Position numbers and translations under genes: made by a program. Positions 1 to 64,000 of a stretch of 64,000 nucleotides of DNA are shown here, one piece after another. Source of the DNA: Candidatus Bathyarchaeota archaeon (GTDB taxonomy: Archaea > Thermoproteota > Bathyarchaeia > Bathyarchaeales > SOJC01); assembly GCA_026014805.1 (NCBI GenBank), contig JAOZHR010000010.1, forward strand, positions 1 through 64,000. The letters are read 5' to 3'. The notes below the pieces were generated by a model. That model made no database searches. It was not told where the DNA came from and saw nothing but the letters and a program-made list of their open reading frames with translations. Position 1 is the first letter of the stretch. The number at the start of each line of letters is the position of its first letter.

Positions 1-2
1 AC

Positions 3-1691
3 TGGAACCTACTGATCCGGGATGAGAAGGTTTCTGGAATTATCGATTTTGGTGATATAGTTTATTCACCTTTGATTAATGAATTAGCAATCGCCATTAC
101 CTATGCCATTTTGGGAAAATCTAAACCCACAGAATGGGCTTGTCATATGATAAAAGCATATAATGAAATATTGCCATTAGAAAAGAAAGAACTTGAACTA
201 CTCTATTACCTAATTGCAGCCCGTTTATGCACAAGTGTATGCAACTCGGCTTACAACAAGATTCAAAACCCTGATAACAAATACATCATCGTTAGTGAAA
301 GGCCTGCATGGGAAATGTTAGAGAAATGGATTTCCATCAGCCCTATTCAGGCGACAAACGAATTCAAAAGGTCAGCAGGTCTAAAGGCAAAGGTCTACCT
401 GGATACTGAAACAGACTTGAAAAGAAGATGGAGGTACATCAGCAAGTCGCTTTCGGTAAGCTATTCACAGCCTATTAAGATGGTGAAAGCTGCATTCCAA
501 TATATGTACGATGCCAGTGGCAAAACCTATCTTGATGCCCGAAACAACATACCTCATGTAGGTCACTGCCACCCCAAAGTGGTTCAAGCCGGTCAAAGGC
601 AGATGGCTTTACTGAACACAAATACCCGCTACCTATATGATCAACTGAATGATTATGCGGAACAGTTGCTCGCAAAATTTCCTGAGCCACTAAATAAGGT
701 GTTTTTCGTAAACTCTGGCAGTGCAGCAAGTGACCTTGCCATCCGTTTAGCCTACACACATACTCGTTACCAAAAGATTATGGCTGTTGAACATGGCTAT
801 CATGGTAACACAAAAATAGGTATTGACATTAGTCCTTACAAATTCGAAGGTAAAGGAGGTGAAGGCCCAGCCTCTTACATCCTCAAGGCGCCTATTCCTG
901 ACACTTATAGAGGACCATACAAGAACAATGACGGGGAAGCAGGAAAACTGTACGCACATGAGGCAATCAATCTTCTTAATAAGAGTGGCAAAGATGTTGC
1001 CGCATTTATCTGTGAACCGGTGATTGGTTGTGGCGGTCAAGTGCCACTACCCAAAGGCTATTTGAAGGGAGTTTACCGTGCCATCAGGGCACAGGGGGGT
1101 GTATGTATATCCGATGAGGTTCAAACAGGATTTGGACGCTTGGGAGAACACTTCTGGGGTTTTCAAATGCAAGGTGTCGTGCCAGACATTGTGGTTCTTG
1201 GCAAGCCTATGGGTAATGGTCATCCACTTGCTGCTGTGGTCTCGACCGATGATGTAGCACGATCTTTTGAAAATGGTATAGAATTCTTCAGTTCGTATGG
1301 TGGAAATCCAGTATCCTGTGCTATTGGCCTAGCTGTTCTTGAAGTAATCGAAGAGGAAGAATTGCAGAAAAATGCCTTGGAAACGGGTAGCTACCTGAAG
1401 CAGAAATTAAGTGCTCTCATAAAGAGTTATCCTGAAATAGGAGATATTAGAGGCTTCGGATTTTTCTTGGGCATTGAGTTTGTTAAGGATCGAGATACAT
1501 TGGAACCACACACGAAGTTAGCAGGATATGTGAAGAATCGATTTAGAGAAAATGAAATTTTGGTGGATACAGATGGTCCTCACGAAAACGTAATCAAGAT
1601 CAAACCACCCATGTGCTTCAACAAAAGGAATGCGCAACAGTTGATTGATGAATTAGAAAAAGTACTCGATACATATCCTAACAATAACTAA
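3..1691 (+). CDS. Kinase (APH-type) / class III aminotransferase fusion, 5' end outside window
   Basis: The reading frame is open to the left edge, so the gene is partial. The first visible residues carry the end of an aminoglycoside-phosphotransferase-like kinase fold: NLLI followed by SGIIDFGD, the Mg-binding aspartate motif of that family. From about base 400 a complete class III PLP aminotransferase follows, with [10 protein letters not shown], the cofactor-binding DEVQTGFGR near base 1114 and the PLP lysine in GKPMGNGHP near base 1204. Fusions of this order occur in the AGXT2L/ethanolamine-phosphate phospho-lyase branch, where the kinase would phosphorylate a small amino alcohol that the PLP domain then acts on. 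That substrate is inference. The TTG at 72 lies inside the kinase domain and is not the true start. Confidence 0.88.
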
Positions 1692-2030
1692 AAGCGTTAA
1701 AACGACTTGTGTGCCTAGATTTACAAATTATGATTCGCGTGTGACATGCGTAAGTCCAGATTTATCTGGCGCGCGCATGACTTCGATTAGACATTGCTTC
1801 TAGTCTGTGTCCCAGCACACAATAAAATCGCATTTTTCCTCTGGATGCCCATGCCTCTCATAGTCTGAGCTTCTATACTCAAACTCCATCTTGACGAGGG
1901 GACCTCTCTCGCTTTTGTGATGCCTGCGTGTGCAAATCTTGTCTTTTTCACTCTGTGATTGCGAATCGAACTCTAGTCGGAATCTCTATAACCGCAACTG
2001 AGCATACAGCAAGTATATGCGCATTGACAA
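1692..2030. other. Gene-poor gap with a decayed protein tail
   Basis: The gap lies between the aminotransferase fusion and the glycyl radical enzyme. No intact gene is visible. It contains the minus-strand coding fragment listed separately. A short palindrome-like stretch (CCAGATTTATCTGG) sits near 1757-1770. Confidence 0.5.
1800..1985 (-). pseudogene. C-terminal fragment of a conserved archaeal protein
   Basis: Read on the minus strand this gives about 61 in-frame residues ending at a TAG at 1800-1802. The segment EFEYRSS, then HGH, then KCDFIVCW, has the look of a conserved protein C-terminus. I recall similar EFEYRS...HGH...KCD.IVCW tails in archaeal proteins but cannot name a function. 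An in-frame TAG lies just upstream and there is no plausible start or N-terminal domain, so this appears to be a remnant of a deleted gene. Confidence 0.5.
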
Positions 2031-4409
2031 GTGAAGGCTGTGGTGACGAACAATAGAATCGAGAAGCTTTGGAAGCAGAGTGTAGATACTGTCCCTTTCA
2101 TAGACCCTGAGAGGGCTGTACTTATTACAGATTTCTACCGAAGCGAATTTGCTAAGGGCCTGTCTGGGCCAGTTCTCCGAGCCCTAGCCTACAAACGTGT
2201 TTTGGAACACAAGACCTTGTACATAGAAGAGGGAGAGCTGCTAGTGGGAGAGAAGGGCAGAAGTCCAAGAGCTGTCCCCACATACCCCGAGTTGTGTTGC
2301 CATTCTCTTCAGGATCTGGATATACTTGAGTCACGCTCCGTGACACCTTATCGTGTTAGTAGGAAGACTAGAAAGATCTATGAGGAATATGTAATTCCCT
2401 TCTGGAATGGCAGGGATCTGAGAAGCAGGGTATTTCGCTCTGTGCCCGAGGAGTGGAAGAGGGCTTTCAGAGCGGGCGTTTTCACTGAGTTCATGGAGCA
2501 GAGATCACCCGGACATGCAATAATGGATGACAAGATATATCGCCTGGGATTGACCGATTTCAAGAGGCTGATAGAGGAACGCCGGAAAAGGCTGGATTTT
2601 GTGAATGACCCTAGTTCCTACGATAAGGAACAAGAGCTGCAGGCCATGGAGATATGCTGTGACGCAGTCGTCAGCTTCGCATCCAGACATGCTCAACTGG
2701 CAAAGGCGATGGCGAGAAAAGAGAGAAACCCCAAGAGGAGAAGAGAACTCAAAAAAATCACTGAAGTGTGCAGCAGGGTTCCGGCGTATGCTCCCCGAAC
2801 CTTTTGGGAAGCACTACAGATGTACTGGTTTGTCCATCTCGGTGTCACCTTGGAGGTTAACACTTGGGATTCCTTCAATCCAGGAAGACTGGATCTCAAC
2901 CTGTACCCCTTCTACAGAAGGGACATAGAAGAAGGTCGACTGACCAGAGATGAGGCAAAAGAGCTGCTGAAGTGCTTCTGGATCAAGTTCTCCAACCAAC
3001 CAGCCCCGCCGAAAGTAGATGTGACAATGGAGCAGAGTGCAACATACCAGGACTTCGCCACCCCCAACCTAGGAGGAGTTGACAAGTATGGGAACGATGC
3101 AGTTAACGAGCTCTCTTATCTAGTCCTTGAGGTTGAAGACGAACTTCGAGTCATGCAACCAAACACCTGCGTTCAAATAAGCAGCAGAAACCCGGATAGG
3201 TTTCTGGAGAAGGCTCTCAAGATAATCAGAACAGGGCACCCTAAACCTTCGATATTCAACACAGACATAATAACACAAGAGCAACTCCGCCAGGGCAAAA
3301 CCATAGAGGAAGCCAGACTGGGCGGCCCAAGCGGCTGCGTGACCATAAGCGCTTTCGGAAAGGAAACCACGGTGCTAACGGGCTACCTGAATTGGGTGAA
3401 AATCCTTGAGATTACACTGAACAATGGGGTGGATCCGCGAACAAAGGAAAGAATCGGCATTGAAACAGGGAACCCTGCAGGTTTCCAGTCCTTCGATGAA
3501 GTCATTGAAGCCTACAAGAAACAACTGAAGCACATTGTGGACCTCAAGATAGCGGGTAATAACATAATCGAAAGAATCTTCGCAAAACACATGCCTGTGC
3601 CCTTCCAATCCGTGCTCATCGACAACTGCATCGAGACCGGCAAGGACTACAATGACGGCGGCGCAAAATACAACACGAGTTACATACAGGGAACAGGACT
3701 GGGCACCCTCACTGACTGTCTCACGGCAATCAAATATCATGCTTTTGACCGAAAAGACATTGATTTCAAAAAGCTCCTGAAAGCATGTAGAGACAACTTC
3801 AAAGGCAGATACGAGATAATCCGTCAGATTCTTCTCAACAAGACCCCGAAGTATGGCAACGACGACGACTATGCAGATAGTATCGCAAGGGAACTCGTTG
3901 AAATCTACTTTGAAGCGGTGGATGGCAGGCCCAACACAAGAGGAGGAAAGTACAGGATAAACTTGCTCCCGACAACGGTCCACATCTATTTCGGGAAACT
4001 GTGTGGTGCCACTCCCGACGGCAGAAAGGCTGAACAGCCCATATCAGAGGGTGTTTCGCCGACTCAAGGGGCAGACAGGGAAGGACCAACAGCAGTCATG
4101 AAATCAGTGACTAAATGGGACCATACGAAAACAGGGGGCACTCTCCTAAACATGAAATTCTCACCGCAGGTACTAAAAACCGAGGAAGACCTTCAGAAGA
4201 TCGTGTGCCTCATCCGAACATTCTTCAGGCTTGGTGGGCACCACGTTCAGTTCAACATAGTTGACAAGGAAACGCTCCGCGACGCCCAACGCGACCCTGA
4301 AAGCTACAGAAATCTTCTTGTGCGTGTGGCCGGCTACAGCGACTTTTTCGTAGGCCTACACAAGGAACTTCAAGATGAAATCATATCAAGAACAGAACAC
4401 AGACTATAG
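2031..4409 (+). CDS. Glycyl radical enzyme (PFL-like), substrate unknown
   Basis: At 792 residues it has both signature sites of the pyruvate-formate-lyase superfamily. The thiyl cysteine is in GPSGCVT (Cys436) and the glycyl radical site is in RVAGYSDFF (Gly768, 25 residues from the C-terminus). The N-terminal half matches the PFL domain of the dehydratase, decarboxylase and X-succinate synthase types. Choline lyase, glycerol dehydratase and HypD have Cys-Val-Glu (GCVE), where the Glu is the general base; here it is Cys-Val-Thr, which argues against a simple dehydratase or C-N lyase. Its activase follows 75 bases downstream on the same strand. GTG is the first start after an in-frame TGA at 2025. 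The enzyme would be oxygen-sensitive and cytoplasmic. Confidence 0.9.
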   Translation: MKAVVTNNRIEKLWKQSVDTVPFIDPERAVLITDFYRSEFAKGLSGPVLRALAYKRVLEHKTLYIEEGELLVGEKGRSPRAVPTYPELCCHSLQDLDILESRSVTPYRVSRKTRKIYEEYVIPFWNGRDLRSRVFRSVPEEWKRAFRAGVFTEFMEQRSPGHAIMDDKIYRLGLTDFKRLIEERRKRLDFVNDPSSYDKEQELQAMEICCDAVVSFASRHAQLAKAMARKERNPKRRRELKKITEVCSRVPAYAPRTFWEALQMYWFVHLGVTLEVNTWDSFNPGRLDLNLYPFYRRDIEEGRLTRDEAKELLKCFWIKFSNQPAPPKVDVTMEQSATYQDFATPNLGGVDKYGNDAVNELSYLVLEVEDELRVMQPNTCVQISSRNPDRFLEKALKIIRTGHPKPSIFNTDIITQEQLRQGKTIEEARLGGPSGCVTISAFGKETTVLTGYLNWVKILEITLNNGVDPRTKERIGIETGNPAGFQSFDEVIEAYKKQLKHIVDLKIAGNNIIERIFAKHMPVPFQSVLIDNCIETGKDYNDGGAKYNTSYIQGTGLGTLTDCLTAIKYHAFDRKDIDFKKLLKACRDNFKGRYEIIRQILLNKTPKYGNDDDYADSIARELVEIYFEAVDGRPNTRGGKYRINLLPTTVHIYFGKLCGATPDGRKAEQPISEGVSPTQGADREGPTAVMKSVTKWDHTKTGGTLLNMKFSPQVLKTEEDLQKIVCLIRTFFRLGGHHVQFNIVDKETLRDAQRDPESYRNLLVRVAGYSDFFVGLHKELQDEIISRTEHRL

Positions 4410-4484
4410 AAGAAACAAGGTGGTCTAAGGTTTGAGCATAAGCTTCCCGTAAAACGTAGCTCCACAAACTATGAAGCAGGGTGA

Positions 4485-5387
4485 ATGGATATGGCTGAAG
4501 GACTAATCTTCGACATCAAAAGATATGCCATACACGATGGCCCCGGCATACGCACAACAGTGTTCTTCAAAGGGTGCCCTCTCTCCTGTTGGTGGTGCCA
4601 TAACCCCGAGGGACAATCCTTCAGCCCGGAACTCATGGTTTGGCCAGACAGATGCTTAAAATGTCGGACATGCATATCAGCTTGCCCCAATTCAGCGATC
4701 TCCATTTCGAATAGCTCAATTGTCATTGAACGTGGAAAATGCGAAGTCTGCGGCGTTTGCGCTGCGAAATGCTCTGCAAATGCAAGGGAGATCGTGGGGA
4801 AAACAGTGTCAGCAGAAGAGGTGATGGCGGAAGTTGAGAAGGACCGCGCATTCTACGGAGAATCTGGTGGCTTGACCGCGTCTGGCGGTGAACCACTCGC
4901 TCAACCTGTCTTTCTGCACGTCCTCTTGAACAGATGTAAGGAAACAGGCATCCACACGACAGTGTACACAAGTGGCTACATGGAGAGGAAAACCTTGGCC
5001 AAGATTAGCAGTAAGGTAGATCTGTTCCTCTACGACCTGAAAATGATGGACCCCAAAAAACACAAACTGCATACAGGGGTCTCCAACAAGCCAATTATCG
5101 AGAACCTGAAAATGCTAGACAAGCTTGGCAAGCAGATAATCATTCGCTTTCCACTAATCCCCAGCGTCAATAGCACCAAAGCCAACATAAGCACTATGTG
5201 CGAGCTAGTCTCCGGATTGAGAAATATCAGAAGGATCAGCGTCCTTCCGTACCATAAACTTGGAGTTGACAAAGCCAAGAGACTAGGTAAAGAGGTAAGG
5301 ATTTTTGCAAAACCATCGGATAGAATGCTGGATCAAAGCCTGAGACTAATCAAGAGTTATGGCTTCGTCGTCAACGTAGGAGGATAA
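4485..5387 (+). CDS. Glycyl-radical enzyme activating enzyme (radical SAM)
   Basis: This 300-residue radical SAM protein installs the glycyl radical on the enzyme encoded just upstream. The SAM-cluster motif CPLSCWWC follows the leader IHDGPGIRTTVFFKG, typical of PFL-activase-like enzymes. An inserted bacterial-ferredoxin-type segment with two CxxCxxCxxxCP-like clusters (CLKCRTCISACP and CEVCGVCAAKCS, residues about 50-95) is the hallmark of activases for non-PFL glycyl radical enzymes. The SAM-binding ASGGEPL motif is present near residue 129. AGGGTGA at 4478-4484 abuts ATG 4485; ATG 4491 has better spacing and may be the real start. It is probably co-transcribed with the enzyme. Confidence 0.92.
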   Translation: MDMAEGLIFDIKRYAIHDGPGIRTTVFFKGCPLSCWWCHNPEGQSFSPELMVWPDRCLKCRTCISACPNSAISISNSSIVIERGKCEVCGVCAAKCSANAREIVGKTVSAEEVMAEVEKDRAFYGESGGLTASGGEPLAQPVFLHVLLNRCKETGIHTTVYTSGYMERKTLAKISSKVDLFLYDLKMMDPKKHKLHTGVSNKPIIENLKMLDKLGKQIIIRFPLIPSVNSTKANISTMCELVSGLRNIRRISVLPYHKLGVDKAKRLGKEVRIFAKPSDRMLDQSLRLIKSYGFVVNVGG

Positions 5388-5390
5388 ATA

Positions 5391-5411
5391 CGCATGCACA
5401 ACACGCATGCG
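5391..5411 (+). terminator. Hairpin after the activase gene
   Basis: A perfect 7-bp inverted repeat, CGCATGC and GCATGCG, with a 7-base loop starts 3 bases after the activase stop. It is followed by an A-run rather than a T-run, so termination is possible but not certain. Confidence 0.35.
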
Positions 5412-5435
5412 AAAAAACAGTGAGGATTCATTGAA

Positions 5436-5462
5436 GAGTGGGGGGGGGGGATTTGAACCCAC
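5436..5462 (-). other. tRNA 3'-end-like remnant (T-arm motif) with G-run
   Basis: On the minus strand the sequence GGGTTCAAATCCC is the T-loop consensus of a tRNA, followed by a C-rich run that could be an acceptor strand. No D-arm, anticodon arm or matching 5' acceptor can be built upstream; that side is a (CA)n-type repeat. It looks like a tRNA tail left by an integration or deletion event. Confidence 0.4.
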
Positions 5463-5484
5463 CCCACACACACCCACACACACC
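5461..5484. repeat. (CA)n-like simple repeat
   Basis: A short low-complexity tract of CACACA/CCCACACA units lies directly beside the tRNA-like remnant. Similar CA tracts occur near 22838-22850 and 62770-62781. Confidence 0.6.
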
Positions 5485-5682
5485 GCTTGCTCTTCACATT
5501 CTAGCAATCATAGCGCTGGCAAAGCAGAGAATAGAAACACATTCTTATTGTGAAGACATTCCCTGTAAACACTCCTTCTAAAGTTTGTTCCTTAGATACT
5601 CAGAGCATATGCACATAAAGTGATAACTTCAAATCGCAAATAAACGAGTATACAACTCCTATAAACTCGTGAGGTAGTTATC

Positions 5683-6336
5683 ATGGCAAACCAAAGGCAG
5701 ACCAATAACCCTTACAACTTATGTAGTTGGCGACCGATTTCCGAGTGCAAGAATTGTACCATCACTGACTGCTTGAAATGTCGCTATAACCTAGGAGATC
5801 TACTTCATTTTGTGGGTCTATCTCTTTCTTTTGTGTTCCCGGCTCTTATTGGAATAATATTAGGTGGATATGGCTTGTATCTTTTAGGTTGGTTGGCGTT
5901 AGCAATAGTCTTTTTCGGCTTCTGGGAGATACGTATCCTTTGTAGTCATTGCCCTTATTATGCTGAAAAAAGCGTCATCCTACATTGCATCGCCAATTAT
6001 GGCTGCCCTAAGTTTTGGAAATACCACCCTGAACCGATTAGCAATTCAGAGAAAATTCAGCTTTTAATTGGTTTTATCGTAATTTGCGGTTATCCTTTTC
6101 CATTATTGGTTCTCGGTGAACAATTCATTTTACTGAGTCTCACCGTATGGGGTTTAATTATGTTTTTTTGGACTTTACAAAAGTACACATGTTCTAAATG
6201 TGTCAATTTTTCTTGTCTTTTGAACCGAGTACCCAAGGAGGTTGTTGATGAGTATCTCAAGCGCAATCCCGTGATGAGGAAGGCATGGGAAGAAATTGGT
6301 TGGGAGTTAGATGTAGAATACGAGTCTGCCCTATAG
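5683..6336 (+). CDS. Cysteine-rich four-helix membrane protein, unknown function
   Basis: At 217 residues it begins with a Cys-rich segment (CSWRPISECKNC, then DCLKC), followed by about four hydrophobic segments arranged as two pairs. Between the pairs lies a second Cys-rich stretch (LCSHCPYY, then YGCPK), and after the last helix a CSKCVNFSC motif. The regular CxxC pairs flanking membrane helices suggest a metal or Fe-S site, or a thiol redox role, at the membrane face. I do not recognise a named family. A GTGAGG sequence lies 10-15 bases before the ATG. The gene converges on the membrane-protein gene to the right. Confidence 0.75.
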   Translation: MANQRQTNNPYNLCSWRPISECKNCTITDCLKCRYNLGDLLHFVGLSLSFVFPALIGIILGGYGLYLLGWLALAIVFFGFWEIRILCSHCPYYAEKSVILHCIANYGCPKFWKYHPEPISNSEKIQLLIGFIVICGYPFPLLVLGEQFILLSLTVWGLIMFFWTLQKYTCSKCVNFSCLLNRVPKEVVDEYLKRNPVMRKAWEEIGWELDVEYESAL

Positions 6337-6390
6337 GTAGATTTAATTCCTCCCTACTGTGGAGATATCTCCCGCGATTCCCCTCTTTTT

Positions 6391-7173
6391 CTATCTTGTC
6401 CTCTCCTCTTGTGAGGAAAAGTTCTTCTTCACTAGGATTGGGATCAGCAAGCCGTATGCTGAGATGAATATCAGTGGTGTGTGAAGGACCAGGTTCCACA
6501 GGGTGTATCCAGGCATCATGAAGAACGACATGGCGTTAAATAGACCGATTAACAACCCAACGAAACTTGTGACTCTAAGTAGAAAGATGTTGACCCTTGG
6601 ATAAATCAATGTCAAAACGGCTACGATGAGTGGTGTTGTGGGACAGTACATCACTCCAAAAGAAGATGTGAGCAGCAGCAAGGGATTGAAGTCTGGGCTC
6701 AGCTCAGCGTTTATCGGAGACCAAAAAGCCAGAAAGACAAAAGGTAACACCCAGTATCTCCAAGCAGGTAACTTTTGAAAAACATACTCGTTGAGAGGTT
6801 TACAGGCTTCCCACATCCAGAACAGACCAACGATTAGAATGGAAACCAAGTTGCCAGTTAATACGACAAATCCGTAGTTCTCAGTTACAGCGATATGGTT
6901 GCCAAAAGCGAAGAACAGAAACAGAATTCCGAAGAATGCGTCAGCGATTCTGCCAACTCTTGATCCATATCGATACAAGGCAACAAGAAGTACAACGGTG
7001 ATAACATGAATTGTTGGGCTGAGCCACAAGTACGCTGTGGAAGTTTGCTTGAAGACATCTCTAATCACTAGTGTGCTCTCTTCTTGAGTGAAAGGCACAG
7101 CAGCAAGAGTTGGAAGAAATGTGCACAATAGGAGCACTATTAGAACTAGCAAAGTCTTTCTGCTTTCTTTCAT
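6391..7173 (-). CDS. Polytopic membrane protein with signal-like N-terminus
   Basis: At 260 residues it starts with a Lys/Arg-rich N-terminus and a hydrophobic run ending in an Ala-rich stretch that could be a cleavable signal or the first helix. Six to seven further hydrophobic segments follow, and the tail is charged (KKNFSSQEERTR). No catalytic motif or known family is apparent. Its 3' end converges on the Cys-rich membrane protein from the opposite strand. Confidence 0.7.
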   Translation of the reverse strand: MKESRKTLLVLIVLLLCTFLPTLAAVPFTQEESTLVIRDVFKQTSTAYLWLSPTIHVITVVLLVALYRYGSRVGRIADAFFGILFLFFAFGNHIAVTENYGFVVLTGNLVSILIVGLFWMWEACKPLNEYVFQKLPAWRYWVLPFVFLAFWSPINAELSPDFNPLLLLTSSFGVMYCPTTPLIVAVLTLIYPRVNIFLLRVTSFVGLLIGLFNAMSFFMMPGYTLWNLVLHTPLIFISAYGLLIPILVKKNFSSQEERTR

Positions 7174-7240
7174 AAGCCCATCTAGACAACCATAACTACT
7201 TTAGGTTTGCTCACTTTTTCCATATGTTAGAAAACCCCTC

Positions 7241-7465
7241 TACCAAATAGCCAACTACCTCTTCGCCATCAGCAAAATAGATGACAAAGAGCTTACAGCC
7301 CTAGAGGAAATAAACAAAAAAAGAAGGAAGTTCGTACATCGAAAAGAAGATGAAGAATTCCTACGCGGCGCTGAAGCTAAAGAAAAGTACGAAGCTCTTG
7401 CGAAGGAGACAATAAGGATTCTAAAAGAGAAACTCAAGGTTGTAAGGCTACGCATAAGTAAATGA
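7241..7465 (+). pseudogene. C-terminal fragment, possible HEPN-like protein
   Basis: A continuous frame of 74 codons ends at TGA 7463. It reads as a well-formed amphipathic helical protein (ISKIDDKELTALEEIN, then RRKFVHRKED) with the R...H character of the RxxxxH motif of HEPN-type proteins. The frame extends left only to a TAG near 7200 and contains no ATG, GTG or TTG start, so the N-terminus is missing. I read it as a truncated gene. The HEPN resemblance is tentative. Confidence 0.45.
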
Positions 7466-7473
7466 AGCATCAA

Positions 7474-8952
7474 TTAAGGTGTGTATTTGAAGGGGTGCTT
7501 CGACCGGTCTTTATTCTCCGTAACCTCATCTGCCGATGGTCTTCCCTCAACGGCTCTTCGAATAGCGTGCCGCATAGCCTTGTAATTATTAATGTACACT
7601 CTTTGCCGATTAACCGCTGACGGATGTACGAAAACGTTCGCAATAATAATCAAATCCTCCGCAGCCCCTTTTGGAATGCTGCCATCCGCCAAACTGTCCG
7701 CGACTGCTTTAGCCACGCCGGCCTGCGCCGGACCATAAATCATACTCGCCTGCCGCATGTTCTTAATCGTCACCGTGGGAACCATCAATGTAACAGGCTT
7801 TACCAAAACATTGGGCTCCAGAATAGCTACAAGCGCCTCATGTCCAGAAGTCGGATTCGCCTTAGCCCTCGCATATGCCTCACCCACAGGACCGTCTTTC
7901 TTGCCAATCATCAGGTCGATATGCGCCACTTCCGCATCCTTCCCAGCCAAAGCCTCACCCACACGCAGCTTGAAATCATGAATTACTTCAGGCATTACGT
8001 GAACAGCCGTAAACCTTTCTTCCAAAGCTTTCTCCTCAACCTCAAACGTAACTGGTTTAGCCTTTATCTTGCCAATCTTCTCCAAATCCAGCCGCAACTC
8101 CTCCCTCGCCTCATACGTAAGCTCACCGCCAACGCTAAGCGGCAATCTTACACGCCCAACCTTAATTCCTATCATGTTCAAAGCCTCCTTAGTGCCCACC
8201 GCGCCACTCTGAGCCGTAATCCTTGCGATTTTCTGAACCTTATACTGCAGCTCACGAGCCCTCTGTAAATCGCCCTTTTGTACGTTGTCGTAGATTTCAA
8301 TCCAAATGTCAGGAATGAAGTTGGCGCTTGCTAGGATTGCTCCGCTGGCTCCAGCAGCCAAAGCCGCCATAACCACCTCGTCATGACCACACATCACGTT
8401 AATTTTGTCGCGAACCTTCTCTAAAACTGCCAAAATGAAGCTAAGTTGCCCGCTGCTGTCTTTGACGCCGACTATGTTGGGTATCTGCGCGAGGTCTTCC
8501 ACCATCTGCCATGGCAAAGGTAGTCCGGTGCATTGAGGTATGTTGTAGAGGATTAAGGGTAAATCCACCTTAGACGCAATAGTGAAATAGTGCTCGTAAA
8601 TTCCTCTGCTGGTAGGCTTTAAGTAGTAAGGTGTCACAATTAAAGCTGCGTCAGCACCCGCATCCTTTGCATACTTTGTCATCTCTAACGCTTGCTCGGT
8701 TCCGCTTGCTCCGGTACCTGCCACAACAGAAACTCTGCCGTTAACCGCGTCAACAACAACGTCAATAACACGCTTCCTTTCCTCGATAGTCATGTTTATG
8801 AACTCACCAGTAGTCCCACACGGAACAACACCGCTAACGCCAAGCTCAATACAGTGATTAACAAGCACACGAATTTGCTCTTCATCAACCTGCTTTCCAT
8901 CATCAGTAAAAGGCGTCACTAAAGCAGGCATGATCCCTTTAGGTTCGAACAT
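7474..8952 (-). CDS. Fusion of DapA-family aldolase and formaldehyde-activating enzyme (Fae)
   Basis: The N-terminal 290 or so residues are a DapA/N-acetylneuraminate-lyase-family TIM barrel: CGTTGE, the catalytic tyrosine in LYNIP (Tyr136) and the Schiff-base lysine in GVKDSSG (Lys164). The arginine that follows this tyrosine motif in true dihydrodipicolinate synthase is absent (YNIPQCTG), so lysine biosynthesis is unlikely. Residues about 325-492 are a complete Fae domain. They include EVAHIDLMIG with the conserved His344, GPAQAGVA, and the SKHPF end. Fae condenses formaldehyde with tetrahydromethanopterin. Fusion suggests the aldolase releases or consumes an aldehyde passed to Fae. ATG 8952 has AAAGGAG 9 bases upstream; the TTG at 8961 abuts that site and is less likely. 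Confidence 0.92.
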   Translation of the reverse strand: MFEPKGIMPALVTPFTDDGKQVDEEQIRVLVNHCIELGVSGVVPCGTTGEFINMTIEERKRVIDVVVDAVNGRVSVVAGTGASGTEQALEMTKYAKDAGADAALIVTPYYLKPTSRGIYEHYFTIASKVDLPLILYNIPQCTGLPLPWQMVEDLAQIPNIVGVKDSSGQLSFILAVLEKVRDKINVMCGHDEVVMAALAAGASGAILASANFIPDIWIEIYDNVQKGDLQRARELQYKVQKIARITAQSGAVGTKEALNMIGIKVGRVRLPLSVGGELTYEAREELRLDLEKIGKIKAKPVTFEVEEKALEERFTAVHVMPEVIHDFKLRVGEALAGKDAEVAHIDLMIGKKDGPVGEAYARAKANPTSGHEALVAILEPNVLVKPVTLMVPTVTIKNMRQASMIYGPAQAGVAKAVADSLADGSIPKGAAEDLIIIANVFVHPSAVNRQRVYINNYKAMRHAIRRAVEGRPSADEVTENKDRSKHPFKYTP

Positions 8953-8980
8953 CAACTCCAACTCCTTTACAATTTATCGT

Positions 8981-8990
8981 GTTTTATATA
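8981..8990 (-). promoter_or_regulatory. TATA-like box for the DapA-Fae gene
   Basis: TATATAAAAC on the minus strand lies about 30 bases upstream of the proposed ATG. It is one half of a divergent promoter region shared with the gene starting near 9125. Confidence 0.45.
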
Positions 8991-9052
8991 CATTTAAGTC
9001 CTTCACTCTACGTTGACCAGTGTAAATTGACATTGATTTCGCAGAGCTATTC

Positions 9053-9062
9053 TTATAAATAC
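9053..9062 (+). promoter_or_regulatory. TATA-like box for the 9125 gene
   Basis: TTATAAATAC lies about 65 bases before the proposed GTG, leaving room for a leader with a ribosome binding site. Confidence 0.4.
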
Positions 9063-9124
9063 TACTCACATTATAACGCAACACAAAGCGCCACTAAAAG
9101 TCATTAGAAAACTTGGAGGAGCAT

Positions 9125-10411
9125 GTGTTGAACAACCTCAAACAAAAATTGAGAATCAAGGAAGAAAACCTAAAGAAAATTAACGATTTCCTTCTGAAAG
9201 AAGACAACCCTCTTGTGGATAATTTACTGAAAATTATTGAAAAATATGGCAGTGTCGAAGAGATTAACCGAAAGGCTCGAGAAGCACGTAAACTCGAAAA
9301 CCTCATGGGTCAACTAAAGGCAAAGAACTCGCCCTTTGTGAAAGATCTTGAGTGGCTTATTGAACAACGGGACAAAGATGCTTTTATCAGCATTCCCAAT
9401 TATCGCAGGAAAATTCTAGGAGATAAAGCCGATTCTATGTCGTTCGATGAGTTATTTGCTGTCACCCTTGAAATCAGCGCGTGCAACTTTTTCCCTTGGG
9501 TTATAGAAGAAGCAAAAAAAGCCATTGCACAGCAGGACCTTATGCCCAGTCGCTTTATTCGCGTCCGTTCCATGAAAGAGCAAGTTGAAGACAATGAAAT
9601 CTTGGCGTTTGCAGCAGCAATGCAGATTGTAGGCGCTTCGTACGTGGAAACGTTAGATACGAAGGGAACTCTGCCTGGACCTGACGGCTTGCCCATCAAC
9701 GTTCACTTAGGTGGACCCGAGACTATCACCGGATATTTTGGCGGTGTCGGGATGCCAAACGAATACGCTTTGAAGTGGGTTGATGAATTTCTGCACTATT
9801 ACACTGAATACGGCATTCGACAGGTGTTGAATATAAACATAGGAAGCGTAATGCTGGGATACTGGCTCCACAAGCTTGGAATCGACATCGAATTCAAGAT
9901 TTCAGTATTTCTGGGCAACGACAATCCTTACTCTTGCTTCTGGACACTAATGACCGCTAAACTCTTCAGTCGTAACGATGGCACAAGCCCACTAATAGGC
10001 TTCAATCTTTCGAATGCCGTCAATAACGAGACAATTGAAATTTCAGCCTATATACGAAAAGATTTCGAATTTGAAGACATTGTGCGCATTGAACATCACA
10101 TCGTAGAAACTTACAAGAGCATTGTCAGACAGCCATACAACCGACTTGACGAACTTCTGGAAATCGCAGACCATGTGAAGAACATTAGTGCCAAACATGA
10201 AGGCGGGTTGCTCGAAGTTGAGAAAGGCCGGGAACACCCGTCCGACGTCTTGGAATATTTTGTCCCCAAAAAGGACATTCTTGCGCAGAATTTGATGCCG
10301 AAACTAACAATTAATTATCTTGATAAGCATGACTCGATGAATAGAACTGCTAAAGCCCTCACCGAGCGAGGCTTAACCTTCATCGCCGCTCAGAAACTGC
10401 ACAAGAAATAG
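9125..10411 (+). CDS. Conserved-looking soluble protein of unknown function, beside DapA-Fae
   Basis: About 429 residues with no signal peptide or membrane segment. The first 70 residues are highly charged and helical. The rest has the alternating hydrophobic pattern of an alpha/beta (possibly barrel) enzyme, with glycine-rich loops (LPGPDGLPINVHLGGPE and GYFGGVGMPNEYA) and paired histidines (RIEHHIVE). I do not recognise the family. GGAGGAG at 9115-9121 favours GTG 9125 or TTG 9128 over the TTG at 9113. Divergent transcription from the DapA-Fae fusion hints at a role in the same aldehyde or one-carbon pathway, but this is inference from position only. Confidence 0.8.
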   Translation: MLNNLKQKLRIKEENLKKINDFLLKEDNPLVDNLLKIIEKYGSVEEINRKAREARKLENLMGQLKAKNSPFVKDLEWLIEQRDKDAFISIPNYRRKILGDKADSMSFDELFAVTLEISACNFFPWVIEEAKKAIAQQDLMPSRFIRVRSMKEQVEDNEILAFAAAMQIVGASYVETLDTKGTLPGPDGLPINVHLGGPETITGYFGGVGMPNEYALKWVDEFLHYYTEYGIRQVLNINIGSVMLGYWLHKLGIDIEFKISVFLGNDNPYSCFWTLMTAKLFSRNDGTSPLIGFNLSNAVNNETIEISAYIRKDFEFEDIVRIEHHIVETYKSIVRQPYNRLDELLEIADHVKNISAKHEGGLLEVEKGREHPSDVLEYFVPKKDILAQNLMPKLTINYLDKHDSMNRTAKALTERGLTFIAAQKLHKK

Positions 10412-10436
10412 ATGGTACTGATGCTTACAGCGAAGC

Positions 10437-11156
10437 TTACCACGTTGTCGTCTTAGGACGCCTTACCATTAAGAGAATTGTTGTTACAACGAAGATTCCT
10501 GTAGTTATTATGAAGATGTACATCAAACCTGTTGAGTTATTCTCACCGATCTGCTGACCTTCCAACTGTTGATACTTCTGCTGTAAATCGGTATAGTTTA
10601 CCTCCAATGCAGTATGGTTAGCCTGCAAGTCGTTACAGAAACTATTCAAAGCCTCATAATCTTGTCTCAACTCTTCGTAAGGTTTGTTTTGAATATACGT
10701 GGCGGCAAAGGCTTTAAGCTTATCAAATACTGATGGATCGCCTTCAATAGACCAATTATAGTCTACTTCACCGTAAAGCAAGCCAGGTAACGTGTCCTTT
10801 GGAATTAGCACCTCATATGAAGTTTCATTGAACTCCCCCAAATTGAGATGTGCATCTTCAAGAAACGCAGTGTTATCGAGTAGTGTTTCGTCTCGACTTT
10901 CCTTCAAGCTGAAAATATTTACTTGGATATAGTGGATGTGGATATTTGCCTGTGTAGCCTCTGCTCGTATTGTGATGTTTATGTTCTCTTCGCGCCAAGC
11001 TAGGGCGCTTGTTTCTATTTCTACAAGCAGACCTAGCGAATCAAGCGAGTAACATTTGTATTTCTCATCAGTTTCTGAGTATACGGGTGCGCTCACGCAT
11101 ATAGTTGTAAGAATCACTGTTGCTATCAGTAAAGATACTAATCGTTTAGTGTTCAA
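10437..11156 (-). CDS. Secreted, C-terminally membrane-anchored protein
   Basis: At 239 residues it has a clear signal peptide (positive MNTKR, then a hydrophobic run ending near ASAPVYS). An extracellular beta-rich domain with several N-glycosylation sequons (NIT, NET, NHT, NYT, NNST) follows. Next comes a coiled coil around residues 155-200 rich in Gln, Leu and Glu. One C-terminal transmembrane helix precedes RRPKTTTW. This is the layout of an archaeal cell-surface protein anchored in the membrane. No enzyme motif is seen. Confidence 0.75.
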   Translation of the reverse strand: MNTKRLVSLLIATVILTTICVSAPVYSETDEKYKCYSLDSLGLLVEIETSALAWREENINITIRAEATQANIHIHYIQVNIFSLKESRDETLLDNTAFLEDAHLNLGEFNETSYEVLIPKDTLPGLLYGEVDYNWSIEGDPSVFDKLKAFAATYIQNKPYEELRQDYEALNSFCNDLQANHTALEVNYTDLQQKYQQLEGQQIGENNSTGLMYIFIITTGIFVVTTILLMVRRPKTTTW

Positions 11157-11281
11157 TCTTTTTCCACCTTCTAGAAGCGCTTAGTGGGTTCTATCAAACA
11201 GTATTTAACGGTTTTCTAACATTATTTTGAAAAACTAAAACCGTTTCAAGCGTATTTTTAATTTTTGCTATCGAAAATCTG

Positions 11282-11527
11282 CTATTCCAATGCGCGTATA
11301 AAACGTTGGTATACATACAGGAAGTAAATAAGAGCAAATAAAGTCAGCACGACTTCAAACGACAAAATCAGCTGGTTATGCTCCACTGCGAAAAAGTAGC
11401 CTTGTGTAACAATGTCTGAGAAAACAAGAATCTGCAGAAATATGGCTCCTCCAATACAGCTAAATCCCAAACAGTGGACAAATTGCCGCAAACGTCGGTC
11501 AACTCTCACGCTAAACAAGTCTATCAA
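11282..11527 (-). CDS. Small two-helix membrane protein
   Basis: At 81 residues it has two hydrophobic helices (about residues 18-38 and 50-72) after a basic N-terminus with VRVDRRLRQ. It is short and unrecognised. The amphipathic layout and the lack of a competing frame make it plausible. Confidence 0.5.
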   Translation of the reverse strand: MIDLFSVRVDRRLRQFVHCLGFSCIGGAIFLQILVFSDIVTQGYFFAVEHNQLILSFEVVLTLFALIYFLYVYQRFIRALE

Positions 11528-11863
11528 AAATACAATAGCAAACCGCGTATCTTAAGGTTTACGAAACTCAGGATAAAATGTAACATAATAATTCCTTCTT
11601 TAGATTTTAAATAGCTACGACTCATTCTCTAAAGTGAAATCTTTTTTTCCTTCTTCTGTAAGCTTCACAGAATATTTGCTGAATAGTTTCCTGAACAGAG
11701 TTGGATGCTCCGTTCACCTTTCGCGGATAGAGGTACCCTGCAAAGTATTTCGTTTATTTGGAGAACGATAAGCCAAAGTCCAAAAAGACTTTAGTGTATT
11801 TATCTTGGAGAACAATTGTTGCCGCCTATCTCGTTGATTCCACCGAAAAAAGTTAGGGTTGCC
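11528..11863. other. Gene-poor gap with a possible wHTH remnant
   Basis: About 330 bases without an intact gene. It holds the short minus-strand fragment listed next and AT-rich sequence. No RNA gene was recognised. Confidence 0.4.
11615..11713 (-). pseudogene. Possible C-terminal scrap of a winged-helix protein
   Basis: Thirty-two codons ending in TAG read as FRKLFSKYSVKLTEEGKKDF and a short tail. The pattern of a beta wing followed by LTEEGKK is common at the end of archaeal winged-helix regulators. There is an upstream stop and no start. The fragment is short, so this is a weak call. Confidence 0.25.
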
Positions 11864-13570
11864 TTATTCATTGCTTCTCTTTTTTCCCATTTTTTTGCAG
11901 ATGTTTGCTATTATCAAAATAATATGAGGCAAGGTGAATACGCTGAAGACTTTTGTGTATTTTGCAGAAGCAGCCTTCTTTATGTTTTCTCTTCTTCCTC
12001 CCGCCTCTAAATAGCCTTCTACAAAAGAAGAAGCAATTATTCTGGCGGGTTCGCCAGAGTGAATTGGAAGAATGTAATGGCCTGAGTAGTAAAGGAACTC
12101 TGCAATGTCCCAAGGCTGGTTTCCGTTTCTTGTTGCTTGTTCAAGGTCCAAAAAGCATATTTCGCCGTCATCTGAAACAAGTATGTTTTCAGGCTTGCAG
12201 TCTCCGAGAGCTACACCCAACGAATGTATTTCTGCGATTTCTTTTCCAACTGCTTTAATAATTTCACTATTCTTTATTCTGCCTTCTTTTGATGATGAGG
12301 TAATTATTCGTTTCACTATTTCACCTAGTTTTTCTCCTTCGATATACTCTTCGAAAATCAAACGCTCTTTAAGACTGACGTAAAGAATGCGGGGAACAGC
12401 GACACCGTGTTTGCTAAGAAACCGGTTGATGGAGTACTCTCTTTCGAGCCGCGTTTTTCCAAGCATAGCGAATGATTGAGTACCTAGAGTCCAAAGGGTT
12501 AAGGGAAACCATTTGAGACCCAGCCAATCGTCGAACTTTTTCACTACTATCTTCTGTGTTTCATGATTTTTTTGAAGGCAAAGTAAGAAGACACTATTTA
12601 GAACGCCGCCCATTTCTTCAATTGTCATTTTTAACGCTTCTCCGCCAGGCACGGTCTTTCGTACGAAGTCTTGGATGTTTGTTTTATCGGAAAAAGGAAC
12701 TGGCCCGAGAGGTGTGGGCATTAATAGATATTTTTCTGTTTCTTCTAGTTCTCTAAGTAATTTTTTTCCTGTTCTTCGATGAGAACTTCTTGCAAAGAAG
12801 CTTCGATCTTGTAGGAAAGCCGTTGTTATTTTTGAGGAAATGCTTTGAATATAGGGCAATAGAGCTTTTTGGATGGATATGGAGATGTTGGAAATTTTTG
12901 TTCTCTGGCGTTTTGTTGCTTCTATAAAATCTTTGTCAATTCTTATGTAGCCATTGGAAAACGCTATGTAGTTTTCTGTTTCTAATTCCCTTAGAGCTTT
13001 TAGGTAGCCATTCATGATAGAATTGACATTTTGTTTTCTCGTCTTTCTCTTGAACATGTTTAAGACGCTGTACTTTAAAGGTGGGAAAAGTCTCGCCCTT
13101 CTTCGTATAACTTCATACATGAAGTACTCTGGTTTAATGAGAAGCTCCACAGATAATTCGGGGTATTGCAGGATTATGCTTTTTAGGAGCTCCAACGCAA
13201 ACCGTTTTTTCATTTTCACCTCCATTTCTTTTAAATAGGTGGGGTTTTTCCATGGTTTGTAAGGTACGGTGATTATTTCTGCAGTGAATTCGCCGAGTTT
13301 TCCATGTTCTATGTCGCTTTCGAAATCTTTTTGGTCGATTGCTAGAATAGAGAGATTGACATTGTTTACTTGTTTGGTCAAATTGCGTATCTTGGGAGAG
13401 TAGTTAGGTATTATTATTAAGGCGTTTATGCCCTTTTTTTTCTCGGCGCATCCGTATACTCTCGGACCATAAAAGCAAGCAGCAAAAATATCTTTAGAGC
13501 TTACAATCTCTTTGCACAGTTTTAGAATTTGTTCTTCTTCAACTGCCTTGTTGCTGACAAGTCTGGTCAT
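11864..13570 (-). CDS. Nucleotidyltransferase-like / Bud32-like kinase fusion with C-terminal hydrophobic helix
   Basis: A 568-residue protein. Residues 1-110 look like a minimal nucleotidyltransferase fold (ACFYGPRVYG, then INALIIIP). Residues 130-300 are helical and basic. From about 370 onward there is an atypical protein kinase of the Bud32/RIO kind: VPRILYVS, EEYIEGEKL, a catalytic loop GDCKPENIL (Asp in place of HRD) and FLDLEQA in place of DFG. A hydrophobic segment near residues 545-560 may touch the membrane. The target is unknown. Bud32-like kinases in KEOPS act in t6A synthesis, but the large N-terminal extension makes this a different paralog. ATG 13570 follows a TATA-like TCTTATATTC about 20 bases upstream. 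Confidence 0.8.
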   Translation of the reverse strand: MTRLVSNKAVEEEQILKLCKEIVSSKDIFAACFYGPRVYGCAEKKKGINALIIIPNYSPKIRNLTKQVNNVNLSILAIDQKDFESDIEHGKLGEFTAEIITVPYKPWKNPTYLKEMEVKMKKRFALELLKSIILQYPELSVELLIKPEYFMYEVIRRRARLFPPLKYSVLNMFKRKTRKQNVNSIMNGYLKALRELETENYIAFSNGYIRIDKDFIEATKRQRTKISNISISIQKALLPYIQSISSKITTAFLQDRSFFARSSHRRTGKKLLRELEETEKYLLMPTPLGPVPFSDKTNIQDFVRKTVPGGEALKMTIEEMGGVLNSVFLLCLQKNHETQKIVVKKFDDWLGLKWFPLTLWTLGTQSFAMLGKTRLEREYSINRFLSKHGVAVPRILYVSLKERLIFEEYIEGEKLGEIVKRIITSSSKEGRIKNSEIIKAVGKEIAEIHSLGVALGDCKPENILVSDDGEICFLDLEQATRNGNQPWDIAEFLYYSGHYILPIHSGEPARIIASSFVEGYLEAGGRRENIKKAASAKYTKVFSVFTLPHIILIIANICKKMGKKRSNE

Positions 13571-13620
13571 TGCTGCCGCATAGAATATAAGATTTTTTCG
13601 TGCTTAAAAACTATCTTCAA

Positions 13621-13630
13621 AGTATAAATA
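13621..13630 (+). promoter_or_regulatory. TATA-like box for the small coiled-coil gene
   Basis: AGTATAAATA lies about 40 bases upstream of the GTG at 13666 and fits an archaeal TATA element. Confidence 0.4.
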
Positions 13631-13665
13631 CGCCATTTTCTTAACAGCATTAAAGAGGTGATTGT

Positions 13666-13821
13666 GTGGCCAAAGAAGGTGAAACTGGAAAAGAGGCTTC
13701 AAATCTTCTTGAAAGAGTTGTGCGACTTGAAGTTAAAGTTGAGGAACTCACCAAACGCCTTGACAGCCTTTCAAACTACGCCAAAGAACTCTACAACTAT
13801 CTACAAAAGATGAGATCATAA
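13666..13821 (+). CDS. Small coiled-coil protein (51 residues)
   Basis: GTG start with AGAGGTGAT a few bases upstream. The product is almost entirely one amphipathic helix with a heptad pattern: LLERVVRLEVKVEELTKRL, then YAKELYNYLQKM. It has no cysteine and no membrane segment. The good ribosome binding site, the upstream TATA box and the clean heptads support a real gene. It may be an oligomerisation or adaptor protein; the function is unknown. Confidence 0.65.
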   Translation: MAKEGETGKEASNLLERVVRLEVKVEELTKRLDSLSNYAKELYNYLQKMRS

Positions 13822-13972
13822 AAACAGCAAAAAGGTCGAGATAATGACGGAGATATCCTCCCCACGCACAGTGGTTCCAAACATAAAAAGTAGGCTTCGT
13901 TTTTCCAAGAATGTCGCGCATATAAATCTTATAAGGAAGGTCAAACGAAAAGAATAGCCAAGGTGAAGGAAA

Positions 13973-14233
13973 TTGAGTTTGATAACGATATTACAAGCAG
14001 AATGGGAAGTCGCTGGGTTAGCTGGGATCTTGTGCATCATACCGGTCGTCTTCTTTCTCATAGCAATCCTACTATGCGTTTGGGTATACAGGGACGCTGA
14101 ATCACGAGGAATGAACGGCGCGCTTTGGCTTATCATCGTTCTAATAACTGGCATCATCGGGCTAATCATATACCTAATCGTGAGAAAAGACAAGACTCCT
14201 AGTTCTCCAGTGCCTCCTAGTCCCCCTGCTTAG
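13973..14233 (+). CDS. Small PLDc_N-like membrane protein
   Basis: At 86 residues it has two transmembrane helices separated by WVYRDAESRGMNG, the motif of the short PLDc_N / phospholipase-D-N-terminal-like membrane domain. It ends in a Pro/Ser-rich tail (SSPVPPSPPA). TTG start with GGTGAAGG about 5 bases upstream. Such proteins are common in archaea and lack an assigned function. Confidence 0.7.
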   Translation: MSLITILQAEWEVAGLAGILCIIPVVFFLIAILLCVWVYRDAESRGMNGALWLIIVLITGIIGLIIYLIVRKDKTPSSPVPPSPPA

Positions 14234-14342
14234 AAATATGACTAGAGTTTGTCCCAGTAACGGTTAAGGGTTAACGTTCTCATAGCGTAGAGCTACGATT
14301 GTTTTAAATTAGAGTATAATACCAACAACTATTTGTGTCACT

Positions 14343-14969
14343 ATGCCACCCACCGAAGATATTTTTGTCGATATTTTCAATTCCATTGGCCACCTAGTAT
14401 GTCATCAGATACCAAACCGAACGCTCATTATCGGCAACTACTATCTTCCAGTATGCGCCAGATGTACGGGTGCATACCTTGGTTTCTACTTAGGCTATCT
14501 TCTGCTGCCTATGCGTAGAGAAGAAGCATGTGGTCCCCCCAACCTCTGGGTCACACTTCTCATGCTTGCGCCAATTACAATTGATGCTATAACTCAATGG
14601 GTTGGCTTGAGAACAAGCACAAACGAGCTTAGGCTAATAACCGGACTATTGTTTGGATTGGCTCTGGCTCCGTTGCTGGTATATTCACTATCACAGATTC
14701 CAATGAGCAGAAAACTTCCTATTCTGCGGAATTTCCTTCCTGAGAGCGTTAGGTTTGATGATAAAGACTCTTGGCTTGGTGGTAAAGCTCTAGGACTTGG
14801 TTTGCTAATGGCTGTTGCTCTATTCTTTTTTATCAACTCAATCGTCGGATCTGCCAATTATCTTTTCTACTGGTTGTTGAGCCCTCTAATCATCATCTCT
14901 ATCGCTTTGCACATTTTTCTTCTACCGATTTATCTAGTGATTTCGTTCTTTGCTCATGTAAGAAAGTAA
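14343..14969 (+). CDS. DUF2085 family membrane protein
   Basis: At 208 residues it has the family signature near the N-terminus, CHQIPNRTL then YLPVCARCTGAYLGFYLGY, with the conserved Cys/His set. Four to five transmembrane helices follow. The family is widespread in archaea and bacteria and has no established activity; the Cys-His cluster could bind a metal. A TATA-like GTATAATACC lies about 30 bases before the ATG, so translation may be leaderless or nearly so. Confidence 0.85.
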   Translation: MPPTEDIFVDIFNSIGHLVCHQIPNRTLIIGNYYLPVCARCTGAYLGFYLGYLLLPMRREEACGPPNLWVTLLMLAPITIDAITQWVGLRTSTNELRLITGLLFGLALAPLLVYSLSQIPMSRKLPILRNFLPESVRFDDKDSWLGGKALGLGLLMAVALFFFINSIVGSANYLFYWLLSPLIIISIALHIFLLPIYLVISFFAHVRK

Positions 14970-14997
14970 TTCAGCTCAGCACACTTGTACAAATGAG

Positions 14998-15780
14998 TCA
15001 TTTTCGTTCAATTATCTTCATGTAGGCAAACGTGCCAGTCGTAGCAAAAACCATTGAGAAAACCACTAGATTTCTTATCATGTCAAACGTGAAAGGCGGG
15101 GTCCCTAGAAGAAACGATCTGATAAGGTCTGCGCCGCTGGTTAGAGGGTTAAGTTCAGCCAACATCACTATGGGCTGAGGCATCACACCTTCCGCTCCAA
15201 GCGTTTGGATAAGCGACAACGGATAAAAGATGCTGCTACAGAAAAACAGTACATAATAAACTAAGCCTCTTGCAGTAACGAATTTCTCAAAGCTCGTTGT
15301 GGAAACTGCTGTGGCTATGCTCAAACCTGAAATTCCAGTTGCCAACATGAAAAGGGCGAACAAAATTACAAGTAGCTGCAACAATGATGGAAAGCCAAGA
15401 AAAAGAAAAGTTGTCAAGAGCAGCGGCGACATGTACACCATTCCCCTCAATCCACCTGCAAGCAACCTGCCAATGGCGAGTTCCAAACGTGTAATGGGAA
15501 GGCTGAGCAGGTAATGGTGAATTTGGCGACGAACCTCCATATTTATTTCCCGACCAATCATGAAGGCTGAAGCAAATAAACCCACTATGGTGACGCCTGG
15601 GGCAAAAAAGTTGAAATAACTCGTGATTTCCTTCATTATTTCTTGGCTCACCATCTGATTGTACACTACCGCCATGACAAATAGATCGGCAAGATTCATG
15701 CTTATGAGACCGGCTAACCACCATTTGTAACGAAAGAAGTTTCTGAAATCATGTTCAATTACATGTAGAATCGCTTTCAC
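14998..15780 (-). CDS. ABC-2 type transporter permease (second copy)
   Basis: A 260-residue ABC-2 permease with six hydrophobic segments. It starts MKAILHVIEHDFRNFFRYKWW, the cytoplasmic lead-in of this family, and carries the conserved LPITRLELAIGRLLAGG loop. It is last of a three-gene leftward operon (ATPase, permease, permease) and begins directly after the stop of the preceding permease. The two permeases are paralogs and probably form a heterodimeric export channel. Confidence 0.88.
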   Translation of the reverse strand: MKAILHVIEHDFRNFFRYKWWLAGLISMNLADLFVMAVVYNQMVSQEIMKEITSYFNFFAPGVTIVGLFASAFMIGREINMEVRRQIHHYLLSLPITRLELAIGRLLAGGLRGMVYMSPLLLTTFLFLGFPSLLQLLVILFALFMLATGISGLSIATAVSTTSFEKFVTARGLVYYVLFFCSSIFYPLSLIQTLGAEGVMPQPIVMLAELNPLTSGADLIRSFLLGTPPFTFDMIRNLVVFSMVFATTGTFAYMKIIERK

Positions 15781-16560
15781 CTATTGCCAACCTCCGCCCT
15801 CAAGGCGTCTCTCATAGACTGTAACGCTGATGAACACGAATGTGAAAAAGAATATGACCAAGCCAATTATCGCTGCTAACGGCATCGGATTCAAAGTTAA
15901 GTATTCTTCAATACCTTCAATACCTACACCCCAACGAAACAGATCAGAAGCAAAAGTAACTGGATTGAAAATTGTCAGAGATGCATATACTTGACTTGCG
16001 TCTTGAACGAAAACTTGAGGGTACATAGCTGTGCTAAGACGAATTATGAAGGCATTTATAACTCCCATGAGAATGTCAAAGCGGTCACCAGATTTCAATG
16101 CAACCGCAATCGTAATGCTCATCCCAGAAACGCCAAAAGCGAACAAGAAAAGGGCTGAAAGAGCGATTAGAAAGCTAAGCGGATTTGCCAACCCAATCAC
16201 AAATAATGCTATCGCCATGAGCGGGCCCACAAAAATGAAGCTACGTATTCCACCACCAATCGATCTTCCCAACACAAGTTCTTTTCGGGAAACTGGAAGA
16301 CTAAGCAGATACTCGAAAACACCATGTTCAGCCTCTTCAAAGATGTCATACCCAATAAACACAGAAGCTGAATACAACATCATTATTACGACTCCTGCAA
16401 CATAATACTCAAAATAAATATCTGCTAACTCAGGCACAACCATGCGAGAGGCAATTAAGCCGAAGAAAGCGATTTGAGTTGCAAACCATATGGCTCGCAG
16501 GATTATAAGGAACTTGTACTGCAAGAACATCCGTAGATCTCTTTCAACAACGAATAACAA
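15781..16560 (-). CDS. ABC-2 type transporter permease (first copy)
   Basis: A 259-residue paralog of the downstream permease: FVVERDLRMFLQYKF start, six membrane segments and the LPVSRKELVLGRSIGGG loop. It lies 15 bases after the ATPase stop. The pair resembles permeases of the DrrB/NodJ kind that export lipophilic drugs or lipids. Confidence 0.88.
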   Translation of the reverse strand: MLFVVERDLRMFLQYKFLIILRAIWFATQIAFFGLIASRMVVPELADIYFEYYVAGVVIMMLYSASVFIGYDIFEEAEHGVFEYLLSLPVSRKELVLGRSIGGGIRSFIFVGPLMAIALFVIGLANPLSFLIALSALFLFAFGVSGMSITIAVALKSGDRFDILMGVINAFIIRLSTAMYPQVFVQDASQVYASLTIFNPVTFASDLFRWGVGIEGIEEYLTLNPMPLAAIIGLVIFFFTFVFISVTVYERRLEGGGWQ

Positions 16561-16575
16561 TTTCTTCGTTTATTT

Positions 16576-17547
16576 TCACCCCGGAGGGCCCTTTTGCTCT
16601 GCTGCTTCAATGGTCAACCCTGTGTAATGCACAAACACGTCATCAAGTGATGGTTCGCTCATATTTATTGATAGAATTGGTAAGTCGTTTTTCATAAATA
16701 GCTTCATAATTTGAGGAACAACTTCTTCCACTTTATTCAAATGTACTCTCAAGTCGTTAGGCTTCAGTAATACTACGTCTACAACTTCTTGAAAACTTTT
16801 CAGCTCTTCCAAAGCATTTTGCGGTACTTCTTTTTCAAGCCGAATCTCAACTACATCGCCTCCTGGGATGCTGTCTTTCAACGTTTTAGGTGTGTCACAC
16901 ACTAGCAACTTACCTTTATGCATAATCCCAACACGATCAGAAAGCATGTCTGCCTCGTAGAGCTCGTTAGTAGCCAAAATTATCGTGGAGCCTTCGTCTC
17001 GAAGTTCTCGAATCATATTCCAAATCTTGTGCTTGCCAACAACATCTATTTGGGCGGTAGGTTCGTCAATGAAGGCTATTTTGGGTCTTTGAATTAGAAT
17101 CTTAGCAACCTCAACGCGCTTTCTCATTCCGCCAGAAAGACCATGAACCTTTTTCTTTCTATAATCCCATATATTTACGTCTTCCAATACCTGCTTGACT
17201 CTTCTCTTCCGTTCTTGCGTTGAAAGACCACAGACCTTCGCATGCCAATTCAAAACATCCCATGGCGTGCTAACCCAGAGAAGTTTAGGCTCTTGAAAAC
17301 AAATCCCAATAAGCTTCCGAACATCGTCCGGTCGCTTCTTAACGTCATATTCGCCTACAACTGCAGTGCCTTCGGTTGGCTTAATCACTGTTGTAAGCAT
17401 GAGAACAGTGGTTGTTTTGCCTGCGCCATTTGGACCTAGCAATCCAAAGATTTCTCCATCCTCGATGCTCAAGTTTAGATGGTCCACTGCGACCAAGTCT
17501 GCGAAACGCTTTGTCAAATCAATTGTGCGAATAATAGGCACTGACAT
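16576..17547 (-). CDS. ABC transporter ATPase (DrrA/CcmA type)
   Basis: A 323-residue ATPase with Walker A GPNGAGKTT, Q-loop in CFQEPKLLW, signature LSGGMRKRVEVA, Walker B KIAFIDEPTAQ and switch ATNELYEA. His is replaced by Asn-Glu at the switch, which is unusual. After the nucleotide-binding domain a roughly 90-residue C-terminal domain typical of the daunorubicin-resistance branch is present. It is first gene of the three-gene exporter operon. Confidence 0.92.
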   Translation of the reverse strand: MSVPIIRTIDLTKRFADLVAVDHLNLSIEDGEIFGLLGPNGAGKTTTVLMLTTVIKPTEGTAVVGEYDVKKRPDDVRKLIGICFQEPKLLWVSTPWDVLNWHAKVCGLSTQERKRRVKQVLEDVNIWDYRKKKVHGLSGGMRKRVEVAKILIQRPKIAFIDEPTAQIDVVGKHKIWNMIRELRDEGSTIILATNELYEADMLSDRVGIMHKGKLLVCDTPKTLKDSIPGGDVVEIRLEKEVPQNALEELKSFQEVVDVVLLKPNDLRVHLNKVEEVVPQIMKLFMKNDLPILSINMSEPSLDDVFVHYTGLTIEAAEQKGPPG

Positions 17548-17636
17548 ACCTTCGTTGATTTACAGGTTTTATTGGAACTAGAAGAAATGAAGCCCTCAAT
17601 TGATAAACATATCGTAGAACCAAAACTTGCAATTAA

Positions 17637-18950
17637 CTAGCGTTTTAGTAAACTGAACGCAGCATCTTGCGCCTTTTCCATAACCGCTTCTTCATCAAGC
17701 GTCTTCACTTCACGATTTTCCATCACTACTTCACCATCCACAATCACACTGTCAACATCGCATCCATGAGCAGAATAAACAAGACTCGCACACAAATCAT
17801 GTAACGGCGTTAAATTTGGCTTCTTCAAATCAATCAAAATAATGTCTGCCCGCTTCCCAACCTCTAGTGAACCAACTTTTTCTTCAAGTCCCAAAGCTTT
17901 AGCTCCTTGGATGGTCGCCATTTCCAAAACTTCCCTACTAGGTAGAGCAGAAGGATCTCCAGAGATCGCCTTTTGAAGTAACGCGGCAACTTTCATGCTT
18001 TCAAACATGTCCAAACTGTTATTGCTTGCAGCCCCATCAGTGCCAAGACCAACAGTCACACCAGCATCCATCAACTCCTTAACTTTTGCCACGCCCTGAG
18101 CCAACTTCAGGTTCGAAACAGGATTATGCACCACCTTCACACCTCTCTTCGCCAAGATGGCCATATCTTCGTGTGTCAAATGAATGCAATGAGCCGCAAG
18201 CACATCATCAGCAAGAAAGCCCAACTTCTCTAAAAGTTCAACCTCTGAAGAACTGGACTCCCTTCCAATCTTTTCAGCCATCTCTTTTGACTCAGCTATA
18301 TGAATGTGAATTCCTACGTCCACCTGCGAAGCTTTCTCCCGCACCTTCGCTAACAACTCCTCACTACATGTAGAAACCGTGTGCGGTCCTAAAGACGTAG
18401 TTATTCGCCCATCAGCGTATCCTCGGTATCTCTTGGCAAATCCAACCGCCTCCTTTAACATCTTCTCGCTTCTTCCCCAGTCACTTACCTCAAGAATTCC
18501 CGAAGCTAACACAGCTCTTAATCCAGCCTTTTCCACAGCTTCGGCTACTTTGTGCTCACAAAAGTACATATCGGCAAAACAGGTCACTCCGTTCCTAATC
18601 ATTTCCAGACAGCCCAGAAGAGAACCAGCATAAACATCTTGAGGTCGGAGTTTTGCCTCCAAAGGCCAAATGGTTTCACTAAGCCATGTCTTCAACGTTG
18701 CGTCTTCAGCTAAGCCTCGAAAAAGCGTCATAGCTAAGTGTGTGTGGCAGTTTATCAAACCGGGCATAGCAAGTTTTCCCTTCCCTTCAAGCACGTTTTC
18801 AGCCCTCAATTCGGGAGCAGAAACGGCATCCCCAACGTAAGATACAGCGCCATCCTTTACTGCAATCAACCCTTCCTTAACTATTCCCAGTCTGCTCATC
18901 GGCAAAATTGCACAATTCTTTATGATTAGGCCGACTTCCTCAGATCTCAC
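17637..18950 (-). CDS. mtaD: S-adenosylhomocysteine / 5'-methylthioadenosine deaminase (amidohydrolase)
   Basis: A 437-residue metal-dependent amidohydrolase. It has the metal-binding HTHLAMTLFRG, then HIHIAES, HCIHL and GTDGAASNNSLDM, which matches the TrzN/MtaD/DadD branch. Family enzymes deaminate SAH, MTA or related adenosines to inosine derivatives in archaeal SAM recycling. GTG start with GGAG about 5 bases upstream. It is transcribed alone between the exporter operon and a PadR gene. Confidence 0.88.
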   Translation of the reverse strand: MRSEEVGLIIKNCAILPMSRLGIVKEGLIAVKDGAVSYVGDAVSAPELRAENVLEGKGKLAMPGLINCHTHLAMTLFRGLAEDATLKTWLSETIWPLEAKLRPQDVYAGSLLGCLEMIRNGVTCFADMYFCEHKVAEAVEKAGLRAVLASGILEVSDWGRSEKMLKEAVGFAKRYRGYADGRITTSLGPHTVSTCSEELLAKVREKASQVDVGIHIHIAESKEMAEKIGRESSSSEVELLEKLGFLADDVLAAHCIHLTHEDMAILAKRGVKVVHNPVSNLKLAQGVAKVKELMDAGVTVGLGTDGAASNNSLDMFESMKVAALLQKAISGDPSALPSREVLEMATIQGAKALGLEEKVGSLEVGKRADIILIDLKKPNLTPLHDLCASLVYSAHGCDVDSVIVDGEVVMENREVKTLDEEAVMEKAQDAAFSLLKR

Positions 18951-19092
18951 CTTGCTCCAACCTTAATAACAGTTTTAGCTGATCAAAATACAATCAGTGG
19001 AGTGTTAAAAGATTATTTGCTCTGCTAACCATGAAGGTAAATAGTGAAAAGGGGACTCGCATAGCAGGGCGAAAGATTTGAGAGAAGGAAAA

Positions 19093-19494
19093 TTACCCTT
19101 TAGCAGCAGGGTTCTTCATTGTTGAGCTTATTGGTCTTTGCAGAATGCCATTAACTAAATCTTTGCCCAGGCCTATATTGCTGATTTTGCGGCAGATATG
19201 ATTCAACGAGTTTTCAGTGAAACTTAGAAGGTTTATTCCTTCATTTGTAAGATTGTAAACTTTCCTTGGTCTTTCGTTGCTAAGGTCCCAATGGCTTTTG
19301 ATGTAGCCTTTCTTTTCCAGGCTGTTTAGGAGAGGATATATTGTGCTGGGACCGAAGTAGACTCCGAAGTTTTTGCGTATGCTTGAGATTATTTGGTATC
19401 CGTGCATCGGTTTGGCGTTTAGGAATTGAAGTATGACGAGGTCTAAGAGCCCCTTCATCAGTTTGTTTTGAACTTCTCTTTTTTGTTGTCCCAT
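19093..19494 (-). CDS. PadR-family transcriptional regulator
   Basis: A 133-residue protein with the PadR winged helix: LMKGLLDLVILQFL, MHGYQIISSI, FGPSTIYPLLNSLEKKGYI, then RPRKVYNLTNEG. The frame extends to 19569, but that longer start lies inside a perfect palindrome that looks like an operator. The ATG at 19494, preceded by AAGGA, is therefore preferred. Probably autoregulated. It is paired with a second PadR gene on the other strand. Confidence 0.87.
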   Translation of the reverse strand: MGQQKREVQNKLMKGLLDLVILQFLNAKPMHGYQIISSIRKNFGVYFGPSTIYPLLNSLEKKGYIKSHWDLSNERPRKVYNLTNEGINLLSFTENSLNHICRKISNIGLGKDLVNGILQRPISSTMKNPAAKG

Positions 19495-19549
19495 TTTTCC
19501 TTGCCTCTTGTAGATGCGTTGAACAGTTAGGTTGTTCATCACATATACA

Positions 19550-19571
19550 ATATGTCTCTGAAGAGACATAT
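19550..19571. promoter_or_regulatory. Perfect palindromic operator at the padR promoter
   Basis: ATATGTCTCT-GA-AGAGACATAT is a perfect 10-bp inverted repeat. It sits 10-30 bases downstream of a TATA-like ATGTATAATA (19581-19590, minus strand) and 56 bases upstream of the chosen ATG. PadR regulators are known to bind ATGT...ACAT palindromes, so it is a likely autoregulatory operator. Confidence 0.6.
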
Positions 19572-19722
19572 CTCAAGACTTATTATACATTAAACAACAA
19601 TATAAGGGTTAATGCGACTACAAGTCATAAAAGAGCATATTAACCCAGTATACTTATTCTAAAAACTGAATGATCGCTATAAGGGAAACCCATGAAAACG
19701 CTGAAATGTGAGTGCCTAAAAC

Positions 19723-20067
19723 ATGACATATGTGCCTGAAAGCTTCAAGAAGGGAATTGTTCGACGCATATTCAGAAACTTTCTCGATGTGATGGTTTTA
19801 AGACTGGTGCAGATCGAGCCGATGTGGGGATACAAGATTATCAAACGAGTGGAAGAGCAATATGAAATTACATTGCGCCACGGTGCACTATATCCTTTAC
19901 TTAATAACCTAGAAAAGAAGGGATTTCTAAGAAGCAGAAAAGAGGCTAAAGGAGGGCGTGTAAGGAAAGTTTATGAAATAACGTCAAAGGGCATACAGCT
20001 AGTAGAAGCATACAACGAATTCTTGCAGAACCAACTAGCAAAACAGAAAAACAGCATAAGAGCATGA
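19723..20067 (+). CDS. PadR-family transcriptional regulator
   Basis: A 114-residue PadR winged helix: FLDVMVLRLVQIEPMWGYKI, LRHGALYPLLNNLEKKGFL, then RVRKVYEITSKG. It lacks the long C-terminal helical extension of larger PadR proteins. It lies 50 bases upstream of the prenyl-synthase-like gene on the same strand and may control it. Confidence 0.87.
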   Translation: MTYVPESFKKGIVRRIFRNFLDVMVLRLVQIEPMWGYKIIKRVEEQYEITLRHGALYPLLNNLEKKGFLRSRKEAKGGRVRKVYEITSKGIQLVEAYNEFLQNQLAKQKNSIRA

Positions 20068-20120
20068 CTATTTTAAAGACGTAAACTCAGATAAACTGCA
20101 GCTGGAGTTCAGAGTTTGCC

Positions 20121-21158
20121 ATGAAAGAAAATGAAACAACATCCGAGAAAACGGGAGAAGAGCGTCTTGAAATGGTCAAAAAGCTATGTGAAAAAGAGGG
20201 GATGAAAGGGTGGAAACTAGCACAAGAGACAATGCTGAAGGAAAAAGCAGACAGTCCAAAACTTCAAGAAATCATTGAATACATGATGCTCAAGTACAAA
20301 CCAGACTACTTCAGACCAGCACTCCTTTCTTTCTGTTGCAAAGCAGTGGGAGGAAATCCGAAGACTACGATTTCCACTGGGGCAGCCTTGACATTGTTCG
20401 CATGGGCCATTGGCATACATGACGACATAATTGACCAATCAAGGATGAAAAATAAACGTCCCACAGTTCTGGGAAAATTCGGCAAAGATCTTGCTTTGAT
20501 TTTAAGTGATGTTCTCCTTTTTAAAGGCTTCACCCTGTTAAGAAAAACATTGGAATCAGAAATATCTGTTAAAAGAGTTATCCAAATTTTAGAAACAATC
20601 GAGAAAATATGGTTTGAGCAAAGCGCAGGAGAAACGCTTGAAATTCAATCCAGGGGATCAACAGATGTAACGTCCAAAGCATGTCTCGAAAAAATTCGAA
20701 TGAGAGCGTCGGAAATGGAAGCGTACACTCGCATAGGCGGGATTCTCGGCGATGGATCAAAAAAACAAATAGAAGATTTGGGTGCCTATGGAAGACTCGT
20801 TGGCATGATGAGCATTCTAAGAAATGAGTTGATAGATATGTTAGAGTTTAACATGCTAAGGCATCGTATACGAAGAGAATCTTTGCCATTACCCATAATC
20901 TATACATTGCAAGACCAACGAATAAGACCCCAACTTATCTCACTTATCACAAAGTCAAAATTGACTAAAAGAGACTTGCGAAACATTTCAAAGCTCTCAG
21001 ATCGTTCCGGTGGAATTGAATACATAGCAAACCTTATTGATAAAATGGCTCAAGAATCATACGTTTATGCTAAATCCTTTAAAAGTAAAGAGCTAAAAAT
21101 AATTGGGTCATCGTCTCTTATAAGCTCGAAAGAGTGGAAGCCACTACTTTCAAACTAG
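20121..21158 (+). CDS. Polyprenyl synthetase-fold protein lacking a normal second Asp-rich motif
   Basis: At 345 residues it has the all-helical trans-prenyltransferase look with a first aspartate-rich motif GIHDDIIDQ (Asp101-Asp105) and an RPTVLGKFGKDLALILSDVLL region as in GGPP synthases. Where the second DDxxD should be, the sequence reads RNELIDML, so the usual Mg-diphosphate site is incomplete. Active family members need both motifs for chain elongation. This paralog may use another substrate, act in a heteromer, or be regulatory. It is flanked by PadR regulators upstream and an MFS transporter downstream. Confidence 0.8.
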   Translation: MKENETTSEKTGEERLEMVKKLCEKEGMKGWKLAQETMLKEKADSPKLQEIIEYMMLKYKPDYFRPALLSFCCKAVGGNPKTTISTGAALTLFAWAIGIHDDIIDQSRMKNKRPTVLGKFGKDLALILSDVLLFKGFTLLRKTLESEISVKRVIQILETIEKIWFEQSAGETLEIQSRGSTDVTSKACLEKIRMRASEMEAYTRIGGILGDGSKKQIEDLGAYGRLVGMMSILRNELIDMLEFNMLRHRIRRESLPLPIIYTLQDQRIRPQLISLITKSKLTKRDLRNISKLSDRSGGIEYIANLIDKMAQESYVYAKSFKSKELKIIGSSSLISSKEWKPLLSN

Positions 21159-21223
21159 ATGTGTAAACCCCAGTCAGATATGGGCCTTGCTGGAACCTTC
21201 GGAGCCTTCTTCTTTCTCGCCAT
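21155..21223 (-). CDS. Possible 22-residue basic microprotein
   Basis: ATG 21223 opens a 22-codon frame, MARKKKAPKVPARP and seven to eight more residues, ending in TAG. A TATA-like CTTAAATAAA lies about 35 bases upstream, bracketed by a perfect inverted repeat. The start resembles small basic ribosome-associated proteins. Its length makes chance possible. Confidence 0.3.
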   Translation of the reverse strand: MARKKKAPKVPARPISDWGLHI

Positions 21224-21243
21224 TTTAATCCCGAACTGTATTT

Positions 21244-21279
21244 GTGTAGAACTGTTTATTTAAGCCTTTTGTTCTACAC
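21244..21279. promoter_or_regulatory. Inverted repeat bracketing a TATA-like box
   Basis: GTGTAGAAC (21244-21252) and GTTCTACAC (21271-21279) are perfect 9-base inverted arms. They flank TTTATTTAAG, a TATA-like element on the minus strand. A dimeric repressor bound here would mask the promoter of a leftward transcript. Confidence 0.5.
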
Positions 21280-21377
21280 GTGAACACTATTAGAATCTGA
21301 ATCCTTGATGTGTATTTTCAGTTCTTAACTTTAATTTAAGCGATGAGTTCAAGATAGACTCGTAAATTACTTACGTA

Positions 21378-22616
21378 GTGCAAATGATGCCCTTCCAATT
21401 TGGAAAAAACCACAGTTTCACAAGACATCATATCATAGCTCTGCTTCTTTTGTTTAACTCATTTTCTTGGTATTTTCTAGGATTATTAATGGTCGACAAA
21501 CTCGCTAGCGTTGCCGCTGAGAACAGCCTTACAAATCTTTACTTGAGGTCAGCTTTTCCTCTTTCCATAATTGTGTCCGCTTTGATCGGGTCAATTTTTT
21601 GGTTAAGAGCTCGAAAAACCAGTTTCTTTTACATCTGGTTGTTTTTTGGAACCATTGCTTCGCTATTTCCAGCAGTTCCAATTGGCAACTCATTTGCCGG
21701 CGCAATTATCGTCATTGTTGTATTGGGCATCTCATTGGGATTTGGCATGCCCTCACTCTTACGTTCTTTTACAGAATCTGTACCTATTGAAAACCGAGGA
21801 ACGATAGGGGGGCTCACGTTCTTTATGGTTACAGCTAGCGCGCCTTTTGTTATAGTAACTATGTCGATGTTGGATCTAGTACAAAGCGCGATGTTCTTCG
21901 CAATTTGGAGGAGTTGGAGCATACCCATACTACTCGCATTCCCAAAGAAAAGTAAATCCCAGCTTCATTATGAAAGGAAAACATCTTTTCTTAGCATATT
22001 TAATAATAAGGCCTTTATCTTGTATTTTCTGGCGTGGCTTATGTTCTCTATGGTAGACGGCTTTGAGGCTCGTATCACATTCCTGCACAAAGAGGAACTT
22101 GGTTTTGCTATGAATATTGTCGAGCCTATCTTTGCAGGATTTTCGGCGCTAATCGGAGGAGTAGTAGCTGATCGTATAGGACGAAAAAGAGTAATAGTCT
22201 TTGGTTTTGTATCATTGGGTATTGCCTATGCGATCCTAGGAATAGCTTCACAGCTATGGATCTCATGGTTTTTGTATTTTGCTATAGATGGTATTGCAAT
22301 TGGATTATTGTGGATGATGTTTACGATAGTAATCTGGGGAGAACTGTCAAGAGTCAATACTGAAAAATATTATGCTGTTGGAGAGGCTCCATTCTTTTTG
22401 ACTATGATATCTTCTCTGCTTGTTGCCCCTTATGTTGCGTTGATTCCTGAAACCAGCGCGTTTTCTTTGGCTGCGTTCTTTCTCTTCATAGCAGTAATAC
22501 CTCTATTATATGTACGAGAAACTTTACCTGAAAAGAAAATTCAACAACGCCAACTCGAGATATATACTGAAGAAGCTCTCAAACTGAGACAAAAAGTTGA
22601 ACAGAAATCAAAGTAA
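21378..22616 (+). CDS. MFS transporter
   Basis: A 412-residue protein with about twelve hydrophobic helices in two halves. The second half carries a good motif A, GGVVADRIGRKRVIVFG, after helix 8; the first half's is poor. The charged tail ends in a short helix rich in Lys, Glu and Gln. The substrate is not predictable. It lies about 220 bases downstream of the prenyl-synthase-like gene. Confidence 0.82.
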   Translation: MQMMPFQFGKNHSFTRHHIIALLLLFNSFSWYFLGLLMVDKLASVAAENSLTNLYLRSAFPLSIIVSALIGSIFWLRARKTSFFYIWLFFGTIASLFPAVPIGNSFAGAIIVIVVLGISLGFGMPSLLRSFTESVPIENRGTIGGLTFFMVTASAPFVIVTMSMLDLVQSAMFFAIWRSWSIPILLAFPKKSKSQLHYERKTSFLSIFNNKAFILYFLAWLMFSMVDGFEARITFLHKEELGFAMNIVEPIFAGFSALIGGVVADRIGRKRVIVFGFVSLGIAYAILGIASQLWISWFLYFAIDGIAIGLLWMMFTIVIWGELSRVNTEKYYAVGEAPFFLTMISSLLVAPYVALIPETSAFSLAAFFLFIAVIPLLYVRETLPEKKIQQRQLEIYTEEALKLRQKVEQKSK

Positions 22617-22855
22617 CACTACCTCCAATCCTCATCAATACACCAAGTTGTTCTATACTAAAAAGTCTACATCTAGCATCTATTGCTGCTTGTAAGCATA
22701 AATGCACACATCACGATAAAATCTCAACAAATAACTAGTGAGTGTGCAGCAAACACGTTTTCCATGAGCTACTTATATTCTAGGGTCTATTAACCGCCAA
22801 TTTGAAGCTCATAGCAAAGAGTCTAATCTAGAGTCACACACACACACTGCGAAAA

Positions 22856-24757
22856 TTATTCTGGGAAATCTTTGAGCCTTTTCTTCACAATCTCGCTAAC
22901 AAGCCCAGCTTTGACTCTGCCCCGCACCCTTTTCATCACCAAACCCATAAGTAACCCGAAAGCTTTTTCTCCACGCTGTACCAGAAGACCCCGATTCTCC
23001 TCAATTAGGCTAGCAACAATTCTTTCAAGTTCAATTTGCGAAAGTATATCCAAACCTAGAACGTCAACAGCCTCAATCACCTTTGCCCCTTCATGCTTCG
23101 ACAGCCAAACAATTATATCTGAAGTAGCTTCCTTTGCAACTTCGCCTAAACCCATCAGATAAAACAACTCGAGAAGTTGCTCGTCAGACACATTCCCAAC
23201 TTCCACACCGTCACGCTTCAAAGCTTTTAATGTCTCAGTCAAAACAACAGCAACTAATTTAGGTGAAGCGTTTGTGGTTTTCACAATCGTGTCAAAAAGT
23301 CTCTGTTTCCTTGATCTCTCTAATTGATCAATTAGTTTGTCACTTAATTTTAGAATTTCCTTCAGCTCGATTCTATATACTTTAGGTAATTTCGGAAGAT
23401 GAGAGAATAATCGAACTATGTAAATTTTGGCTATTTGGATGGGGGGTACATCAGTTTCTGGGTACATGCGAGCGGCGCCAGGCCTAGGTCGCATATAGCG
23501 AGTTGATCCATCTGGTTTTGCAGCACGGGTTTCCTGCGGTACTTCCTTCAAGGTTTCCTTTGCCCGCTCGTTTACTGCCCTCAAAGCATCAGACGCGTTT
23601 TCTAAAAAATCCGCAACAAAAACTACAGCATCGCCTGACTTTACATTCATGACGCGTTTTAACTTGTCAAGTTCTTCTGCCGTGATTCCATAAGCAGGCA
23701 ACTCGTCTGTGTGGAAGATGCCGCCTACGCGCCCCCAAAAACGAGCCCTATCTGCCATCTCTGTTCCTAACCTAACGCCGGGTATCAATTCTTTCTTCAA
23801 GAGGCCTTCAAATTTTGGCAATTTAACAGCTAGAACTCTCTTGTTTCTCTCTGCAGCAACACAAATGACTTTGCATTTAGTGGTCACGAAAACATGTGTT
23901 ACATCTACAAACTCGTCCTTGATGTCTTCTTCTCCAACTCCACGCTTCGCCAATTCATCTCTTATTTTTAGAAGATTAAGCTGCCGCTGAACCTCGTTCT
24001 CAACAACCAAAGAAACAAGCTCAAGCTCCTGCACTCCTTTGACCTCCACAAGGCCACCGTCGCGAATGGAAATGTTCAGGTCTTGGCGTATAGTGCCCAA
24101 GCCCCTTTTCACCTTGCCCGTTGCTCGTAGAATCTGCCCTATAGCCAGCGCAACCTCTTCCGCTTCTTGAGGCGTATAAATAACCGGAGCGGTTGCAACC
24201 TCTACAAGAGGAATGCAAAGACGGTCAATACGATATCGAAGGATATTATTATCTTCGCCCATCTTTCGAGCTGCATCTTCTTCAAGGCCCACGTGCTGAA
24301 TTGGAATAGTCTTCTTGGTTTCAACCTTACCGTTAAAGGCTACTACACAGGTGCGCTGGAAACCAGTGGTGTTTGAGCCGTCTATGACGGTTTTTCGCAT
24401 GATATGAATTTCATCAATAGGCTTCGCCTTCAGCATAAGTGAAATGATGAGCGCTGTTTCTAGAGCTTCACGATTCAAGTCGTGAGGTGGTTCTTCATCC
24501 ATCTCCACAAGGCATGTCGTGTCCTTGTTAGCCTCATAGAGAATTCTAACACCTTTCTGAAACTCGAAAAAAGCAGCTGGGTCGACTTGTCCGAGCTCGC
24601 CTTGTGTTGGACGCAGTCTTCGCAGAAAAGTGATTTCGGGTTCTTCTTTGAAAAGCTCAGTTTTGCAGCTGCAAAAAAGTTTCTTTTCGGAGTTTAACTG
24701 TTGGTGTATCTCTAAGCCTACTTTCAAGCCTATCTTCTTGTAATCAATAGTCGTCAC
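22856..24757 (-). CDS. gatE: Glutamyl-tRNA(Gln) amidotransferase subunit E
   Basis: About 633 residues. It carries the GatB/GatE catalytic lid and kinase-like core (LKVGLEIHQQLNSEKKLFC, then FQRTCVVAFNGK, LVEVATAP). An inserted AspRS-type GAD domain (RFWGRVGGIFHTDELPAYG) distinguishes archaeal GatE from bacterial GatB. The C-terminal tail domain ends GLVMKRVRGRVKAG. With GatD it converts Glu-tRNA(Gln) to Gln-tRNA(Gln). GTG 24757, preceded by GAAGGGA, overlaps the end of gatD by 14 bases; the longer frame to 24841 would overlap by about 98 bases and is not preferred. Confidence 0.95.
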   Translation of the reverse strand: MTTIDYKKIGLKVGLEIHQQLNSEKKLFCSCKTELFKEEPEITFLRRLRPTQGELGQVDPAAFFEFQKGVRILYEANKDTTCLVEMDEEPPHDLNREALETALIISLMLKAKPIDEIHIMRKTVIDGSNTTGFQRTCVVAFNGKVETKKTIPIQHVGLEEDAARKMGEDNNILRYRIDRLCIPLVEVATAPVIYTPQEAEEVALAIGQILRATGKVKRGLGTIRQDLNISIRDGGLVEVKGVQELELVSLVVENEVQRQLNLLKIRDELAKRGVGEEDIKDEFVDVTHVFVTTKCKVICVAAERNKRVLAVKLPKFEGLLKKELIPGVRLGTEMADRARFWGRVGGIFHTDELPAYGITAEELDKLKRVMNVKSGDAVVFVADFLENASDALRAVNERAKETLKEVPQETRAAKPDGSTRYMRPRPGAARMYPETDVPPIQIAKIYIVRLFSHLPKLPKVYRIELKEILKLSDKLIDQLERSRKQRLFDTIVKTTNASPKLVAVVLTETLKALKRDGVEVGNVSDEQLLELFYLMGLGEVAKEATSDIIVWLSKHEGAKVIEAVDVLGLDILSQIELERIVASLIEENRGLLVQRGEKAFGLLMGLVMKRVRGRVKAGLVSEIVKKRLKDFPE

Positions 24758-26087
24758 ATTTTTTCCCTTCTTCAAGCATTGTTCGGCTGGAAAATTCATT
24801 GGCGACGTTTTCTGTAAGGAGTTTCTTTGCTTCTTTAACATCCTGTGTTTGTCCCAGCACCCACATTATTTTTACAAGCGCTGTTTCAGGCAACATGTCG
24901 TCGAGGGGGATTACACCAATTCTTAAAAGATCTCTTCCTGTGTCGTAGACGTTCATGTTTACCCGTCCCCAGACGCATTGAGAGGTCATGCCCACGATTA
25001 TATTTTCTGCGATCGCCTTTTTTATTGCAGAGAAGCAATAGTTACCTACGTGCCCCAAACCAGTTCCTTCCAAAACGATACCCTTGAAGCCTTTGTCAAC
25101 ATGCCACTCGACAACACTTGCGTTCATACTAGGATAGAATTTTATGAGGGCAACTTTTTCTTTGAACACCGACTTCAAAGTCAACTTATGTTTAGAATTC
25201 CGTTCATGATAATTTTTAGTTAGCATTCTAATTTTGCCACCTTCAAACCTAGCTATCGGCAATGTGTTTATTGACTTGAAGGCATCACGGCGGCTGGTGT
25301 GACATTTTCTCACCTTAGTCCCGCGGTGAAAAACAATTGACTTGTCAGAAACCGTTTCGTGCATGGCAACAACAACTTCCGCGAAAGGTGCGTCTGCTGC
25401 AGCTTTTACTGCTCCAATTAGGTTTGTTGCAGCGTCAGAACTTGGCCTGTCTGCGGAGCGCTGAGAGCCTACTAGAACCACGGGCACAGGCAAGTTTTGA
25501 AGCGCAAAGCTTAGTGCAGCTGCAGTGTAGCCCATTGTGTCGGTTCCGTGGGCTATAACGACTCCTGCAACGCCGTTTTCAATGTGGTTGGCAACGTGTC
25601 TTGCGGTTTGTGACCAGTGTTTAGGGGTGATATTTTCGCTGAATATGCTGGAGAGGATTTCTGCGTTTATTGTGGCTATGTAGGAAAGTTCTGGGACGAC
25701 ATTGTAGAGGTCGTTTGCGGTGAGTGCAGGTCTTACTCCGCCTGTTCTGTAGTCTACTCTGCTTGCGATTGTGCCTCCCGTGCTGAGAATGGTTACTATA
25801 GGCAAGCCTGGTTTTTGTTTAGGGGGAGGTGGAGTTGAAAATGTAGGTTTCGCTCCCGTTCCGATTTTTTCGATCTTTGTTTCTTGATTTACTAGGATCC
25901 CAATGTTGTAGCCGTTTTTCAGCTTAAGTACTATGTGTTTATCGTCACCAAATTCTGACCGTGGAATAAGTACGCCTTCGAATGTTTCTTCGTCCTTCAA
26001 AACACGAATAAGGTCCCCAATCTCTGCTCTAACTTCTTTCAACATTTTCAGCGCTTTGCCTTTATAACCTGGAAACTTTTCGCTCAA
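24744..26087 (-). CDS. gatD: Glutamyl-tRNA(Gln) amidotransferase subunit D
   Basis: A 447-residue protein with an N-terminal SH3-like domain (DLIRVLKDEETFEGVLIPRS) followed by an L-asparaginase-type domain. The catalytic threonines are visible in STGGTIASR and AHGTDTMGYTA, the latter with the Asp partner. GatD releases ammonia from glutamine or asparagine for GatE. It follows elp3 by 5 bases, giving an elp3-gatD-gatE operon. Confidence 0.95.
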   Translation of the reverse strand: MSEKFPGYKGKALKMLKEVRAEIGDLIRVLKDEETFEGVLIPRSEFGDDKHIVLKLKNGYNIGILVNQETKIEKIGTGAKPTFSTPPPPKQKPGLPIVTILSTGGTIASRVDYRTGGVRPALTANDLYNVVPELSYIATINAEILSSIFSENITPKHWSQTARHVANHIENGVAGVVIAHGTDTMGYTAAALSFALQNLPVPVVLVGSQRSADRPSSDAATNLIGAVKAAADAPFAEVVVAMHETVSDKSIVFHRGTKVRKCHTSRRDAFKSINTLPIARFEGGKIRMLTKNYHERNSKHKLTLKSVFKEKVALIKFYPSMNASVVEWHVDKGFKGIVLEGTGLGHVGNYCFSAIKKAIAENIIVGMTSQCVWGRVNMNVYDTGRDLLRIGVIPLDDMLPETALVKIMWVLGQTQDVKEAKKLLTENVANEFSSRTMLEEGKKCDDY

Positions 26088-26092
26088 CTTTC

Positions 26093-27685
26093 CTACTTCT
26101 CCAATATTTTAGACATGTAGGGACCGTCGTATTTGTAGCCGAAACGCATATAGTATCTCTTTGTTCCTAAAGCACTTATAACTACAACTTTTTGCTTATC
26201 ATACTCTTCCTCCGAAAGTCTTTCCGCCTCGGATAGCAGAATAGCTCCATAGCCTTTATGTTGCCACGCTTTAGCTATGTGCTTCCCAACTGGAACAAGA
26301 GAGCCATACACATGGAGTTCACGCACAATCGAAGATGGCTCTGCCACTATTTCCGGACGATGGGCGTCTTCTGAAGGTATACGTAGTCGTAGATATCCCA
26401 CTAGAACGTCATTACCAGGGTCTTCGGCAGAAATGAACAGATCGACTCCCCCTGAAGCCTTCTCTCTCATCGAAAAGATTTGGACGTTTTCTGGATCGGG
26501 TTCAACTTTGTCTTTAAGCCATCGATGCCCAACCTCACGACACCTTATGCAACAACACCGCAATCCCTCTTGCTCTAGTTTTTCTAAAACAAGCTGTCTA
26601 AGATTGCTCTTCTTAACTCCCGCTTCCACCAAATAGGCTGGAATATCCCGCTGAATCCGCATAATACGAACCCAGCGAGGCACAAACTTCTTTATCTTAG
26701 CTATGAGCTGAACCGCTTCTTCCGTAGAGTATGGGGTGTATTCATTATTCTTCCACCATTCATAAGCCATAGTACCTTTCAGAACAAGACATGGATAAAT
26801 CTTAATCATGTCGGGCTTGAAATCCGCGTTGGTAAAAACCGTTTCAAATCCTTCCAAATCCCTTTCAAAACTGGACCCGGGCAAACCTGGCATAAGATGA
26901 TAGAGCACCTTTAATCCAGAGTCTTTTAGCGTGCGTGTTGCTTCAATTACATCTTTGATCGTGTGACCTCGTTTGACATGGTGATAGATGTCGTCATAAA
27001 CGTTTTGCACTCCAAGCTCTACACGAGTAACACCCATGGAAAGCATGTGATCTACATGTTTTCTCTTAGCCCAGTCAGGTCTGGTTTCAATGGTGATGCC
27101 CACATTATGAATCCTGCTGGTCTCTGCAAGTTTTTTAGCCTCCTCAAGGCTCCGCGTTTCAGTCCCTATCAGTGCATCTAGGCATCCATTAACGAACCCT
27201 TCCTGATAGTCTGTAGGCGTACTTGGAAACGTGCCTCCCATAATTATTAGCTCCACCTTGTCAACCACATGACCAATCGCTTCTAGCTGAATCATGCGAC
27301 TCCTGACTTGCATGTATGGGTCATATTGGTTTTGCATTCCTCTCATAGTGGCTGGCTCATGACCCGTATAGCTTTGCGGAACTCCTTGAGAAGGCCCTCC
27401 TGGACAATAGGCGCATGGAGCATCGTGAGGACAGGGCCACGGTTTCGTCATCACAGCGATTATTGTCACGCCGGAGATGGTTCGGGTGGCTTTCCTTCTC
27501 AGCACAGGCAGAAGTCTTCGCTTTTCACGTGGGTTTAGACATTGGATCAGTTCCGAGTTAGGAATAACACAAGCCAAGCCTTGCTTGCCAGCAATTTTCA
27601 CTTTGATTATGTTAACGTCGTCTTTTGTGGGTTGAGGAATCTGCATCAAGGATTCGATGATCTCCCGGCAAGCTTCTCTATTCAT
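26093..27685 (-). CDS. elp3: tRNA uridine(34) carboxymethyl-forming acetyltransferase Elp3
   Basis: A 530-residue protein combining a radical SAM domain and a GNAT acetyltransferase. The cluster cysteines are in CPHDAPCAYCPGG with the typical nine-residue first spacing of Elp3. GGTFPSTP, YHLMPGLPGSS and the zinc region CCCIRCREVGHR follow. The last 130 residues are the GNAT fold (VPVGKHIAKAWQHKGYG). Archaeal Elp3 alone makes cm5U at the tRNA wobble position. ATG start; first gene of the operon with gatD and gatE. Confidence 0.95.
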   Translation of the reverse strand: MNREACREIIESLMQIPQPTKDDVNIIKVKIAGKQGLACVIPNSELIQCLNPREKRRLLPVLRRKATRTISGVTIIAVMTKPWPCPHDAPCAYCPGGPSQGVPQSYTGHEPATMRGMQNQYDPYMQVRSRMIQLEAIGHVVDKVELIIMGGTFPSTPTDYQEGFVNGCLDALIGTETRSLEEAKKLAETSRIHNVGITIETRPDWAKRKHVDHMLSMGVTRVELGVQNVYDDIYHHVKRGHTIKDVIEATRTLKDSGLKVLYHLMPGLPGSSFERDLEGFETVFTNADFKPDMIKIYPCLVLKGTMAYEWWKNNEYTPYSTEEAVQLIAKIKKFVPRWVRIMRIQRDIPAYLVEAGVKKSNLRQLVLEKLEQEGLRCCCIRCREVGHRWLKDKVEPDPENVQIFSMREKASGGVDLFISAEDPGNDVLVGYLRLRIPSEDAHRPEIVAEPSSIVRELHVYGSLVPVGKHIAKAWQHKGYGAILLSEAERLSEEEYDKQKVVVISALGTKRYYMRFGYKYDGPYMSKILEK

Positions 27686-27740
27686 GATAATCTCATCTGA
27701 TTATGCGGTTGTCCTTTAAAATAAAGATGTAGCTACCTAG

Positions 27741-29315
27741 TTACTGCTTTCCGGTGTACACGATTTTGCCGCCGACGATTGTCATCTCCGCCTTTACGTT
27801 TCTAATTTGTTCAGGTGTAATTTTGTGAGGATCTTCTGAAAGTACCACCAAGTCGGCAAGTTTGCCTTTCTCTATGGACCCCTTAACGTCTTCTTCGAAG
27901 GAGCCATAGGCAGCATTAATAGTATATAGACATAAAGCCTCGTCGACAGTTAATCGTTCTTGTGGAAACTTTTCTCTTGCAACTGCAGCATAAATTCCTA
28001 AAATCGGGCTCACAGGTTCTACTGGAGCGTCAGAACCTCCCATCGTAATTACACCTCCTTTTAGGAGGCTTTTGAACGCATAAGTCCATCTAGCTCTGGT
28101 TTCCCCTAAGCGATCTGTTATCCAAAAGTCAGAAACTACAAAATGAGGTTGCACAGATGCTATAACGCTGAGTTCTTTCATTTTCTTTATTGATTTTGGA
28201 TTAAGAACAGAAACATGTTCCAATCGGTGACGATGATTCTCTTTCGGTGTCTTTCTAAGCACTTCCTCAAAGATTTTCAACACTATTTCAACTGTTCTGT
28301 CACCTATTGTGTGGATAGCTAACTGCAGATTTGCTTTATGCGCTTTTTCTACGAATTTCTCTAGTTGTTTTTGCGAGTAAAGCAGCATTCCTTCAGTTTT
28401 CGGCGCATCCTCATAAGGTCGTCTTAATGCTGCGGTTCTTGCCCCCAGAGAGCCATCTGCCAATATTTTGATACTGCCAATCTTAATCTTGTCGCTGCCA
28501 AATCCTGTTGATAAACCTAACTCGGCAAGGTTGTCAAGATACCCCACAGGTATTAACAAGTAGATACGCAGTGGCAGCATATTGCGATTGCTCAATTTTT
28601 GAAGCACACGCATCTCGTTTGCTGAGTTGATTATCCAATGAGCAGTGGTTATGCCTTCCTCAACCATTCTTTGACAAGCTAATAAACATTTGTCTGCAAG
28701 GCCTTCTTCAGTGGATTTTGGCAAGATCTCATAAATGAGATTAAGAGCGTTTTCTCGTAGAATACCATTCAACTCGCCAGTCGTCGGGTCTCGGTCTATA
28801 CGTCCACTCTTGGGAGGCTTGGTCTTTTTTGTGATTCCAGCAAGTTTAATAGCTTTTGAGTTAGCCACGCCAAGATGTCCGCATACTCGTAGCAAAAAAA
28901 CTGGATGATTAGGTGCTGCTTGGTCAAGGTCGAAGCGTGAAGGATATCGACGTTCTGCAAGTTTGTCTTGGTCCCACCCTCTGCCGATTACCCACCCACC
29001 TTTTGGGGTTTTCTTTGCTTTTTGCTTGACTTCTTGCTGAATTTCTTTTATCGATTCTGCGTTGCGCATGTTGATTTGAGACATTACCCGCCCCAGCGAT
29101 ACACCGTGTACATGGGTGTCAATAAAGCCAGGAACAACCGTCTTGCCTTTAAGGTCAATTTTTTTGGTGCTTTTGCCTACATATGAAAAAATTTGCTTGT
29201 TAGTGCCAACTGCCTCAAATTTGCCATGCTTTATTGCTATTGCTTGTGCTTTCAACTGCTTAGGATTCATAGGAATTATATTACCATTTACAAGAACCAA
29301 GTCAGCGTAAAGCAT
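27741..29315 (-). CDS. Amidohydrolase of the YtcJ/AepA type
   Basis: A 524-residue amidohydrolase_3 family protein. It has VNGNIIPMNP at the start, the metal motif PGFIDTHVHG, IGRGWDQD, HTIGDRTVE, HRLEHVSVL and GGSDAPVEPVSP. These are the hallmarks of YtcJ-like metal-dependent hydrolases, whose substrates are poorly known (N-substituted formamides in one case). It is a single gene transcribed leftward. Confidence 0.87.
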   Translation of the reverse strand: MLYADLVLVNGNIIPMNPKQLKAQAIAIKHGKFEAVGTNKQIFSYVGKSTKKIDLKGKTVVPGFIDTHVHGVSLGRVMSQINMRNAESIKEIQQEVKQKAKKTPKGGWVIGRGWDQDKLAERRYPSRFDLDQAAPNHPVFLLRVCGHLGVANSKAIKLAGITKKTKPPKSGRIDRDPTTGELNGILRENALNLIYEILPKSTEEGLADKCLLACQRMVEEGITTAHWIINSANEMRVLQKLSNRNMLPLRIYLLIPVGYLDNLAELGLSTGFGSDKIKIGSIKILADGSLGARTAALRRPYEDAPKTEGMLLYSQKQLEKFVEKAHKANLQLAIHTIGDRTVEIVLKIFEEVLRKTPKENHRHRLEHVSVLNPKSIKKMKELSVIASVQPHFVVSDFWITDRLGETRARWTYAFKSLLKGGVITMGGSDAPVEPVSPILGIYAAVAREKFPQERLTVDEALCLYTINAAYGSFEEDVKGSIEKGKLADLVVLSEDPHKITPEQIRNVKAEMTIVGGKIVYTGKQ

Positions 29316-29352
29316 GAACGGAATGTATCAGGCTGTAGTGTTAAAAGGTTTG

Positions 29353-29526
29353 TTAGTAACGCCTTGTTCCCGAGTTCTGGCCAGCTTTTCGCTGTAGAAT
29401 TATGCGCTTTTCATAGTTTCGTCTTGCCCGTCTTCTAGGAATTGCGCTCTTCTTTGGTGTGGTTGTCATTTTAGGCGTTTGGCTACGTACTTTACCCGCT
29501 TTTGAAAGTGATCCGTGAGTTGGCAT
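29353..29526 (-). CDS. rps30e: 30S ribosomal protein S30e
   Basis: A 57-residue very basic protein: MPTHGSLSKAGKVRSQTPK at the start, IPRRRARRNYEKR in the middle and KAGQNSGTRRY at the end. This is the full-length archaeal and eukaryotic S30e pattern. Translation begins at ATG 29526, with GGAGATGAT 10-15 bases upstream. The gene is easily missed because of its length. It sits between the amidohydrolase and the tRNA splicing endonuclease. Confidence 0.93.
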   Translation of the reverse strand: MPTHGSLSKAGKVRSQTPKMTTTPKKSAIPRRRARRNYEKRIILQRKAGQNSGTRRY

Positions 29527-29645
29527 TCTCGCTTATCATCTCCTTTGCTGCTGAAAAATATCGTTTAGAGTCTTTTAAGTGTTTCCTAGCCTTCTTTAGA
29601 CCGCTTCTTAACTTAGCCCACTCTCGAACCGCAAAAAGATAAGTC

Positions 29646-30203
29646 CTAAGCCTTGAACCACTTGAATATCAAGTATTGAATCTTTTTTGTCCCAAAGTCA
29701 GGTATTGCAACGATGAATCTCTTTCGCACCGTTGTGGCGAGTCTTCCAACTTTCACAATTTCAGTTGCCGTCACGTCCTCTTCGCTTTTTTTCACCGACA
29801 CCATGTAAGGCGCATGTTCAATTCCCGGTCCATGCTTGTAAACGGCAAAATCGCATCCGTACTTGATGCCTGGAGTAACGATGAAGCCGTTATCTCTTAA
29901 GTCGCGGTAAACTGCATACTTCAAGTCAAACTCCTCGTAAAGCTTACGGGCTCTTCGCTTAAGCTTCTCCAACCCTACCTTCCTATTTTTTGAGCCTTCC
30001 CGCACCTCTATAATTTTGTTTTCAGTAAGGTATAGTCCTTCCATAAGGTCTAGAACTAGAGGAACGTTGAACTCGGCTATTTTTGGCTTAGGTATTCCTA
30101 AAGGCTTACCGTAATATCCCATTTTATATAGTTCTGAACTCTGTGCCGAGTCCCACACGACTAGAAAATTTTCGATAAATTCGACCGTAATACGCTTACT
30201 CAT
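29646..30203 (-). CDS. endA: tRNA-intron endonuclease
   Basis: A 185-residue protein from the preferred ATG at 30203 (MSKRITVEF); the longer frame would overlap the upstream gene. The C-terminal nuclease domain has the catalytic triad: Tyr in PGIKYGCDFAVY, His in GPGIEHAPYMV and Lys in TTVRKRFIVA. The single-domain length fits a homotetrameric (alpha4) enzyme. It removes introns from archaeal tRNAs and rRNAs at bulge-helix-bulge sites. Confidence 0.93.
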   Translation of the reverse strand: MSKRITVEFIENFLVVWDSAQSSELYKMGYYGKPLGIPKPKIAEFNVPLVLDLMEGLYLTENKIIEVREGSKNRKVGLEKLKRRARKLYEEFDLKYAVYRDLRDNGFIVTPGIKYGCDFAVYKHGPGIEHAPYMVSVKKSEEDVTATEIVKVGRLATTVRKRFIVAIPDFGTKKIQYLIFKWFKA

Positions 30204-30219
30204 TGTAATCTCAGCTTTG

Positions 30220-30879
30220 TTACATGGCAAAAGATAATATACGTGCTGCGTCTGAGGCATCCTCAGCTTTGTCGGCTGCGTTTTCGAGAAGTTGAGTTAT
30301 GTCTTTTAAGAGCAACATTACTGGAATCTCTAGGTTGCTATTTATTATTTCTACTTCCAATTTTCTGTATATCTCGTCTACTGTTCGTTCTGCTGTTTCA
30401 ACCTCTCTGGCTTTCTCCAAAGTCTTCTCAGGTCCATAAGAAAGTGTTATGGCAGTTTCTCTAAGCTTTATCACGGTATTCAACATTGCTTCTGCAAGTT
30501 TTACGAGGTCATTCTTAATGTCCGCAGGTACCTTCCATCCACGTTCCATAATAGAAAGCAGCCAAAAACTTAAGCCTTCGCAGAAATCTGCGATTTCGCT
30601 AGTTAAATTTGTAAAGCGTAGAAAGTCTTCTCGATTTATGAGTATAGCACCTATCTGTGCAAGTTCCTGCGAAACGATTCGTCTGGTTTTATCTACTTCT
30701 TCTTCCGTTTTTTTTATCTCGGCGAAAACCTGTCTTGCAGTGTCTTTGTCGTCAGCGGCAAAGCAGTCAACCATTTGAGGAACTTTGCGTGCAATCTCCA
30801 GCACCTTGCGTAGATGGTCTTGACAAACGCTAAGTGCTCTTCGCTTTACACGCTCTTCTGTTTCAACCGGAAGTACCAA
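30220..30879 (-). CDS. PhoU-like / DUF47 family phosphate-associated protein
   Basis: A 219-residue all-helical protein of the DUF47 (TIGR00153) type. It has repeated acidic helices (KKTEEEVDKTRR, VETAERTVDEIYRKLEVE) and a final ENAADKAEDASDAARIL, the metal-binding ExxxD...AExxAD pattern of PhoU-fold proteins. Such proteins usually partner with Pit phosphate transporters, but none is adjacent here. TTG start with GGTGA upstream. Confidence 0.85.
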   Translation of the reverse strand: MVLPVETEERVKRRALSVCQDHLRKVLEIARKVPQMVDCFAADDKDTARQVFAEIKKTEEEVDKTRRIVSQELAQIGAILINREDFLRFTNLTSEIADFCEGLSFWLLSIMERGWKVPADIKNDLVKLAEAMLNTVIKLRETAITLSYGPEKTLEKAREVETAERTVDEIYRKLEVEIINSNLEIPVMLLLKDITQLLENAADKAEDASDAARILSFAM

Positions 30880-30963
30880 GTTCTCACCGCGGAAATACCT
30901 CTGTAGATACTACCATAGAATATGCGAATTCATTAAAAAATTTAACGAAACTTGTCGCTGTTT

Positions 30964-32709
30964 TTATATGCTTTCTCCAATGTCTTCGAAATCTTTTTTG
31001 TGGCTGAAGTAGGCACGTAAACTTTTAGGCAGGTTTTCCATTCTTGTGCGGACTTGTTTCCATGAGTCACGGTCGCGCACGGTTACTGTGTCATCGTTTA
31101 ATGTTTGATAGTCAACCGTGATACAGAGGGGTGTGCCGGCTTCATCGGCTCGAGCGTAGCGCCTTCCAATGGAGCCAGATTCGTCATACTCCACCATAAA
31201 ACCTTCAATTCTCAACATTTTGTGTAGCCTTTTTGCTTTTTCTGCCAAACCGTCTTTGGTAACTAAAGGATACAATCCAACCTGTACAGGCGCCAGTTCC
31301 CTTGGAAACCTCAGAAGCGTTCTACCCTCTCGTTTATCGTAGGCGTATTCTAAAGCCACATACACAATCCTGTCTATTCCAAAACTCGGCTCAACGACGT
31401 GAGGGATAAACCGTCTTCCCGTTTCTTCTATGTTCTTACAGACAATCTTAACATGTTCAGGTAAGATTCTAAACGATTTTGCCATGTAGTACCCGTTTTC
31501 TCTCAGAGATTTTTTGACTTCTTCAACATTGGCTTCTAGAAGTAAAGCTATTACTCTTGAGGCGTCTTTTTTGAATGCTGGGCCAATCTCAGCCAAGACC
31601 GGTTCAACAACAACTTTTTCCGTCATTTTAGGTTTGTCGTATTCTTTGAAAACCTGCATGTCCACGCCACTGTGTTTCATATGCTGTTTCAGATCGTAGT
31701 CTGAGCGGTAGTTGTGACCCGAAACTTCTGTCCATCCCCAGCGGTCCAAGTAGATTTCTTGGTCATAGCCCTGCTCGGAATAATGCGCTCTTTCCCATTC
31801 CAATTTTTCAATGAAACGTTGCTTATCATCTGGAACCCCAAGCATATTTAGGAAGTATTTAGCCAAAACCATAAAGTATGCTTGCCATTCTGTTTTGATG
31901 TAGCCTTTTTGCAGTGCTTTTTTCACCGTCACGTCCACTGCTTTTTTTGCATCTTTCTGTCTCAGCTCTGCAGGTATGAGGCGTAAAGTTTCTTCCTCAA
32001 CCTCCTTCATCAGAGGACATTTGTGATCTTTCGGATCAAAAAAGAATTCTATGTCAGCGATAGTAAACTCCCTTTGTCTGATGAGACCTTGTCTAGGTGA
32101 TATTTCATTTCTCAGAGCATGTCCAATTTGAACAACTCCCAGGGGCAGTCTCTCTCTGGCAGTTTCGTAGAGGCGTCTAAACTCGACGAAAATGCCCTGT
32201 GCCGCTTCGGGTCTACCGTAGCCAACCGCGTCTGAATAAGGCCCAATTGTTGTGGTAAACATGGTCATGAAGTGTTTTGGCTTGTCTAACTCGCTACCAC
32301 ATTCGGGGCACTCTATGTTGTGTTTCTTTATTTCTGTGGCTATTTCTTGAAGGCTAAGTTTTTCAGTTTGTGTATCACTCATTTTGGCTTGTTCTTGAAG
32401 TAGGTGGTCCGCTCGAAACTTTTTTTTACATTTCAGACATTCTACCATAGGCTCTTGAAAGGCTCTCACGTGGCCAGATGCTTCAAACACTTTTGCCGGC
32501 GTTACAATAGAAGACTCCATTTCGAGGATGTTAAGAGGTTTGATGAAGAAATCTCTGAATTTTGCTTCTATTCTTTGTTTAAGTATGGAGCCTAGGGGTC
32601 CATAAGTATAGAAACCGCTGACGCCGCCGTAAATCTGGTAGGAAGGCCAAAAGAAACCTCGGCGTCTGGCGAGCTCGCTGATAATTTCGTACTTGTCAGG
32701 TTTCTGCAT
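30964..32709 (-). CDS. glyS: Glycyl-tRNA synthetase
   Basis: A 581-residue class II synthetase of the archaeal and eukaryotic alpha2 type. It has the N-terminal RRGFFWPSYQIYGG, a zinc-ribbon insertion (CLKCKKKF and CPECGSEL), class II motif 2 in QIGHALRNEISPRQGLIRQREF, motif 3 in FGIDRIVYVALEY, and a C-terminal anticodon-binding domain (LAPVQVGLYPLV, GRRYARADEAG). It charges tRNA-Gly in the cytoplasm. Confidence 0.95.
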   Translation of the reverse strand: MQKPDKYEIISELARRRGFFWPSYQIYGGVSGFYTYGPLGSILKQRIEAKFRDFFIKPLNILEMESSIVTPAKVFEASGHVRAFQEPMVECLKCKKKFRADHLLQEQAKMSDTQTEKLSLQEIATEIKKHNIECPECGSELDKPKHFMTMFTTTIGPYSDAVGYGRPEAAQGIFVEFRRLYETARERLPLGVVQIGHALRNEISPRQGLIRQREFTIADIEFFFDPKDHKCPLMKEVEEETLRLIPAELRQKDAKKAVDVTVKKALQKGYIKTEWQAYFMVLAKYFLNMLGVPDDKQRFIEKLEWERAHYSEQGYDQEIYLDRWGWTEVSGHNYRSDYDLKQHMKHSGVDMQVFKEYDKPKMTEKVVVEPVLAEIGPAFKKDASRVIALLLEANVEEVKKSLRENGYYMAKSFRILPEHVKIVCKNIEETGRRFIPHVVEPSFGIDRIVYVALEYAYDKREGRTLLRFPRELAPVQVGLYPLVTKDGLAEKAKRLHKMLRIEGFMVEYDESGSIGRRYARADEAGTPLCITVDYQTLNDDTVTVRDRDSWKQVRTRMENLPKSLRAYFSHKKDFEDIGESI

Positions 32710-32823
32710 TAAGCTTCAAATCCCCCTTTATCCGTTGTTATTTGCAGCTATAATGTATTTCTTCATAATAAAACAAATGTACAGCTTTTGGAAATTCCTC
32801 TATGTCATTTCCTTAACTTCTTT

Positions 32824-33909
32824 TCAAGTTTCATCGTTCGTATCAAGTTTCCTCTTCATTTCCTGTTTTAGATGCGCTATTGTTTTCGTCGGCGTTGGAT
32901 CAATACCTCTCAACAACGCCGAGTATATACTTGCAAAATCACCTATGTACATAGTTGAAAGCATTTTTGCCAGCTTCTGTTTGCCAACAGCCTGAATTTC
33001 CATAATATTGCGAACTTTTCTAGATGTGATTTGTTTTGTTATTTCAATTCTTTTTCTGATTTCGGGTGGCTCTTTTGGGTCTCGGATGAATATTATAGAG
33101 AAGGTTTTTGTGAAGTTTTCAGGTGCTTCCCATCCGACAACTTCATTGTGGTTAAGTTCAGAAAATGTGTCGAACTTACTTGGAACTTTGCTGTTTTCAT
33201 TAAACTGACATTTTAGGCGTCGTGCTACAGCGCTGTATTGTCTAAATCCGTAAATTATCGGAACAGTGTCTTCTATTTGCAAAGCAAGCTTTTTTGCTCT
33301 GTTGTCTTTCAGAGGAATTCGAAGCTCGCTTTCTTCGCTGATTTTTTGCAAAACATGCAAAGCCTCTTCAATTTCTTCCTTCGCTTTTTTGACAATATGT
33401 AATTTTTCCATCAACACTACAAGTGGAAAGAATGTGTAAGCAATTGCAGCACGTGGAGGAAGGCCAGTAGGTATGGGAATGTGGGGAATTTTTAGTTTTT
33501 GTGAAAATGCTTGAAGGTGTCCTCCAGAGGATATCGTTATGACCATGCAGTGCCTCTTTACGGCTTCTAGGAAGGCGCTTAGGGTTTCTTCGGTTTCTCC
33601 CGAGTAACTGACGGTAATCACTAGGGTGTTTCCATCGGCGTATGCGGGTAAGACGTAGTCTCTGCAAATTTCAATGGGAATTAAAGCTCTGTCACGTAGC
33701 CAGTCTTTGAGTAGTTCTCCGCCTATAGCTGAGCCGCCCATTCCGGCGACGATAACGTTTTCGGGTGTCTTGTATGGCATTTTCAGTTTTTCAGCTCGTT
33801 TGATGGCGTCTCTGCAGAAGTCTGGAGTCTTCTCGCATAGTTCAAGCATGTTGCTCTTGTCTATTGCCCTAACTTTGTCTGGTTGGTCTAGAACTGTAGG
33901 TTTTGGCAT
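32824..33909 (-). CDS. Bifunctional phosphoglucose/phosphomannose isomerase
   Basis: A 361-residue protein of the archaeal PGI/PMI family with two SIS domains. The N-terminal GMGGSAIGGELL and SYSGETEETLS bind the sugar phosphate. FSELNHNEVVGWEAP contains the conserved catalytic Glu and His, and RGIDPTPTKTIAHLK is the family's end motif. It interconverts glucose-6-P or mannose-6-P with fructose-6-P. Start ATG 33909, just upstream of the divergent SPOUT gene. Confidence 0.93.
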   Translation of the reverse strand: MPKPTVLDQPDKVRAIDKSNMLELCEKTPDFCRDAIKRAEKLKMPYKTPENVIVAGMGGSAIGGELLKDWLRDRALIPIEICRDYVLPAYADGNTLVITVSYSGETEETLSAFLEAVKRHCMVITISSGGHLQAFSQKLKIPHIPIPTGLPPRAAIAYTFFPLVVLMEKLHIVKKAKEEIEEALHVLQKISEESELRIPLKDNRAKKLALQIEDTVPIIYGFRQYSAVARRLKCQFNENSKVPSKFDTFSELNHNEVVGWEAPENFTKTFSIIFIRDPKEPPEIRKRIEITKQITSRKVRNIMEIQAVGKQKLAKMLSTMYIGDFASIYSALLRGIDPTPTKTIAHLKQEMKRKLDTNDET

Positions 33910-34014
33910 TACGTCATCAACTCACCGTATTTTCTGTGTCTAAGCTTTTAAAAGCAGAGGTAGCTTTAAGGAAAGATGTCATTTCTATTCTGTGAAAGGA
34001 GCGTGTAAGAATCG

Positions 34015-34866
34015 GTGTTTAACCGCGAGTTTTCAATAGCCATCCCTGCTTCACTGGTTTCTGACATTCCACATCTTAGAGAGAAAACTTTGAGAATTGG
34101 AATGGTGGGAAGAGCCGCCGCAATTTTCGGTGTAGATGAAATTATTATTTTCTCAGATGCGCCAAAGAGGAACCAAAATCGAGAGTTTTGCCTCATTGCT
34201 TCAATTCTTTCTTATATGGAGACGCCGCAGTACTTGCGGAAGCAATTGTTCAAAATAAAGCCGGAGTTAAGATTTGCGGGGGTGTTGCCGCCTCTTCGTA
34301 CGCCGCATCATCCTTTGCAGAATCGTGTAAAAGACTTGGTTGATGGTGAATATCGCGAAGGTGCAGTTATAGCTCATACGCAGGATGGAACTCTTGTGGA
34401 TGTAGGTGTTGAACGGCACGCCTTGATACGGAACAAGAAAATGCAGATTAACACACGTGTCACAGTAAGGATAAGAAAAACAAAGAGGCTGTTGGGTGCA
34501 GAGGTTGTAAACCGCAGCGAAATCGCAGAGTATTGGGGATACCAAGTAACTCGTTCACGCTTGACGTTTGGAAAACTTTTGAGAAAAAATGCTTTCGATT
34601 TAGTTATAGCAACGTCTAAGTACGGAAAACCTTTCGTTGACGTTTCGGAAGAGTTGGCAAATCGCTGGAAGGCTTCTCGCAAAATCCTTGTGGCTTTTGG
34701 CGCGCCTACAAGAGGACTATACGAGATTGCTAAACAAGAGAACTTGGACGACGTTGCTGATTTTGTGGTAAACACAATCCCTAATCAAAATGTTGAAACC
34801 GTGCGCACCGAAGAAGCACTCCTCGTGACCTTGGGAATTCTGAACTACATGGTTGCTAAAGGTTAA
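34015..34866 (+). CDS. SPOUT-family RNA methyltransferase (COG2106 type)
   Basis: A 283-residue protein matching the archaeal SPOUT methyltransferase family regularly found before rpl3. It has FSIAIPASLVSD, RAAAIFGVDEIIIF, LPPLRTPHHPL, a central beta-barrel insertion (about residues 110-165) and a C-terminal knot region with LVAFGAPTRGLYE and NTIPNQNVETVRTEEA. The family is predicted to methylate rRNA; the human relative is SPOUT1/CENP-32. GTG start. Confidence 0.9.
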   Translation: MFNREFSIAIPASLVSDIPHLREKTLRIGMVGRAAAIFGVDEIIIFSDAPKRNQNREFCLIASILSYMETPQYLRKQLFKIKPELRFAGVLPPLRTPHHPLQNRVKDLVDGEYREGAVIAHTQDGTLVDVGVERHALIRNKKMQINTRVTVRIRKTKRLLGAEVVNRSEIAEYWGYQVTRSRLTFGKLLRKNAFDLVIATSKYGKPFVDVSEELANRWKASRKILVAFGAPTRGLYEIAKQENLDDVADFVVNTIPNQNVETVRTEEALLVTLGILNYMVAKG

Positions 34867-34892
34867 AAACCCACCGCATTATATAGTGGCGC

Positions 34893-35681
34893 ATGCAATT
34901 CGACATCGTGCTTCCATTAACAATCAGCATAATCACGATAGCTACAGTTTGGCTGTATGAAAAGTTTGAAACTAGGATAAAGTCGCTTTTTGAAGAAAAA
35001 GAATTTCAGATTCGGGATGTTGTCTTTCTTGTAATCGCTATGGGAGTTATGGTTACAGTCATCGTGTTTGTTCCTCAGCAAGCCATCAAAGTTTTGTTTT
35101 TGACGTCTTACTCCTTCGTTCTATTCCTTTTTACTTACGTTGGAACTGAGAAGTTATATCTTGCCGTGTTGCCGCCCATTGTTTTTGTGGCACTATACCT
35201 TTTCTTTTGGGGCATCGTCTTACTTAACATATTTGCAGTAATTTTCGCCGTATTTATCTCAGTTTATCTTGGCGGTTTGTTTTCATGGACAACTGTCTTA
35301 GTTTTTGCTGGGTTGATTACTGTTATGGATTTCATCCAAGTTTTCGGAACAGGATTTATGGGCGAGGCTGCCGGCAAATTCATTAAACTTGAGCTACCTG
35401 TGCTAATCTATGTTCCCACTTTCCCTACAGAAAATTGGATTGGCTTGGGGTTGGGAGACATATTTTTGGCTGGTTTACTTGCCATTCAAACTGCCCAGAA
35501 GTACAGCAGAAGGGCAGGAATCATATCTGCCATATCAGTAGGCTTCGCTTTCTTTCTCTTCGAAATTGCACTCTTCTATTACGAGTTTGCTAGCTTCTTC
35601 CCTGCCACTCTTGTAGTGGTTGGTGGATGGCTTCTAGGTCTAGGGCTACACTACATTATTGAGCAAAAACGCGCTTCGTAA
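34893..35681 (+). CDS. Presenilin/SPP-like GxGD intramembrane aspartyl protease
   Basis: A 262-residue protein with about nine hydrophobic segments. Two membrane aspartates are placed as in presenilin homologues: Asp146 in TVMDFIQV and Asp189 in GLGLGD, the GxGD motif. Near the C-terminus FFPATLVVVGG takes the position of the PAL motif, with Pro-Ala kept and Thr for Leu. Such enzymes cleave transmembrane helices of remnant signal peptides or regulators. It lies 26 bases after the SPOUT gene and 45 bases before rpl3. Confidence 0.82.
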   Translation: MQFDIVLPLTISIITIATVWLYEKFETRIKSLFEEKEFQIRDVVFLVIAMGVMVTVIVFVPQQAIKVLFLTSYSFVLFLFTYVGTEKLYLAVLPPIVFVALYLFFWGIVLLNIFAVIFAVFISVYLGGLFSWTTVLVFAGLITVMDFIQVFGTGFMGEAAGKFIKLELPVLIYVPTFPTENWIGLGLGDIFLAGLLAIQTAQKYSRRAGIISAISVGFAFFLFEIALFYYEFASFFPATLVVVGGWLLGLGLHYIIEQKRAS

Positions 35682-35682
35682 C

Positions 35683-35693
35683 CTTTATAACTT
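35683..35693 (+). promoter_or_regulatory. TATA-like box before rpl3
   Basis: CTTTATAACTT lies about 38 bases before the ATG of rpl3 and probably starts the rpl3-rpl4-rpl23 transcript. Confidence 0.5.
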
Positions 35694-35725
35694 GATGCTT
35701 GTATTGAACAGAACGAGTGGAAATC

Positions 35726-36733
35726 ATGGGGCATAGAAAGAAAAGTGCTCCAAAACGCGGTTCCTTAGCATATTTGCCTAGGGGACGTGCTGCTCGAGAA
35801 ACTGGTAGAATACGCTACTGGCCTCCCACAACTGAAGGCCCTAAACTTCTTGGGTTTATGGGCTACAAAGCTGGAATGACCCACCTCTTTTATGTGGAAG
35901 ACCATCCTCGCTCCCCAAATTTTGGAAAGGAAGTAAATCAGCCGTGCACAGTTATTGAAACTCCGCCAATTCTGATTTGTGGAGTCCGCGCTTATATCAA
36001 AACTGACTATGGATTGAAAACATTCACAGAAGCTTGGATGAAAAATCCTCCGAAGGACTTGGAACGAGTTTTCACTTTGCCAGATAACTTCGCTCCTGAG
36101 AACGGGTTGAAGAAGATTGAAGAAAACTTGGACAGCATTGTTGAGTTTCGCCTTTTAACGATTACTCAGCCTCGACTGACGAGTGTTCCGAAGAAGAAGC
36201 CAGAGCTTATGGAGATAAAGGTTGACGGGGCGTCGATAAAGGAGTTGTTTGAGTATGCTCGGGGGTTGCTGGGTAAGACGGTGGGTGTTACTGGGGTTTT
36301 TAAGGAAGGTCAGTTTGTGGACGCGATTGCGATTTCTAAGGGGAAGGGGTTTCAGGGGCCCGTGAAGCGGTGGGGTATTAGGATTTTGTCTCGTAAGTCT
36401 AGGAAAATTAAGAGGGGTGTGGCGTGTATTGGGCCTTGGAGGCCACCTCGGGTTTTATATACTGTTCCTAGGGCCGGGCAGATGGGATATCATAAGAGAA
36501 CTGAGTATAATAAGCGCATTTTAAAGATAGGAGTTGATGGTAAAGAAGTGACGCCTAGCGGTGGCTTCGTGAGATATGGAGTTGTAAAGAGTACGTTTCT
36601 TTTGTTGAAGGGGAGTGTACCTGGTCCTCGGAAGCGTTTGGTTCGGCTTCGTGTTCCTGCGCGACCGTCTACGACAGTGCCTGTGGAGCCTCCGAAGATT
36701 GTTGAGATTTCTTTGGCGTCGCAGCAAGGGTAG
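35726..36733 (+). CDS. rpl3: 50S ribosomal protein L3
   Basis: A 335-residue archaeal uL3. It starts MGHRKKSAPKRGSLAYLPRG, has FMGYKAGMTHL, VDAIAISKGKGFQGPVKRWG and RRAGQMGYHKRTEYN-like RNA-contact loops, and ends in VEPPKIVEISLAS. ATG 35726 is preferred to the GTG at 35717 because the family begins MGHRK. From about base 36190 the coding strand becomes strikingly poor in C and rich in G and T, while the protein stays intact. First gene of a three-gene ribosomal cluster. Confidence 0.96.
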   Translation: MGHRKKSAPKRGSLAYLPRGRAARETGRIRYWPPTTEGPKLLGFMGYKAGMTHLFYVEDHPRSPNFGKEVNQPCTVIETPPILICGVRAYIKTDYGLKTFTEAWMKNPPKDLERVFTLPDNFAPENGLKKIEENLDSIVEFRLLTITQPRLTSVPKKKPELMEIKVDGASIKELFEYARGLLGKTVGVTGVFKEGQFVDAIAISKGKGFQGPVKRWGIRILSRKSRKIKRGVACIGPWRPPRVLYTVPRAGQMGYHKRTEYNKRILKIGVDGKEVTPSGGFVRYGVVKSTFLLLKGSVPGPRKRLVRLRVPARPSTTVPVEPPKIVEISLASQQG

Positions 36734-36751
36734 ATAATGAAGGTGTGATTT

Positions 36752-37534
36752 ATGGGCAAGGTGACGTCGAAAGTTTTTGATTTGAAGGGGAAGGCTGTTG
36801 GGAAAGTTAAGCTTCCTAAGGCTTTCCGTACTCCTTTGCGCCCGGATGTCATTAAGCGGGCTGTCGTTGCTTTGCAGTCTCGTCGTTTTCAGCCTCAGGG
36901 GAGGGATCCGATGGCAGGTAAGAGGACCACGGCTGAATCTCGGGGGGTTGGTTTAGGGATTGCTAGGGTTCCTAGGATGAAGGATAGAAATCGGGCTGCT
37001 TTTGGCGTGAGTATTGTTGGGGGTCATCGTGCTTTTCCTCCTCGTTCGGAGAAGAGGGTTGTAAAGAGGATTCCGCGGAAGGAGATGGGATTAGCTTTGC
37101 GTTCTGCAGTTGCCGCCACAGGTGCGAAGGATGTTGTTGCTGGTAGAGGGCATTTGGTTGATGATGTTCGGGATTTTCCGTTGGTAGTGGTTGATGATGT
37201 GGAAGACTTGCGGCGCACGAAGGATGTTGAGGGGGTTCTTTTGGAGTTGGGTGTTTGGGCTGATGTTTTTCGGGTGAAGGAGAGCAGGAGTGTGCGGGCT
37301 GGACGGGGGAAGACACGTGGGCGAAGGTATAAGCAGGCTGTTGGTCCTTTGATTGTCGTGGTTGAGAATAAAGGGATTGTTGAGGCTGGGCGGAATTTGC
37401 CAGGTGTTGATGTTGTGTTAGTTGAGGGGTTGAATGTGGAGTTGCTGGCGCCTGGGACCCATGCTGGTAGGCTTACGGTGTGGAGTAACTCGGCTTTGGA
37501 GAGACTTGGCGAGAAGTTGGGGGAGGCTGGGTAG
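36752..37534 (+). CDS. rpl4: 50S ribosomal protein L4
   Basis: A 260-residue archaeal uL4: FDLKGKAVGKVKLPKAFRTP, the basic loop PMAGKRTTAESRGVG, GGHRAFPPRSEKRVVKRI, RAGRGKTRGRRYKQAVGPL and a C-terminal APGTHAGRLTVW. Codon choice is strongly G/T-biased (TTG, GGG, GTT), matching the second half of rpl3. It follows rpl3 by 18 bases. Confidence 0.96.
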   Translation: MGKVTSKVFDLKGKAVGKVKLPKAFRTPLRPDVIKRAVVALQSRRFQPQGRDPMAGKRTTAESRGVGLGIARVPRMKDRNRAAFGVSIVGGHRAFPPRSEKRVVKRIPRKEMGLALRSAVAATGAKDVVAGRGHLVDDVRDFPLVVVDDVEDLRRTKDVEGVLLELGVWADVFRVKESRSVRAGRGKTRGRRYKQAVGPLIVVVENKGIVEAGRNLPGVDVVLVEGLNVELLAPGTHAGRLTVWSNSALERLGEKLGEAG

Positions 37535-37536
37535 CT

Positions 37537-37797
37537 TTGGATCCGTATGATGTTGTTTTGTATCCGTTGATGACTGAAGTTGCTAGCAGACTGCTTGAGA
37601 CGGAGAATAAGTTGATTTTCATGGTTAATTTGAAGGCGTCGAAGCCTGATATTAGGAAGGCAGTTGAGGAGTTATATGACGTGGGGGTAGAGAAAGTTAA
37701 TGTTCTTATTACGCCTCGGGGAGAGAAAAAGGCGTTTGTCAAGCTACATCCAGACTATAAGGCTGTGGACGTGGCAATAAAACTGGGAATCCTCTAA
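37537..37797 (+). CDS. rpl23: 50S ribosomal protein L23
   Basis: An 86-residue uL23: YDVVLYPLMTEVASRLLE, NKLIFMVNLKASKPDIRKAVEELY and a final KAVDVAIKLGIL. TTG start 2 bases after the rpl4 stop. In most archaea rpl2, rps19 and rpl22 come next; here the cluster ends and an unrelated gene follows. Confidence 0.95.
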   Translation: MDPYDVVLYPLMTEVASRLLETENKLIFMVNLKASKPDIRKAVEELYDVGVEKVNVLITPRGEKKAFVKLHPDYKAVDVAIKLGIL

Positions 37798-38173
37798 TCT
37801 CTGTGCTTCCTCCGAAAAACTAATAGTGCCTACATGCACACGCGAAAAGTTAAGATAGGCGACAACACATGGTTCCACCAATCAAAATCTGCTAATAGAC
37901 TGTCAAAGATCTGCACCAACATGTCTCAATAAGGAGAGGATACATATGAATAGTGCCCCTGTTATTCAGATTTTATTTAGCTGCAAGTCGATCCGAACAT
38001 GTATATAAAACACCATCCGGAGTAAGAAAGTCTCAGAACATGCCGACAAGCACTTTTCGCGTTCCATGCGTACATATATAGAAGCCAACGGCCCTCGAAA
38101 AACACATAGACAAACTTTTAAAACATGACATCCTTAAAATAATCCCTCAATACAAAAAGGAGAAAAACAAAAC
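37798..38173. other. Intergenic region with long-range inverted repeat and gcvH promoter
   Basis: About 376 bases without a credible gene between rpl23 and gcvH. It contains the 11-base inverted arms at 37840-37850 and 38052-38062, TATA-like ACATATATAG near 38069-38079 and CTTTTAAAAC near 38114-38124. A 20-codon frame with AAGGAG upstream begins at 37946 and looks like chance. Confidence 0.5.
37840..38062. repeat. Inverted repeat pair enclosing about 200 bases
   Basis: ACGCGAAAAGT (37840-37850) and its exact reverse complement ACTTTTCGCGT (38052-38062) face each other. Similarity extends outward through CATGCAC and TTCCATG with one gap. It could be the ends of a small MITE-like insertion after rpl23, or regulatory sites. 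Confidence 0.4.
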
Positions 38174-38590
38174 GTGGTAAAAGTAAATGACACAGAAGTC
38201 CCAGAAGGACTACAATACACAAAAGACTACGAATGGGTGAAAATCGAAGATAACAAAGCACGTATAGGCGTAACAGACTACGCCCAAAAACAATTGCGCG
38301 AGATCGTCTACGCAGAACTACCCGCACAAGGCGACACAATAACGCAAAACGAACCCTACGGCACAGTAGAATCCGTCAAAGCAGTGTCAGATCTCATAGC
38401 ACCCTTAAGTGGTACAATCGAACAGGTAAACACAGAAGTGCAAAACCGTCCAGAACTCCTTAACGAAGACCCCTACAACAAAGGCTGGCTACTCGTAATA
38501 GCCCCAAGCAACTTGGATGCAGAGCTTAAAAACTTGATGAATACGGAACAGTCGGCTGAATGGCACAAATCCCTAATTGAAAAAGGCTAA
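38174..38590 (+). CDS. gcvH: Glycine cleavage system H-protein
   Basis: A 138-residue canonical H-protein: YTKDYEWVKIEDNKARIGVTDYAQ, the lipoylation site VESVKAVSD with the modified Lys, IAPLSGTIEQVN, and NEDPYNKGWLLVI. No P-, T- or L-protein gene is in the window, so it is either an orphan carrier or belongs with genes elsewhere. GTG start with AAGGAG about 11 bases upstream. It lies at the left end of the Flx/Hdr region, on the opposite strand; a second H-protein lies at the right end. Confidence 0.94.
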   Translation: MVKVNDTEVPEGLQYTKDYEWVKIEDNKARIGVTDYAQKQLREIVYAELPAQGDTITQNEPYGTVESVKAVSDLIAPLSGTIEQVNTEVQNRPELLNEDPYNKGWLLVIAPSNLDAELKNLMNTEQSAEWHKSLIEKG

Positions 38591-38604
38591 ACCAAGGTTT
38601 AGCC
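38585..38604 (+). terminator. Hairpin terminator of gcvH
   Basis: GGCTAAACC-AA-GGTTTAGCC is a perfect 9-bp stem whose 5' arm contains the gcvH stop codon. A pyrimidine-rich stretch (TTCTTTTCTTTT) follows. Confidence 0.6.
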
Positions 38605-38786
38605 ATTCCACTTCTTTTCTTTTCTAAATTAAGCTTTTAGAATAGAGAAAGGAAAAGTTTATGTGGGTTTTTATTCTGGCTAGGTGGGCGTAGAGCGCGC
38701 GTGTGCACTAGCTGAAGATTTCTTAGAACAAGATTCGCGATTGAAAATTGAAACTTTAAGGGTAAAGCAGTTATTCAATCGCAATC

Positions 38787-39626
38787 TCAGTACTCTTTCG
38801 GCATCATCGCAAGTTCTTTGTAGGCGAAGACCGGGCCATCTTTGCACACAAACTTGTCTCCTATGTTACACCTTCCACACTTTCCGATGCCACACTTCAT
38901 CCTCATCTCGAGGGATAGAAATACTTCCTCGGGAGGGAAGCCGAGCTCGTTAAGAACTGGCATGGTGAACTTTATCATTATGGGTGGACCGCAGACAATT
39001 GCGATAGCGTTCTCTGAGCTTGGAGCGGTCTCCTTGAGAACGGCCGGGACAAAGCCCACTAATCCAGTCCAGCCAGGAACAGCTCTGTCTATGGTCACGT
39101 TAAGGTTAATATCATCCCTCTTTCCCCAAGCTTCAAGGTCGTATTTATAGGCGAGTTCACCTGGGTTGCGGGCTCCGTAGATAACTGTTAAGCCTCTGAA
39201 CCTATCTCTGTTGACTTCGTGAAGAATGAATTTTGTTAGAGACCTTAGCGTTGTGAAAGCGAAGCCTCCTCCGACAATGACAACATTGCGGCCTTCCATT
39301 CTCTCCAGTGGGAACCCGTTGCCGTATGGTCCTCTGACCCCTATTACTGTTCCCTCTTCGCAGTTGTGCAGGGCTGTGGTCACAACCCCGACCTTTTTAA
39401 TGGTGAACTGGATGTAACCTTCGTCCATGGGCGATGAGGCTATACCTAAGGGACATTCTCCGGCGCCGAAGACAGAAATCTCTGCGAACTGGCCACATCT
39501 GTACTTGAACTTCTTCATCGCTTCTGGATCTTGGAAAACAAGCTCAAACGTCTTTATGTCATTCACTTCATTTTCTGTTGTGATTTTTCTGATGACCGCA
39601 AGGTTTGGGATGTACGGATTACTCAT
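38787..39626 (-). CDS. flxA: FlxA-like FAD/NAD(P)-binding oxidoreductase subunit
   Basis: A 279-residue ferredoxin-NADP-reductase-fold protein. It has an FAD domain (RCGQFAEISV, then GEGTVIGVRGPYGNGFPLE-like loop), a nucleotide domain (VVIVGGGFAF, IVCGPPIMIK) and a C-terminal iron-sulfur site CGIGKCGRCNIGDKFVC. It resembles sulfhydrogenase gamma, anaerobic sulfite reductase B and FlxA. It would pass electrons between NAD(P)H and the Fe-S subunits encoded upstream. It is the last gene of the long leftward operon, 3 bases after flxB. Confidence 0.9.
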   Translation of the reverse strand: MSNPYIPNLAVIRKITTENEVNDIKTFELVFQDPEAMKKFKYRCGQFAEISVFGAGECPLGIASSPMDEGYIQFTIKKVGVVTTALHNCEEGTVIGVRGPYGNGFPLERMEGRNVVIVGGGFAFTTLRSLTKFILHEVNRDRFRGLTVIYGARNPGELAYKYDLEAWGKRDDINLNVTIDRAVPGWTGLVGFVPAVLKETAPSSENAIAIVCGPPIMIKFTMPVLNELGFPPEEVFLSLEMRMKCGIGKCGRCNIGDKFVCKDGPVFAYKELAMMPKEY

Positions 39627-39629
39627 TCT

Positions 39630-40667
39630 CTACTTCACCTGTCTGGTCGATATTGCTTTAGTTATTTCTCTGATGTCAAGGTTAACAGGACACTCCCGGA
39701 CGCATCTTCCACAGCCTACGCAAAAGCTTTCGCCGAAGTTCTTGACGAAGTAGCTGAACTTGTGCATGATCCTCTGCCTCATCCTCTCCTTTCCCGAAGG
39801 TCGAGGGTTATACCCAGAACCCTGTAGTGTGAAGCAGGAGAACTGGCATGAGTCCCAGATCCTAACTCTTTTCCCTCCATCCCCTTCTTCATCCAGAACG
39901 TCGAAGCAGCAGCAAGTGGGACAAAGGAAAGTGCAAATTCCACAGCCCAAGCACTTCTGATATATCTGGTCCCACAATGGGTCGTCAAACATTCTATCAA
40001 GCTTCTGGCTCACGCCCTTAACAGAAACCTTAGATCTCACGGCAGTTTCAGCCTCTTCGGAGAGCTTCTTCGCCTTCTCTATGTCAGCTTTTTCTGCGTC
40101 CTTCAACCACGGAAACTTCTCAACGAGTTTCTCGCCTCTTTCAGTGACTGTTTCTATCAGATACTTGTCGTTTATGTCTTGGAGAAGCAGGTCCATACCC
40201 TCTTTTCCGAATGGACGCCCTCCAAGAGACGTGCAGAAGCATGTGCTTAGAGGATGATTGCACGCTAACCCGAACATGGTTGTGTTCTTCCTCTTCTCTA
40301 GGTAGTACAAGTCTTTGTGTTCTCCAGAGGAAAAGAACTTGTCCAGCAAAACGAAGCTTCTGGCATCGCAGGGGCGGACGCCTAACAGCACCCTCTTTCC
40401 CTTTACGATAAGAGCCTCCTCTATTTCTACGCCTTTTTTACCTATCCTATGGATGAACAGAGTCTCAGTCTGTGGAAAGAAAACCTCCTTGGGAGGCTTC
40501 TTTGTGTTCCGGAAGTCTAGGTAGGCTTCGCGTCCTTGGGAGAGTCTTTCAAAAAAGACTATGTTTTTTTCTTTGACTGGCACGAAAACATCGTGTTCTT
40601 CAGTCAGTTCCCCAAGGAGGATGGGGAATTTGCTCTTTTCTATGACCTTCCACTTCATTGTAAGCAC
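39630..40667 (-). CDS. flxB: FlxB-like 4Fe-4S subunit
   Basis: A 345-residue protein of the sulfhydrogenase-beta / anaerobic sulfite reductase A kind. The N-terminal domain has VLLGVRPCDARSF and GLACNHPLSTCFC. Two 4Fe-4S clusters lie in the C-terminal half, CLGCGICTFLCPTCCC (about residue 237) and CVGCGRCVRECPVNL (about residue 317). It forms an electron relay between FlxA and the HdrA side. It begins 6 bases after flxC. Confidence 0.88.
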   Translation of the reverse strand: MLTMKWKVIEKSKFPILLGELTEEHDVFVPVKEKNIVFFERLSQGREAYLDFRNTKKPPKEVFFPQTETLFIHRIGKKGVEIEEALIVKGKRVLLGVRPCDARSFVLLDKFFSSGEHKDLYYLEKRKNTTMFGLACNHPLSTCFCTSLGGRPFGKEGMDLLLQDINDKYLIETVTERGEKLVEKFPWLKDAEKADIEKAKKLSEEAETAVRSKVSVKGVSQKLDRMFDDPLWDQIYQKCLGCGICTFLCPTCCCFDVLDEEGDGGKRVRIWDSCQFSCFTLQGSGYNPRPSGKERMRQRIMHKFSYFVKNFGESFCVGCGRCVRECPVNLDIREITKAISTRQVK

Positions 40668-40673
40668 CCTGTT

Positions 40674-41624
40674 TCACTTAATGAACTCCTGAGAATCCTC
40701 CATTTTGAACTCTCCCAACGGGGGGACCTCTTCAAGGCTGACTCCTGCCTCGTAGTTGTACCGTTCTTTCATAATCTTTTCAGTTTTTTTCACGAGCTCC
40801 CTCAGGTTTATATCCATTGGGCAAGCTCGACTGCAGGCTCCGCAATCGACGCATCTCCCGGCTATGTGGAAGGCACGGACGATGTGGTATATCATAGTAT
40901 CCGAGATATCATTTGTCTTGCCGAACCAAGCGGGCATTGTCTGGTCGACGAAGCACATCTTGCAATAGCAGAGGGGACAAATGTTTCTGCAAGCGTAGCA
41001 TCTGATGCACTTGCCTAGTTCCTCCTTAAAATGGTCCCACCTCTCTTCCACTGACTTCGACTCGAGGCTAGAAACTTCAGCGAACTCGTTCACTTCCGTG
41101 GTTTCAGGCACCTTCTCTCCCACAAATACATCGTAGATAGGTGGATTCTTGTGTCCGCAGGTTAGACACGAGTCGCAGAGGAAAACGTTTTTCGGTAAAA
41201 CAAGCTCGAAACCTTCTCCCTTAACCTTGATCTGTTCATCTTTAACGACGGCTTCGAGGACCTCCCTATCGCCGAGTTTCGCCTTTATCTTTTTCCTGTC
41301 AATGACACCTAGGCAAGGGACACCTATTATGACTACATTTTCCCTGGGAAACTGCTTCTCTATCGCACAAACCGCTATCAACCGTGCGTCGCAACCCTTT
41401 GCAATAACACCTACTTTTTCCTTTCTATCTACCACGTATTTTGAAAGGCTGGCGTCGCAACTTGCGTTCCAAACAAGCTTTTTAATGCTCTCTACTTTGT
41501 CCACAAAGCAGGGAGTCGTGCGAAGAGGCAGGGTTCCTCGCTCATATCCGATTATCAGGTCGACCTTCTTCTCGCTGAGAAGCTTTTCCGCGACCTCTCT
41601 TATCGAATTTTCAAGGTTTTCCAT
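40674..41624 (-). CDS. flxC: FlxC-like 4Fe-4S subunit
   Basis: A 316-residue protein with an N-terminal region related to the FrhB/FdhB fold (VGVIAKGCDARLIAV, VIIGVPCLGVID), a CDSCLTCGHKNPP zinc- or Fe-S-like motif, then two clusters CIRCYACRNICPLCYC (about 206) and CVDCGACSRACPMDI (about 260). Position between flxB and flxD and the domain order match the FlxABCD set of Desulfovibrio. It begins 6 bases after flxD. Confidence 0.85.
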   Translation of the reverse strand: MENLENSIREVAEKLLSEKKVDLIIGYERGTLPLRTTPCFVDKVESIKKLVWNASCDASLSKYVVDRKEKVGVIAKGCDARLIAVCAIEKQFPRENVVIIGVPCLGVIDRKKIKAKLGDREVLEAVVKDEQIKVKGEGFELVLPKNVFLCDSCLTCGHKNPPIYDVFVGEKVPETTEVNEFAEVSSLESKSVEERWDHFKEELGKCIRCYACRNICPLCYCKMCFVDQTMPAWFGKTNDISDTMIYHIVRAFHIAGRCVDCGACSRACPMDINLRELVKKTEKIMKERYNYEAGVSLEEVPPLGEFKMEDSQEFIK

Positions 41625-41630
41625 ACAGCA

Positions 41631-42059
41631 CTACCTCTTCACCAGTCTTTTGGCAGGCCCTAGGGCATCCACCTTTTCTACCATGTCCGTCACGACCTTA
41701 GCAAACTTTTCACCTTCAGCAGCGGAGACCCATGAGAAGTTTACCCTTCTAGGCTCAATCCCGAGGTATTCCAGTAGGTCTTTCAGAACAGCGAATCTTC
41801 TTCGGGCCACGAGGTTTCCGCTAATGTAGTGGCAGTCTCCTGGGTGGCATCCTGAGACTAAGACTCCGTCCCATCCACGCTGAAGGGCTTTTATGATAAA
41901 GTATGGGTTGACTCTTCCAGAGCAGGGGACTCGAACGACCCTTATGTTAGGGGGATACTGCATTCTGCTTATTCCAGCAAGGTCTGCTCCAGCGTAACTG
42001 CACCAGTTGCACAGGAACGCTAGTATTTTCGGGGGCCATTGTTTTTCTGCAGGTTTCAC
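41631..42059 (-). CDS. flxD: FlxD / MvhD-type delta subunit
   Basis: A 142-residue protein of the MvhD family: LAFLCNWCSYAGADLAG, VVRVPCSGRVNP, GCHPGDCHY and FSWVSAAEGEKFA. The cysteines fit the 2Fe-2S site of MvhD, which hands electrons to HdrA in methanogens. It starts 6 bases after the large HdrA and is the link between that HdrA and FlxABC. Confidence 0.93.
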   Translation of the reverse strand: MKPAEKQWPPKILAFLCNWCSYAGADLAGISRMQYPPNIRVVRVPCSGRVNPYFIIKALQRGWDGVLVSGCHPGDCHYISGNLVARRRFAVLKDLLEYLGIEPRRVNFSWVSAAEGEKFAKVVTDMVEKVDALGPAKRLVKR

Positions 42060-42065
42060 TTTTGG

Positions 42066-45000
42066 TCACCTCAACGCGTTTATGATCAAGCTCATCTGCA
42101 TGTCGGTGAAGCCCTTGATATCAATTGCTGAGCACCTGCAAGTAGCGGCGCAGGCTCCGCATCCCTTGCAAAGTGCGCTGTTCACCTTTGCTATTTTCCC
42201 CCTTTTGGTTTCTTCAATTTCTATGGCGTTGTAGGCGCATACCAGTATGCAGAGCTCGCACGCTGTGCACCTATTCGGGTTGACAGTGGCGATGATTCCC
42301 TCAGCCTCGATGGTGTCTTTCGTCAGCAGCGTACACGCTCTGGACACCGCGGCCTTCGCTTGAGAAATACTCTCTTCTATAGATTTCGGTGAGTGAGCCA
42401 TCCCGCACACGAAGATGCCTTCTGTAGCGAAGTCGACAGGGCGAAGCTTGGCGTGCGCCTCTAAGAAGAAGCCGTCTTCGTTTACGGGAACCTTCAGCAT
42501 CTTGGCTAGAGTCTCGTTTTCTTCGAGTGGAATCACGGCTGCGCTCAGAACGAGGAGATCTGCGTCTATGATGATGTCTTCTTGGATGGTTGGTTCAAAA
42601 ACTGATATCTGCAAGACTTCTTTTCCTCCTGACGCGGCCTTGGCAACCTTCGGCTTGTTTTCTTCTTCGTAGCGGATGAAGACGACTCCCGCCTCTCGAG
42701 CCCTTCTGTAGTGTTCTTCCATTAGGCCGTAGGTTCTTATGTCTCGGTACAGAATGTACACGTTAGCGTCCGGGTCTTTCTCCTTTATTTTCAAGGCGTT
42801 CTTGACTGCCTCTCCACAGCACATTCTGCTACAGTATGGGTGTTCGTCATTCCTAGACCCTACGCATTGGATCATCACCATGTTCCCGAACTTTTCGTTG
42901 CCAGCAGTGGCGATTGTATTCTCCAATTCCAACTGCGTCAATATACGGCGGTCCTTTCCATAGAGGTACTCATTCGGGTGGTGTTCTTCGCCTCCGGTAG
43001 CCACGATGATGACTCCGTGATCTAGCTCCTTTTTCGCTTCGCTGCCCGAGTTTATGGTTACAGTGGTTTTGAAGTTTCCCACGTAGCCGGAGACGTTCTC
43101 GACCTTTGCGTTAAGGAAGACTTGGATCAGCTTGTTCGAGTTTACCTTTTCAATAATGGTTCTTAGGTACTCTTGGGTGTCGTCGTTGTCCAACGTGTAG
43201 TATATTTTGCGCAGGAAGCCTCCAAGCTCATTGTTCTTTTCTACCAAGTCAACTTCAAAGCCTTGTTCGGCTAAGGCTAGAACCGCGGTCATTCCGGCCA
43301 ATCCTCCCCCGATGACGAGGCCTCGGCGGGTGACCCCCAGAGAAAGCCTTTCTAAGGGCTCCAGCATTCTAGCCTTCGCCACAGCCATTCTCACCAGATC
43401 CTTCGCCTTCTCGGTAGCGGCTTCAGGATTGCGCATGTGCACCCAGGAACATTGGTCGCGGATGTTCGCCATCTCGAAGAGATACCTGTTTAAGCCAGCT
43501 GCCTTTATCGTTTCTTGGAAGAGAGGTTCATGGGTTCGGGGTGAACATGAGGCCACTATAACTCTGTTTAGTTCGTATTCTTGGATTCTCTTCTTGATTA
43601 TCTCTTGAGTGTCTGAGGAGCATGTGTAGAGGTTTTCGCAGGCGTAGACAACGTTCGGGAGAGTCTGAGCATAATCCACAACGCTTGGAACGTCTACAAT
43701 CCCTCCAATGTTGATGCCGCAGTAACATATGAAAACCCCTATTCTGGGAGGCTGACCTCTAACATCCAGCTCTTTTGGATATTCCTTCTTCTTGACCAGG
43801 GTTCCTCGAACAGAAGAGAGCAATTCGCCCACACTGGTAGCGGCGGCGCTGGCCTGAGTAACGGTTTCAGGAATATCCTTTGGTGATGAGAACATGCCAC
43901 AGACGAAAACTCCAGGCCTAGAGGTTTCCAACGGATGAAAAGGTTGGGTTTTACAGAAACCGTGCTCGTTCAGCTCAACACCGAGGCTTTTAGCTAGCTT
44001 CTTAACGTTCTCGGATGGTGTAAAGCCGACCGATAGGACGACTAGGTTGAACTCTTCTTCGTGGAGCCTTCCGTCTTCGGTTTCATACCGTATCCTCAGG
44101 TTTTGAGTTTTGGGTATCTCCTTTACTTCGGACACCCTACACCTGACAAACCTTAATCCGTACTCGTTCTTAGCTCTCTCAATATACTTGTCGAAGTCCT
44201 TCCCGTAGGCCCGCAGGTCTATATAGAAGATAGTGGGTTCAATCTGGCTCATGTGCTCTCTGGCTATAACCGCCTCCTTCGTGGAGTACATGCAGCAAAC
44301 CGAAGAGCAGTAGCCGTTTCCACACGTGACATCTCTAGAGCCGACGCACTGTATGAAGGCAATTTTCCTAGGGATATCTCCGTCTGAAGGCCTCTGTACA
44401 CGCCCCAGGAAGGGGCCAGAGGCACTCAGGATGCGCTCGAACTCGATACTCGTGACCACGTTGGGGTATCTTCCGTAACCGTACTCACTCTTCAACCTGG
44501 CGTTAAACTCTTCAACGCCGGGGGCTAGAATGACAGCGCCAACATTCAGCCTAACTTCTTTCTCTTGATCCGAGTAGTTTATAGCGTCGGCCAGACAAAC
44601 GTTTTTACAGAGCCCACAGCCTACACACTTTTCCCTATCGATCATGTACACCAAGGGAACGGCTTGCGGGTAGTTGATGTGAATCGCCGTTCTCTCACTC
44701 AAGCCTTTGTTGAAGGTGTCTATGGCGTCAACTGGACAGAACTTGGCGCACACCCCACACCCTGTGCACTTCTCGATGTCAACGTATCTCGGTCGTTGTC
44801 TCACTGAGACGTTAAAGTTGCCTACCTCTCCAGAAATCTCGGTGACTTCGGAGCAGGTCAAAACCTCAACGTTCAGGTGTCTTCCGCATTCCACAAGCTT
44901 TGGGGACAGAATGCACATGGAGCAGTCGTTGGTTGGAAAGGTTTTGTCCAGCTGCGCCATGACTCCGCCTATAGCCGAGGAGTTGTCCAATACGTAAACT

Positions 45001-45116
45001 TTGAAACCTGACTCGGCTAGGTCAAGTGCAGCCTGTATCCCTCCAATCCCCCCACCTACAACTAGCACTGAACCCACCTTGCTGGTTTCAGAAACCGGGT
45101 TTTGCAAATTCACCAT
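42066..45116 (-). CDS. hdrA: Double-length HdrA-like electron-bifurcating flavoprotein
   Basis: About 1016 residues made of two HdrA modules in tandem. The first half lacks the N-terminal Fe-S domain and has an FAD site (VVGGGIGGIQAAL, about 22) and clusters CTGCGVCAKFCP (about 122) and CVGCGLCKNVC (about 165). From about 460 a complete HdrA begins (FICYCGINIGG), with its own FAD site (VIGGGLAGMTAV, about 605) and clusters CTACELCILVC and CKGCGACAATC near the end. HdrA bifurcates electrons between ferredoxin and the heterodisulfide site. ATG 45116 has GGAG about 9 bases upstream and avoids overlap with the previous gene. The same two halves exist as separate genes upstream. Confidence 0.92.
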   Translation of the reverse strand: MVNLQNPVSETSKVGSVLVVGGGIGGIQAALDLAESGFKVYVLDNSSAIGGVMAQLDKTFPTNDCSMCILSPKLVECGRHLNVEVLTCSEVTEISGEVGNFNVSVRQRPRYVDIEKCTGCGVCAKFCPVDAIDTFNKGLSERTAIHINYPQAVPLVYMIDREKCVGCGLCKNVCLADAINYSDQEKEVRLNVGAVILAPGVEEFNARLKSEYGYGRYPNVVTSIEFERILSASGPFLGRVQRPSDGDIPRKIAFIQCVGSRDVTCGNGYCSSVCCMYSTKEAVIAREHMSQIEPTIFYIDLRAYGKDFDKYIERAKNEYGLRFVRCRVSEVKEIPKTQNLRIRYETEDGRLHEEEFNLVVLSVGFTPSENVKKLAKSLGVELNEHGFCKTQPFHPLETSRPGVFVCGMFSSPKDIPETVTQASAAATSVGELLSSVRGTLVKKKEYPKELDVRGQPPRIGVFICYCGINIGGIVDVPSVVDYAQTLPNVVYACENLYTCSSDTQEIIKKRIQEYELNRVIVASCSPRTHEPLFQETIKAAGLNRYLFEMANIRDQCSWVHMRNPEAATEKAKDLVRMAVAKARMLEPLERLSLGVTRRGLVIGGGLAGMTAVLALAEQGFEVDLVEKNNELGGFLRKIYYTLDNDDTQEYLRTIIEKVNSNKLIQVFLNAKVENVSGYVGNFKTTVTINSGSEAKKELDHGVIIVATGGEEHHPNEYLYGKDRRILTQLELENTIATAGNEKFGNMVMIQCVGSRNDEHPYCSRMCCGEAVKNALKIKEKDPDANVYILYRDIRTYGLMEEHYRRAREAGVVFIRYEEENKPKVAKAASGGKEVLQISVFEPTIQEDIIIDADLLVLSAAVIPLEENETLAKMLKVPVNEDGFFLEAHAKLRPVDFATEGIFVCGMAHSPKSIEESISQAKAAVSRACTLLTKDTIEAEGIIATVNPNRCTACELCILVCAYNAIEIEETKRGKIAKVNSALCKGCGACAATCRCSAIDIKGFTDMQMSLIINALR

Positions 45117-45147
45117 TTTGGCATTCTCCAGTTGTCGAATTTTTCTC

Positions 45148-45930
45148 TCACCCTCCCGTCCTGCGGTACTTCGGGCTGTTTCCTTCAATTCCCACGACAG
45201 AGACTAATCCGTCGCGCTCAAGAGAGACCATATTTCTCAGTACTTCCCTCGGTGAAGCTTCCACTCTCTGGGCAATCTCTTTGACAGAAAGAGCGTCTTC
45301 TTCCATGGAAAGGAGAATTCTTCTTTTTGCAAACTCCTTTTCGATTGTTTGGAGCGTCAGTTGGTCGAACTTTTCTTGTGACACCTTCTCTCCGAAGACG
45401 TTCTTGTCCTCTACGAGTTCTCTTTCTCTGCCCACAAGCCATCTAATTCTCTCCTGGGCAAGGACTTCCCTGGCTGCGACTAAGCATGTCTTTAACTCTT
45501 GGGATTCCATGTCTGTTTCTTTGCCAAGTCGGCCCAATTTCTTTACCCTCTCTGTAAAATTTTTCACCAGAGTTGCGAAACGTTCACCCTCAGCCGCAGA
45601 CACCCAATCGACCAGCAATCGGTCAGGAGATAACCCTACATTTTTCAGAACTTTTTTAGTCGTCTTCATTCTTCTCTCCGCGTAGTAGTTTCCAGTCATG
45701 TAGTGACAGGTTCCTAAGTGGCAACCCAGAACCATGACACCGTCCAGCCCTCGGATGAATACTTCTAGGACGATGGTTGGGTCAACCCTTGCTGAGCACA
45801 TCACTCTGATAATTCTGATGTTTGAAGGGTACTGAAAACGGCTGACTCCAGCCAGGTCTGCGCTGGCGTAGGAACACCAGTTGCAGAGAAATCCGAGGAT
45901 GTCTGGTTCAAAGCTTTCTTTGAAGGTCAA
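45148..45930 (-). CDS. MvhD-type subunit fused to a winged-helix domain
   Basis: A 260-residue protein. Residues 1-140 are a full MvhD domain (FLCNWCSYASADLAG, VMCSARVDP, GCHLGTCHY, VDWVSAAEGERFA). A charged helical linker follows to about residue 205. The C-terminus is a winged helix: LSVKEIAQRVEASPREVLRNMVSL, then RDGLVSVVG and a wing ending KYRRTGG. MvhD is normally a 140-residue electron carrier. The added DNA-binding-like domain could sense the redox state of the complex and regulate the operon, or simply be a structural adaptor. It lies between the split hdrA pair and the fused hdrA. Confidence 0.9.
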   Translation of the reverse strand: MTFKESFEPDILGFLCNWCSYASADLAGVSRFQYPSNIRIIRVMCSARVDPTIVLEVFIRGLDGVMVLGCHLGTCHYMTGNYYAERRMKTTKKVLKNVGLSPDRLLVDWVSAAEGERFATLVKNFTERVKKLGRLGKETDMESQELKTCLVAAREVLAQERIRWLVGRERELVEDKNVFGEKVSQEKFDQLTLQTIEKEFAKRRILLSMEEDALSVKEIAQRVEASPREVLRNMVSLERDGLVSVVGIEGNSPKYRRTGG

Positions 45931-47600
45931 GGTTTCACCTCAGTTAGGGGAATTACTTGAGCGAGGAGTTGCTCATCTGTGAAGTGCTGCATGGTGATCG
46001 CCTTTTGAGGGCAGCCAGCTCCGCATGCCCCGCACCCCTTGCAGGAAGCGGCTATCACCTTGGCTTTTCTCCCTTTCTCGATCTCTTCGACTTGTATCGC
46101 TTTGAAGGGGCAGGTCAGCTCGCACAAGCTGCAGCCTGAGCATTCGTCCTCATTAACCAGAGGGATTAGGGGCTCAGTTTTCACATGTCCAACTGCCATA
46201 GGTATGGACGCTCGAGAAGCTGCGCCATACGCTTGGGAAATGCTCTCGCCGACATTGGCTGGCCAGTGGGCGCAACCGCATACATAGATGCCGTCCGTAG
46301 CGAAGTCGACAGGTCGAAGTTTCACGTGGGCCTCTAGGAAGAAACCGTTCTCATCCACAGGCACTTTCAGTTTCTGTGCGAGGTCTCTGGAGTCGTTGTG
46401 AGCAACCATGGGGGTCGACAGTACAACGAGGTCATAAGGCAGGATGAGTTCTTCGCCTAAAAGCTCATCATAAACTCTCACCGATCCGTTCTCGAGGACT
46501 GGCTGCCTTTCTGGCGAGTGTTTTATGAACGTTATGCCGGTTCCTCTCGCTTTCCCATAGTAATCCTCGTATTTTGTTCCTGGGGTCACTATATCTCTGT
46601 AGAGCACGAAAACTTGAGCGTCTGGGTTAGCTTCTTTGATCAGCATGGCGTTTTTGAGGGCGGTTGGACAGCAAACTTTAGAGCAGTAAGCTCTTTTTTC
46701 GTTTCTCGACTCTACGCATTGAATCATCACAACAATGTCAGCGTTGAGCCTTCCTTCCTTCAGCATTCGTTCCAGTTCCATCTGGGTGATAACGTGTTCT
46801 CCATCGTAGGCATATATGCCCACGGGCTTGAGCGTATCAGCCCCTGTTGCCACTATGATCACTCCGGCCTTGAATAACTTCTCCTTTTCTCCTTGCTTTA
46901 CTGTTACATCATAGTTGCCCACGAATCCTTTAACTTCTTTAACTTCGGAAGATGTCAAAATCTCTATCTTCGGGTTATTCTTAAGCTTCTCCGCTTTCGC
47001 TTGAACCCACTTTGAGGCTTCCTCGTGCGTTGGGTAAAGCTTGTAGAGGCTGTTTAGAGTCCCGCCTAGCCGGTCCTCCTTCTCCACCAGCTTCACCTCA
47101 AAGCCTCGGTTGGCTAGGCTTAGCGCACAAGTCATTCCCGCAATTCCTCCACCAATCACCAAAGCGCACGGATTGACCTCAACCTCAGTCTCTTCCAAAG
47201 GCTCTAGCAGCCCCGCTCTCGCGACTCCCATCCTTATGAGGGCTTTCGCCTTTTCGGTTGCCCTCTCCCTTTCTTGCATGTGAACCCAAGAGCACTGGTC
47301 CCGTATGTTGACGAACTGAAAGAGGTAGGGGTTCAGTCCTGCCTCCTTGCAGGTGGACCTGAACAGGGGCTCGTGGGTCCTAGGAGTGCAAGAAGCTACG
47401 ACCACCCGGTTAAGTTTGTTTTCGACTATGGCATTTTTTATTTCTGTCAATCCGGCATCAGAGCATGTATACTGATTGCCCTTCGCGAAAACAACATAAG
47501 GCAAACTCAATGCGTATTTGGCGAGTCCCGGAACGTCCAAGAACCCTCCTATGTTTGTGCCGCAGTGACAGACGAAAACGCCAACTCTTACTTCATTCAA
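45927..47600 (-). CDS. hdrA: HdrA-like protein, complete module (equivalent of the second half of the fused HdrA)
   Basis: A 557-residue HdrA. It begins with the N-terminal Fe-S domain (VFVCHCGTNIGGFLDVP, VASCTPRTHEPLF, NIRDQCSWVHM), then an FAD site VIGGGIAGMTCAL. Cys-rich VESRNEKRAYCSKVCC and two C-terminal clusters CSGCSLCELTCP and CKGCGACGAGCP follow. It is collinear with the C-terminal half of the double HdrA downstream. TTG start with GGTGA 7 bases upstream; overlaps the next gene by 4 bases. Confidence 0.92.
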   Translation of the reverse strand: MNEVRVGVFVCHCGTNIGGFLDVPGLAKYALSLPYVVFAKGNQYTCSDAGLTEIKNAIVENKLNRVVVASCTPRTHEPLFRSTCKEAGLNPYLFQFVNIRDQCSWVHMQERERATEKAKALIRMGVARAGLLEPLEETEVEVNPCALVIGGGIAGMTCALSLANRGFEVKLVEKEDRLGGTLNSLYKLYPTHEEASKWVQAKAEKLKNNPKIEILTSSEVKEVKGFVGNYDVTVKQGEKEKLFKAGVIIVATGADTLKPVGIYAYDGEHVITQMELERMLKEGRLNADIVVMIQCVESRNEKRAYCSKVCCPTALKNAMLIKEANPDAQVFVLYRDIVTPGTKYEDYYGKARGTGITFIKHSPERQPVLENGSVRVYDELLGEELILPYDLVVLSTPMVAHNDSRDLAQKLKVPVDENGFFLEAHVKLRPVDFATDGIYVCGCAHWPANVGESISQAYGAASRASIPMAVGHVKTEPLIPLVNEDECSGCSLCELTCPFKAIQVEEIEKGRKAKVIAASCKGCGACGAGCPQKAITMQHFTDEQLLAQVIPLTEVKP

Positions 47601-47607
47601 GCTCTTT

Positions 47608-48900
47608 TCACCTCATCACCGTTTCCGCCGCTCTCTCGGCTGCTCCACTCGCTTGGGTAACAGACTCTGGTATATCCGTTGGGTCCCGACAGCAACCACA
47701 CACGAATATTCCCGGCTTTGTCGTGTCTAACGGGATGAGAGGGTCCGTCTTGAAAAAGTTATATTCGTCAAGCTCGACGCCCAGAGCTTTTGCCAGTTCC
47801 TTTACGCTCCTCCTTGGCATCAGGCTTGTCGCCAAAACCGCCAGATCTACGGTCATTTTCTTTGTTTTTGAGCTCTTAGTTTCTTCGTACCAAACCATGA
47901 GGTTCTCGTCATGGTCTTCGGTGATCTTGGCTACTCTTCCTCTGATGTATGATATGTTATACTCTTGCTCTCCCCTCGCCACGTACTCTTGAAAGTTCTT
48001 GCCTGGGGCCCTGAGGTCCATGTAGAATATGTAAGACTTCACCTTGGGGTTATGTTCGTAGGCAAGCATGGCCTCCTTGGTTGCGTGCATACAGCAGACG
48101 GATGAGCAGTAACGGTTGTTTTTGAGATCTCTAGACCCGACACATTGGACGAAAGCGATTTTCGCTGCGGGCTTATCGTCTGAGGGTCTCAGAAGGTGTC
48201 CTCCAGTGGGTCCCGAGGCGCATATCAGCCTTTCGTATTCCAAAGAAATGACGACGTTCCTGTACCTTTTGTAGCCATACTGGGAGATTCCAGACGGGTC
48301 GTAAGGGTCAAAACCAGTGGCGACGATGATGGCACCAACGTGCAACATTACGTTTGTGTCCTCCTGCTCAAAGTCTATTGCCTTCTTAGAACATATCTTC
48401 TCGCAAATTTTACACACTCCTCTCGTTAAGTAAAGGCAGTTTTCCCGATCGATACTCATGACCGCTGGGACTCCTTGAAGGTAGTATGGGTATATAGCTT
48501 CCCTCTTTCTCAGTCCCATATCAAACTCGTCAGGTACCTTCACTGGACACTTGGCAGCGCACTCTCCACAGTTGACACACTCCTTTTCCTTCACAAATCT
48601 AGCATACTTACGTAACTTTACAGAGAAATCTCTCACTTGTCCCGTTACCTCTTTGACCTCCGACAGCGTGTGGAGGGTGATGTTTGTATGTCTGAAGCAA
48701 TCAGCCAGTTTTGGGGCTAGTATACAAATGGAGCAGTCGTTTGTCGGAAAAGTCTTGTCAAGTTGAGCCATCCTCCCCCCTATGCTCGGCTGCCTCTCAA
48801 CTAGGTGCACCTTTATTCCCATATCTCCGAGGTCGAGTGCGGCCTGAATGCCAGCTATCCCACCACCGATAACCAGAATTGCCTTAGGCTTTTCCCCCAA
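47608..48900 (-). CDS. hdrA: HdrA-like protein lacking the N-terminal domain (equivalent of the first half of the fused HdrA)
   Basis: A 430-residue protein starting directly at the FAD fold (VIGGGIAGIQAAL, then QLDKTFPTNDCSICILAPKL). It carries a ferredoxin-like region CVNCGECAAKCP and a less regular CLYLTRGVCKICEKIC, then VGSRDLKNNRYCSSVCC. It is collinear with the first half of the double HdrA. TTG start with a strong GGAGGAAAGG upstream; overlaps the FrhB-like gene by 17 bases and is followed by the other half after 7 bases. Confidence 0.9.
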   Translation of the reverse strand: MGEKPKAILVIGGGIAGIQAALDLGDMGIKVHLVERQPSIGGRMAQLDKTFPTNDCSICILAPKLADCFRHTNITLHTLSEVKEVTGQVRDFSVKLRKYARFVKEKECVNCGECAAKCPVKVPDEFDMGLRKREAIYPYYLQGVPAVMSIDRENCLYLTRGVCKICEKICSKKAIDFEQEDTNVMLHVGAIIVATGFDPYDPSGISQYGYKRYRNVVISLEYERLICASGPTGGHLLRPSDDKPAAKIAFVQCVGSRDLKNNRYCSSVCCMHATKEAMLAYEHNPKVKSYIFYMDLRAPGKNFQEYVARGEQEYNISYIRGRVAKITEDHDENLMVWYEETKSSKTKKMTVDLAVLATSLMPRRSVKELAKALGVELDEYNFFKTDPLIPLDTTKPGIFVCGCCRDPTDIPESVTQASGAAERAAETVMR

Positions 48901-50026
48901 GGACCTTTCCTCCCGCCAATTCCGAAAGCCTCTCCTTGGCTCTCATCTTCTTTCTCCTAGAGTAGGAGACGATCTTAGCCATCATCTTTGTCTTCTCCAG
49001 CTTACTTTCCTCCACATCTTCGAATGTTCTCTCCTGGATGTAACCCTTACGAAGAGCTTCATCGTAGACTGATGAACCTAATTCTGTCCTTATAAGAACT
49101 GTAGTGTATTCATTGGGTGAACCAAGTCCTCCAACCGAGATATCTGCATACTCGTTGCTGAAGTCTTGACATGCAAAACATGCTGGGCGAGCAACTTCAT
49201 CTATCTCTTCTAATGGGACATGAATTGTCACGCCCTTAGTGAGGGTAATTATGAAGTCGTCTTTGATATTTAGTTTAACAATATTCTCCAGATTGATGTC
49301 GAGTTTTTTTTCTAACCTTTCCCTCGCTACGTCATTGAAGGAGAAGTTCTCTATGCAGAAAAGTCCTATTGTATACTTTATGAGGTGAGCTGGGATGATC
49401 CCCAGGCACTGCATCTTTCGGATCGCGTTAATCTGGCAGGGAGTTCCAACCACAGCGATATCCTGTAGATATCTTTTCTCTAAGCTCTTTACTGTGGACA
49501 GGATCGGGGTGTAAGTAGTATATTTTCCCCCTAATTCTTCTAGGTGGAGGGACCCTGAGAACGTAGAACCCGCCGCTTCGATGAGCCCCTCACGTGTCCT
49601 AGCTATTATCGCCTTCCTAGCGAAGCGTCCGGTCTTCTTTGAGACAATTGCGCCATTTATCAGATTGCGCTCTAATAAGTATATAAGGAGGGAGGTCACT
49701 ACTCCTCCGTCTGTGCAAATTTTTTTTATCTTTTTATCTGTCGTCTGAGTGGAGATTACCTTCTGGTATTTTCCAATAGAGGGATTCCAACCGAATTTTT
49801 CCTGGAGCTCTACATTTAACGTATCTGTTTGGGGACATATGAGATAGCATATTCCGCATTTTAGACAATTATCCTCGTTGATGTATCGTGGCAACTCGTT
49901 TTCTCCCATCTCTAGGGCGTTAAGTTCTCCAGCTGAGCAGAAAGAGACGCAGCCACCACACTTGCCACATATTCCGGTTTCAACAACTTCCTTGATCAGG
50001 TCTTTAAATGACTTAACCTCCTCCAT
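48884..50026 (-). CDS. FrhB-like F420/ferredoxin-interacting subunit
   Basis: A 380-residue protein with two N-terminal 4Fe-4S clusters (CGKCGGCVSFC, CLKCGICYLICP) followed by the FrhB/FdhB N- and C-terminal domains (CTDGGVVTSLLIYLLE, VVGTPCQINAIRKM, CFACQDFSNEYADISVGG). Family members carry FAD and oxidise or reduce F420, or act as ferredoxin:F420 modules. As first gene of the nine-gene operon it probably gives the HdrA complex an F420 or ferredoxin port. ATG 50026 is preferred to TTG 50035. Confidence 0.9.
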   Translation of the reverse strand: MEEVKSFKDLIKEVVETGICGKCGGCVSFCSAGELNALEMGENELPRYINEDNCLKCGICYLICPQTDTLNVELQEKFGWNPSIGKYQKVISTQTTDKKIKKICTDGGVVTSLLIYLLERNLINGAIVSKKTGRFARKAIIARTREGLIEAAGSTFSGSLHLEELGGKYTTYTPILSTVKSLEKRYLQDIAVVGTPCQINAIRKMQCLGIIPAHLIKYTIGLFCIENFSFNDVARERLEKKLDINLENIVKLNIKDDFIITLTKGVTIHVPLEEIDEVARPACFACQDFSNEYADISVGGLGSPNEYTTVLIRTELGSSVYDEALRKGYIQERTFEDVEESKLEKTKMMAKIVSYSRRKKMRAKERLSELAGGKVLGGKA

Positions 50027-50161
50027 GTTAACCAAGCCTTAGAATGTTAGTATAATTTTGTACCATTATTTAGGAATTTCTTATTTGCAAATTGGAGAAC
50101 AATAGATATAAAGCAGCGGTGTAAACGTATAGCTTCTCATGAAGTCTCGGAGAGATTCAAG

Positions 50162-51514
50162 CTGCCCAGAAAAATAGTAATTATTGGCGCCAACGCTGCT
50201 GGCGTTCATGCAGCCAACGCGGTCCGCAAAACCGATTCGAAGGCTGAAATAATTCTAATAGATAAGGAGCCATATCCAGCGTACTCTCGTTGCGGTATAC
50301 CGTATGTGTTAGCGGGTGAGATACCCAGTTTTGAGGATCTCATGGCCTTTCCTCCGTCCCACTATAGAATGATGAAATTTGATCTACACCTTGAAACTAA
50401 TGCTAAGTCTATCAATCTCGATGACAAAAATGTTCTAATTGAAGACAAGGATGGGAACTTTGAAACAAAAAAATATGATTCATTGATCCTCGCCACTGGC
50501 GCTGACCCATTTGTTATCCCGATAGAAGGTCACGACCTTCCAGGAGTGTTTGCAATGAGGACGGTGGATGACGGAAAGGCAATCCAACAGGCAATGAAGA
50601 CTGCTAAGAGCGCTGTTGTTATAGGGGCTGGATTTATTGGCTTAGAAACAGCACACGCCTTGGCAGCGAATAAAATTAAAACCACGATCATCGAATTGAT
50701 GCCATATGTTCTTCCTGGATTATTCGACGAAGATATGGCCGATTATTCACAGAAAAAGATAGAAGAACACGGCGTTAGCGTCGTGGTGGGTAGACGGGTG
50801 GATGCGATTCTAGGAAAAGACAAGGTTGAAGGTGTAAATGTAGGAGGCGAAGAAATAAAAGCGGATGTGGTTGTGATGGCGGCAGGCATTAGACCTAGGA
50901 CAGACTTGATAAGGGGACTAGGAGTGGAGCTTGGTGTAACTAGAGCCATTAGAGTAAACCCCAGAATGGAGACCAGCGTTTCAGGCATATTCGCGGCTGG
51001 AGACTGTGTTGAGTCTCAAAGCTCGATCACAGGGTTACCATGCCTTTATCAACTTGGAACCAACGCAGTTAGACATGGAACAACCGCTGGAATAAATGCC
51101 ACAGGAGGATACGCTGCCAATCCACGCGTTATATGCAGCGCGGTCACGAAAATCTTCGATTTTGAACTCGGTGCAGTTGGTCTCTCAGAGTATCAGGCCG
51201 CCAAGATCGGTTTCCAAACAGTCAGTGCAAGCATAACAGGCAGAACACGAGCGTCATATTTTCCGGGAGGAAAAGAAATCAAAGTAAAAATTATTGCCGA
51301 GCCTGTCATGGGAAGGGTTATGGGAGCCCAATTAGTCGGAGGAGAAGATGTGGCCCAGAGAATTAACATGCTCTCCGTGGCGATACAAAAAGAAATGACG
51401 GTGTTAGAGCTTTCAGCGGCAGATACCAGCTACGCTCCTCCAGTAGCTGAAACTTTAGAGCCCGTAGCGTTAGCCGCGGAAATCGCTGCGAAGAAAATAA
51501 GGCGACGGCGTTAG
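50162..51514 (+). CDS. CoA-disulfide reductase / NADH oxidase family flavoprotein
   Basis: About 450 residues. The N-terminal FAD fold (KIVIIGANAAGVHAAN) precedes the first ATG/GTG/TTG in frame (GTG 50306), so the true start is upstream. CTG 50162 has GGAGAG 7 bases before it and gives the usual length. The redox cysteine is Cys44 in YSRCGIPYVLAG, the single-cysteine arrangement of CoA-disulfide reductase and Nox. An NAD site (VIGAGFIGLETAHAL) and a C-terminal dimerisation domain follow. It may reduce CoA disulfides, polysulfide or oxygen. It runs opposite to the Hdr operon and is followed by an H-protein-like gene. Confidence 0.9.
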   Translation: MPRKIVIIGANAAGVHAANAVRKTDSKAEIILIDKEPYPAYSRCGIPYVLAGEIPSFEDLMAFPPSHYRMMKFDLHLETNAKSINLDDKNVLIEDKDGNFETKKYDSLILATGADPFVIPIEGHDLPGVFAMRTVDDGKAIQQAMKTAKSAVVIGAGFIGLETAHALAANKIKTTIIELMPYVLPGLFDEDMADYSQKKIEEHGVSVVVGRRVDAILGKDKVEGVNVGGEEIKADVVVMAAGIRPRTDLIRGLGVELGVTRAIRVNPRMETSVSGIFAAGDCVESQSSITGLPCLYQLGTNAVRHGTTAGINATGGYAANPRVICSAVTKIFDFELGAVGLSEYQAAKIGFQTVSASITGRTRASYFPGGKEIKVKIIAEPVMGRVMGAQLVGGEDVAQRINMLSVAIQKEMTVLELSAADTSYAPPVAETLEPVALAAEIAAKKIRRRR

Positions 51515-51596
51515 GCAGAATCTCCAGTAGGCACTGACCGCGACATTCAAGGCTAATCACGCCCAAAGAAGTTAGAAACTTTAGAAGGCTGAATGA

Positions 51597-52067
51597 ATGA
51601 AAGTTGGCACATACAACATCCCTGAAAACCTTTATTACATTAAAGAACACGAGTGGATCTTAATGGAGGATACTGGCACCGCGAAAATTGGCATCACAGA
51701 TTACGCTCAGAAAGCGCTAAGGGAGATTACATACTTTTACGTAGAGAAGAGAGGTGTTGAAGTCAAACGGATGGAGACAATCTGCAAAATAGAGTCAGTA
51801 AAATGTGTTGCTGAGATAATGAGCCCCCTTTCGGGCGTGGTTGTCAGATTCAATAACGGACTAATTGACAACCTAGCCATAATAAACAATGACCCTTACG
51901 GCAAAGGTTGGATGGCAATTATCCGCCCTACGAACTTTGACAAGGAGCTAGAAAAATTATTAAAACCAGAACTTTACGCCAAGCACATTAAAGAACTTAC
52001 CAAAATTGACGAAACTTTATTGATTTATAGATGGAAAAAAGGAGCAAAGAAAAAAACGGACGAATAA
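51597..52067 (+). CDS. H-protein-like lipoyl carrier within the Hdr region
   Basis: A 156-residue relative of GcvH. YYIKEHEWILMED, IGITDYAQKALREI, lipoylation site IESVKCVAEI with the target Lys, IMSPLSGVVVRFN and NNDPYGKGWMAII are present. Two cysteines flank the lipoyl Lys (ICKIESVKCVAE), unlike the canonical copy at 38174, and the C-terminus is longer and basic. It lies 82 bases after the flavoprotein and converges on hdrB. Lipoate-binding proteins of this fold work with sHdr complexes in sulfur-oxidising bacteria, so an Hdr partnership is plausible. Confidence 0.88.
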   Translation: MKVGTYNIPENLYYIKEHEWILMEDTGTAKIGITDYAQKALREITYFYVEKRGVEVKRMETICKIESVKCVAEIMSPLSGVVVRFNNGLIDNLAIINNDPYGKGWMAIIRPTNFDKELEKLLKPELYAKHIKELTKIDETLLIYRWKKGAKKKTDE

Positions 52068-52081
52068 GAAAAGTTCTACAC

Positions 52082-52957
52082 CTAGACACCAAGCTTGCTC
52101 AATAAATCAGACGTTTTCACACGGTTCATGCCCAACTCTAGATCCTTTGGGTCTATTCCGAGAGCAAGCCCAAGGACTTGTGGATAGAAGAGTACCGGCA
52201 GGTTATAAGCGACATTAAACCTTCTCTCTATCACCCTCTGATTTCTGTCGTACATAGAGCCACACAAGGGGCACATCAGAACTATCGCGTCGGCACCCAT
52301 AGCGTTGACATTGTCAAGTTTCCTCTTTGCCATCGCCAACGCAATGTTATCGTCAATGTCCAAAGTCACTCCGCCGCAACACTGCGTCTTATCCTCATAT
52401 TCTACAGTCTCCGCGCCCAGGGCAGAGATAAGTTCATCTAGAGTTCTTGGAAACTCGGGGTCCTCAAATTTGTCAAAAACGTCTGAAGGTTTAAGATAAT
52501 GGCATCCGTAGTGGGAGGCTAACTTGAGTCCCTCCAAGCTGTTCTTAACCTGGCTTCTAATCTTTTCAGGACCAACGTCTTCGTACAGAACTCGCACAAA
52601 GTGTTTAACCTTGACCTTTCCTTTGTAAGCCCGACCTATCTTCTGCAGTTTCTCGTTGACCTCTTCCCTTAACCCATCATCGTGTGTCAGCTCTTTGCTG
52701 GCTTCCGCCAGCGTGGAGGCGCAACCTGTGCAGATGGTGCATATGTCTATGCCCATGCCCTCAGCAACGCTTAGGTCCCTGGCAGCTAGAAGCAAGGCTG
52801 TTTCTTGGTCTACGGACTTTATAGGGAAGCCGCAACAGGCAAAGTCCTCTGCGTCTATGAGTTCCACTCCAAGTTCTTTGGCGACCTTCCTCGCTGAAAG
52901 CTCAAACTGTCTAGACATCACAGGTGCAAGGCATCCCAGGAAAAAGGCGTACTTCAC
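52082..52957 (-). CDS. hdrB: Heterodisulfide reductase subunit B
   Basis: A 291-residue HdrB with two CCG domains: FLGCLAP, FACCGFPIKS, CTICTGCAS, then ASHYGCHYLKP, KTQCCGG and LMCPLCGSMYD. These bind the non-cubane 4Fe-4S clusters that split a disulfide. The final residues GLALGIDPKDLEL are typical. It begins 1 base after hdrC. HdrB would be the disulfide-reducing site of the complex. Confidence 0.94.
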   Translation of the reverse strand: MKYAFFLGCLAPVMSRQFELSARKVAKELGVELIDAEDFACCGFPIKSVDQETALLLAARDLSVAEGMGIDICTICTGCASTLAEASKELTHDDGLREEVNEKLQKIGRAYKGKVKVKHFVRVLYEDVGPEKIRSQVKNSLEGLKLASHYGCHYLKPSDVFDKFEDPEFPRTLDELISALGAETVEYEDKTQCCGGVTLDIDDNIALAMAKRKLDNVNAMGADAIVLMCPLCGSMYDRNQRVIERRFNVAYNLPVLFYPQVLGLALGIDPKDLELGMNRVKTSDLLSKLGV

Positions 52958-52958
52958 T

Positions 52959-53459
52959 TTATTCTCCTCCTCCAGCGCCTGACAGTTTGTTCAAGCCAGT
53001 TAGCTTAAAGAGCTTTTGAACCTCTTCGTTTATAGGTGGAATTTGCGGCAACCCGAGTTCCTTCCGTTTGGTGTTGTCAAACTTGCTTATGGGGAACAGT
53101 CTGCCATTAGCCCCTACAAGCTCCACTCGTTTAGCAAAGGAGCTGTGAATATAACCTTCTTTGACTGCCAGATTTTTGAGAACGTTCATCACGTCGGCTA
53201 TCCTAACGTCCTGTGGGCATCGTTCCTGGCAGGTGTAACATGCAGAACACAGCCATATGAAGTCGCTTGAAAGGACCCTTTCCCTCATGCCGAGCACGGT
53301 CATGCGTATGATCTTTCTAGGATTGTATTTCTCCTCTATCTCCCTAACCGGGCATCCGACATTGCATGTTCCACACTGATAGCACCTCTTTATGTTCTGT
53401 CCTCCAGGAGCTTTAGAAACTTCGTCTTTGAACCTAGGGTCGAGTTTGGTGACCACCAA
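52959..53459 (-). CDS. hdrC: Heterodisulfide reductase subunit C
   Basis: A 166-residue HdrC with two 4Fe-4S clusters, CYQCGTCNVGCPV and CSACYTCQERCPQ, and the RKIIRMTVLGM helix between them. It links HdrA to HdrB. First gene of the hdrC-hdrB pair; a TATA-like ACTTAAATTA lies near 53556-53565 on the minus strand. Confidence 0.93.
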   Translation of the reverse strand: MVVTKLDPRFKDEVSKAPGGQNIKRCYQCGTCNVGCPVREIEEKYNPRKIIRMTVLGMRERVLSSDFIWLCSACYTCQERCPQDVRIADVMNVLKNLAVKEGYIHSSFAKRVELVGANGRLFPISKFDNTKRKELGLPQIPPINEEVQKLFKLTGLNKLSGAGGGE

Positions 53460-53579
53460 AATAGGCCTCTCCGCACTTAATTTGAATAACCAACCTTTGT
53501 AGTTGAATATGCCATCCAGCGTTCCTCATTTTGAGAATAATATAGAACCATTTGACTTAATTTAAGTATTTGTTTTTGG

Positions 53580-53956
53580 CGCGCGGTCATGTCCAGTGAC
53601 ACAACTCTTTGACGCGCAAATTGACGTCATAGGCTGACAGAATTCTTTGCAAGAAGAGAAGGAATCACAACCGTAGTTAGAACAATCACTTTGAAGACGG
53701 GAGCGGACTGTTATCTTAGCGCTATGCCAATAAAGTGAACCTTGTTGTCGAAAAAGAATCGCAACGAATAGTTGGAGCCCAGATTATTGGGGTAGAGGAA
53801 GCTATCCAACGCATAAATCCTCCATCCTTTGCCATACAAAAACAGATGACTATTCAAGAACTAGCGAAAGTGGACACAGCGTACGCACTACTCCTGTGCG
53901 AGACATGAGAACTCATGGTCTTAGCCGCAGAAATTGTGCTGATGAAACTCCGATAA
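53580..53956 (+). pseudogene. Decayed C-terminal part of a second CoADR/NADH-oxidase gene
   Basis: Reading through changes of frame gives VTQLFDAQIDVIG, LTEFFARREGITTVV, YLSAMPIK, VNLVVEKESQRIVGAQIIG, FAIQKQMTIQEL, DTAYA and LAAEIVLMKLR. Segment by segment this matches the C-terminal domain of the flavoprotein at 50162-51514 (for example GRVMGAQLVGGED and SVAIQKEMTVLEL). There are frameshifts near 53634 and 53732 and an in-frame TGA near 53908. The N-terminal two thirds are missing. Confidence 0.8.
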
Positions 53957-53988
53957 AACATAATTTCCCTCTTCTTTTCCCAAAGAAC

Positions 53989-53996
53989 TTTATATA
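53989..53996 (+). promoter_or_regulatory. TATA box of the GAPDH gene
   Basis: TTTATATA with a purine-rich BRE-like CCAAAGAAC just upstream, about 68 bases before the ATG. GGTGAT at 54053-54058 is the ribosome binding site. Confidence 0.6.
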
Positions 53997-54063
53997 CCGT
54001 AGGAAAATTAATATGGAAAGCATATTTACAGTAACGTAAAACTATGAACAATGGTGATTTAGA

Positions 54064-55077
54064 ATGGCGATAAAAGTAGCTATAAACGGATTTGGCAGAA
54101 TTGGACGTTTACTCTTCAGAGCTGCTACAGAAAGAAAAGCCAACATAGACTTCGTAGCGCTAAACGACCTCGCACCCGCAAAAACCTTAGCATACTTACT
54201 TAAAAACGACTCAGTACACGGACATCCACCATTCAACGTAAGAGTTGAAGAAAACACGATAATCGTAGACGGCAAACCGATAAAAGTGCTCTCAGAAAGA
54301 GACCCTGCACAACTTCCTTGGAAAGACATGAACGTCTACCTAACTGTTGAATCAACAGGGCTATTCACAGCCAGAGAAAAAGCTTCACTACACTTGCAAG
54401 CAGGCGCCAAGAAAGTCTTAATCTCCGCACCCGCCAAAAACCCAGACATAACCATAGTGCTAGGCGTAAACCACGAAAAATACAACCCTGCAAACCACAA
54501 CATCATCTCAAATGCTTCATGCACAACAAACTGCGTCTCTCCAGTTGTCAAAATATTGAATGATAACTTCGGTCTAAAGAAGGCACTTATGACAACCGTC
54601 CACGCATATACAAACGACCAAAGAATCCAAGATCTAGTCCATAGAAAACTTCGCAGGGGCAGAGCAGGAGCAGTGTCAATTATACCCACAACAACAGGAG
54701 CCGCTGTAGCCGCCACCACTGTACTTCCAGAACTTTCGGGAAAAATGAACGGCCTTGCCTTAAGAGTTCCAGTACCTAACGTTTCAATAGTCGACCTTAC
54801 TGCTTTGCTGGAAAAGGAGACAACGGCGGAGGAAATTAACGGTGCGTTCAAAGCAGCTGCAGAGGGACCGTTGAAGGGGATAATGGACTACACAGAAGAA
54901 CCGCTTGTGTCAGTTGACTTTAACCACAATTCATACTCTGCAACAATTGATGCACTATCCACGATGGTAGTTGGTGGCAACTTGGCAAAGGTGCTTGTTT
55001 GGTACGATAACGAATGGGGCTTCTCCTGCCGCATGGTAGAACTCATCGAACTCATAGGTAAAAAAGCCGGCTTGTAA
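54064..55077 (+). CDS. gap: Type I (bacterial-type) glyceraldehyde-3-phosphate dehydrogenase
   Basis: A 337-residue class I GAPDH: KVAINGFGRIGRLLFRA, active site SNASCTTNCVSPV, TTVHAYTNDQ, RRGRAGAVSIIPTTTGA and WYDNEWGFSCRMVEL. Most archaea use the unrelated type II enzyme with a SCNTTG active site, so this copy was probably acquired from bacteria at some point. It precedes an archaeal-type PGK; the two catalyse consecutive steps between glyceraldehyde-3-phosphate and 3-phosphoglycerate. Confidence 0.96.
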   Translation: MAIKVAINGFGRIGRLLFRAATERKANIDFVALNDLAPAKTLAYLLKNDSVHGHPPFNVRVEENTIIVDGKPIKVLSERDPAQLPWKDMNVYLTVESTGLFTAREKASLHLQAGAKKVLISAPAKNPDITIVLGVNHEKYNPANHNIISNASCTTNCVSPVVKILNDNFGLKKALMTTVHAYTNDQRIQDLVHRKLRRGRAGAVSIIPTTTGAAVAATTVLPELSGKMNGLALRVPVPNVSIVDLTALLEKETTAEEINGAFKAAAEGPLKGIMDYTEEPLVSVDFNHNSYSATIDALSTMVVGGNLAKVLVWYDNEWGFSCRMVELIELIGKKAGL

Positions 55078-55107
55078 ACAACGCAAAACGTTCCTGAAAA
55101 ATGTCCT

Positions 55108-55133
55108 TAGAGGCATTCGCCCTCTATTTTTTT
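55108..55133 (+). terminator. Hairpin with T-run between gap and pgk
   Basis: TAGAGG and CCTCTA form a 6-bp stem around CATTCGC, followed by seven T residues. It may terminate or attenuate transcription before pgk. Confidence 0.55.
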
Positions 55134-55145
55134 GGTTGGTAAAAA

Positions 55146-56375
55146 ATGTCGAAAATCTTAACCATAAATGACTTCGACTTCAGAAACAAAACTGCTCTGG
55201 TAAGAGTGGACTTTAACTCTCCAATTGATCCCCAGACGAAGAAGGTCCTAGAAGACGTAAGGATTAGAGTACATGGAGAAACAACAATTAAAGAACTCGC
55301 TCAGAAAGGCGCAAAAGTCGTAGTGCTAGCTCATCAAGGAAGACCTGGAGAGCCCGACTTCATATCTCTTGAGCAACATGCAAAGATTCTCAGCAAGATA
55401 CTGAATAAGCCCGTCAAGTACGTGGATGACCTTTTTGGAGAGAAAGCTAAAAAGGCCATAAAAGAATTGAAAAACGGACAAATTCTGATTCTAAAAAACG
55501 TTAGAACATACCCCGAAGAACGAAATAAGGAAACTCCCGAAAAACACGCAAAAACAGATTTTGTAAAATCGCTGGCACCCCTAGCTGACGTGTTCATCAA
55601 CGACGCCTTTGCAGCTGCCCACCGCTCCCACGTTTCCATCGTGGGCTTCACAGCTGTCCTACCTAGTGTTGCGGGGCGAATTATGGAGAAAGAACTCAAC
55701 GCCTTAAGCAAAGCCCTTGAATCGCCAGAGAAGCCCTGCATCTACATTTTGGGCGGTGCCAAGGCAGACGATGCCCTTAGAATTTCGAAGTACGTATTGG
55801 ATAACAACATCGCTGACAACGTTTTAACAGGTGGTGTGGCGGGGCATCTATTCCTAGCTGCAAAAGGTGTAGACCTTGGAACCCCAAACATAGAGTTTCT
55901 CAAGAAGAAGGAGTTACTAGGCTTCGTTTCTGGCATTGAAAAATTGATAAGAAGCTATCCAGACCAAGTTAAAACGCCTTCCGACCTGGCCATAGATGTA
56001 GATGGTAAACGGGAAGAAATAGCCATAGAAGAGCTTCCGACAAACTATCCAATATGCGACATTGGAACGAAAACCATTCAGCACCATGGCGGAATTATAC
56101 GAAAAGCCAAGTCTATCGTAGTCAGCGGACCTATGGGAATTTTCGAAAACAAAGAATTCATGAAAGGAACTAAGGAAATCCTAGAAGCTGTAGCAGACTC
56201 GAAAGCCTTCTCTCTTGTTGGAGGAGGTCACACGGTAGCGGCAGTTGAACAGTTGGGGCTTGAAAAGAAAATGGGTTACATAAGCACAGCGGGTGGAGCG
56301 TTAATAGAGTTTCTAATGGGCGAAAAACTGCCTGGGGTGGCTGCTTTAGAAGCCGCGGCAAAAAGACAACCCTAA
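55146..56375 (+). CDS. pgk: Phosphoglycerate kinase (archaeal type)
   Basis: A 409-residue PGK: ALVRVDFNSPIDPQ, KVVVLAHQGRPGEPD, DVFINDAFAAAHRSHVS, YILGGAKADDALRI, VSGPMGIFENKEF and LVGGGHTVAAVEQLG. The HQGRPG and GGAKADD variants are typical of archaeal PGKs. It is encoded 68 bases after gap on the same strand. Confidence 0.95.
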   Translation: MSKILTINDFDFRNKTALVRVDFNSPIDPQTKKVLEDVRIRVHGETTIKELAQKGAKVVVLAHQGRPGEPDFISLEQHAKILSKILNKPVKYVDDLFGEKAKKAIKELKNGQILILKNVRTYPEERNKETPEKHAKTDFVKSLAPLADVFINDAFAAAHRSHVSIVGFTAVLPSVAGRIMEKELNALSKALESPEKPCIYILGGAKADDALRISKYVLDNNIADNVLTGGVAGHLFLAAKGVDLGTPNIEFLKKKELLGFVSGIEKLIRSYPDQVKTPSDLAIDVDGKREEIAIEELPTNYPICDIGTKTIQHHGGIIRKAKSIVVSGPMGIFENKEFMKGTKEILEAVADSKAFSLVGGGHTVAAVEQLGLEKKMGYISTAGGALIEFLMGEKLPGVAALEAAAKRQP

Positions 56376-56387
56376 CTTCCTTCTTTT

Positions 56388-57002
56388 TTATTGAAGAATT
56401 TGGGGAATGGCTGCGGTAATACCGTTTATCACGAACTGTATGGCGATTGCTAGAACGATTATGGCCATTAATTGATTAACTGCACGTAGCCCTTCGTCGG
56501 ATACAAGCTTTGAAATTTTTGAGGCGTACCTCATACCGAGATACAGTACTAATATTCCAACCGCGATTCCGACAAACACCAGAAATGTGTGTAGCAGCGT
56601 TTCAGCTTGAGAACTGAGGAGTATCACAGTTGTGATTGTGCCGGGACCAGCTGTAAGCGGAAAGGCTAATGGAACGATGGCAATGTTCTCTCGTTCTGCC
56701 TCTGAGTATTCTTTTCCTTTTGGATGGAGCATGTGGATTGCAACTGAAACCAACAGGATTCCGCCTGCGATTTGGAACGCTGCAATTGTTATGTTGAAAA
56801 TCGAGAATAGCAGTTGTCCTGTTAAGGCGAAGAACACTAAGACCCAGAAAGAAATGCTAATAGATTGTCTGACAATTTGGCGTTTTTCACTTTCGTTTAA
56901 ATCCTTTGCAAGAGTAATGTAGGCTACAATGGTGCTGGCGGGTTCAATCACGGCCGTAATCGAGGTAATCGCTAGAATGACAAACTCTAGTGAGCCAATC
57001 AT
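56388..57002 (-). CDS. MarC family membrane protein
   Basis: A 204-residue protein with six membrane segments and the MarC features: ITAVIEPASTIVAYITL, FQIAGGILLVSVAIHML, VPLAFPLTAGPGTITTVILL. The family's function is unsettled despite its name. The gene converges on pgk and lies 24 bases after a GNAT gene on the same strand. Confidence 0.9.
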   Translation of the reverse strand: MIGSLEFVILAITSITAVIEPASTIVAYITLAKDLNESEKRQIVRQSISISFWVLVFFALTGQLLFSIFNITIAAFQIAGGILLVSVAIHMLHPKGKEYSEAERENIAIVPLAFPLTAGPGTITTVILLSSQAETLLHTFLVFVGIAVGILVLYLGMRYASKISKLVSDEGLRAVNQLMAIIVLAIAIQFVINGITAAIPQILQ

Positions 57003-57026
57003 AATATTTGAAACCTCATATGGTTC

Positions 57027-57653
57027 CTATAGGCGTTCTTCATATCCTTCGATAGTGCAGTGCTTTTTAAGGTATTCCTCCAATTTGTGTCCCAACACTA
57101 GTTTTAGCAAGTTCATTCGTATTTTTAGGTATTCACCTTGAAGGATGTCGAAGTGAAAGCCGTCCCATTTTCGTCCATTAACGAAAGCTGCTTGCCTCAC
57201 CACTCCACCTTTTTTGAAACCGCATGCTTTCAAAGCCTTGTGAGCACGGTGATTGTATTCTACGCTCCATGCTTCGCAACGTTCCATATTCAGTTGGTTG
57301 AAGGACATTTCCATCAGAGCTACAGTAATTTTTTTACCCAAACCTTTTCCCCATAATTCTTTCTTGCCAATGTATATTCCAATGTCTGCGGTCTTTACGT
57401 TGCCCCATTCCTCTCGTCGTATACGAGCAATCCCGATAGACTCTTTTGAATCAATGAGTTCAACGATAAGGTGAAGCTGTTTCTCGTCCTTGACCCACTC
57501 TTCGTATTGCTTCTCCAGCTGAGCCATATTTACGAAGTTCAATGGGTTACTTCGTGAGTACATTATTAGTTCAGAATCGTTTTCCCACATGTGCAGCAGC
57601 TTCAAATCTTCTCTTTCAGTAGGTCTAAACCTAAGGTTTCCAAACTCAAACAT
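57027..57653 (-). CDS. GNAT acetyltransferase (RimJ/RimL type)
   Basis: A 208-residue protein with the GNAT fold: LRFRPTEREDLKLLHMWEND at the start, IGIARIRREEWGNVKTADIGIYIG, the acetyl-CoA loop KELWGKGLGKKI, and NHRAHKALKACGFKKGGVVRQAAFVNGR. It resembles N-acetyltransferases acting on protein N-termini or small amines. It is probably co-transcribed with marC. Confidence 0.87.
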   Translation of the reverse strand: MFEFGNLRFRPTEREDLKLLHMWENDSELIMYSRSNPLNFVNMAQLEKQYEEWVKDEKQLHLIVELIDSKESIGIARIRREEWGNVKTADIGIYIGKKELWGKGLGKKITVALMEMSFNQLNMERCEAWSVEYNHRAHKALKACGFKKGGVVRQAAFVNGRKWDGFHFDILQGEYLKIRMNLLKLVLGHKLEEYLKKHCTIEGYEERL

Positions 57654-57750
57654 ACAGATTCACTACCTGAATCTACAACGCTTTGGGCACTGCAAATTAT
57701 TAACTTTAGCTATGATACGGTGGCCAGAGCCAGTTTCCAACAAGTACCTT

Positions 57751-58488
57751 TTAAGACTTTATTTCAGGCCTTTGAGATACTAACTCCTCTAAGCTTCTTG
57801 CGAAGTCTGTTTCTAATAGTTCATTTACATCCCCTATAGAGTTCTCTAGCTCATAGTCGAATTTTATCTCCCCTAAAAAGGACACCTTGAACTTTTCAAC
57901 ATTTTCACGAATGAACGATGAATCGGTCATCTTCATGTTCTCCACAACACCAATGATAGGCACATTCAAATCCCTCAGTAACCTAATCAATTTTCTCACT
58001 GTTTCAAATGCCACCTTAGATGAAGTCGTAACCACGAGAAAGTTGATGTCTTTGACGAGTCTTATCATATCTAATGTCGCATCTCCGATGCCAGGAGGCA
58101 TATCAATCACTAGGAAATCCAACGAGCCCCACTGAGTGATAGCCAATAACTCTATTATTGCGTTAGAGATGTCGACGCCTCTCAAAGGCGTCGGAGCATC
58201 ACCTGAGTAATAGATGATCGACATGTGCATTAAACCGTGAGCCACAGGCGGGACAATTCCCTTTTCTTCCTTTGGATACAATCCGTCAATTTCCAATATA
58301 ACATGGGTAGACGGGCTAGAGAAATCCAAGTCCAGTAGACCCACTTTATGGCCACTTCTCGAAAGAGTAAGCGCCAAAGTAGATGCGATTAAGCTCTTGC
58401 CTACTCCTCCTTTGCCACTTGACACCGCTATTATCTTCCTTATTTTTGCCAATCTTTCATCGATTATGTTCAGTCTAGGGTCAACCAT
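57751..58488 (-). CDS. hypB: MinD/Mrp-type ATPase, likely archaeal HypB for [NiFe]-hydrogenase maturation
   Basis: A 245-residue deviant-Walker ATPase: SSGKGGVGKSLIASTLAL, LLDLDFSSPSTHVIL, FLVIDMPPGIGDATLD and VVTTSSKVAFETVRKL. It lacks the C-terminal cysteines of NBP35/ApbC Fe-S carriers. It is encoded directly after hypA, as in Thermococcales, where a MinD-type ATPase replaces the GTPase HypB and acts with HypA in nickel delivery. ATG 58488, with AAGGAG about 10 bases upstream, is preferred to the overlapping 58521 start. Confidence 0.85.
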   Translation of the reverse strand: MVDPRLNIIDERLAKIRKIIAVSSGKGGVGKSLIASTLALTLSRSGHKVGLLDLDFSSPSTHVILEIDGLYPKEEKGIVPPVAHGLMHMSIIYYSGDAPTPLRGVDISNAIIELLAITQWGSLDFLVIDMPPGIGDATLDMIRLVKDINFLVVTTSSKVAFETVRKLIRLLRDLNVPIIGVVENMKMTDSSFIRENVEKFKVSFLGEIKFDYELENSIGDVNELLETDFARSLEELVSQRPEIKS

Positions 58489-58490
58489 CG

Positions 58491-58889
58491 CTACTTTACT
58501 CCTTTTATGGAGCCTAGCCAAACTCCACGCCCTACGGAGACTTCAAAGTCTGGGCTGCCACATTTAGGACATTTTACGTACGTGTGAGCAATCTCCGGAA
58601 TAAAGTGGATTGCTTCTGAGACAGCTTCGCTCAGGTTCTCTGCGCTAAAACTCCATTGATGCCCACAAACGTTGCATTTCAATTCAGCCCTTACAGTTTC
58701 AAAATTGAACTTTGCTTTTTTGAGAAGGGGAGACTGAAGTTGAGATAGAGCAAACTCGAAAATTTCCTGATCTATCTGTTGCAGTTCACCAATCTTGATT
58801 TTGACTTCAGTAATATCTTTAAGTCCTTCTTCTCCGGCTATTTTAAGAATTGTAGAAACCACTGCTTCTGCTAAAGCCCATTCGTGCAT
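58491..58889 (-). CDS. hypA: Hydrogenase nickel incorporation protein HypA
   Basis: A 132-residue HypA. It starts MHEWALAEAVV with the nickel-binding His2, and has IGELQQIDQEIFEFAL and a zinc site from two CxxC pairs (CNVCGHQWSF and CPKCGSPDF), spaced slightly wider than usual. It delivers nickel to hydrogenase large subunits. No hydrogenase structural gene is in the window. Confidence 0.93.
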   Translation of the reverse strand: MHEWALAEAVVSTILKIAGEEGLKDITEVKIKIGELQQIDQEIFEFALSQLQSPLLKKAKFNFETVRAELKCNVCGHQWSFSAENLSEAVSEAIHFIPEIAHTYVKCPKCGSPDFEVSVGRGVWLGSIKGVK

Positions 58890-58910
58890 GCTGAAACCTC
58901 AGACTAGCTG

Positions 58911-58920
58911 TGTTTAAAAG
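58911..58920 (-). promoter_or_regulatory. TATA-like box for hypA-hypB
   Basis: CTTTTAAACA on the minus strand lies about 25 bases before the hypA ATG, suggesting a nearly leaderless transcript. Confidence 0.45.
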
Positions 58921-59073
58921 TATTGTAACTTTGTGCGCAATTGAAACTTTTGGTCAGTTGGGTTTGATCTCAGCTTCTATTTGCTGCCATCCATATTTGA
59001 TTAGCGCATCTGTTCTAAATCGCACAAAAACTGGACAAAAAAAGGCTTCACTAGCATCTTCGAGCAGGCACGC

Positions 59074-59364
59074 TTATATTGAAAAGATGTTCAACCTCAC
59101 TTCTTCTACGCCCCTTCTGGCTTTCAACTTTTCTGCCAACCATTTTATTTCCTTAGCCTCACCTTTCACTGCAATTGTTTCTAAACACTTTTCTTTGCTT
59201 AAATGGACATGCATCGTTGCACAAATTATAGATTCGAAGTGGTGTTGGATGTCGATTAAATCGGATTCTAAGTTTCTTGTTTCATGGTCGTATATCAGAG
59301 TTATTGACCCTGCCTTTGTTCCTTTTACGTCTGCAAGCGCGCGCGCCTGACTATATGCTTCCAA
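59074..59364 (-). CDS. NikR-like nickel-binding domain without the DNA-binding half
   Basis: A 96-residue protein equal to the C-terminal ACT-like domain of NikR: SITLIYDHETRNL, IQHHFESIICATMHVHLSKEKCLE, VKGEAKEIKWLAEKL and RRGVEEVRLNIFS. All four nickel ligands of E. coli NikR have counterparts (His in QHH, both His of MHVH, Cys in KEKC). The N-terminal ribbon-helix-helix is missing: only some 20 residues precede the domain, the start would be TTG, and an in-frame TAA lies upstream. It may be a truncated regulator or a stand-alone nickel sensor. Confidence 0.75.
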   Translation of the reverse strand: MEAYSQARALADVKGTKAGSITLIYDHETRNLESDLIDIQHHFESIICATMHVHLSKEKCLETIAVKGEAKEIKWLAEKLKARRGVEEVRLNIFSI

Positions 59365-59474
59365 TAATAGAAGATCCTTATCTTTCGATGCTTCTTAGCG
59401 GGGTTTTGGGATTTGTTCTTGTCCTAGGCATAACGTTTCTGCTAGGAGTGACTGTAACGCATCGAGATGGTTAG
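59355..59474 (+). pseudogene. C-terminal fragment of a PDGLE/CbiN-type Ni/Co transport protein
   Basis: Frame ending at TAG 59472 reads APDYMLPIIEDPYLSMLLSG, then one membrane helix and VTVTHRDG. The PDY...P..ED..L...L.G layout followed by a helix is the end of PDGLE proteins that accompany CbiM/NikM nickel or cobalt importers. The preceding part is absent; the frame runs straight into the NikR-like gene on the other strand. Confidence 0.5.
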
Positions 59475-59510
59475 TCTATATTCTTCTTTTTAATGCAAAA
59501 AGGCAGGTTT

Positions 59511-59589
59511 TGGTAGCGGGGAGTAGATTTGAACTACTGATCTCTGGGTTATGAGCCCAGCGGGTTAAACCTGGCTACCCCACCCCGCT
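59511..59589 (-). tRNA. Initiator tRNA-Met (CAT)
   Basis: The minus strand folds into a complete tRNA. Acceptor AGCGGGG pairs with CCCCGCT, including the archaeal initiator A1-U72 pair. D-stem GGGT/ACCC, anticodon arm CTGGG-CTCATAA-CCCAG (three G-C pairs, anticodon CAT), T-arm AGTAG-TTCAAAT-CTACT, discriminator A and an encoded CCA follow. The A1-U72 pair and GGG/CCC anticodon stem identify it as the initiator rather than the elongator. Confidence 0.95.
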
Positions 59590-59618
59590 TCACTTTTCAA
59601 GTTTGATATCATAGCATG

Positions 59619-59626
59619 CTTTAAAT
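59619..59626 (-). promoter_or_regulatory. TATA-like box for the initiator tRNA
   Basis: ATTTAAAG on the minus strand lies 30 bases before the tRNA 5' end, a typical archaeal distance. Confidence 0.5.
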
Positions 59627-59695
59627 GTTTCGAGGTATCATTGCCTGCGAAAAGCATTATAACATCTGCCATGTTTGTCTTAGCTGTGCAGAGAT

Positions 59696-60343
59696 TTGCA
59701 GAACTCATATATCCATGAACAATTTCGTCCAAAACTTGACAAGCCCATCTTTATAGAAGGACTTCCGGGATTTGGAAATGTAGGAAAGATTGCGGCACAA
59801 TTGTTAATTCAATTTAGTGAAGCTAAGCTGTTTGCAGAATATTATTCACCATTTTTCCCAGATTACGTCACCATTAGTGGGGATGGGATTTGCAGTCCTC
59901 CACGTTACGAGTTTTATGTGCCTCTATCTGGAGAAAAGTTGAATGCAGTCGTTTTAACTGGGAATTTGCAGCCACCGCTGGATAATGTCGTGGCTCACTA
60001 TGAAATATGCGAAGAACTTTTAGATTTCGCCCAGAAGTTAGGCTGTAAATCGGTGGTAACCATTGGCGGCGTGCCTGTCTCAACTGATAAGAAAGAAGTT
60101 TATGTGGCAGCTACATCAAACGAGTTGGCTGCAAAAGTCATGGGAGAGGGCGGCATAATCTATGGAAAGGGGCGAATTATGGGGGCTACCGGGCTGCTAC
60201 TCGGGCTAGCTAAAGAGCGAGGGATGAATGGAATTTGTCTTTTAGGTGCAACTGAGGGGTTGCAGTCAGATAAGGATGCAGGGTTTGCGGCATTCAACTT
60301 GTTAACAAAGATTTGGGGGACAGGAAATAAGCTGGGGCAGTAG
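59696..60343 (+). CDS. PAC2-family protein (proteasome assembly chaperone-like)
   Basis: A 215-residue protein of the archaeal PAC2/COG2047 type: PIFIEGLPGFGNVGKIAA, VVLTGNLQPPLDN, VVTIGGVPVSTDKKEVYVAAT, GATGLLLGLAKERGMNGICLLG. Family members are ATP-grasp-independent and related to eukaryotic proteasome assembly chaperones; their archaeal role is unproven. The TTG start is the best available and has no clear ribosome binding site. Confidence 0.87.
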   Translation: MQNSYIHEQFRPKLDKPIFIEGLPGFGNVGKIAAQLLIQFSEAKLFAEYYSPFFPDYVTISGDGICSPPRYEFYVPLSGEKLNAVVLTGNLQPPLDNVVAHYEICEELLDFAQKLGCKSVVTIGGVPVSTDKKEVYVAATSNELAAKVMGEGGIIYGKGRIMGATGLLLGLAKERGMNGICLLGATEGLQSDKDAGFAAFNLLTKIWGTGNKLGQ

Positions 60344-60393
60344 AAGAGAAAAAGAAAAAGGTTAATAGTGAAGTCTTAACGTATGTTTCACGA

Positions 60394-60612
60394 ATGGAGG
60401 ATGCTCGCTTAGTGAAAGCTATTAGCAGGTTTGCAAGGAAAGAAGTCAAGCAGATGTTGCATGTTGTTTTAGCTGCACTACTGTGTTTTATTGGCCCGAC
60501 ATATCTTGTAGCTGCGGTGAGCAAAATTATTCCTCAAATATATGCAATGGCTTTGGGTTTTGTCTGTTTCCTGATTGGAATTGTTCTTGTGCTTAGACTG
60601 GTTAAAGAGTGA
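60394..60612 (+). CDS. Small two-helix membrane protein
   Basis: A 72-residue protein with an amphipathic basic N-terminus (FARKEVKQM) and two transmembrane helices separated by SKIIPQIYA, ending RLVKE. No known family. It lies between the PAC2 gene and the ABC transporter on the same strand. Confidence 0.55.
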   Translation: MEDARLVKAISRFARKEVKQMLHVVLAALLCFIGPTYLVAAVSKIIPQIYAMALGFVCFLIGIVLVLRLVKE

Positions 60613-60732
60613 GATTATGATTTGGCCATATTTTGGGAATTAGAGAAGAAAGGAGTGCGCACGCGTAGGTTTAGATTGATTGTTTTGAAGTGGCATTAGG
60701 TTTTTAAGTGATAGAAGATGCATGGGGCTTGA

Positions 60733-61479
60733 TTGGGGAATGTGGGTTTGAGTTTTGCTGTTGTGGCAGAGAATCTTGTCAAAGTTTTTGGTAGTATTAG
60801 GGCTTTGGATGGTTTGAGTTTTAAAATCAAACGTGGCGAGATTTATGGACTTATTGGCCCTAACGGTGCCGGGAAAACTACGGCACTTAGAATTATCTCT
60901 ACATTAATCATGCCATCCTCTGGTTCAGCGAAAGTATACGATTACGATGTGGTTAAGGAGGCTTCAGAGGTTCGTAGGCTCATAGCTTATCTTCCGGAAG
61001 AAGCAGGAGCTTACAAGAATCTTTCTGGAGAAGAGTATCTGAGGTTTATGGCGAAGTTTAGTTCAGAAAACAAAGAAGCTCTGGAGGAGACTATTAGAAG
61101 CGCTGCTGTGATTTCTGGGCTTGGTGATCGCCTGCGCGATAAGGTGAAAACTTATAGTAAAGGTATGAAACGTCGACTTCTCGTAGCTAGGGCGCTTATG
61201 ACAAAGCCGAAGTTGGCGGTGTTGGATGAACCGACGAGTGGGTTGGATGTTCTTCATTCGGTTCATGTCAGAGAAACCATTAAGAAATATGTAAAAAGGC
61301 ACAACGTTGCCGTTTTGCTCTCAAGCCACAACATGTTGGAGGTCGAATATTTGTGTGAAAGAGTTGCCTTGATTAATCACGGAAGAATTGTGGCAGAGGG
61401 CACTCCAGAAGAGCTAAAGTCAGAGAATAATGTTGAGAATTTGGAAGAGGCTTTCGCGAAGGTGGTTGGTCTTGCTTAA
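60733..61479 (+). CDS. ABC transporter ATPase (NatA-like)
   Basis: A 248-residue ATPase: Walker A GPNGAGKTT, YLPEEAGAYKNLSGEEYLRF, signature YSKGMKRRLLVAR (Tyr-Ser-Lys-Gly instead of LSGG), Walker B LAVLDEPTSGLD and SSHNMLEVEYLC. It is the partner of the ABC-2 permease that overlaps its end by 8 bases. Confidence 0.92.
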   Translation: MGNVGLSFAVVAENLVKVFGSIRALDGLSFKIKRGEIYGLIGPNGAGKTTALRIISTLIMPSSGSAKVYDYDVVKEASEVRRLIAYLPEEAGAYKNLSGEEYLRFMAKFSSENKEALEETIRSAAVISGLGDRLRDKVKTYSKGMKRRLLVARALMTKPKLAVLDEPTSGLDVLHSVHVRETIKKYVKRHNVAVLLSSHNMLEVEYLCERVALINHGRIVAEGTPEELKSENNVENLEEAFAKVVGLA

Positions 61480-62746
61480 AGGTTTAGGAAACGTTGTTGT
61501 AAAAGAACTCAAAGAACTGCTGCGTGATCCGAAAATTCTAATTGGAATGATTGTTTTCCCACTTGTGATGCTCCCAATCATGGGATTTGTTATGAGAGGA
61601 TCTATAGAATCAACAGAAGAGCGCCTTCAAAGCCTCCAAGTAGGTCTTGTAGATTTTGACCATGGTGTCATCGCTAAGAATTTAACAGATTTCCTAAATA
61701 GCTTTTCTACAATGACAATCATCAACATCAGCGCTTCAAACGTGGATGAAGCCGTAGAGATTTTGCAAACAGAGACAAATGCAACCGACCTCATTGTGGT
61801 TCCTTCAGGATTCACCGAAAATGTGTCGAAGGGAGATCCAAACTATCCCGCTACCGTTGAAGTTTACAGTGTTTTTACTGGCAGTGGCGGAATCGCTGAG
61901 GCGGCGAGTTCCTCAGTTGTTAGTGGGTATTTGGAGGCCTTCAAAAGATGGTTGGCGCCTAATCCATTTCAGACTGCATCAAAGTCAATTATTAAAGGTA
62001 AACCTACAGATGTCCCGCCTGGCGTGCTCTTCAGCATAATGTACTCGCAAGTTTTTGCTTTGCCTGTTACCATAAGTATATTGCTTGTTTTTTCTATGCA
62101 AATTGCTGCAACTTCCGTGGCATCGGAAAAGGAGGAGAAGACTCTTGAAACGCTGTTAAGTCTGCCCATAAGCCGTTTTACTATATTGTTTGGAAAGCTT
62201 GCGGGATCAACTATCGTTGCAGCTGTGGGCGCTATCGCCATCATTATAGGGTTTAATTATTACATGGGGTCCTTCATGATTATGGGCGACATGGGTGTTT
62301 CCGTAGACCTTGCAGCTATTGGTTTGGCTCCAACTCCTCTAGGATACCTGATTCTAGGAGCTTCGGTTTTCATGTCTCTGCTTTCGGCTCTTGCTTTAGC
62401 GATAATTATATCGGCTTTTGCAGAGGATGTTCGAGGTGCGCAGTCAGTCGTCGGCTATCTTAACGTCATTATTATGCTGCCCATGTTCATCATCATGTTT
62501 GCTGACTTCAATTCTCTACCTTTAGCAGCCAGGATCGTTCTTCTTGCCATCCCGTATACTCATCCAATGCTGGCAGCCCAAGCTACTCTCACTGGAAACT
62601 ATTTAACCGCGGTCTTCGGCGTTATCTACGTGGCAATATTCACGGTTGCCTTGCTTTACATAGCTGCAAAACTGTTTGCCACAGAAAAGATTTTGACTGC
62701 AAAGTTGAAGCTCAGAGGTTTAAGGCTTAGAAAGAAGAAAAGCTAG
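61472..62746 (+). CDS. ABC-2 type permease (NatB-like)
   Basis: A 424-residue protein with one N-terminal helix, a long extracellular domain (about residues 45-190), then five to six helices. KELKELLRDPKILIGM at the start and SEKEEKTLETLLSLPISRFTILFGKL in the middle are typical of NatB/YhaP exporters. TTG 61472 has AAGGTGG 7 bases upstream and overlaps the ATPase stop. The substrate is unknown. Confidence 0.9.
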   Translation: MLKGLGNVVVKELKELLRDPKILIGMIVFPLVMLPIMGFVMRGSIESTEERLQSLQVGLVDFDHGVIAKNLTDFLNSFSTMTIINISASNVDEAVEILQTETNATDLIVVPSGFTENVSKGDPNYPATVEVYSVFTGSGGIAEAASSSVVSGYLEAFKRWLAPNPFQTASKSIIKGKPTDVPPGVLFSIMYSQVFALPVTISILLVFSMQIAATSVASEKEEKTLETLLSLPISRFTILFGKLAGSTIVAAVGAIAIIIGFNYYMGSFMIMGDMGVSVDLAAIGLAPTPLGYLILGASVFMSLLSALALAIIISAFAEDVRGAQSVVGYLNVIIMLPMFIIMFADFNSLPLAARIVLLAIPYTHPMLAAQATLTGNYLTAVFGVIYVAIFTVALLYIAAKLFATEKILTAKLKLRGLRLRKKKS

Positions 62747-63082
62747 CATCCAAGGTTCAAACTTTAAGCCCACACACACAACCTGACCAACCAACCAACG
62801 ACTGGGATGCACCTGCTTACTGACTCACCAGTATCAGCACTGACATGCGGAAGCATTCCACTGATTACAGGGCAGTTACTGAGGGGCATATGGGGCATAA
62901 AAGGGCATAGGGGTTTGAGTTATCATTATCGTTATAATAGTATACGTATGTGCGTATTTTTTTTTAGGATGCAGGAAGGGAAAATAGGGCTTGCATAGGG
63001 AAAAGAGGCTTTATGCATAACGTTCTTGCGCACGCATAAATATTTCGCTTTGAGTACCTTTTAGTGCACTGAAATGGAGTTG
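62747..63082. other. Intergenic region with low-complexity sequence
   Basis: No gene or RNA was recognised. Near 62769-62796 there is a CA tract and ACCAACCAACC repeats. Near 62881-62912 are three GGGGCAT/GGGCAT repeats. TATA-like TATAATAGTATACG lies near 62933-62946 and a run of nine T residues near 62957-62967. Confidence 0.5.
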
Positions 63083-63387
63083 ATGAGAGTGGCATTCAAA
63101 GAGGTTTTTTTCTGGCTCATGCTTCTGATGCTGATCCAGAGAAGAGTATATGTGTTGTCGAGACTTCAAAGTGTAAACTCTTTGTGGTTGTGGTCAAGTG
63201 TCAAAACCACGCAGTTGAAGTGTGCAGAAGCCTTGTCAGAAAAGAAAAAGTCGATTCCTTCATACTCTGTCCTGGATTTTCCCGTAAAGAAGTTGCATGG
63301 ATCTCAGAAGTTGTCGGAGGGAATGTTGGAGTTTTTGTTGCGAGAGGAGATGGTCCAAGTAACAGAGCTTCATCAAAGGTAAGATAA
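63083..63387 (+). pseudogene. DUF6506-like gene with a frameshift in a T-run
   Basis: ATG 63083 gives MRVAFKEVFF; a shift at the seven-T run (63105-63111) continues as LAHASDADPEKSICVVETSK, FVVVVKCQNHAVEVCRSLV, FILCPGFSRKEVAWISEVVGGNVGVFVARGDG. This joined product resembles the small DUF6506 family (MRVAFI.LAPGADPE.H...ETS pattern). One inserted base or two lost bases in the T-run would restore the frame. It may be a recent pseudogene, a sequencing error, or a slippage site. Confidence 0.6.
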
Positions 63388-63572
63388 AGAAAAGGCTATA
63401 GAGGCATGCATGCGACGATACCAAAATGCGAAGGAAGTGGAGGCAAGATTTGTTATACATAGTCCGATAGTCAGCCAAAACCACCATTGATTCCAAATAT
63501 CGCGAGCATATGTGAATAGCCCAAACACAAATAAAAGGCAAAGCAACTAAAGCTTAGGATGCACGTGTACCT

Positions 63573-64000
63573 ATGGAACATATTGAAATAGCTATTGTTG
63601 GTGGTGGACCTGCTGGTGCCTTCTGCGCATACAATCTGGCGAAACATGGTAGTTACCCATCAATCTTTGACGCCTCTCACCCTCGCGAAAAACCTTGTGG
63701 TGGAAGGGTTTCTCCTTTTGCGCTTAGAAAATTTCCAATATTGCATAATGTTCCAAAATCAAAAATCTATGTTAATAGATGTTGTTTAGTTTCTCCTAGA
63801 GGAGCGAAAGCTCTCGTTTTCGGGAAGATTGGAATGAATATCTCGAGAATGCAATTAGACAGATTTCTTCTGGATACAGCAATAGCTGCAGGGTCAGTAC
63901 ATATAAAGGAAAGAGTTTTAACCATCAGAAGAGAAGATACAAATTGGGTATTGGCAACTAAAAGAAGGAAAATTAGGTCAAAGTTTCTGATTGGAGCAGA
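63573..64000 (+). CDS. Geranylgeranyl reductase family flavoprotein, 3' end outside window
   Basis: The first 142 codons are visible. The N-terminal FAD motif IAIVGGGPAGAFCAYNLAK and the family signature PREKPCGGRVSPFAL (PxxKxCGG) are followed by MNISRMQLDRFLLDTAIAAG. Members saturate the isoprenoid chains of archaeal lipids or related quinones. A TATA-like AAATAAAAGG lies about 45 bases before the ATG. Confidence 0.85.
   Translation, partial: MEHIEIAIVGGGPAGAFCAYNLAKHGSYPSIFDASHPREKPCGGRVSPFALRKFPILHNVPKSKIYVNRCCLVSPRGAKALVFGKIGMNISRMQLDRFLLDTAIAAGSVHIKERVLTIRREDTNWVLATKRRKIRSKFLIGA

Follow-up and report, generated by a model that had tools for sequence, protein, structure and literature searches.

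The window, by which we mean the whole stretch of 64,000 nucleotides that was analysed, carries on its minus strand a single open frame of 492 aa that runs from an ATG at 8952, preceded by a ribosome-binding-like GGAG stretch, to a stop at 7474 (7474..8952). It encodes a DapA/DHDPS-type class I aldolase domain (8080..8943, aa 4-291; Pfam PF00701, 270.8 bits) followed by a domain of the formaldehyde-activating enzyme, Fae (7489..7962, aa 331-488; PF08714, TIGR03126, solved relative 1y5y/1y60). Between these Pfam matches lies a linker (7963..8079, aa 292-330) that is poorly conserved in an alignment of fusions. The Fae domain is complete, scoring 211.9 bits with PF08714 (Pfam cut-off 27) and 215.4 bits with TIGR03126 (curated NCBIfam cut-off 118.05), and the aldolase domain scores 251 bits with the curated DHDPS model TIGR00674 (NCBIfam cut-off 206.15), its nearest solved relative being 2yxg, "Dihydrodipicolinate synthase". 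With the model of the bifunctional formaldehyde-activating enzyme/3-hexulose-6-phosphate synthase, Fae-Hps (NF009833), the fusion scores 182.9 bits, below the cut-off of 274; neither Pfam nor NCBIfam finds an Hps domain in the protein, which thus falls outside that family. The host genome (1.79 Mb, 96.6% complete) has two matches listed at E <= 1e-20, the DapA-Fae fusion and a Fae-Hps fusion; the former is the only DapA homolog among these listed matches, and the latter contains the only other Fae of the genome. This Fae-Hps (L001:1255-2682, G000:C7) has about 80 extra N-terminal residues that read like a helix-turn-helix.

Beside the fusion and divergent from it, on the plus strand, is an ORF (9125..10411) for a protein, here termed partner protein X, that is predicted to be a TIM barrel outside known families. 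Its start is probably the GTG at 9125, which follows a GGAGGAG stretch, rather than the TTG at 9113. Within the order X is 77-87% identical; 11 of 300 genomes have it, and 10 of these also carry the fusion. At 22 Asgard loci the gene immediately upstream of the fusion, in the same orientation, encodes an X homolog, and at one of them the two genes overlap by 4 bp. At five other Asgard loci, from which X is missing, its place beside the fusion is taken by a different protein of 312-322 aa (L201:7340-8287, L202:10701-11639, L203:7087-8025, L207:2226-3194 and L208:5870-6817). Neither X nor this protein has a match in Pfam, NCBIfam or PDB sequences; the two families (C1 and C10) may be remote relatives, aligned by hhalign with an E of 0.0013 and a probability of 18%. 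AF2 models of X reached a pLDDT of 45 with 8 sequences and of 83 with 19, and in the latter model strands and helices alternate as in a TIM barrel. Used as a Foldseek query it returned only generic TIM-barrel matches, the best being class II fructose-bisphosphate aldolases, with low TM (E 2e-5, TM 0.36/0.45).

Other genes of the window are of separate note. Positions 2031-5387 (plus strand) encode a glycyl-radical trans-4-hydroxy-L-proline dehydratase (HypD; NF043068, 1190.6 bits against a cut-off of 1100) with its radical-SAM activase, which points to hydroxyproline use in an archaeon; a link between the fusion and hydroxyproline degradation was considered and discarded, since the arrangement is not conserved in relatives. 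A different glycyl-radical enzyme with an activase lies about 2 kb from the fusion at the Asgard locus L199. The ORF at 72-1691 (plus strand) encodes a class III aminotransferase (PF00202) that is extended at its N-terminus by about 110 aa and is best matched by the phosphotransferase-aminotransferase model PRK06148. A large cluster at 38787-53459 is made up of ORFs whose sequences resemble heterodisulfide-reductase, FAD and Fe-S proteins, along with a GcvH-like ORF (51597-52067).

Important for catalysis by DHDPS are a Tyr/Thr/Tyr triad, one Tyr of which comes from the neighbouring subunit, and an Arg (PMC3382604). The Schiff-base lysine of the fusion, Lys164 in a KDSSG motif (8461..8463, minus strand), and the catalytic tyrosine Tyr136 (8545..8547, minus) are invariant in 45 aligned fusions, as expected of a class I aldolase, and the lysine is equally so in 90/90 unfused relatives. 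The position of Thr47 is Thr in 42 of the 45 fusions and Ser in 3, and the GTTGE motif, which handles pyruvate in DHDPS, is kept. The arginine that binds aspartate semialdehyde in DHDPS (E. coli Arg138) is conserved in 82/90 unfused relatives and in none of the 45 aligned fusions: the alignment places Cys141 there in the window's protein (8530..8532, minus; "YNIPQCTG"), and the 27 single-copy fusions have Cys (21), Leu (3), Val (2) or Ala (1), while tandem copies, described below, have Cys or Val. In the Fae domain, alignment with canonical Fae identifies His344 (7921..7923, minus) as the counterpart of the catalytic His, invariant in canonical Fae. All 27 single-copy fusions retain the full set of residues that never vary in canonical Fae, namely E333, E341, A343, His344, G350, P355, P386, G407, P408, Q410, F441, H443, N456, H486 and P487. 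Judged by these residues, both the aldolase and the Fae active sites are intact in the fusion. An earlier note, made from the letters of the window, had described a DapA-like lyase with Tyr136 and Lys164, lacking the DHDPS arginine, joined in one frame to a full Fae domain with its conserved His344; Pfam, NCBIfam and the alignments bear out each of these features and place the gene on the minus strand.

In a 300-genome sample of the phylum, 12 genomes, the window's included, carry full-length fusions; the 11 others share 60-82% identity with it (75-82% within the order, 60-62% for two further families of the class). Scanning named genomes added one Thermoplasmatota MAG, three Thorarchaeota and one bacterial MAG of the Anaerolineae. 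Within the Asgard archaea (Thorarchaeota phylum) 67 of 148 genomes gave a match and about 64 hold the fusion, a count made by eye from the table, with some copies cut by contig ends. A FastTree phylogeny of 94 DapA domains gathers the 46 fusions into a single clade (support 0.974), and the fusion therefore arose once in the sampled set; it is widespread in Asgard and related archaea. Most of these genomes are MAGs, in which assembly gaps can mimic the absence of a gene. An artefact of assembly as the source of the fusion itself is excluded by the recurrence of full-length copies in other genomes and other phyla, and by their grouping in a single clade. The same recurrence disposes of the concern, raised in the earlier note, that the joint might lack support; close relatives did not have the two domains split, and the search across archaea which that note had advised located the fusion in the window's phylum, in Asgard archaea and in Thermoplasmatota.

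We propose that the fusion is a bifunctional enzyme through which a hydroxymethyl (formaldehyde-level) group passes between a 2-oxo acid and the C1 carrier tetrahydromethanopterin (H4MPT), a reading to which we assign a probability of about 0.45, slightly short of even odds. In the DapA domain pyruvate would form a Schiff base with Lys164, and its bond to formaldehyde would be made or broken there (4-hydroxy-2-oxobutanoate, HOB <-> pyruvate + HCHO); the fused Fae would exchange formaldehyde with methylene-H4MPT, so that the free toxic compound is kept low; the net reaction would be HOB + H4MPT <-> pyruvate + methylene-H4MPT + H2O. That the aldehyde is formaldehyde, that pyruvate acts as nucleophile and that one site hands over to the other is inferred; the 2-oxo acid pair is probably pyruvate/4-hydroxy-2-oxobutanoate. 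An aldolase for a small aldehyde is the best reading of the DapA domain: the active sites of both domains are preserved, no fusion examined has the DHDPS arginine, and the window's genome lacks the means to make aspartate semialdehyde. Against hydroxymethyl transfer stand the bacterial copy, which lacks the Fae His, and the matter of a source or sink for HOB, a compound whose description in E. coli is that of a metabolite not native to the cell (PMC8879981).

The direction of the reaction bears on a more specific claim of the earlier note, in which the aldolase releases formaldehyde from a 2-oxo acid as a different entry of one-carbon units. The small-aldehyde aldolase is upheld by the intact sites and the lost arginine; entry of one-carbon units is only one of two directions. 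Cleavage, supplying C1 units and pyruvate, is slightly favoured in the window's organism, because neither ThrB nor ThrC is above cut-off in its genome and by analogy with Fae-Hps. The loss of aspartate-semialdehyde dehydrogenase (Asd) and homoserine dehydrogenase (Hom) from fusion genomes would also suit the synthetic direction, and for G196 and similar lineages the making of HOB for homoserine is no less likely than cleavage.

The gene content of 50 genomes of the window's class, 12 with and 38 without the fusion, informs this choice. Mch, a gene of the H4MPT pathway whose presence the earlier note had asked to confirm, is found in 11 of the 12, the exception being G237 (89% complete). Homoserine dehydrogenase is absent from all 12 and present in 33/38 unfused genomes (Fisher p 5e-8, a value that ignores kinship), an absence predicted from a homoserine bypass before it was tested and then found; it is absent also from 3 of 5 fusion genomes outside the class. 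Similarly, Asd occurs in 0/10 fusion genomes of the order, the window's included, against 24/25 unfused genomes of the order. These losses argue for a rival reading that is rather unlikely overall, in which methylene-H4MPT and pyruvate would yield HOB, to be transaminated to homoserine in place of the aspartate semialdehyde/homoserine dehydrogenase route, a natural counterpart to part of the engineered "homoserine cycle". One genome bears a clear signature of such a bypass: G196 (97% complete) has the fusion and ThrB beside ThrC, without Asd or Hom. A ThrC-family protein is above cut-off in 8 of the 12, mostly a 470-500-aa paralogue, but ThrB is so in G196 alone, and with ThrB and ThrC mostly missing, the pattern would also follow if the entire branch had been lost (auxotrophy); 13 genomes that possess Hom also lack ThrB, which makes its absence weak evidence. 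Furthermore, three fusion genomes (G154, G300 and G304) do have Asd, a dedicated aminotransferase was not found, and MAG gaps can mimic such absences. For want of ThrB and ThrC in most of these genomes the simple homoserine bypass counts as a rival of hydroxymethyl transfer and not as the main reading.

The neighbours of the fusion, those outside the family-library runs being named by a reading of their sequence, appear to agree on C1/2-oxo-acid metabolism and not on one pathway. Glycine cleavage genes adjoin the fusion module in one Asgard locus, probably with a second in a close relative. In G106 a gene for a threonine/serine dehydratase-like PLP enzyme is directly downstream of the fusion, and its 75% identical ortholog lies directly downstream of mch in the window's genome (the two genes are L033:1901-2887 and L086:7622-8578). 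A uronate isomerase-like ORF directly downstream of the fusion at two Asgard loci, and FAD/Fe-S ORFs resembling 2-hydroxy-acid oxidases upstream of it at others, would suit Fae-coupled cleavage of some other 4-hydroxy-2-oxo acid, 3-substituted or derived from a sugar acid (e.g. ketopantoate or a 2-keto-3-deoxy acid other than HOB), and many DapA relatives do act on sugar acids. We consider such a substrate quite unlikely, as these contexts are few and their loci related, and the fusions keep the pyruvate-type GTTGE, not the GS-type motifs of sugar-acid aldolases. A role as the ketopantoate synthase replacing PanB is ruled out: PanB is found in 7/12 fusion genomes, separately in the window's own, and in 1/38 unfused ones. 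Since it is nearly confined to fusion genomes, most unfused relatives of the class must obtain ketopantoate another way.

Thorarchaeota, the Thermoplasmatota MAG and one further Asgard genome contain the fusion as an adjacent pair of copies, a and b, separated by at most 6 bp or overlapping. The a copies have lost His344 (9/9) and, in nearly all cases, Asp346, Phe441, His443, Asn456 and the terminal HPF, and they retain Pro380-Asn381 and Gly407-Pro408. The b copies retain His344, Asp346, Phe441, His443 and Asn456 in 9/9, and HPF in 8/9, and are without Pro380-Asn381 and Gly407-Pro408. The fusion of the Anaerolineae MAG (L088:9265-10692) is of the a type, lacking the Fae His, with no b partner on its contig. 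In the pentamer of Fae the pterin is bound between subunits. Given this arrangement and the complementary losses, the simplest reading of the pair is a heteromer that would form one composite Fae site. In 7/9 b copies Phe stands in place of the Tyr (Y110) that one DHDPS subunit contributes to its dimer partner, which suggests one working DapA site per a/b dimer. The loss of complementary invariant residues implies that Fae chemistry is under selection inside the fusion, and the pairs make it possible to test how gene duplicates may come to divide between them the active site of an oligomer.

These data also bear on whether the Fae domain might be a sensor or scaffold, binding H4MPT or aiding oligomerisation, beside an aldolase for an unrelated aldehyde. 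The a copies and the bacterial copy, having lost the Fae His, would accord with such a role, but the canonical Fae residues including His344 are invariant in 27/27 single-copy fusions and b copies keep what a copies lost, so that we hold it improbable. Finally, that the fusion is an ordinary DHDPS for lysine with an accessory Fae is scarcely credible despite its TIGR00674 score of 251 over 206 and its closest solved relatives being DHDPS, for Arg138 is lost in all fusions, the Fae residues are conserved, and the absence of Asd from 10/10 in-order fusion genomes leads us to reject it within the window's order, DHDPS activity being impossible in the window's own genome, where aspartate semialdehyde is not made.

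If hydroxymethyl transfer between a 2-oxo acid and H4MPT is correct, the fusion would be a second natural Fae-aldolase fusion, tying 2-oxo-acid chemistry directly to the archaeal C1 carrier. As so many Asgard archaea have it, the fusion matters for attempts to reconstruct how they metabolise. A broader proposal is doubtful: that archaea, many Asgard included, possess a dedicated H4MPT-coupled formaldehyde-pyruvate aldolase, with which some lineages would make homoserine from pyruvate and a C1 unit without passing through aspartate semialdehyde. The central step of a cycle known to date only from engineering would then exist in nature. Homoserine-cycle designs for methanol or formate employ promiscuous aldolases and free formaldehyde; a natural enzyme in which formaldehyde is handed to or from H4MPT would, if real, give such designs a useful component and add a branch to C1 metabolism.

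A fusion of Fae with an aldolase is already known in Fae-Hps; we found no description of Fae fused to a DapA-type aldolase in the open-access literature searched. Fae-Hps likewise joins Fae to an aldolase, is archaeal, occurs in the same genome and presumably hands formaldehyde to H4MPT, but its aldolase is Hps, acting on a sugar phosphate, and its Fae is N-terminal, whereas DapA-Fae combines a class I 2-oxo-acid aldolase with a C-terminal Fae. DapA itself (TIGR00674) shares with the fusion the fold, the Schiff-base Lys, the Tyr/Thr/Tyr residues and the GTTGE motif; the fusion differs from it by the missing aspartate-semialdehyde arginine, a host genome without Asd and the attached Fae. Ketopantoate hydroxymethyltransferase (PanB) and serine hydroxymethyltransferase each achieve the net transfer of a hydroxymethyl group between pterin and carbon acid that is proposed for the fusion, but their folds are unrelated to it and each uses a single active site where the fusion would use two. 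Another parallel to the proposed chemistry, pyruvate + formaldehyde -> HOB, is the HOB aldolase step of the synthetic homoserine cycle, where HOB formation is a promiscuous activity put to use in the engineered pathway; it is performed there by E. coli RhmA, a different aldolase, itself promiscuous and not tied to a C1 carrier (PMC8879981).

Follow-up and report, generated by a model that had tools for sequence, protein, structure and literature searches.

Which disulfide is used by many HdrABC complexes of non-methanogenic archaea is an open question, and a locus in a Candidatus Bathyarchaeota contig bears on it. In the window (the whole stretch of 64,000 nucleotides analysed here), a gene for a lipoyl H-fold carrier (H2), a CGIPY-type flavoprotein gene (FLAV') and hdrBC had been noticed side by side, and this arrangement is confirmed by our annotation (Table 1). 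FLAV' has the Pyr_redox_2 and dimerisation domains and an SRCGIPY redox motif at C44. HdrB carries two complete CCG cluster motifs (C9, C41-42, C79; C152, C193-194, C232) and the cluster cysteine motifs of HdrC are likewise complete; both proteins score under the equivalog cut-offs of their TIGR families. FlxA-D are encoded together with HdrA, HdrB and HdrC; we name the Flx subunits accordingly, FlxC by position and content. Below, G numbers denote genomes of relatives, L numbers loci, and C22, C30 and C31 contigs of the host genome.

Table 1. Genes and remnants of the Hdr-lipoyl block and its borders, in window coordinates
Feature	Position	Strand	Evidence
H1, lipoyl H protein (FLAV-linked clade), bordering the block on the left	38174..38590	+	PF01597 133 bits, TIGR00527 139.3 bits
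FlxA-like NAD/FAD subunit	38787..39626	-	NAD_binding_1, FAD_binding_6, DHODB_Fe-S_bind
FlxB-like iron-sulfur subunit (sulfhydrogenase beta / AsrA-like)	39630..40667	-	Fer4_22; NF040829 183 bits
FlxC-like iron-sulfur subunit	40674..41624	-	Fer4 domains
MvhD/FlxD	41631..42059	-	FlpD PF02662 193 bits
Long HdrA of 1040 aa with two Rossmann halves	42066..45188	-	NF040770 1036 bits, 3 stretches
MvhD with C-terminal extension	45148..45930	-	49-85% similar to relatives' MvhD
Split HdrA, C-terminal part	45927..47600	-	NF040770 568 bits
Split HdrA, N-terminal part	47608..48900	-	NF040770 527 bits
FrhB-like F420-binding subunit	48884..50035	-	FrhB_FdhB_N and _C
FLAV', CoA-disulfide-reductase/NADH-oxidase-type flavoprotein, CTG start	50162..51514	+	Pyr_redox_2, Pyr_redox_dim
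H2, lipoyl H-fold carrier, K69 lipoyl lysine	51597..52067	+	PF01597 121 bits
HdrB, two CCG domains	52082..52957	-	CCG PF02754, 2 stretches; TIGR03288 299 bits
HdrC, two 4Fe-4S sites	52959..53459	-	Fer4_8; TIGR03290 132 bits
Decayed C-terminal remnant of native FLAV; right border of the block	53634..53953	+	tblastn
GAPDH and PGK, two genes, ancestral right-hand neighbours	54064..56375	+	92% and 93% identity to G150

The intact lipoylation lysine first described for H2 is present as K69 of the motif CKIESVKCVAEI, between C63 and C70, and it is kept in all seven H2 proteins that we identified. Cysteines 63 and 70 are the only two in the protein; within the H2 clade the two positions hold cysteine in 6/7 and 5/7 sequences, and G050 H2 has no cysteine at all. 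We rejected the flanking pair as the functional feature, since it is not conserved in G050 and G165. H2 falls just under the equivalog cut-off of TIGR00527 (115.4 bits against 115.85) and exceeds that of the broader NF002270 (134 against 117), and a long C-terminal helix is seen in its predicted model. In a tree whose rows are the H proteins from loci retrieved for comparison, not all H proteins of the class, H2 forms a separate clade represented in 7 of 256 genomes of the class, with GcvP-linked H genes (G041, G036) among the nearest rows outside it. A recent duplication of H1 is ruled out by 40% identity and placement in separate clades.

When picked by sequence alone, H2 adjoins Hdr genes in all six other genomes that carry it, so that across the seven its neighbours are HdrB (7/7), FLAV' (6), HdrC (5) and FlxABCD-HdrA (5). 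Conservation beside hdrB thus extends to relatives. Since six of the seven loci share close descent, this synteny weighs little beyond G050, where gene order differs, the cluster also has Hx, OsmC and an Lpl(AB) ligase, and H2 stays with HdrB although FLAV' is absent. Close descent notwithstanding, the H2-Hdr association is more than chance. A contig scan with general H-protein motifs returned 80 loci and one true H2 ortholog, L083, probably from the same genome as G165.

For FLAV', we place the start at 50162, as first given, because the start codons of homologs align there (CTG here, TTG in G029, CTG in G246/G247); these rule out the mechanically called start at 50306. The fold is that of CoA-disulfide reductase/NADH oxidase flavoproteins (PDB 6pfz, 6ruz, 4fx9, 3kd9), with which FLAV' shares a YAPP motif and a CG[IL]P motif that holds the one conserved cysteine. 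This redox cysteine, C44, is present in 20/20 aligned FLAVs, an alignment that leaves out the G029 FLAV, which is split over two sequence stretches. Unlike CoA-disulfide reductases, however, FLAV' scores far under the equivalog cut-offs (349 bits for TIGR03385, cut-off 579; 317 bits for NF007123, cut-off 458), and the recurring neighbour of the family is a lipoyl protein, a FLAV gene lying directly 3' of 16 of the 22 H1-clade lipoyl genes. The recycling of CoA or persulfide disulfides put forward in the original prediction is unsupported here, and gene context points rather to FLAV working together with lipoyl proteins. H1 itself had been called a canonical gcvH. Its TIGR00527 score is over the cut-off, but tree and neighbourhood assign it to this FLAV-linked clade of 22 rows and not to a GcvT/GcvP-linked one: a Gcv gene occurs in 0/17 H1-clade stretches scanned with Gcv queries (G029's, L039, excluded) versus 14/20 other H loci.

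Lipoyl proteins can be used by the peroxidase Ohr, and FLAV'-H2 might be a pair for thiol redox or defence against peroxide that is a mere passenger in the Hdr block, passing electrons from NAD(P)H through flavoprotein and lipoyl protein to a peroxidase, as in lipoyl-dependent Ohr/OsmC. The FLAV family has CoA-disulfide reductases, NADH oxidases and peroxidases among its relatives, 16 relatives have FLAV-H1 pairs without Hdr, and G050 and G169 both have OsmC genes in their related clusters. However, no OsmC was seen in the window's block, and the persistence of H2 with HdrB in G050, where FLAV' is absent, argues against a passenger role; we consider this explanation quite improbable.

An insertion of the lipoyl gene and flavoprotein, separating hdrCB from the Hdr operon, was also proposed. 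We too find an insertion, but of the whole Flx/Hdr/FrhB-FLAV'-H2-HdrBC block, between H1 and a decayed FLAV followed by GAPDH. The order in relatives is H1-FLAV-GAPDH-PGK, and in G150 the GAPDH and PGK genes, highly similar to the host's, follow H1-FLAV. The remnant right of the block carries a frame break and a stop, and by tblastn it matches six native FLAVs at 59-78% and FLAV' at 49%. Because of this remnant, a 20-residue remnant also found in G029, and a GC content 4-5 points higher in the block, we conclude that the block moved in as one unit.

Could H2 be lipoylated in this organism? The genome encodes LipS1, LipS2 and an LplA-like ligase, which makes lipoylation possible; they lie on contigs C22 and C30, and the block holds no lipoate ligase or LipS gene. 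Lipoylation pathway genes and a conserved H2-hdrB pair, whose absence would have spoken against the original prediction, are thus both present. No match to MCR alpha or to DsrC was detected in the genome (96.55% complete), so neither of the two best-known substrate systems of HdrB turned up. Together, the conserved H2-hdrB pair, the lipoylation genes and the failure to find MCR or DsrC support a functional link between the lipoyl carrier and the Hdr complex.

A different use of H2 is suggested by the glycine cleavage genes. That no P-, T- or L-protein gene lies nearby is true locally, but GcvT and GcvPA/PB are on other contigs and Lpd is also present (NF004947 762.7 bits, cut-off 592), which rules out FLAV' as an L-protein required for want of Lpd. 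The only lipoyl H candidates in the genome are H1 and H2, with no GcvT-linked H gene; a third PF01597 match (C31) was rejected because its AMKM motif marks it as a biotin carrier. H2 might therefore be a second H protein of glycine cleavage or the reductive glycine system, with Hdr-Flx acting as L-protein: HdrB would reoxidise the dihydrolipoyl left by GcvT, and glycine oxidation would feed the F420, NAD and ferredoxin pools. The lack of any other candidate and the GcvP-linked tree rows near H2 favour this. On the other hand, no Gcv gene was annotated near H2 in regions searched with Gcv queries, Lpd is available, and H2 accompanies Hdr, not GcvT/GcvP, in six relatives, leaving the glycine role unlikely.

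Gene order elsewhere in the class shows further links between Hdr and lipoyl genes, in some cases together with an Lpl(AB) ligase of their own. Lipoate ligase or LipS genes lie inside the Hdr cluster in G050 and in G169 (Lpl(AB)-LipS1-OsmC-HdrC-HdrB-HdrA), and Hx is adjacent to Lpl in 14/24 Lpl loci (14/30 of all loci). These surveys used 30 HdrB and 20 Lpl stretches from the upper part of the lists, across families and not at random. An H-fold gene occurs in 8/30 HdrB-centred stretches, six of those eight having lysine-less ones only; a lipoyl neighbour is thus missing from most Hdr complexes in the class. The lysine-less proteins (10 proteins from 6 genomes, all 10 with the lysine lost or replaced) come from other HdrABC-MvhD clusters; the N-terminal domain of the two that were scanned had no Pfam match, and reads by sequence as a putative ribbon-helix-helix. 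Their existence would fit an H2 that serves the Hdr complex as an H-fold subunit with a structural or regulatory function, and whose lipoyl group, if any, is not an electron carrier. The lysine is kept, however, in 7/7 H2 and 8/8 Hx rows, and we regard such a role as very improbable.

The lipoyl-Hdr link itself is already known (sHdr/LbpA) or suggested (Culexarchaeia), and this module adds a variant. In the sHdr system (PMC6067878, PMC10332631), lipoyl dependence is established and LbpA is essential for sHdr. As here, a GcvH-like lipoyl-lysine protein is encoded with Hdr genes and maturation is of the LipS1/LipS2 and Lpl(AB) type, and archaeal clusters have a linked dihydrolipoamide dehydrogenase comparable to FLAV'. 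The sHdr genes are organised as hdrC1B1A-hyp-hdrC2B2, in contrast to one HdrB, one HdrC, FlxABCD, MvhD and FrhB in our block, which contains no maturation gene; H2 also lacks the N- and C-terminal cysteines of most LbpA proteins, some archaeal ones excepted. For the Culexarchaeia Ehe cluster, it has been suggested that the lipoyl disulfide of GcvH serves HdrB (PMC9723716). There too a GcvH-like gene sits among Hdr genes (HdrA2B2C2) of a non-methanogenic archaeon, but with a membrane [NiFe] hydrogenase, SdhA and CdhA, whereas Flx, FrhB, FLAV' and a separate H2 clade are features of the present locus. The same FlxABCD and HdrABC subunit set is found in Desulfovibrio, where the partner is DsrC; here there is no DsrC match, and FrhB, a second HdrA set, H2 and FLAV' are additional.

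The mechanism that we favour treats 38.8-53.5 kb as a transferable electron-transfer module, in which FrhB would be the port for F420 and FlxABCD that for NAD, joined by the HdrA sets, MvhD, HdrBC, FLAV' and H2. The LplA-like and LipS1/LipS2 proteins would lipoylate K69 of H2, the lipoyl disulfide/dithiol of H2 would contact HdrB as thiol substrate in place of CoM-S-S-CoB or DsrC, and FLAV' would link this lipoyl arm to NAD(P)H by exchanging electrons. Net direction is probably oxidative, dihydrolipoyl and reduced ferredoxin being confurcated to NAD+ or F420. Known redox potentials of the other couples favour dihydrolipoyl oxidation. Of the original proposal of lipoamide as Flx-HdrABC substrate, the lipoyl-Hdr link is retained, but lipoamide, with an E0' of about -0.29 V (PMC6067878), is in energetic terms a poor high-potential acceptor for bifurcation, and oxidation is the likelier direction. 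Taken jointly, a transferable module, lipoyl-H2 as HdrB substrate, FLAV' on the same arm and net oxidation seem to us evenly poised between right and wrong. A doubtful but broader possibility is that protein-bound lipoamide generally replaces CoM-S-S-CoB in Bathyarchaeia, with H2 or Hx dedicated to Flx-Hdr, hydrogenase-linked HdrABC and membrane HdrDE-like complexes, some with private Lpl(AB). FLAV would then be an NAD(P)H oxidoreductase specific for lipoyl groups, and the H-fold proteins of other Hdr clusters that lack the lysine would be descendants that lost the cofactor.

Protein-bound lipoic acid may thus take the place that small thiol cofactors have for this enzyme in methane-making archaea. 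For the disulfide of non-methanogenic HdrABC complexes, this locus offers a concrete, testable candidate in a lipoyl protein that moves with the complex, lies beside Hdr wherever it is found, and has relatives with private ligases. If true, sHdr-type sulfur oxidation and the anaerobic confurcation of electrons would come under one cofactor logic, and a role outside carbon metabolism would be added for lipoate.

All genes of the original prediction were found in the window by open reading frames and profile matches, including a lipoyl H-fold protein (H2), a CoA-disulfide-reductase/NADH-oxidase-type flavoprotein (FLAV') and hdrBC (see table). When comparing genomes of the class, we found H2 at E < 1e-50 in 7 of 256, the next match being at 1.5e-41, and the seven proteins form a single clade in the tree (99/92). 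The pairing beside Hdr is conserved in these relatives, as H2 adjoins HdrB in all seven (in G165 and G050 HdrB is fragmentary, being cut by a 100-N gap), with FLAV' near H2 in six (the G161 copy is a fragment at a gap; none was seen in G050) and HdrC and FlxABCD with HdrA each in five. For G161 and G165, both scaffolds joined via N runs, the remaining block genes were absent within the flanks examined. H2 is thus a conserved partner of the Hdr block. Because the other six H2 genomes are closely related to each other, G050 weighs most and is the best sign of a functional, not merely inherited, link: its H2 shares 51% identity and lies in the order HdrA-MvhD-HdrA-MvhD-FlxC-B-A-H2-HdrB-HdrA/GltD-like-Hx-OsmC-Lpl(AB), unlike other H2 loci (Hx, a further lipoyl carrier; Lpl(AB), a two-domain lipoate ligase). 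The lipoyl lysine is present in 7/7 H2 proteins, Cys63 in 6/7 and Cys70 in 5/7. A tail, KELTKID..LL.YRWK, is common to the first three compared and somewhat varied in the others; in the window it belongs to one long modelled helix, residues 124-154 (AlphaFold2, mean pLDDT 91.4; 59 at the very end).

Features of the Hdr block and of related loci
Feature	Stretch or genome	Position	Details
H1	window	38174-38590	lipoyl H protein, left border of block
Genes left of FLAV'	window		in order: FrhB, split HdrA, MvhD, 1040-residue HdrA, MvhD, FlxC/B/A-like genes, then H1
Two HdrA sets	window	42066-48900	one 1040-residue double HdrA; one HdrA split over two genes
FLAV'	window	50162-51514	Pyr_redox and dimerisation domains both found; start codon CTG, also in G246 and G247 (L171, L174, same position); TTG in G029
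H2	window	51597-52067	156 aa; GCV_H match across whole domain, 121 bits; motif CKIESVKCVAEI
HdrB + HdrC	window	52082-53459	cluster motifs complete
Decayed FLAV C-terminus	window	about 53634-53953	between HdrC and GAPDH; frame break and stop
H1-clade lipoyl gene	G026, L210	2097-3391	between HdrC and ThiF-family gene; HdrB, FrhB, HdrA alongside
Lysine-less H-fold loci	L219	7472-8798	
	L224	11247-12600	
	L226	3141-3728	
	L227	16638-17249	
	L228	1954-3393	
	L230	1405-2641	
OsmC-family genes	L176 and L238 (G050, G169)	5700-6149 and 3495-3878	within Hdr-lipoyl-ligase clusters
HdrA-like and HdrC-like genes	L094, Hodarchaeota contig	2-5536	on either side of H protein
Lpl(AB) stretches	G059, G055		HdrABC genes; G059 additionally Oxidored_q6 subunit and hydrogenase maturation protease
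	G017		HdrB and Complex1_49kDa/NiFe-hydrogenase protein
	G119		Fer4-CCG protein and nitrate-reductase-gamma-like membrane protein
	G169		run Lpl(AB)-LipS1-OsmC-HdrC-HdrB-HdrA

The block, which brought a flavoprotein and a lipoyl protein of its own, replaced a native flavoprotein (FLAV), as is evident from the plain gene order in relatives, a decayed FLAV remnant and a GC shift (48.2% in the block vs 43.8% and 43.1% in its flanks). H1 is directly followed by FLAV in most of the relatives examined from the same taxonomic order, in several of which GAPDH and PGK come next; among 22 rows of the H1 clade, FLAV lies directly downstream in 16, the Hdr block instead in four (window, G029, G246 and G247) and neither in two (G139 and G026). 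G150 belongs to the same genus as the window and keeps the plain gene order; its H1, GAPDH and PGK share 90%, 92% and 93% identity with those of the window, but its FLAV is only 53% identical to FLAV'. Over 74 residues, the remnant in the window shows 59-78% identity to six native FLAVs vs 49% to FLAV'. At the corresponding place, G029 retains 20 residues, and none are detectable in G246 and G247.

FLAV falls within the single-cysteine CoADR/NADH-oxidase group, with C44 in 20/20 aligned sequences, and scores far under the CoADR equivalog cut-offs; the gene that recurs beside it encodes a lipoyl protein, and FLAV may act on such proteins. The gene at 38174, originally called a canonical gcvH, does encode a lipoyl H protein, but GcvT or GcvP lies near H1-clade genes in none of 17 stretches examined, as against 14 of 20 for other H loci. 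LipS1 and LipS2 lie near H1 in three genomes (G078, G139 and G039), and G139 and G056 each carry a GcvT-linked H plus an H1-clade H. H1 is probably not simply a canonical GcvH, though H1 and H2 are the only H candidates in the window's genome.

Links between Hdr and lipoyl proteins also occur elsewhere. Hx (L242-L265, L272-L289) is a distinct lipoyl H protein with the motif ESGKW, paired with Lpl(AB); among 30 loci of the G050 ligase type, 14 have an adjacent Hx gene, all within the best 24, and some pairs are near HdrB, hydrogenase or HdrDE-like genes. HdrB/CCG genes were found in 6 of 20 larger Lpl stretches, two of them at 24% identity only (HdrD-like). OsmC/Ohr proteins elsewhere use dihydrolipoyl proteins. 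Of 30 HdrB-centred stretches, picked non-randomly, eight contain an H-fold gene, six of these only lysine-less ones, and such counts speak against a general rule of a lipoyl carrier beside Hdr. The lysine-less proteins examined, ten in all, carry M or W at the lysine position, except for one in which the motif is disrupted; in six genomes their genes always adjoin a GltD-like-MvhD-HdrA-MvhD-HdrC-HdrB run. Their N-terminal stretch looks like a ribbon-helix-helix domain, with no Pfam call in the two proteins scanned.

Lipoylation genes were likewise borne out in the window's genome: contig C30 carries LipS1 (250.5 bits, cut-off 230) and LipS2 (347.6 bits, cut-off 270), paired in divergent orientation, and contig C22 a single-domain LplA-like protein; Lpd (762.7 bits, cut-off 592), GcvT and GcvPA/PB are also encoded. 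Neither MCR alpha nor DsrC was found there by searches that were positive in 2/14 and 1/14 known control genomes, respectively. In previous studies, the Hdr-like sHdr complex of sulfur oxidisers was shown to depend on a lipoyl protein, LbpA (PMC6067878), LbpA maturation was assigned to LipS1/LipS2 and sLpl(AB) (PMC10332631), and a lipoyl GcvH was suggested as carrier of HdrB's disulfide in Culexarchaeia (PMC9723716). Within the open-licence literature searched, we found no earlier account of an Flx-Hdr variant that has a separate H2 clade, nor of the FLAV partner, the insertion scar or the Hx-Lpl(AB) pairs of the class.

On the simplest reading, HdrB would swap electrons with the H2 lipoyl arm, with FlxA as the NAD port and FrhB as the F420 port, going by family names, and HdrA as the flavoprotein splitting or joining electron pairs. 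The lipoamide potential is given as -0.29 V in PMC6067878. Candidates for reducing the arm would be FLAV', the glycine cleavage system and a thiol donor. Lipoamide had been proposed as the substrate of Flx-HdrABC, of which the HdrB-H2 exchange is retained; however, given this potential and those of NAD, F420 and ferredoxin, lipoamide reduction driving ferredoxin reduction is unfavourable. Oxidation of the dihydrolipoyl arm together with ferredoxin is therefore the likelier direction.
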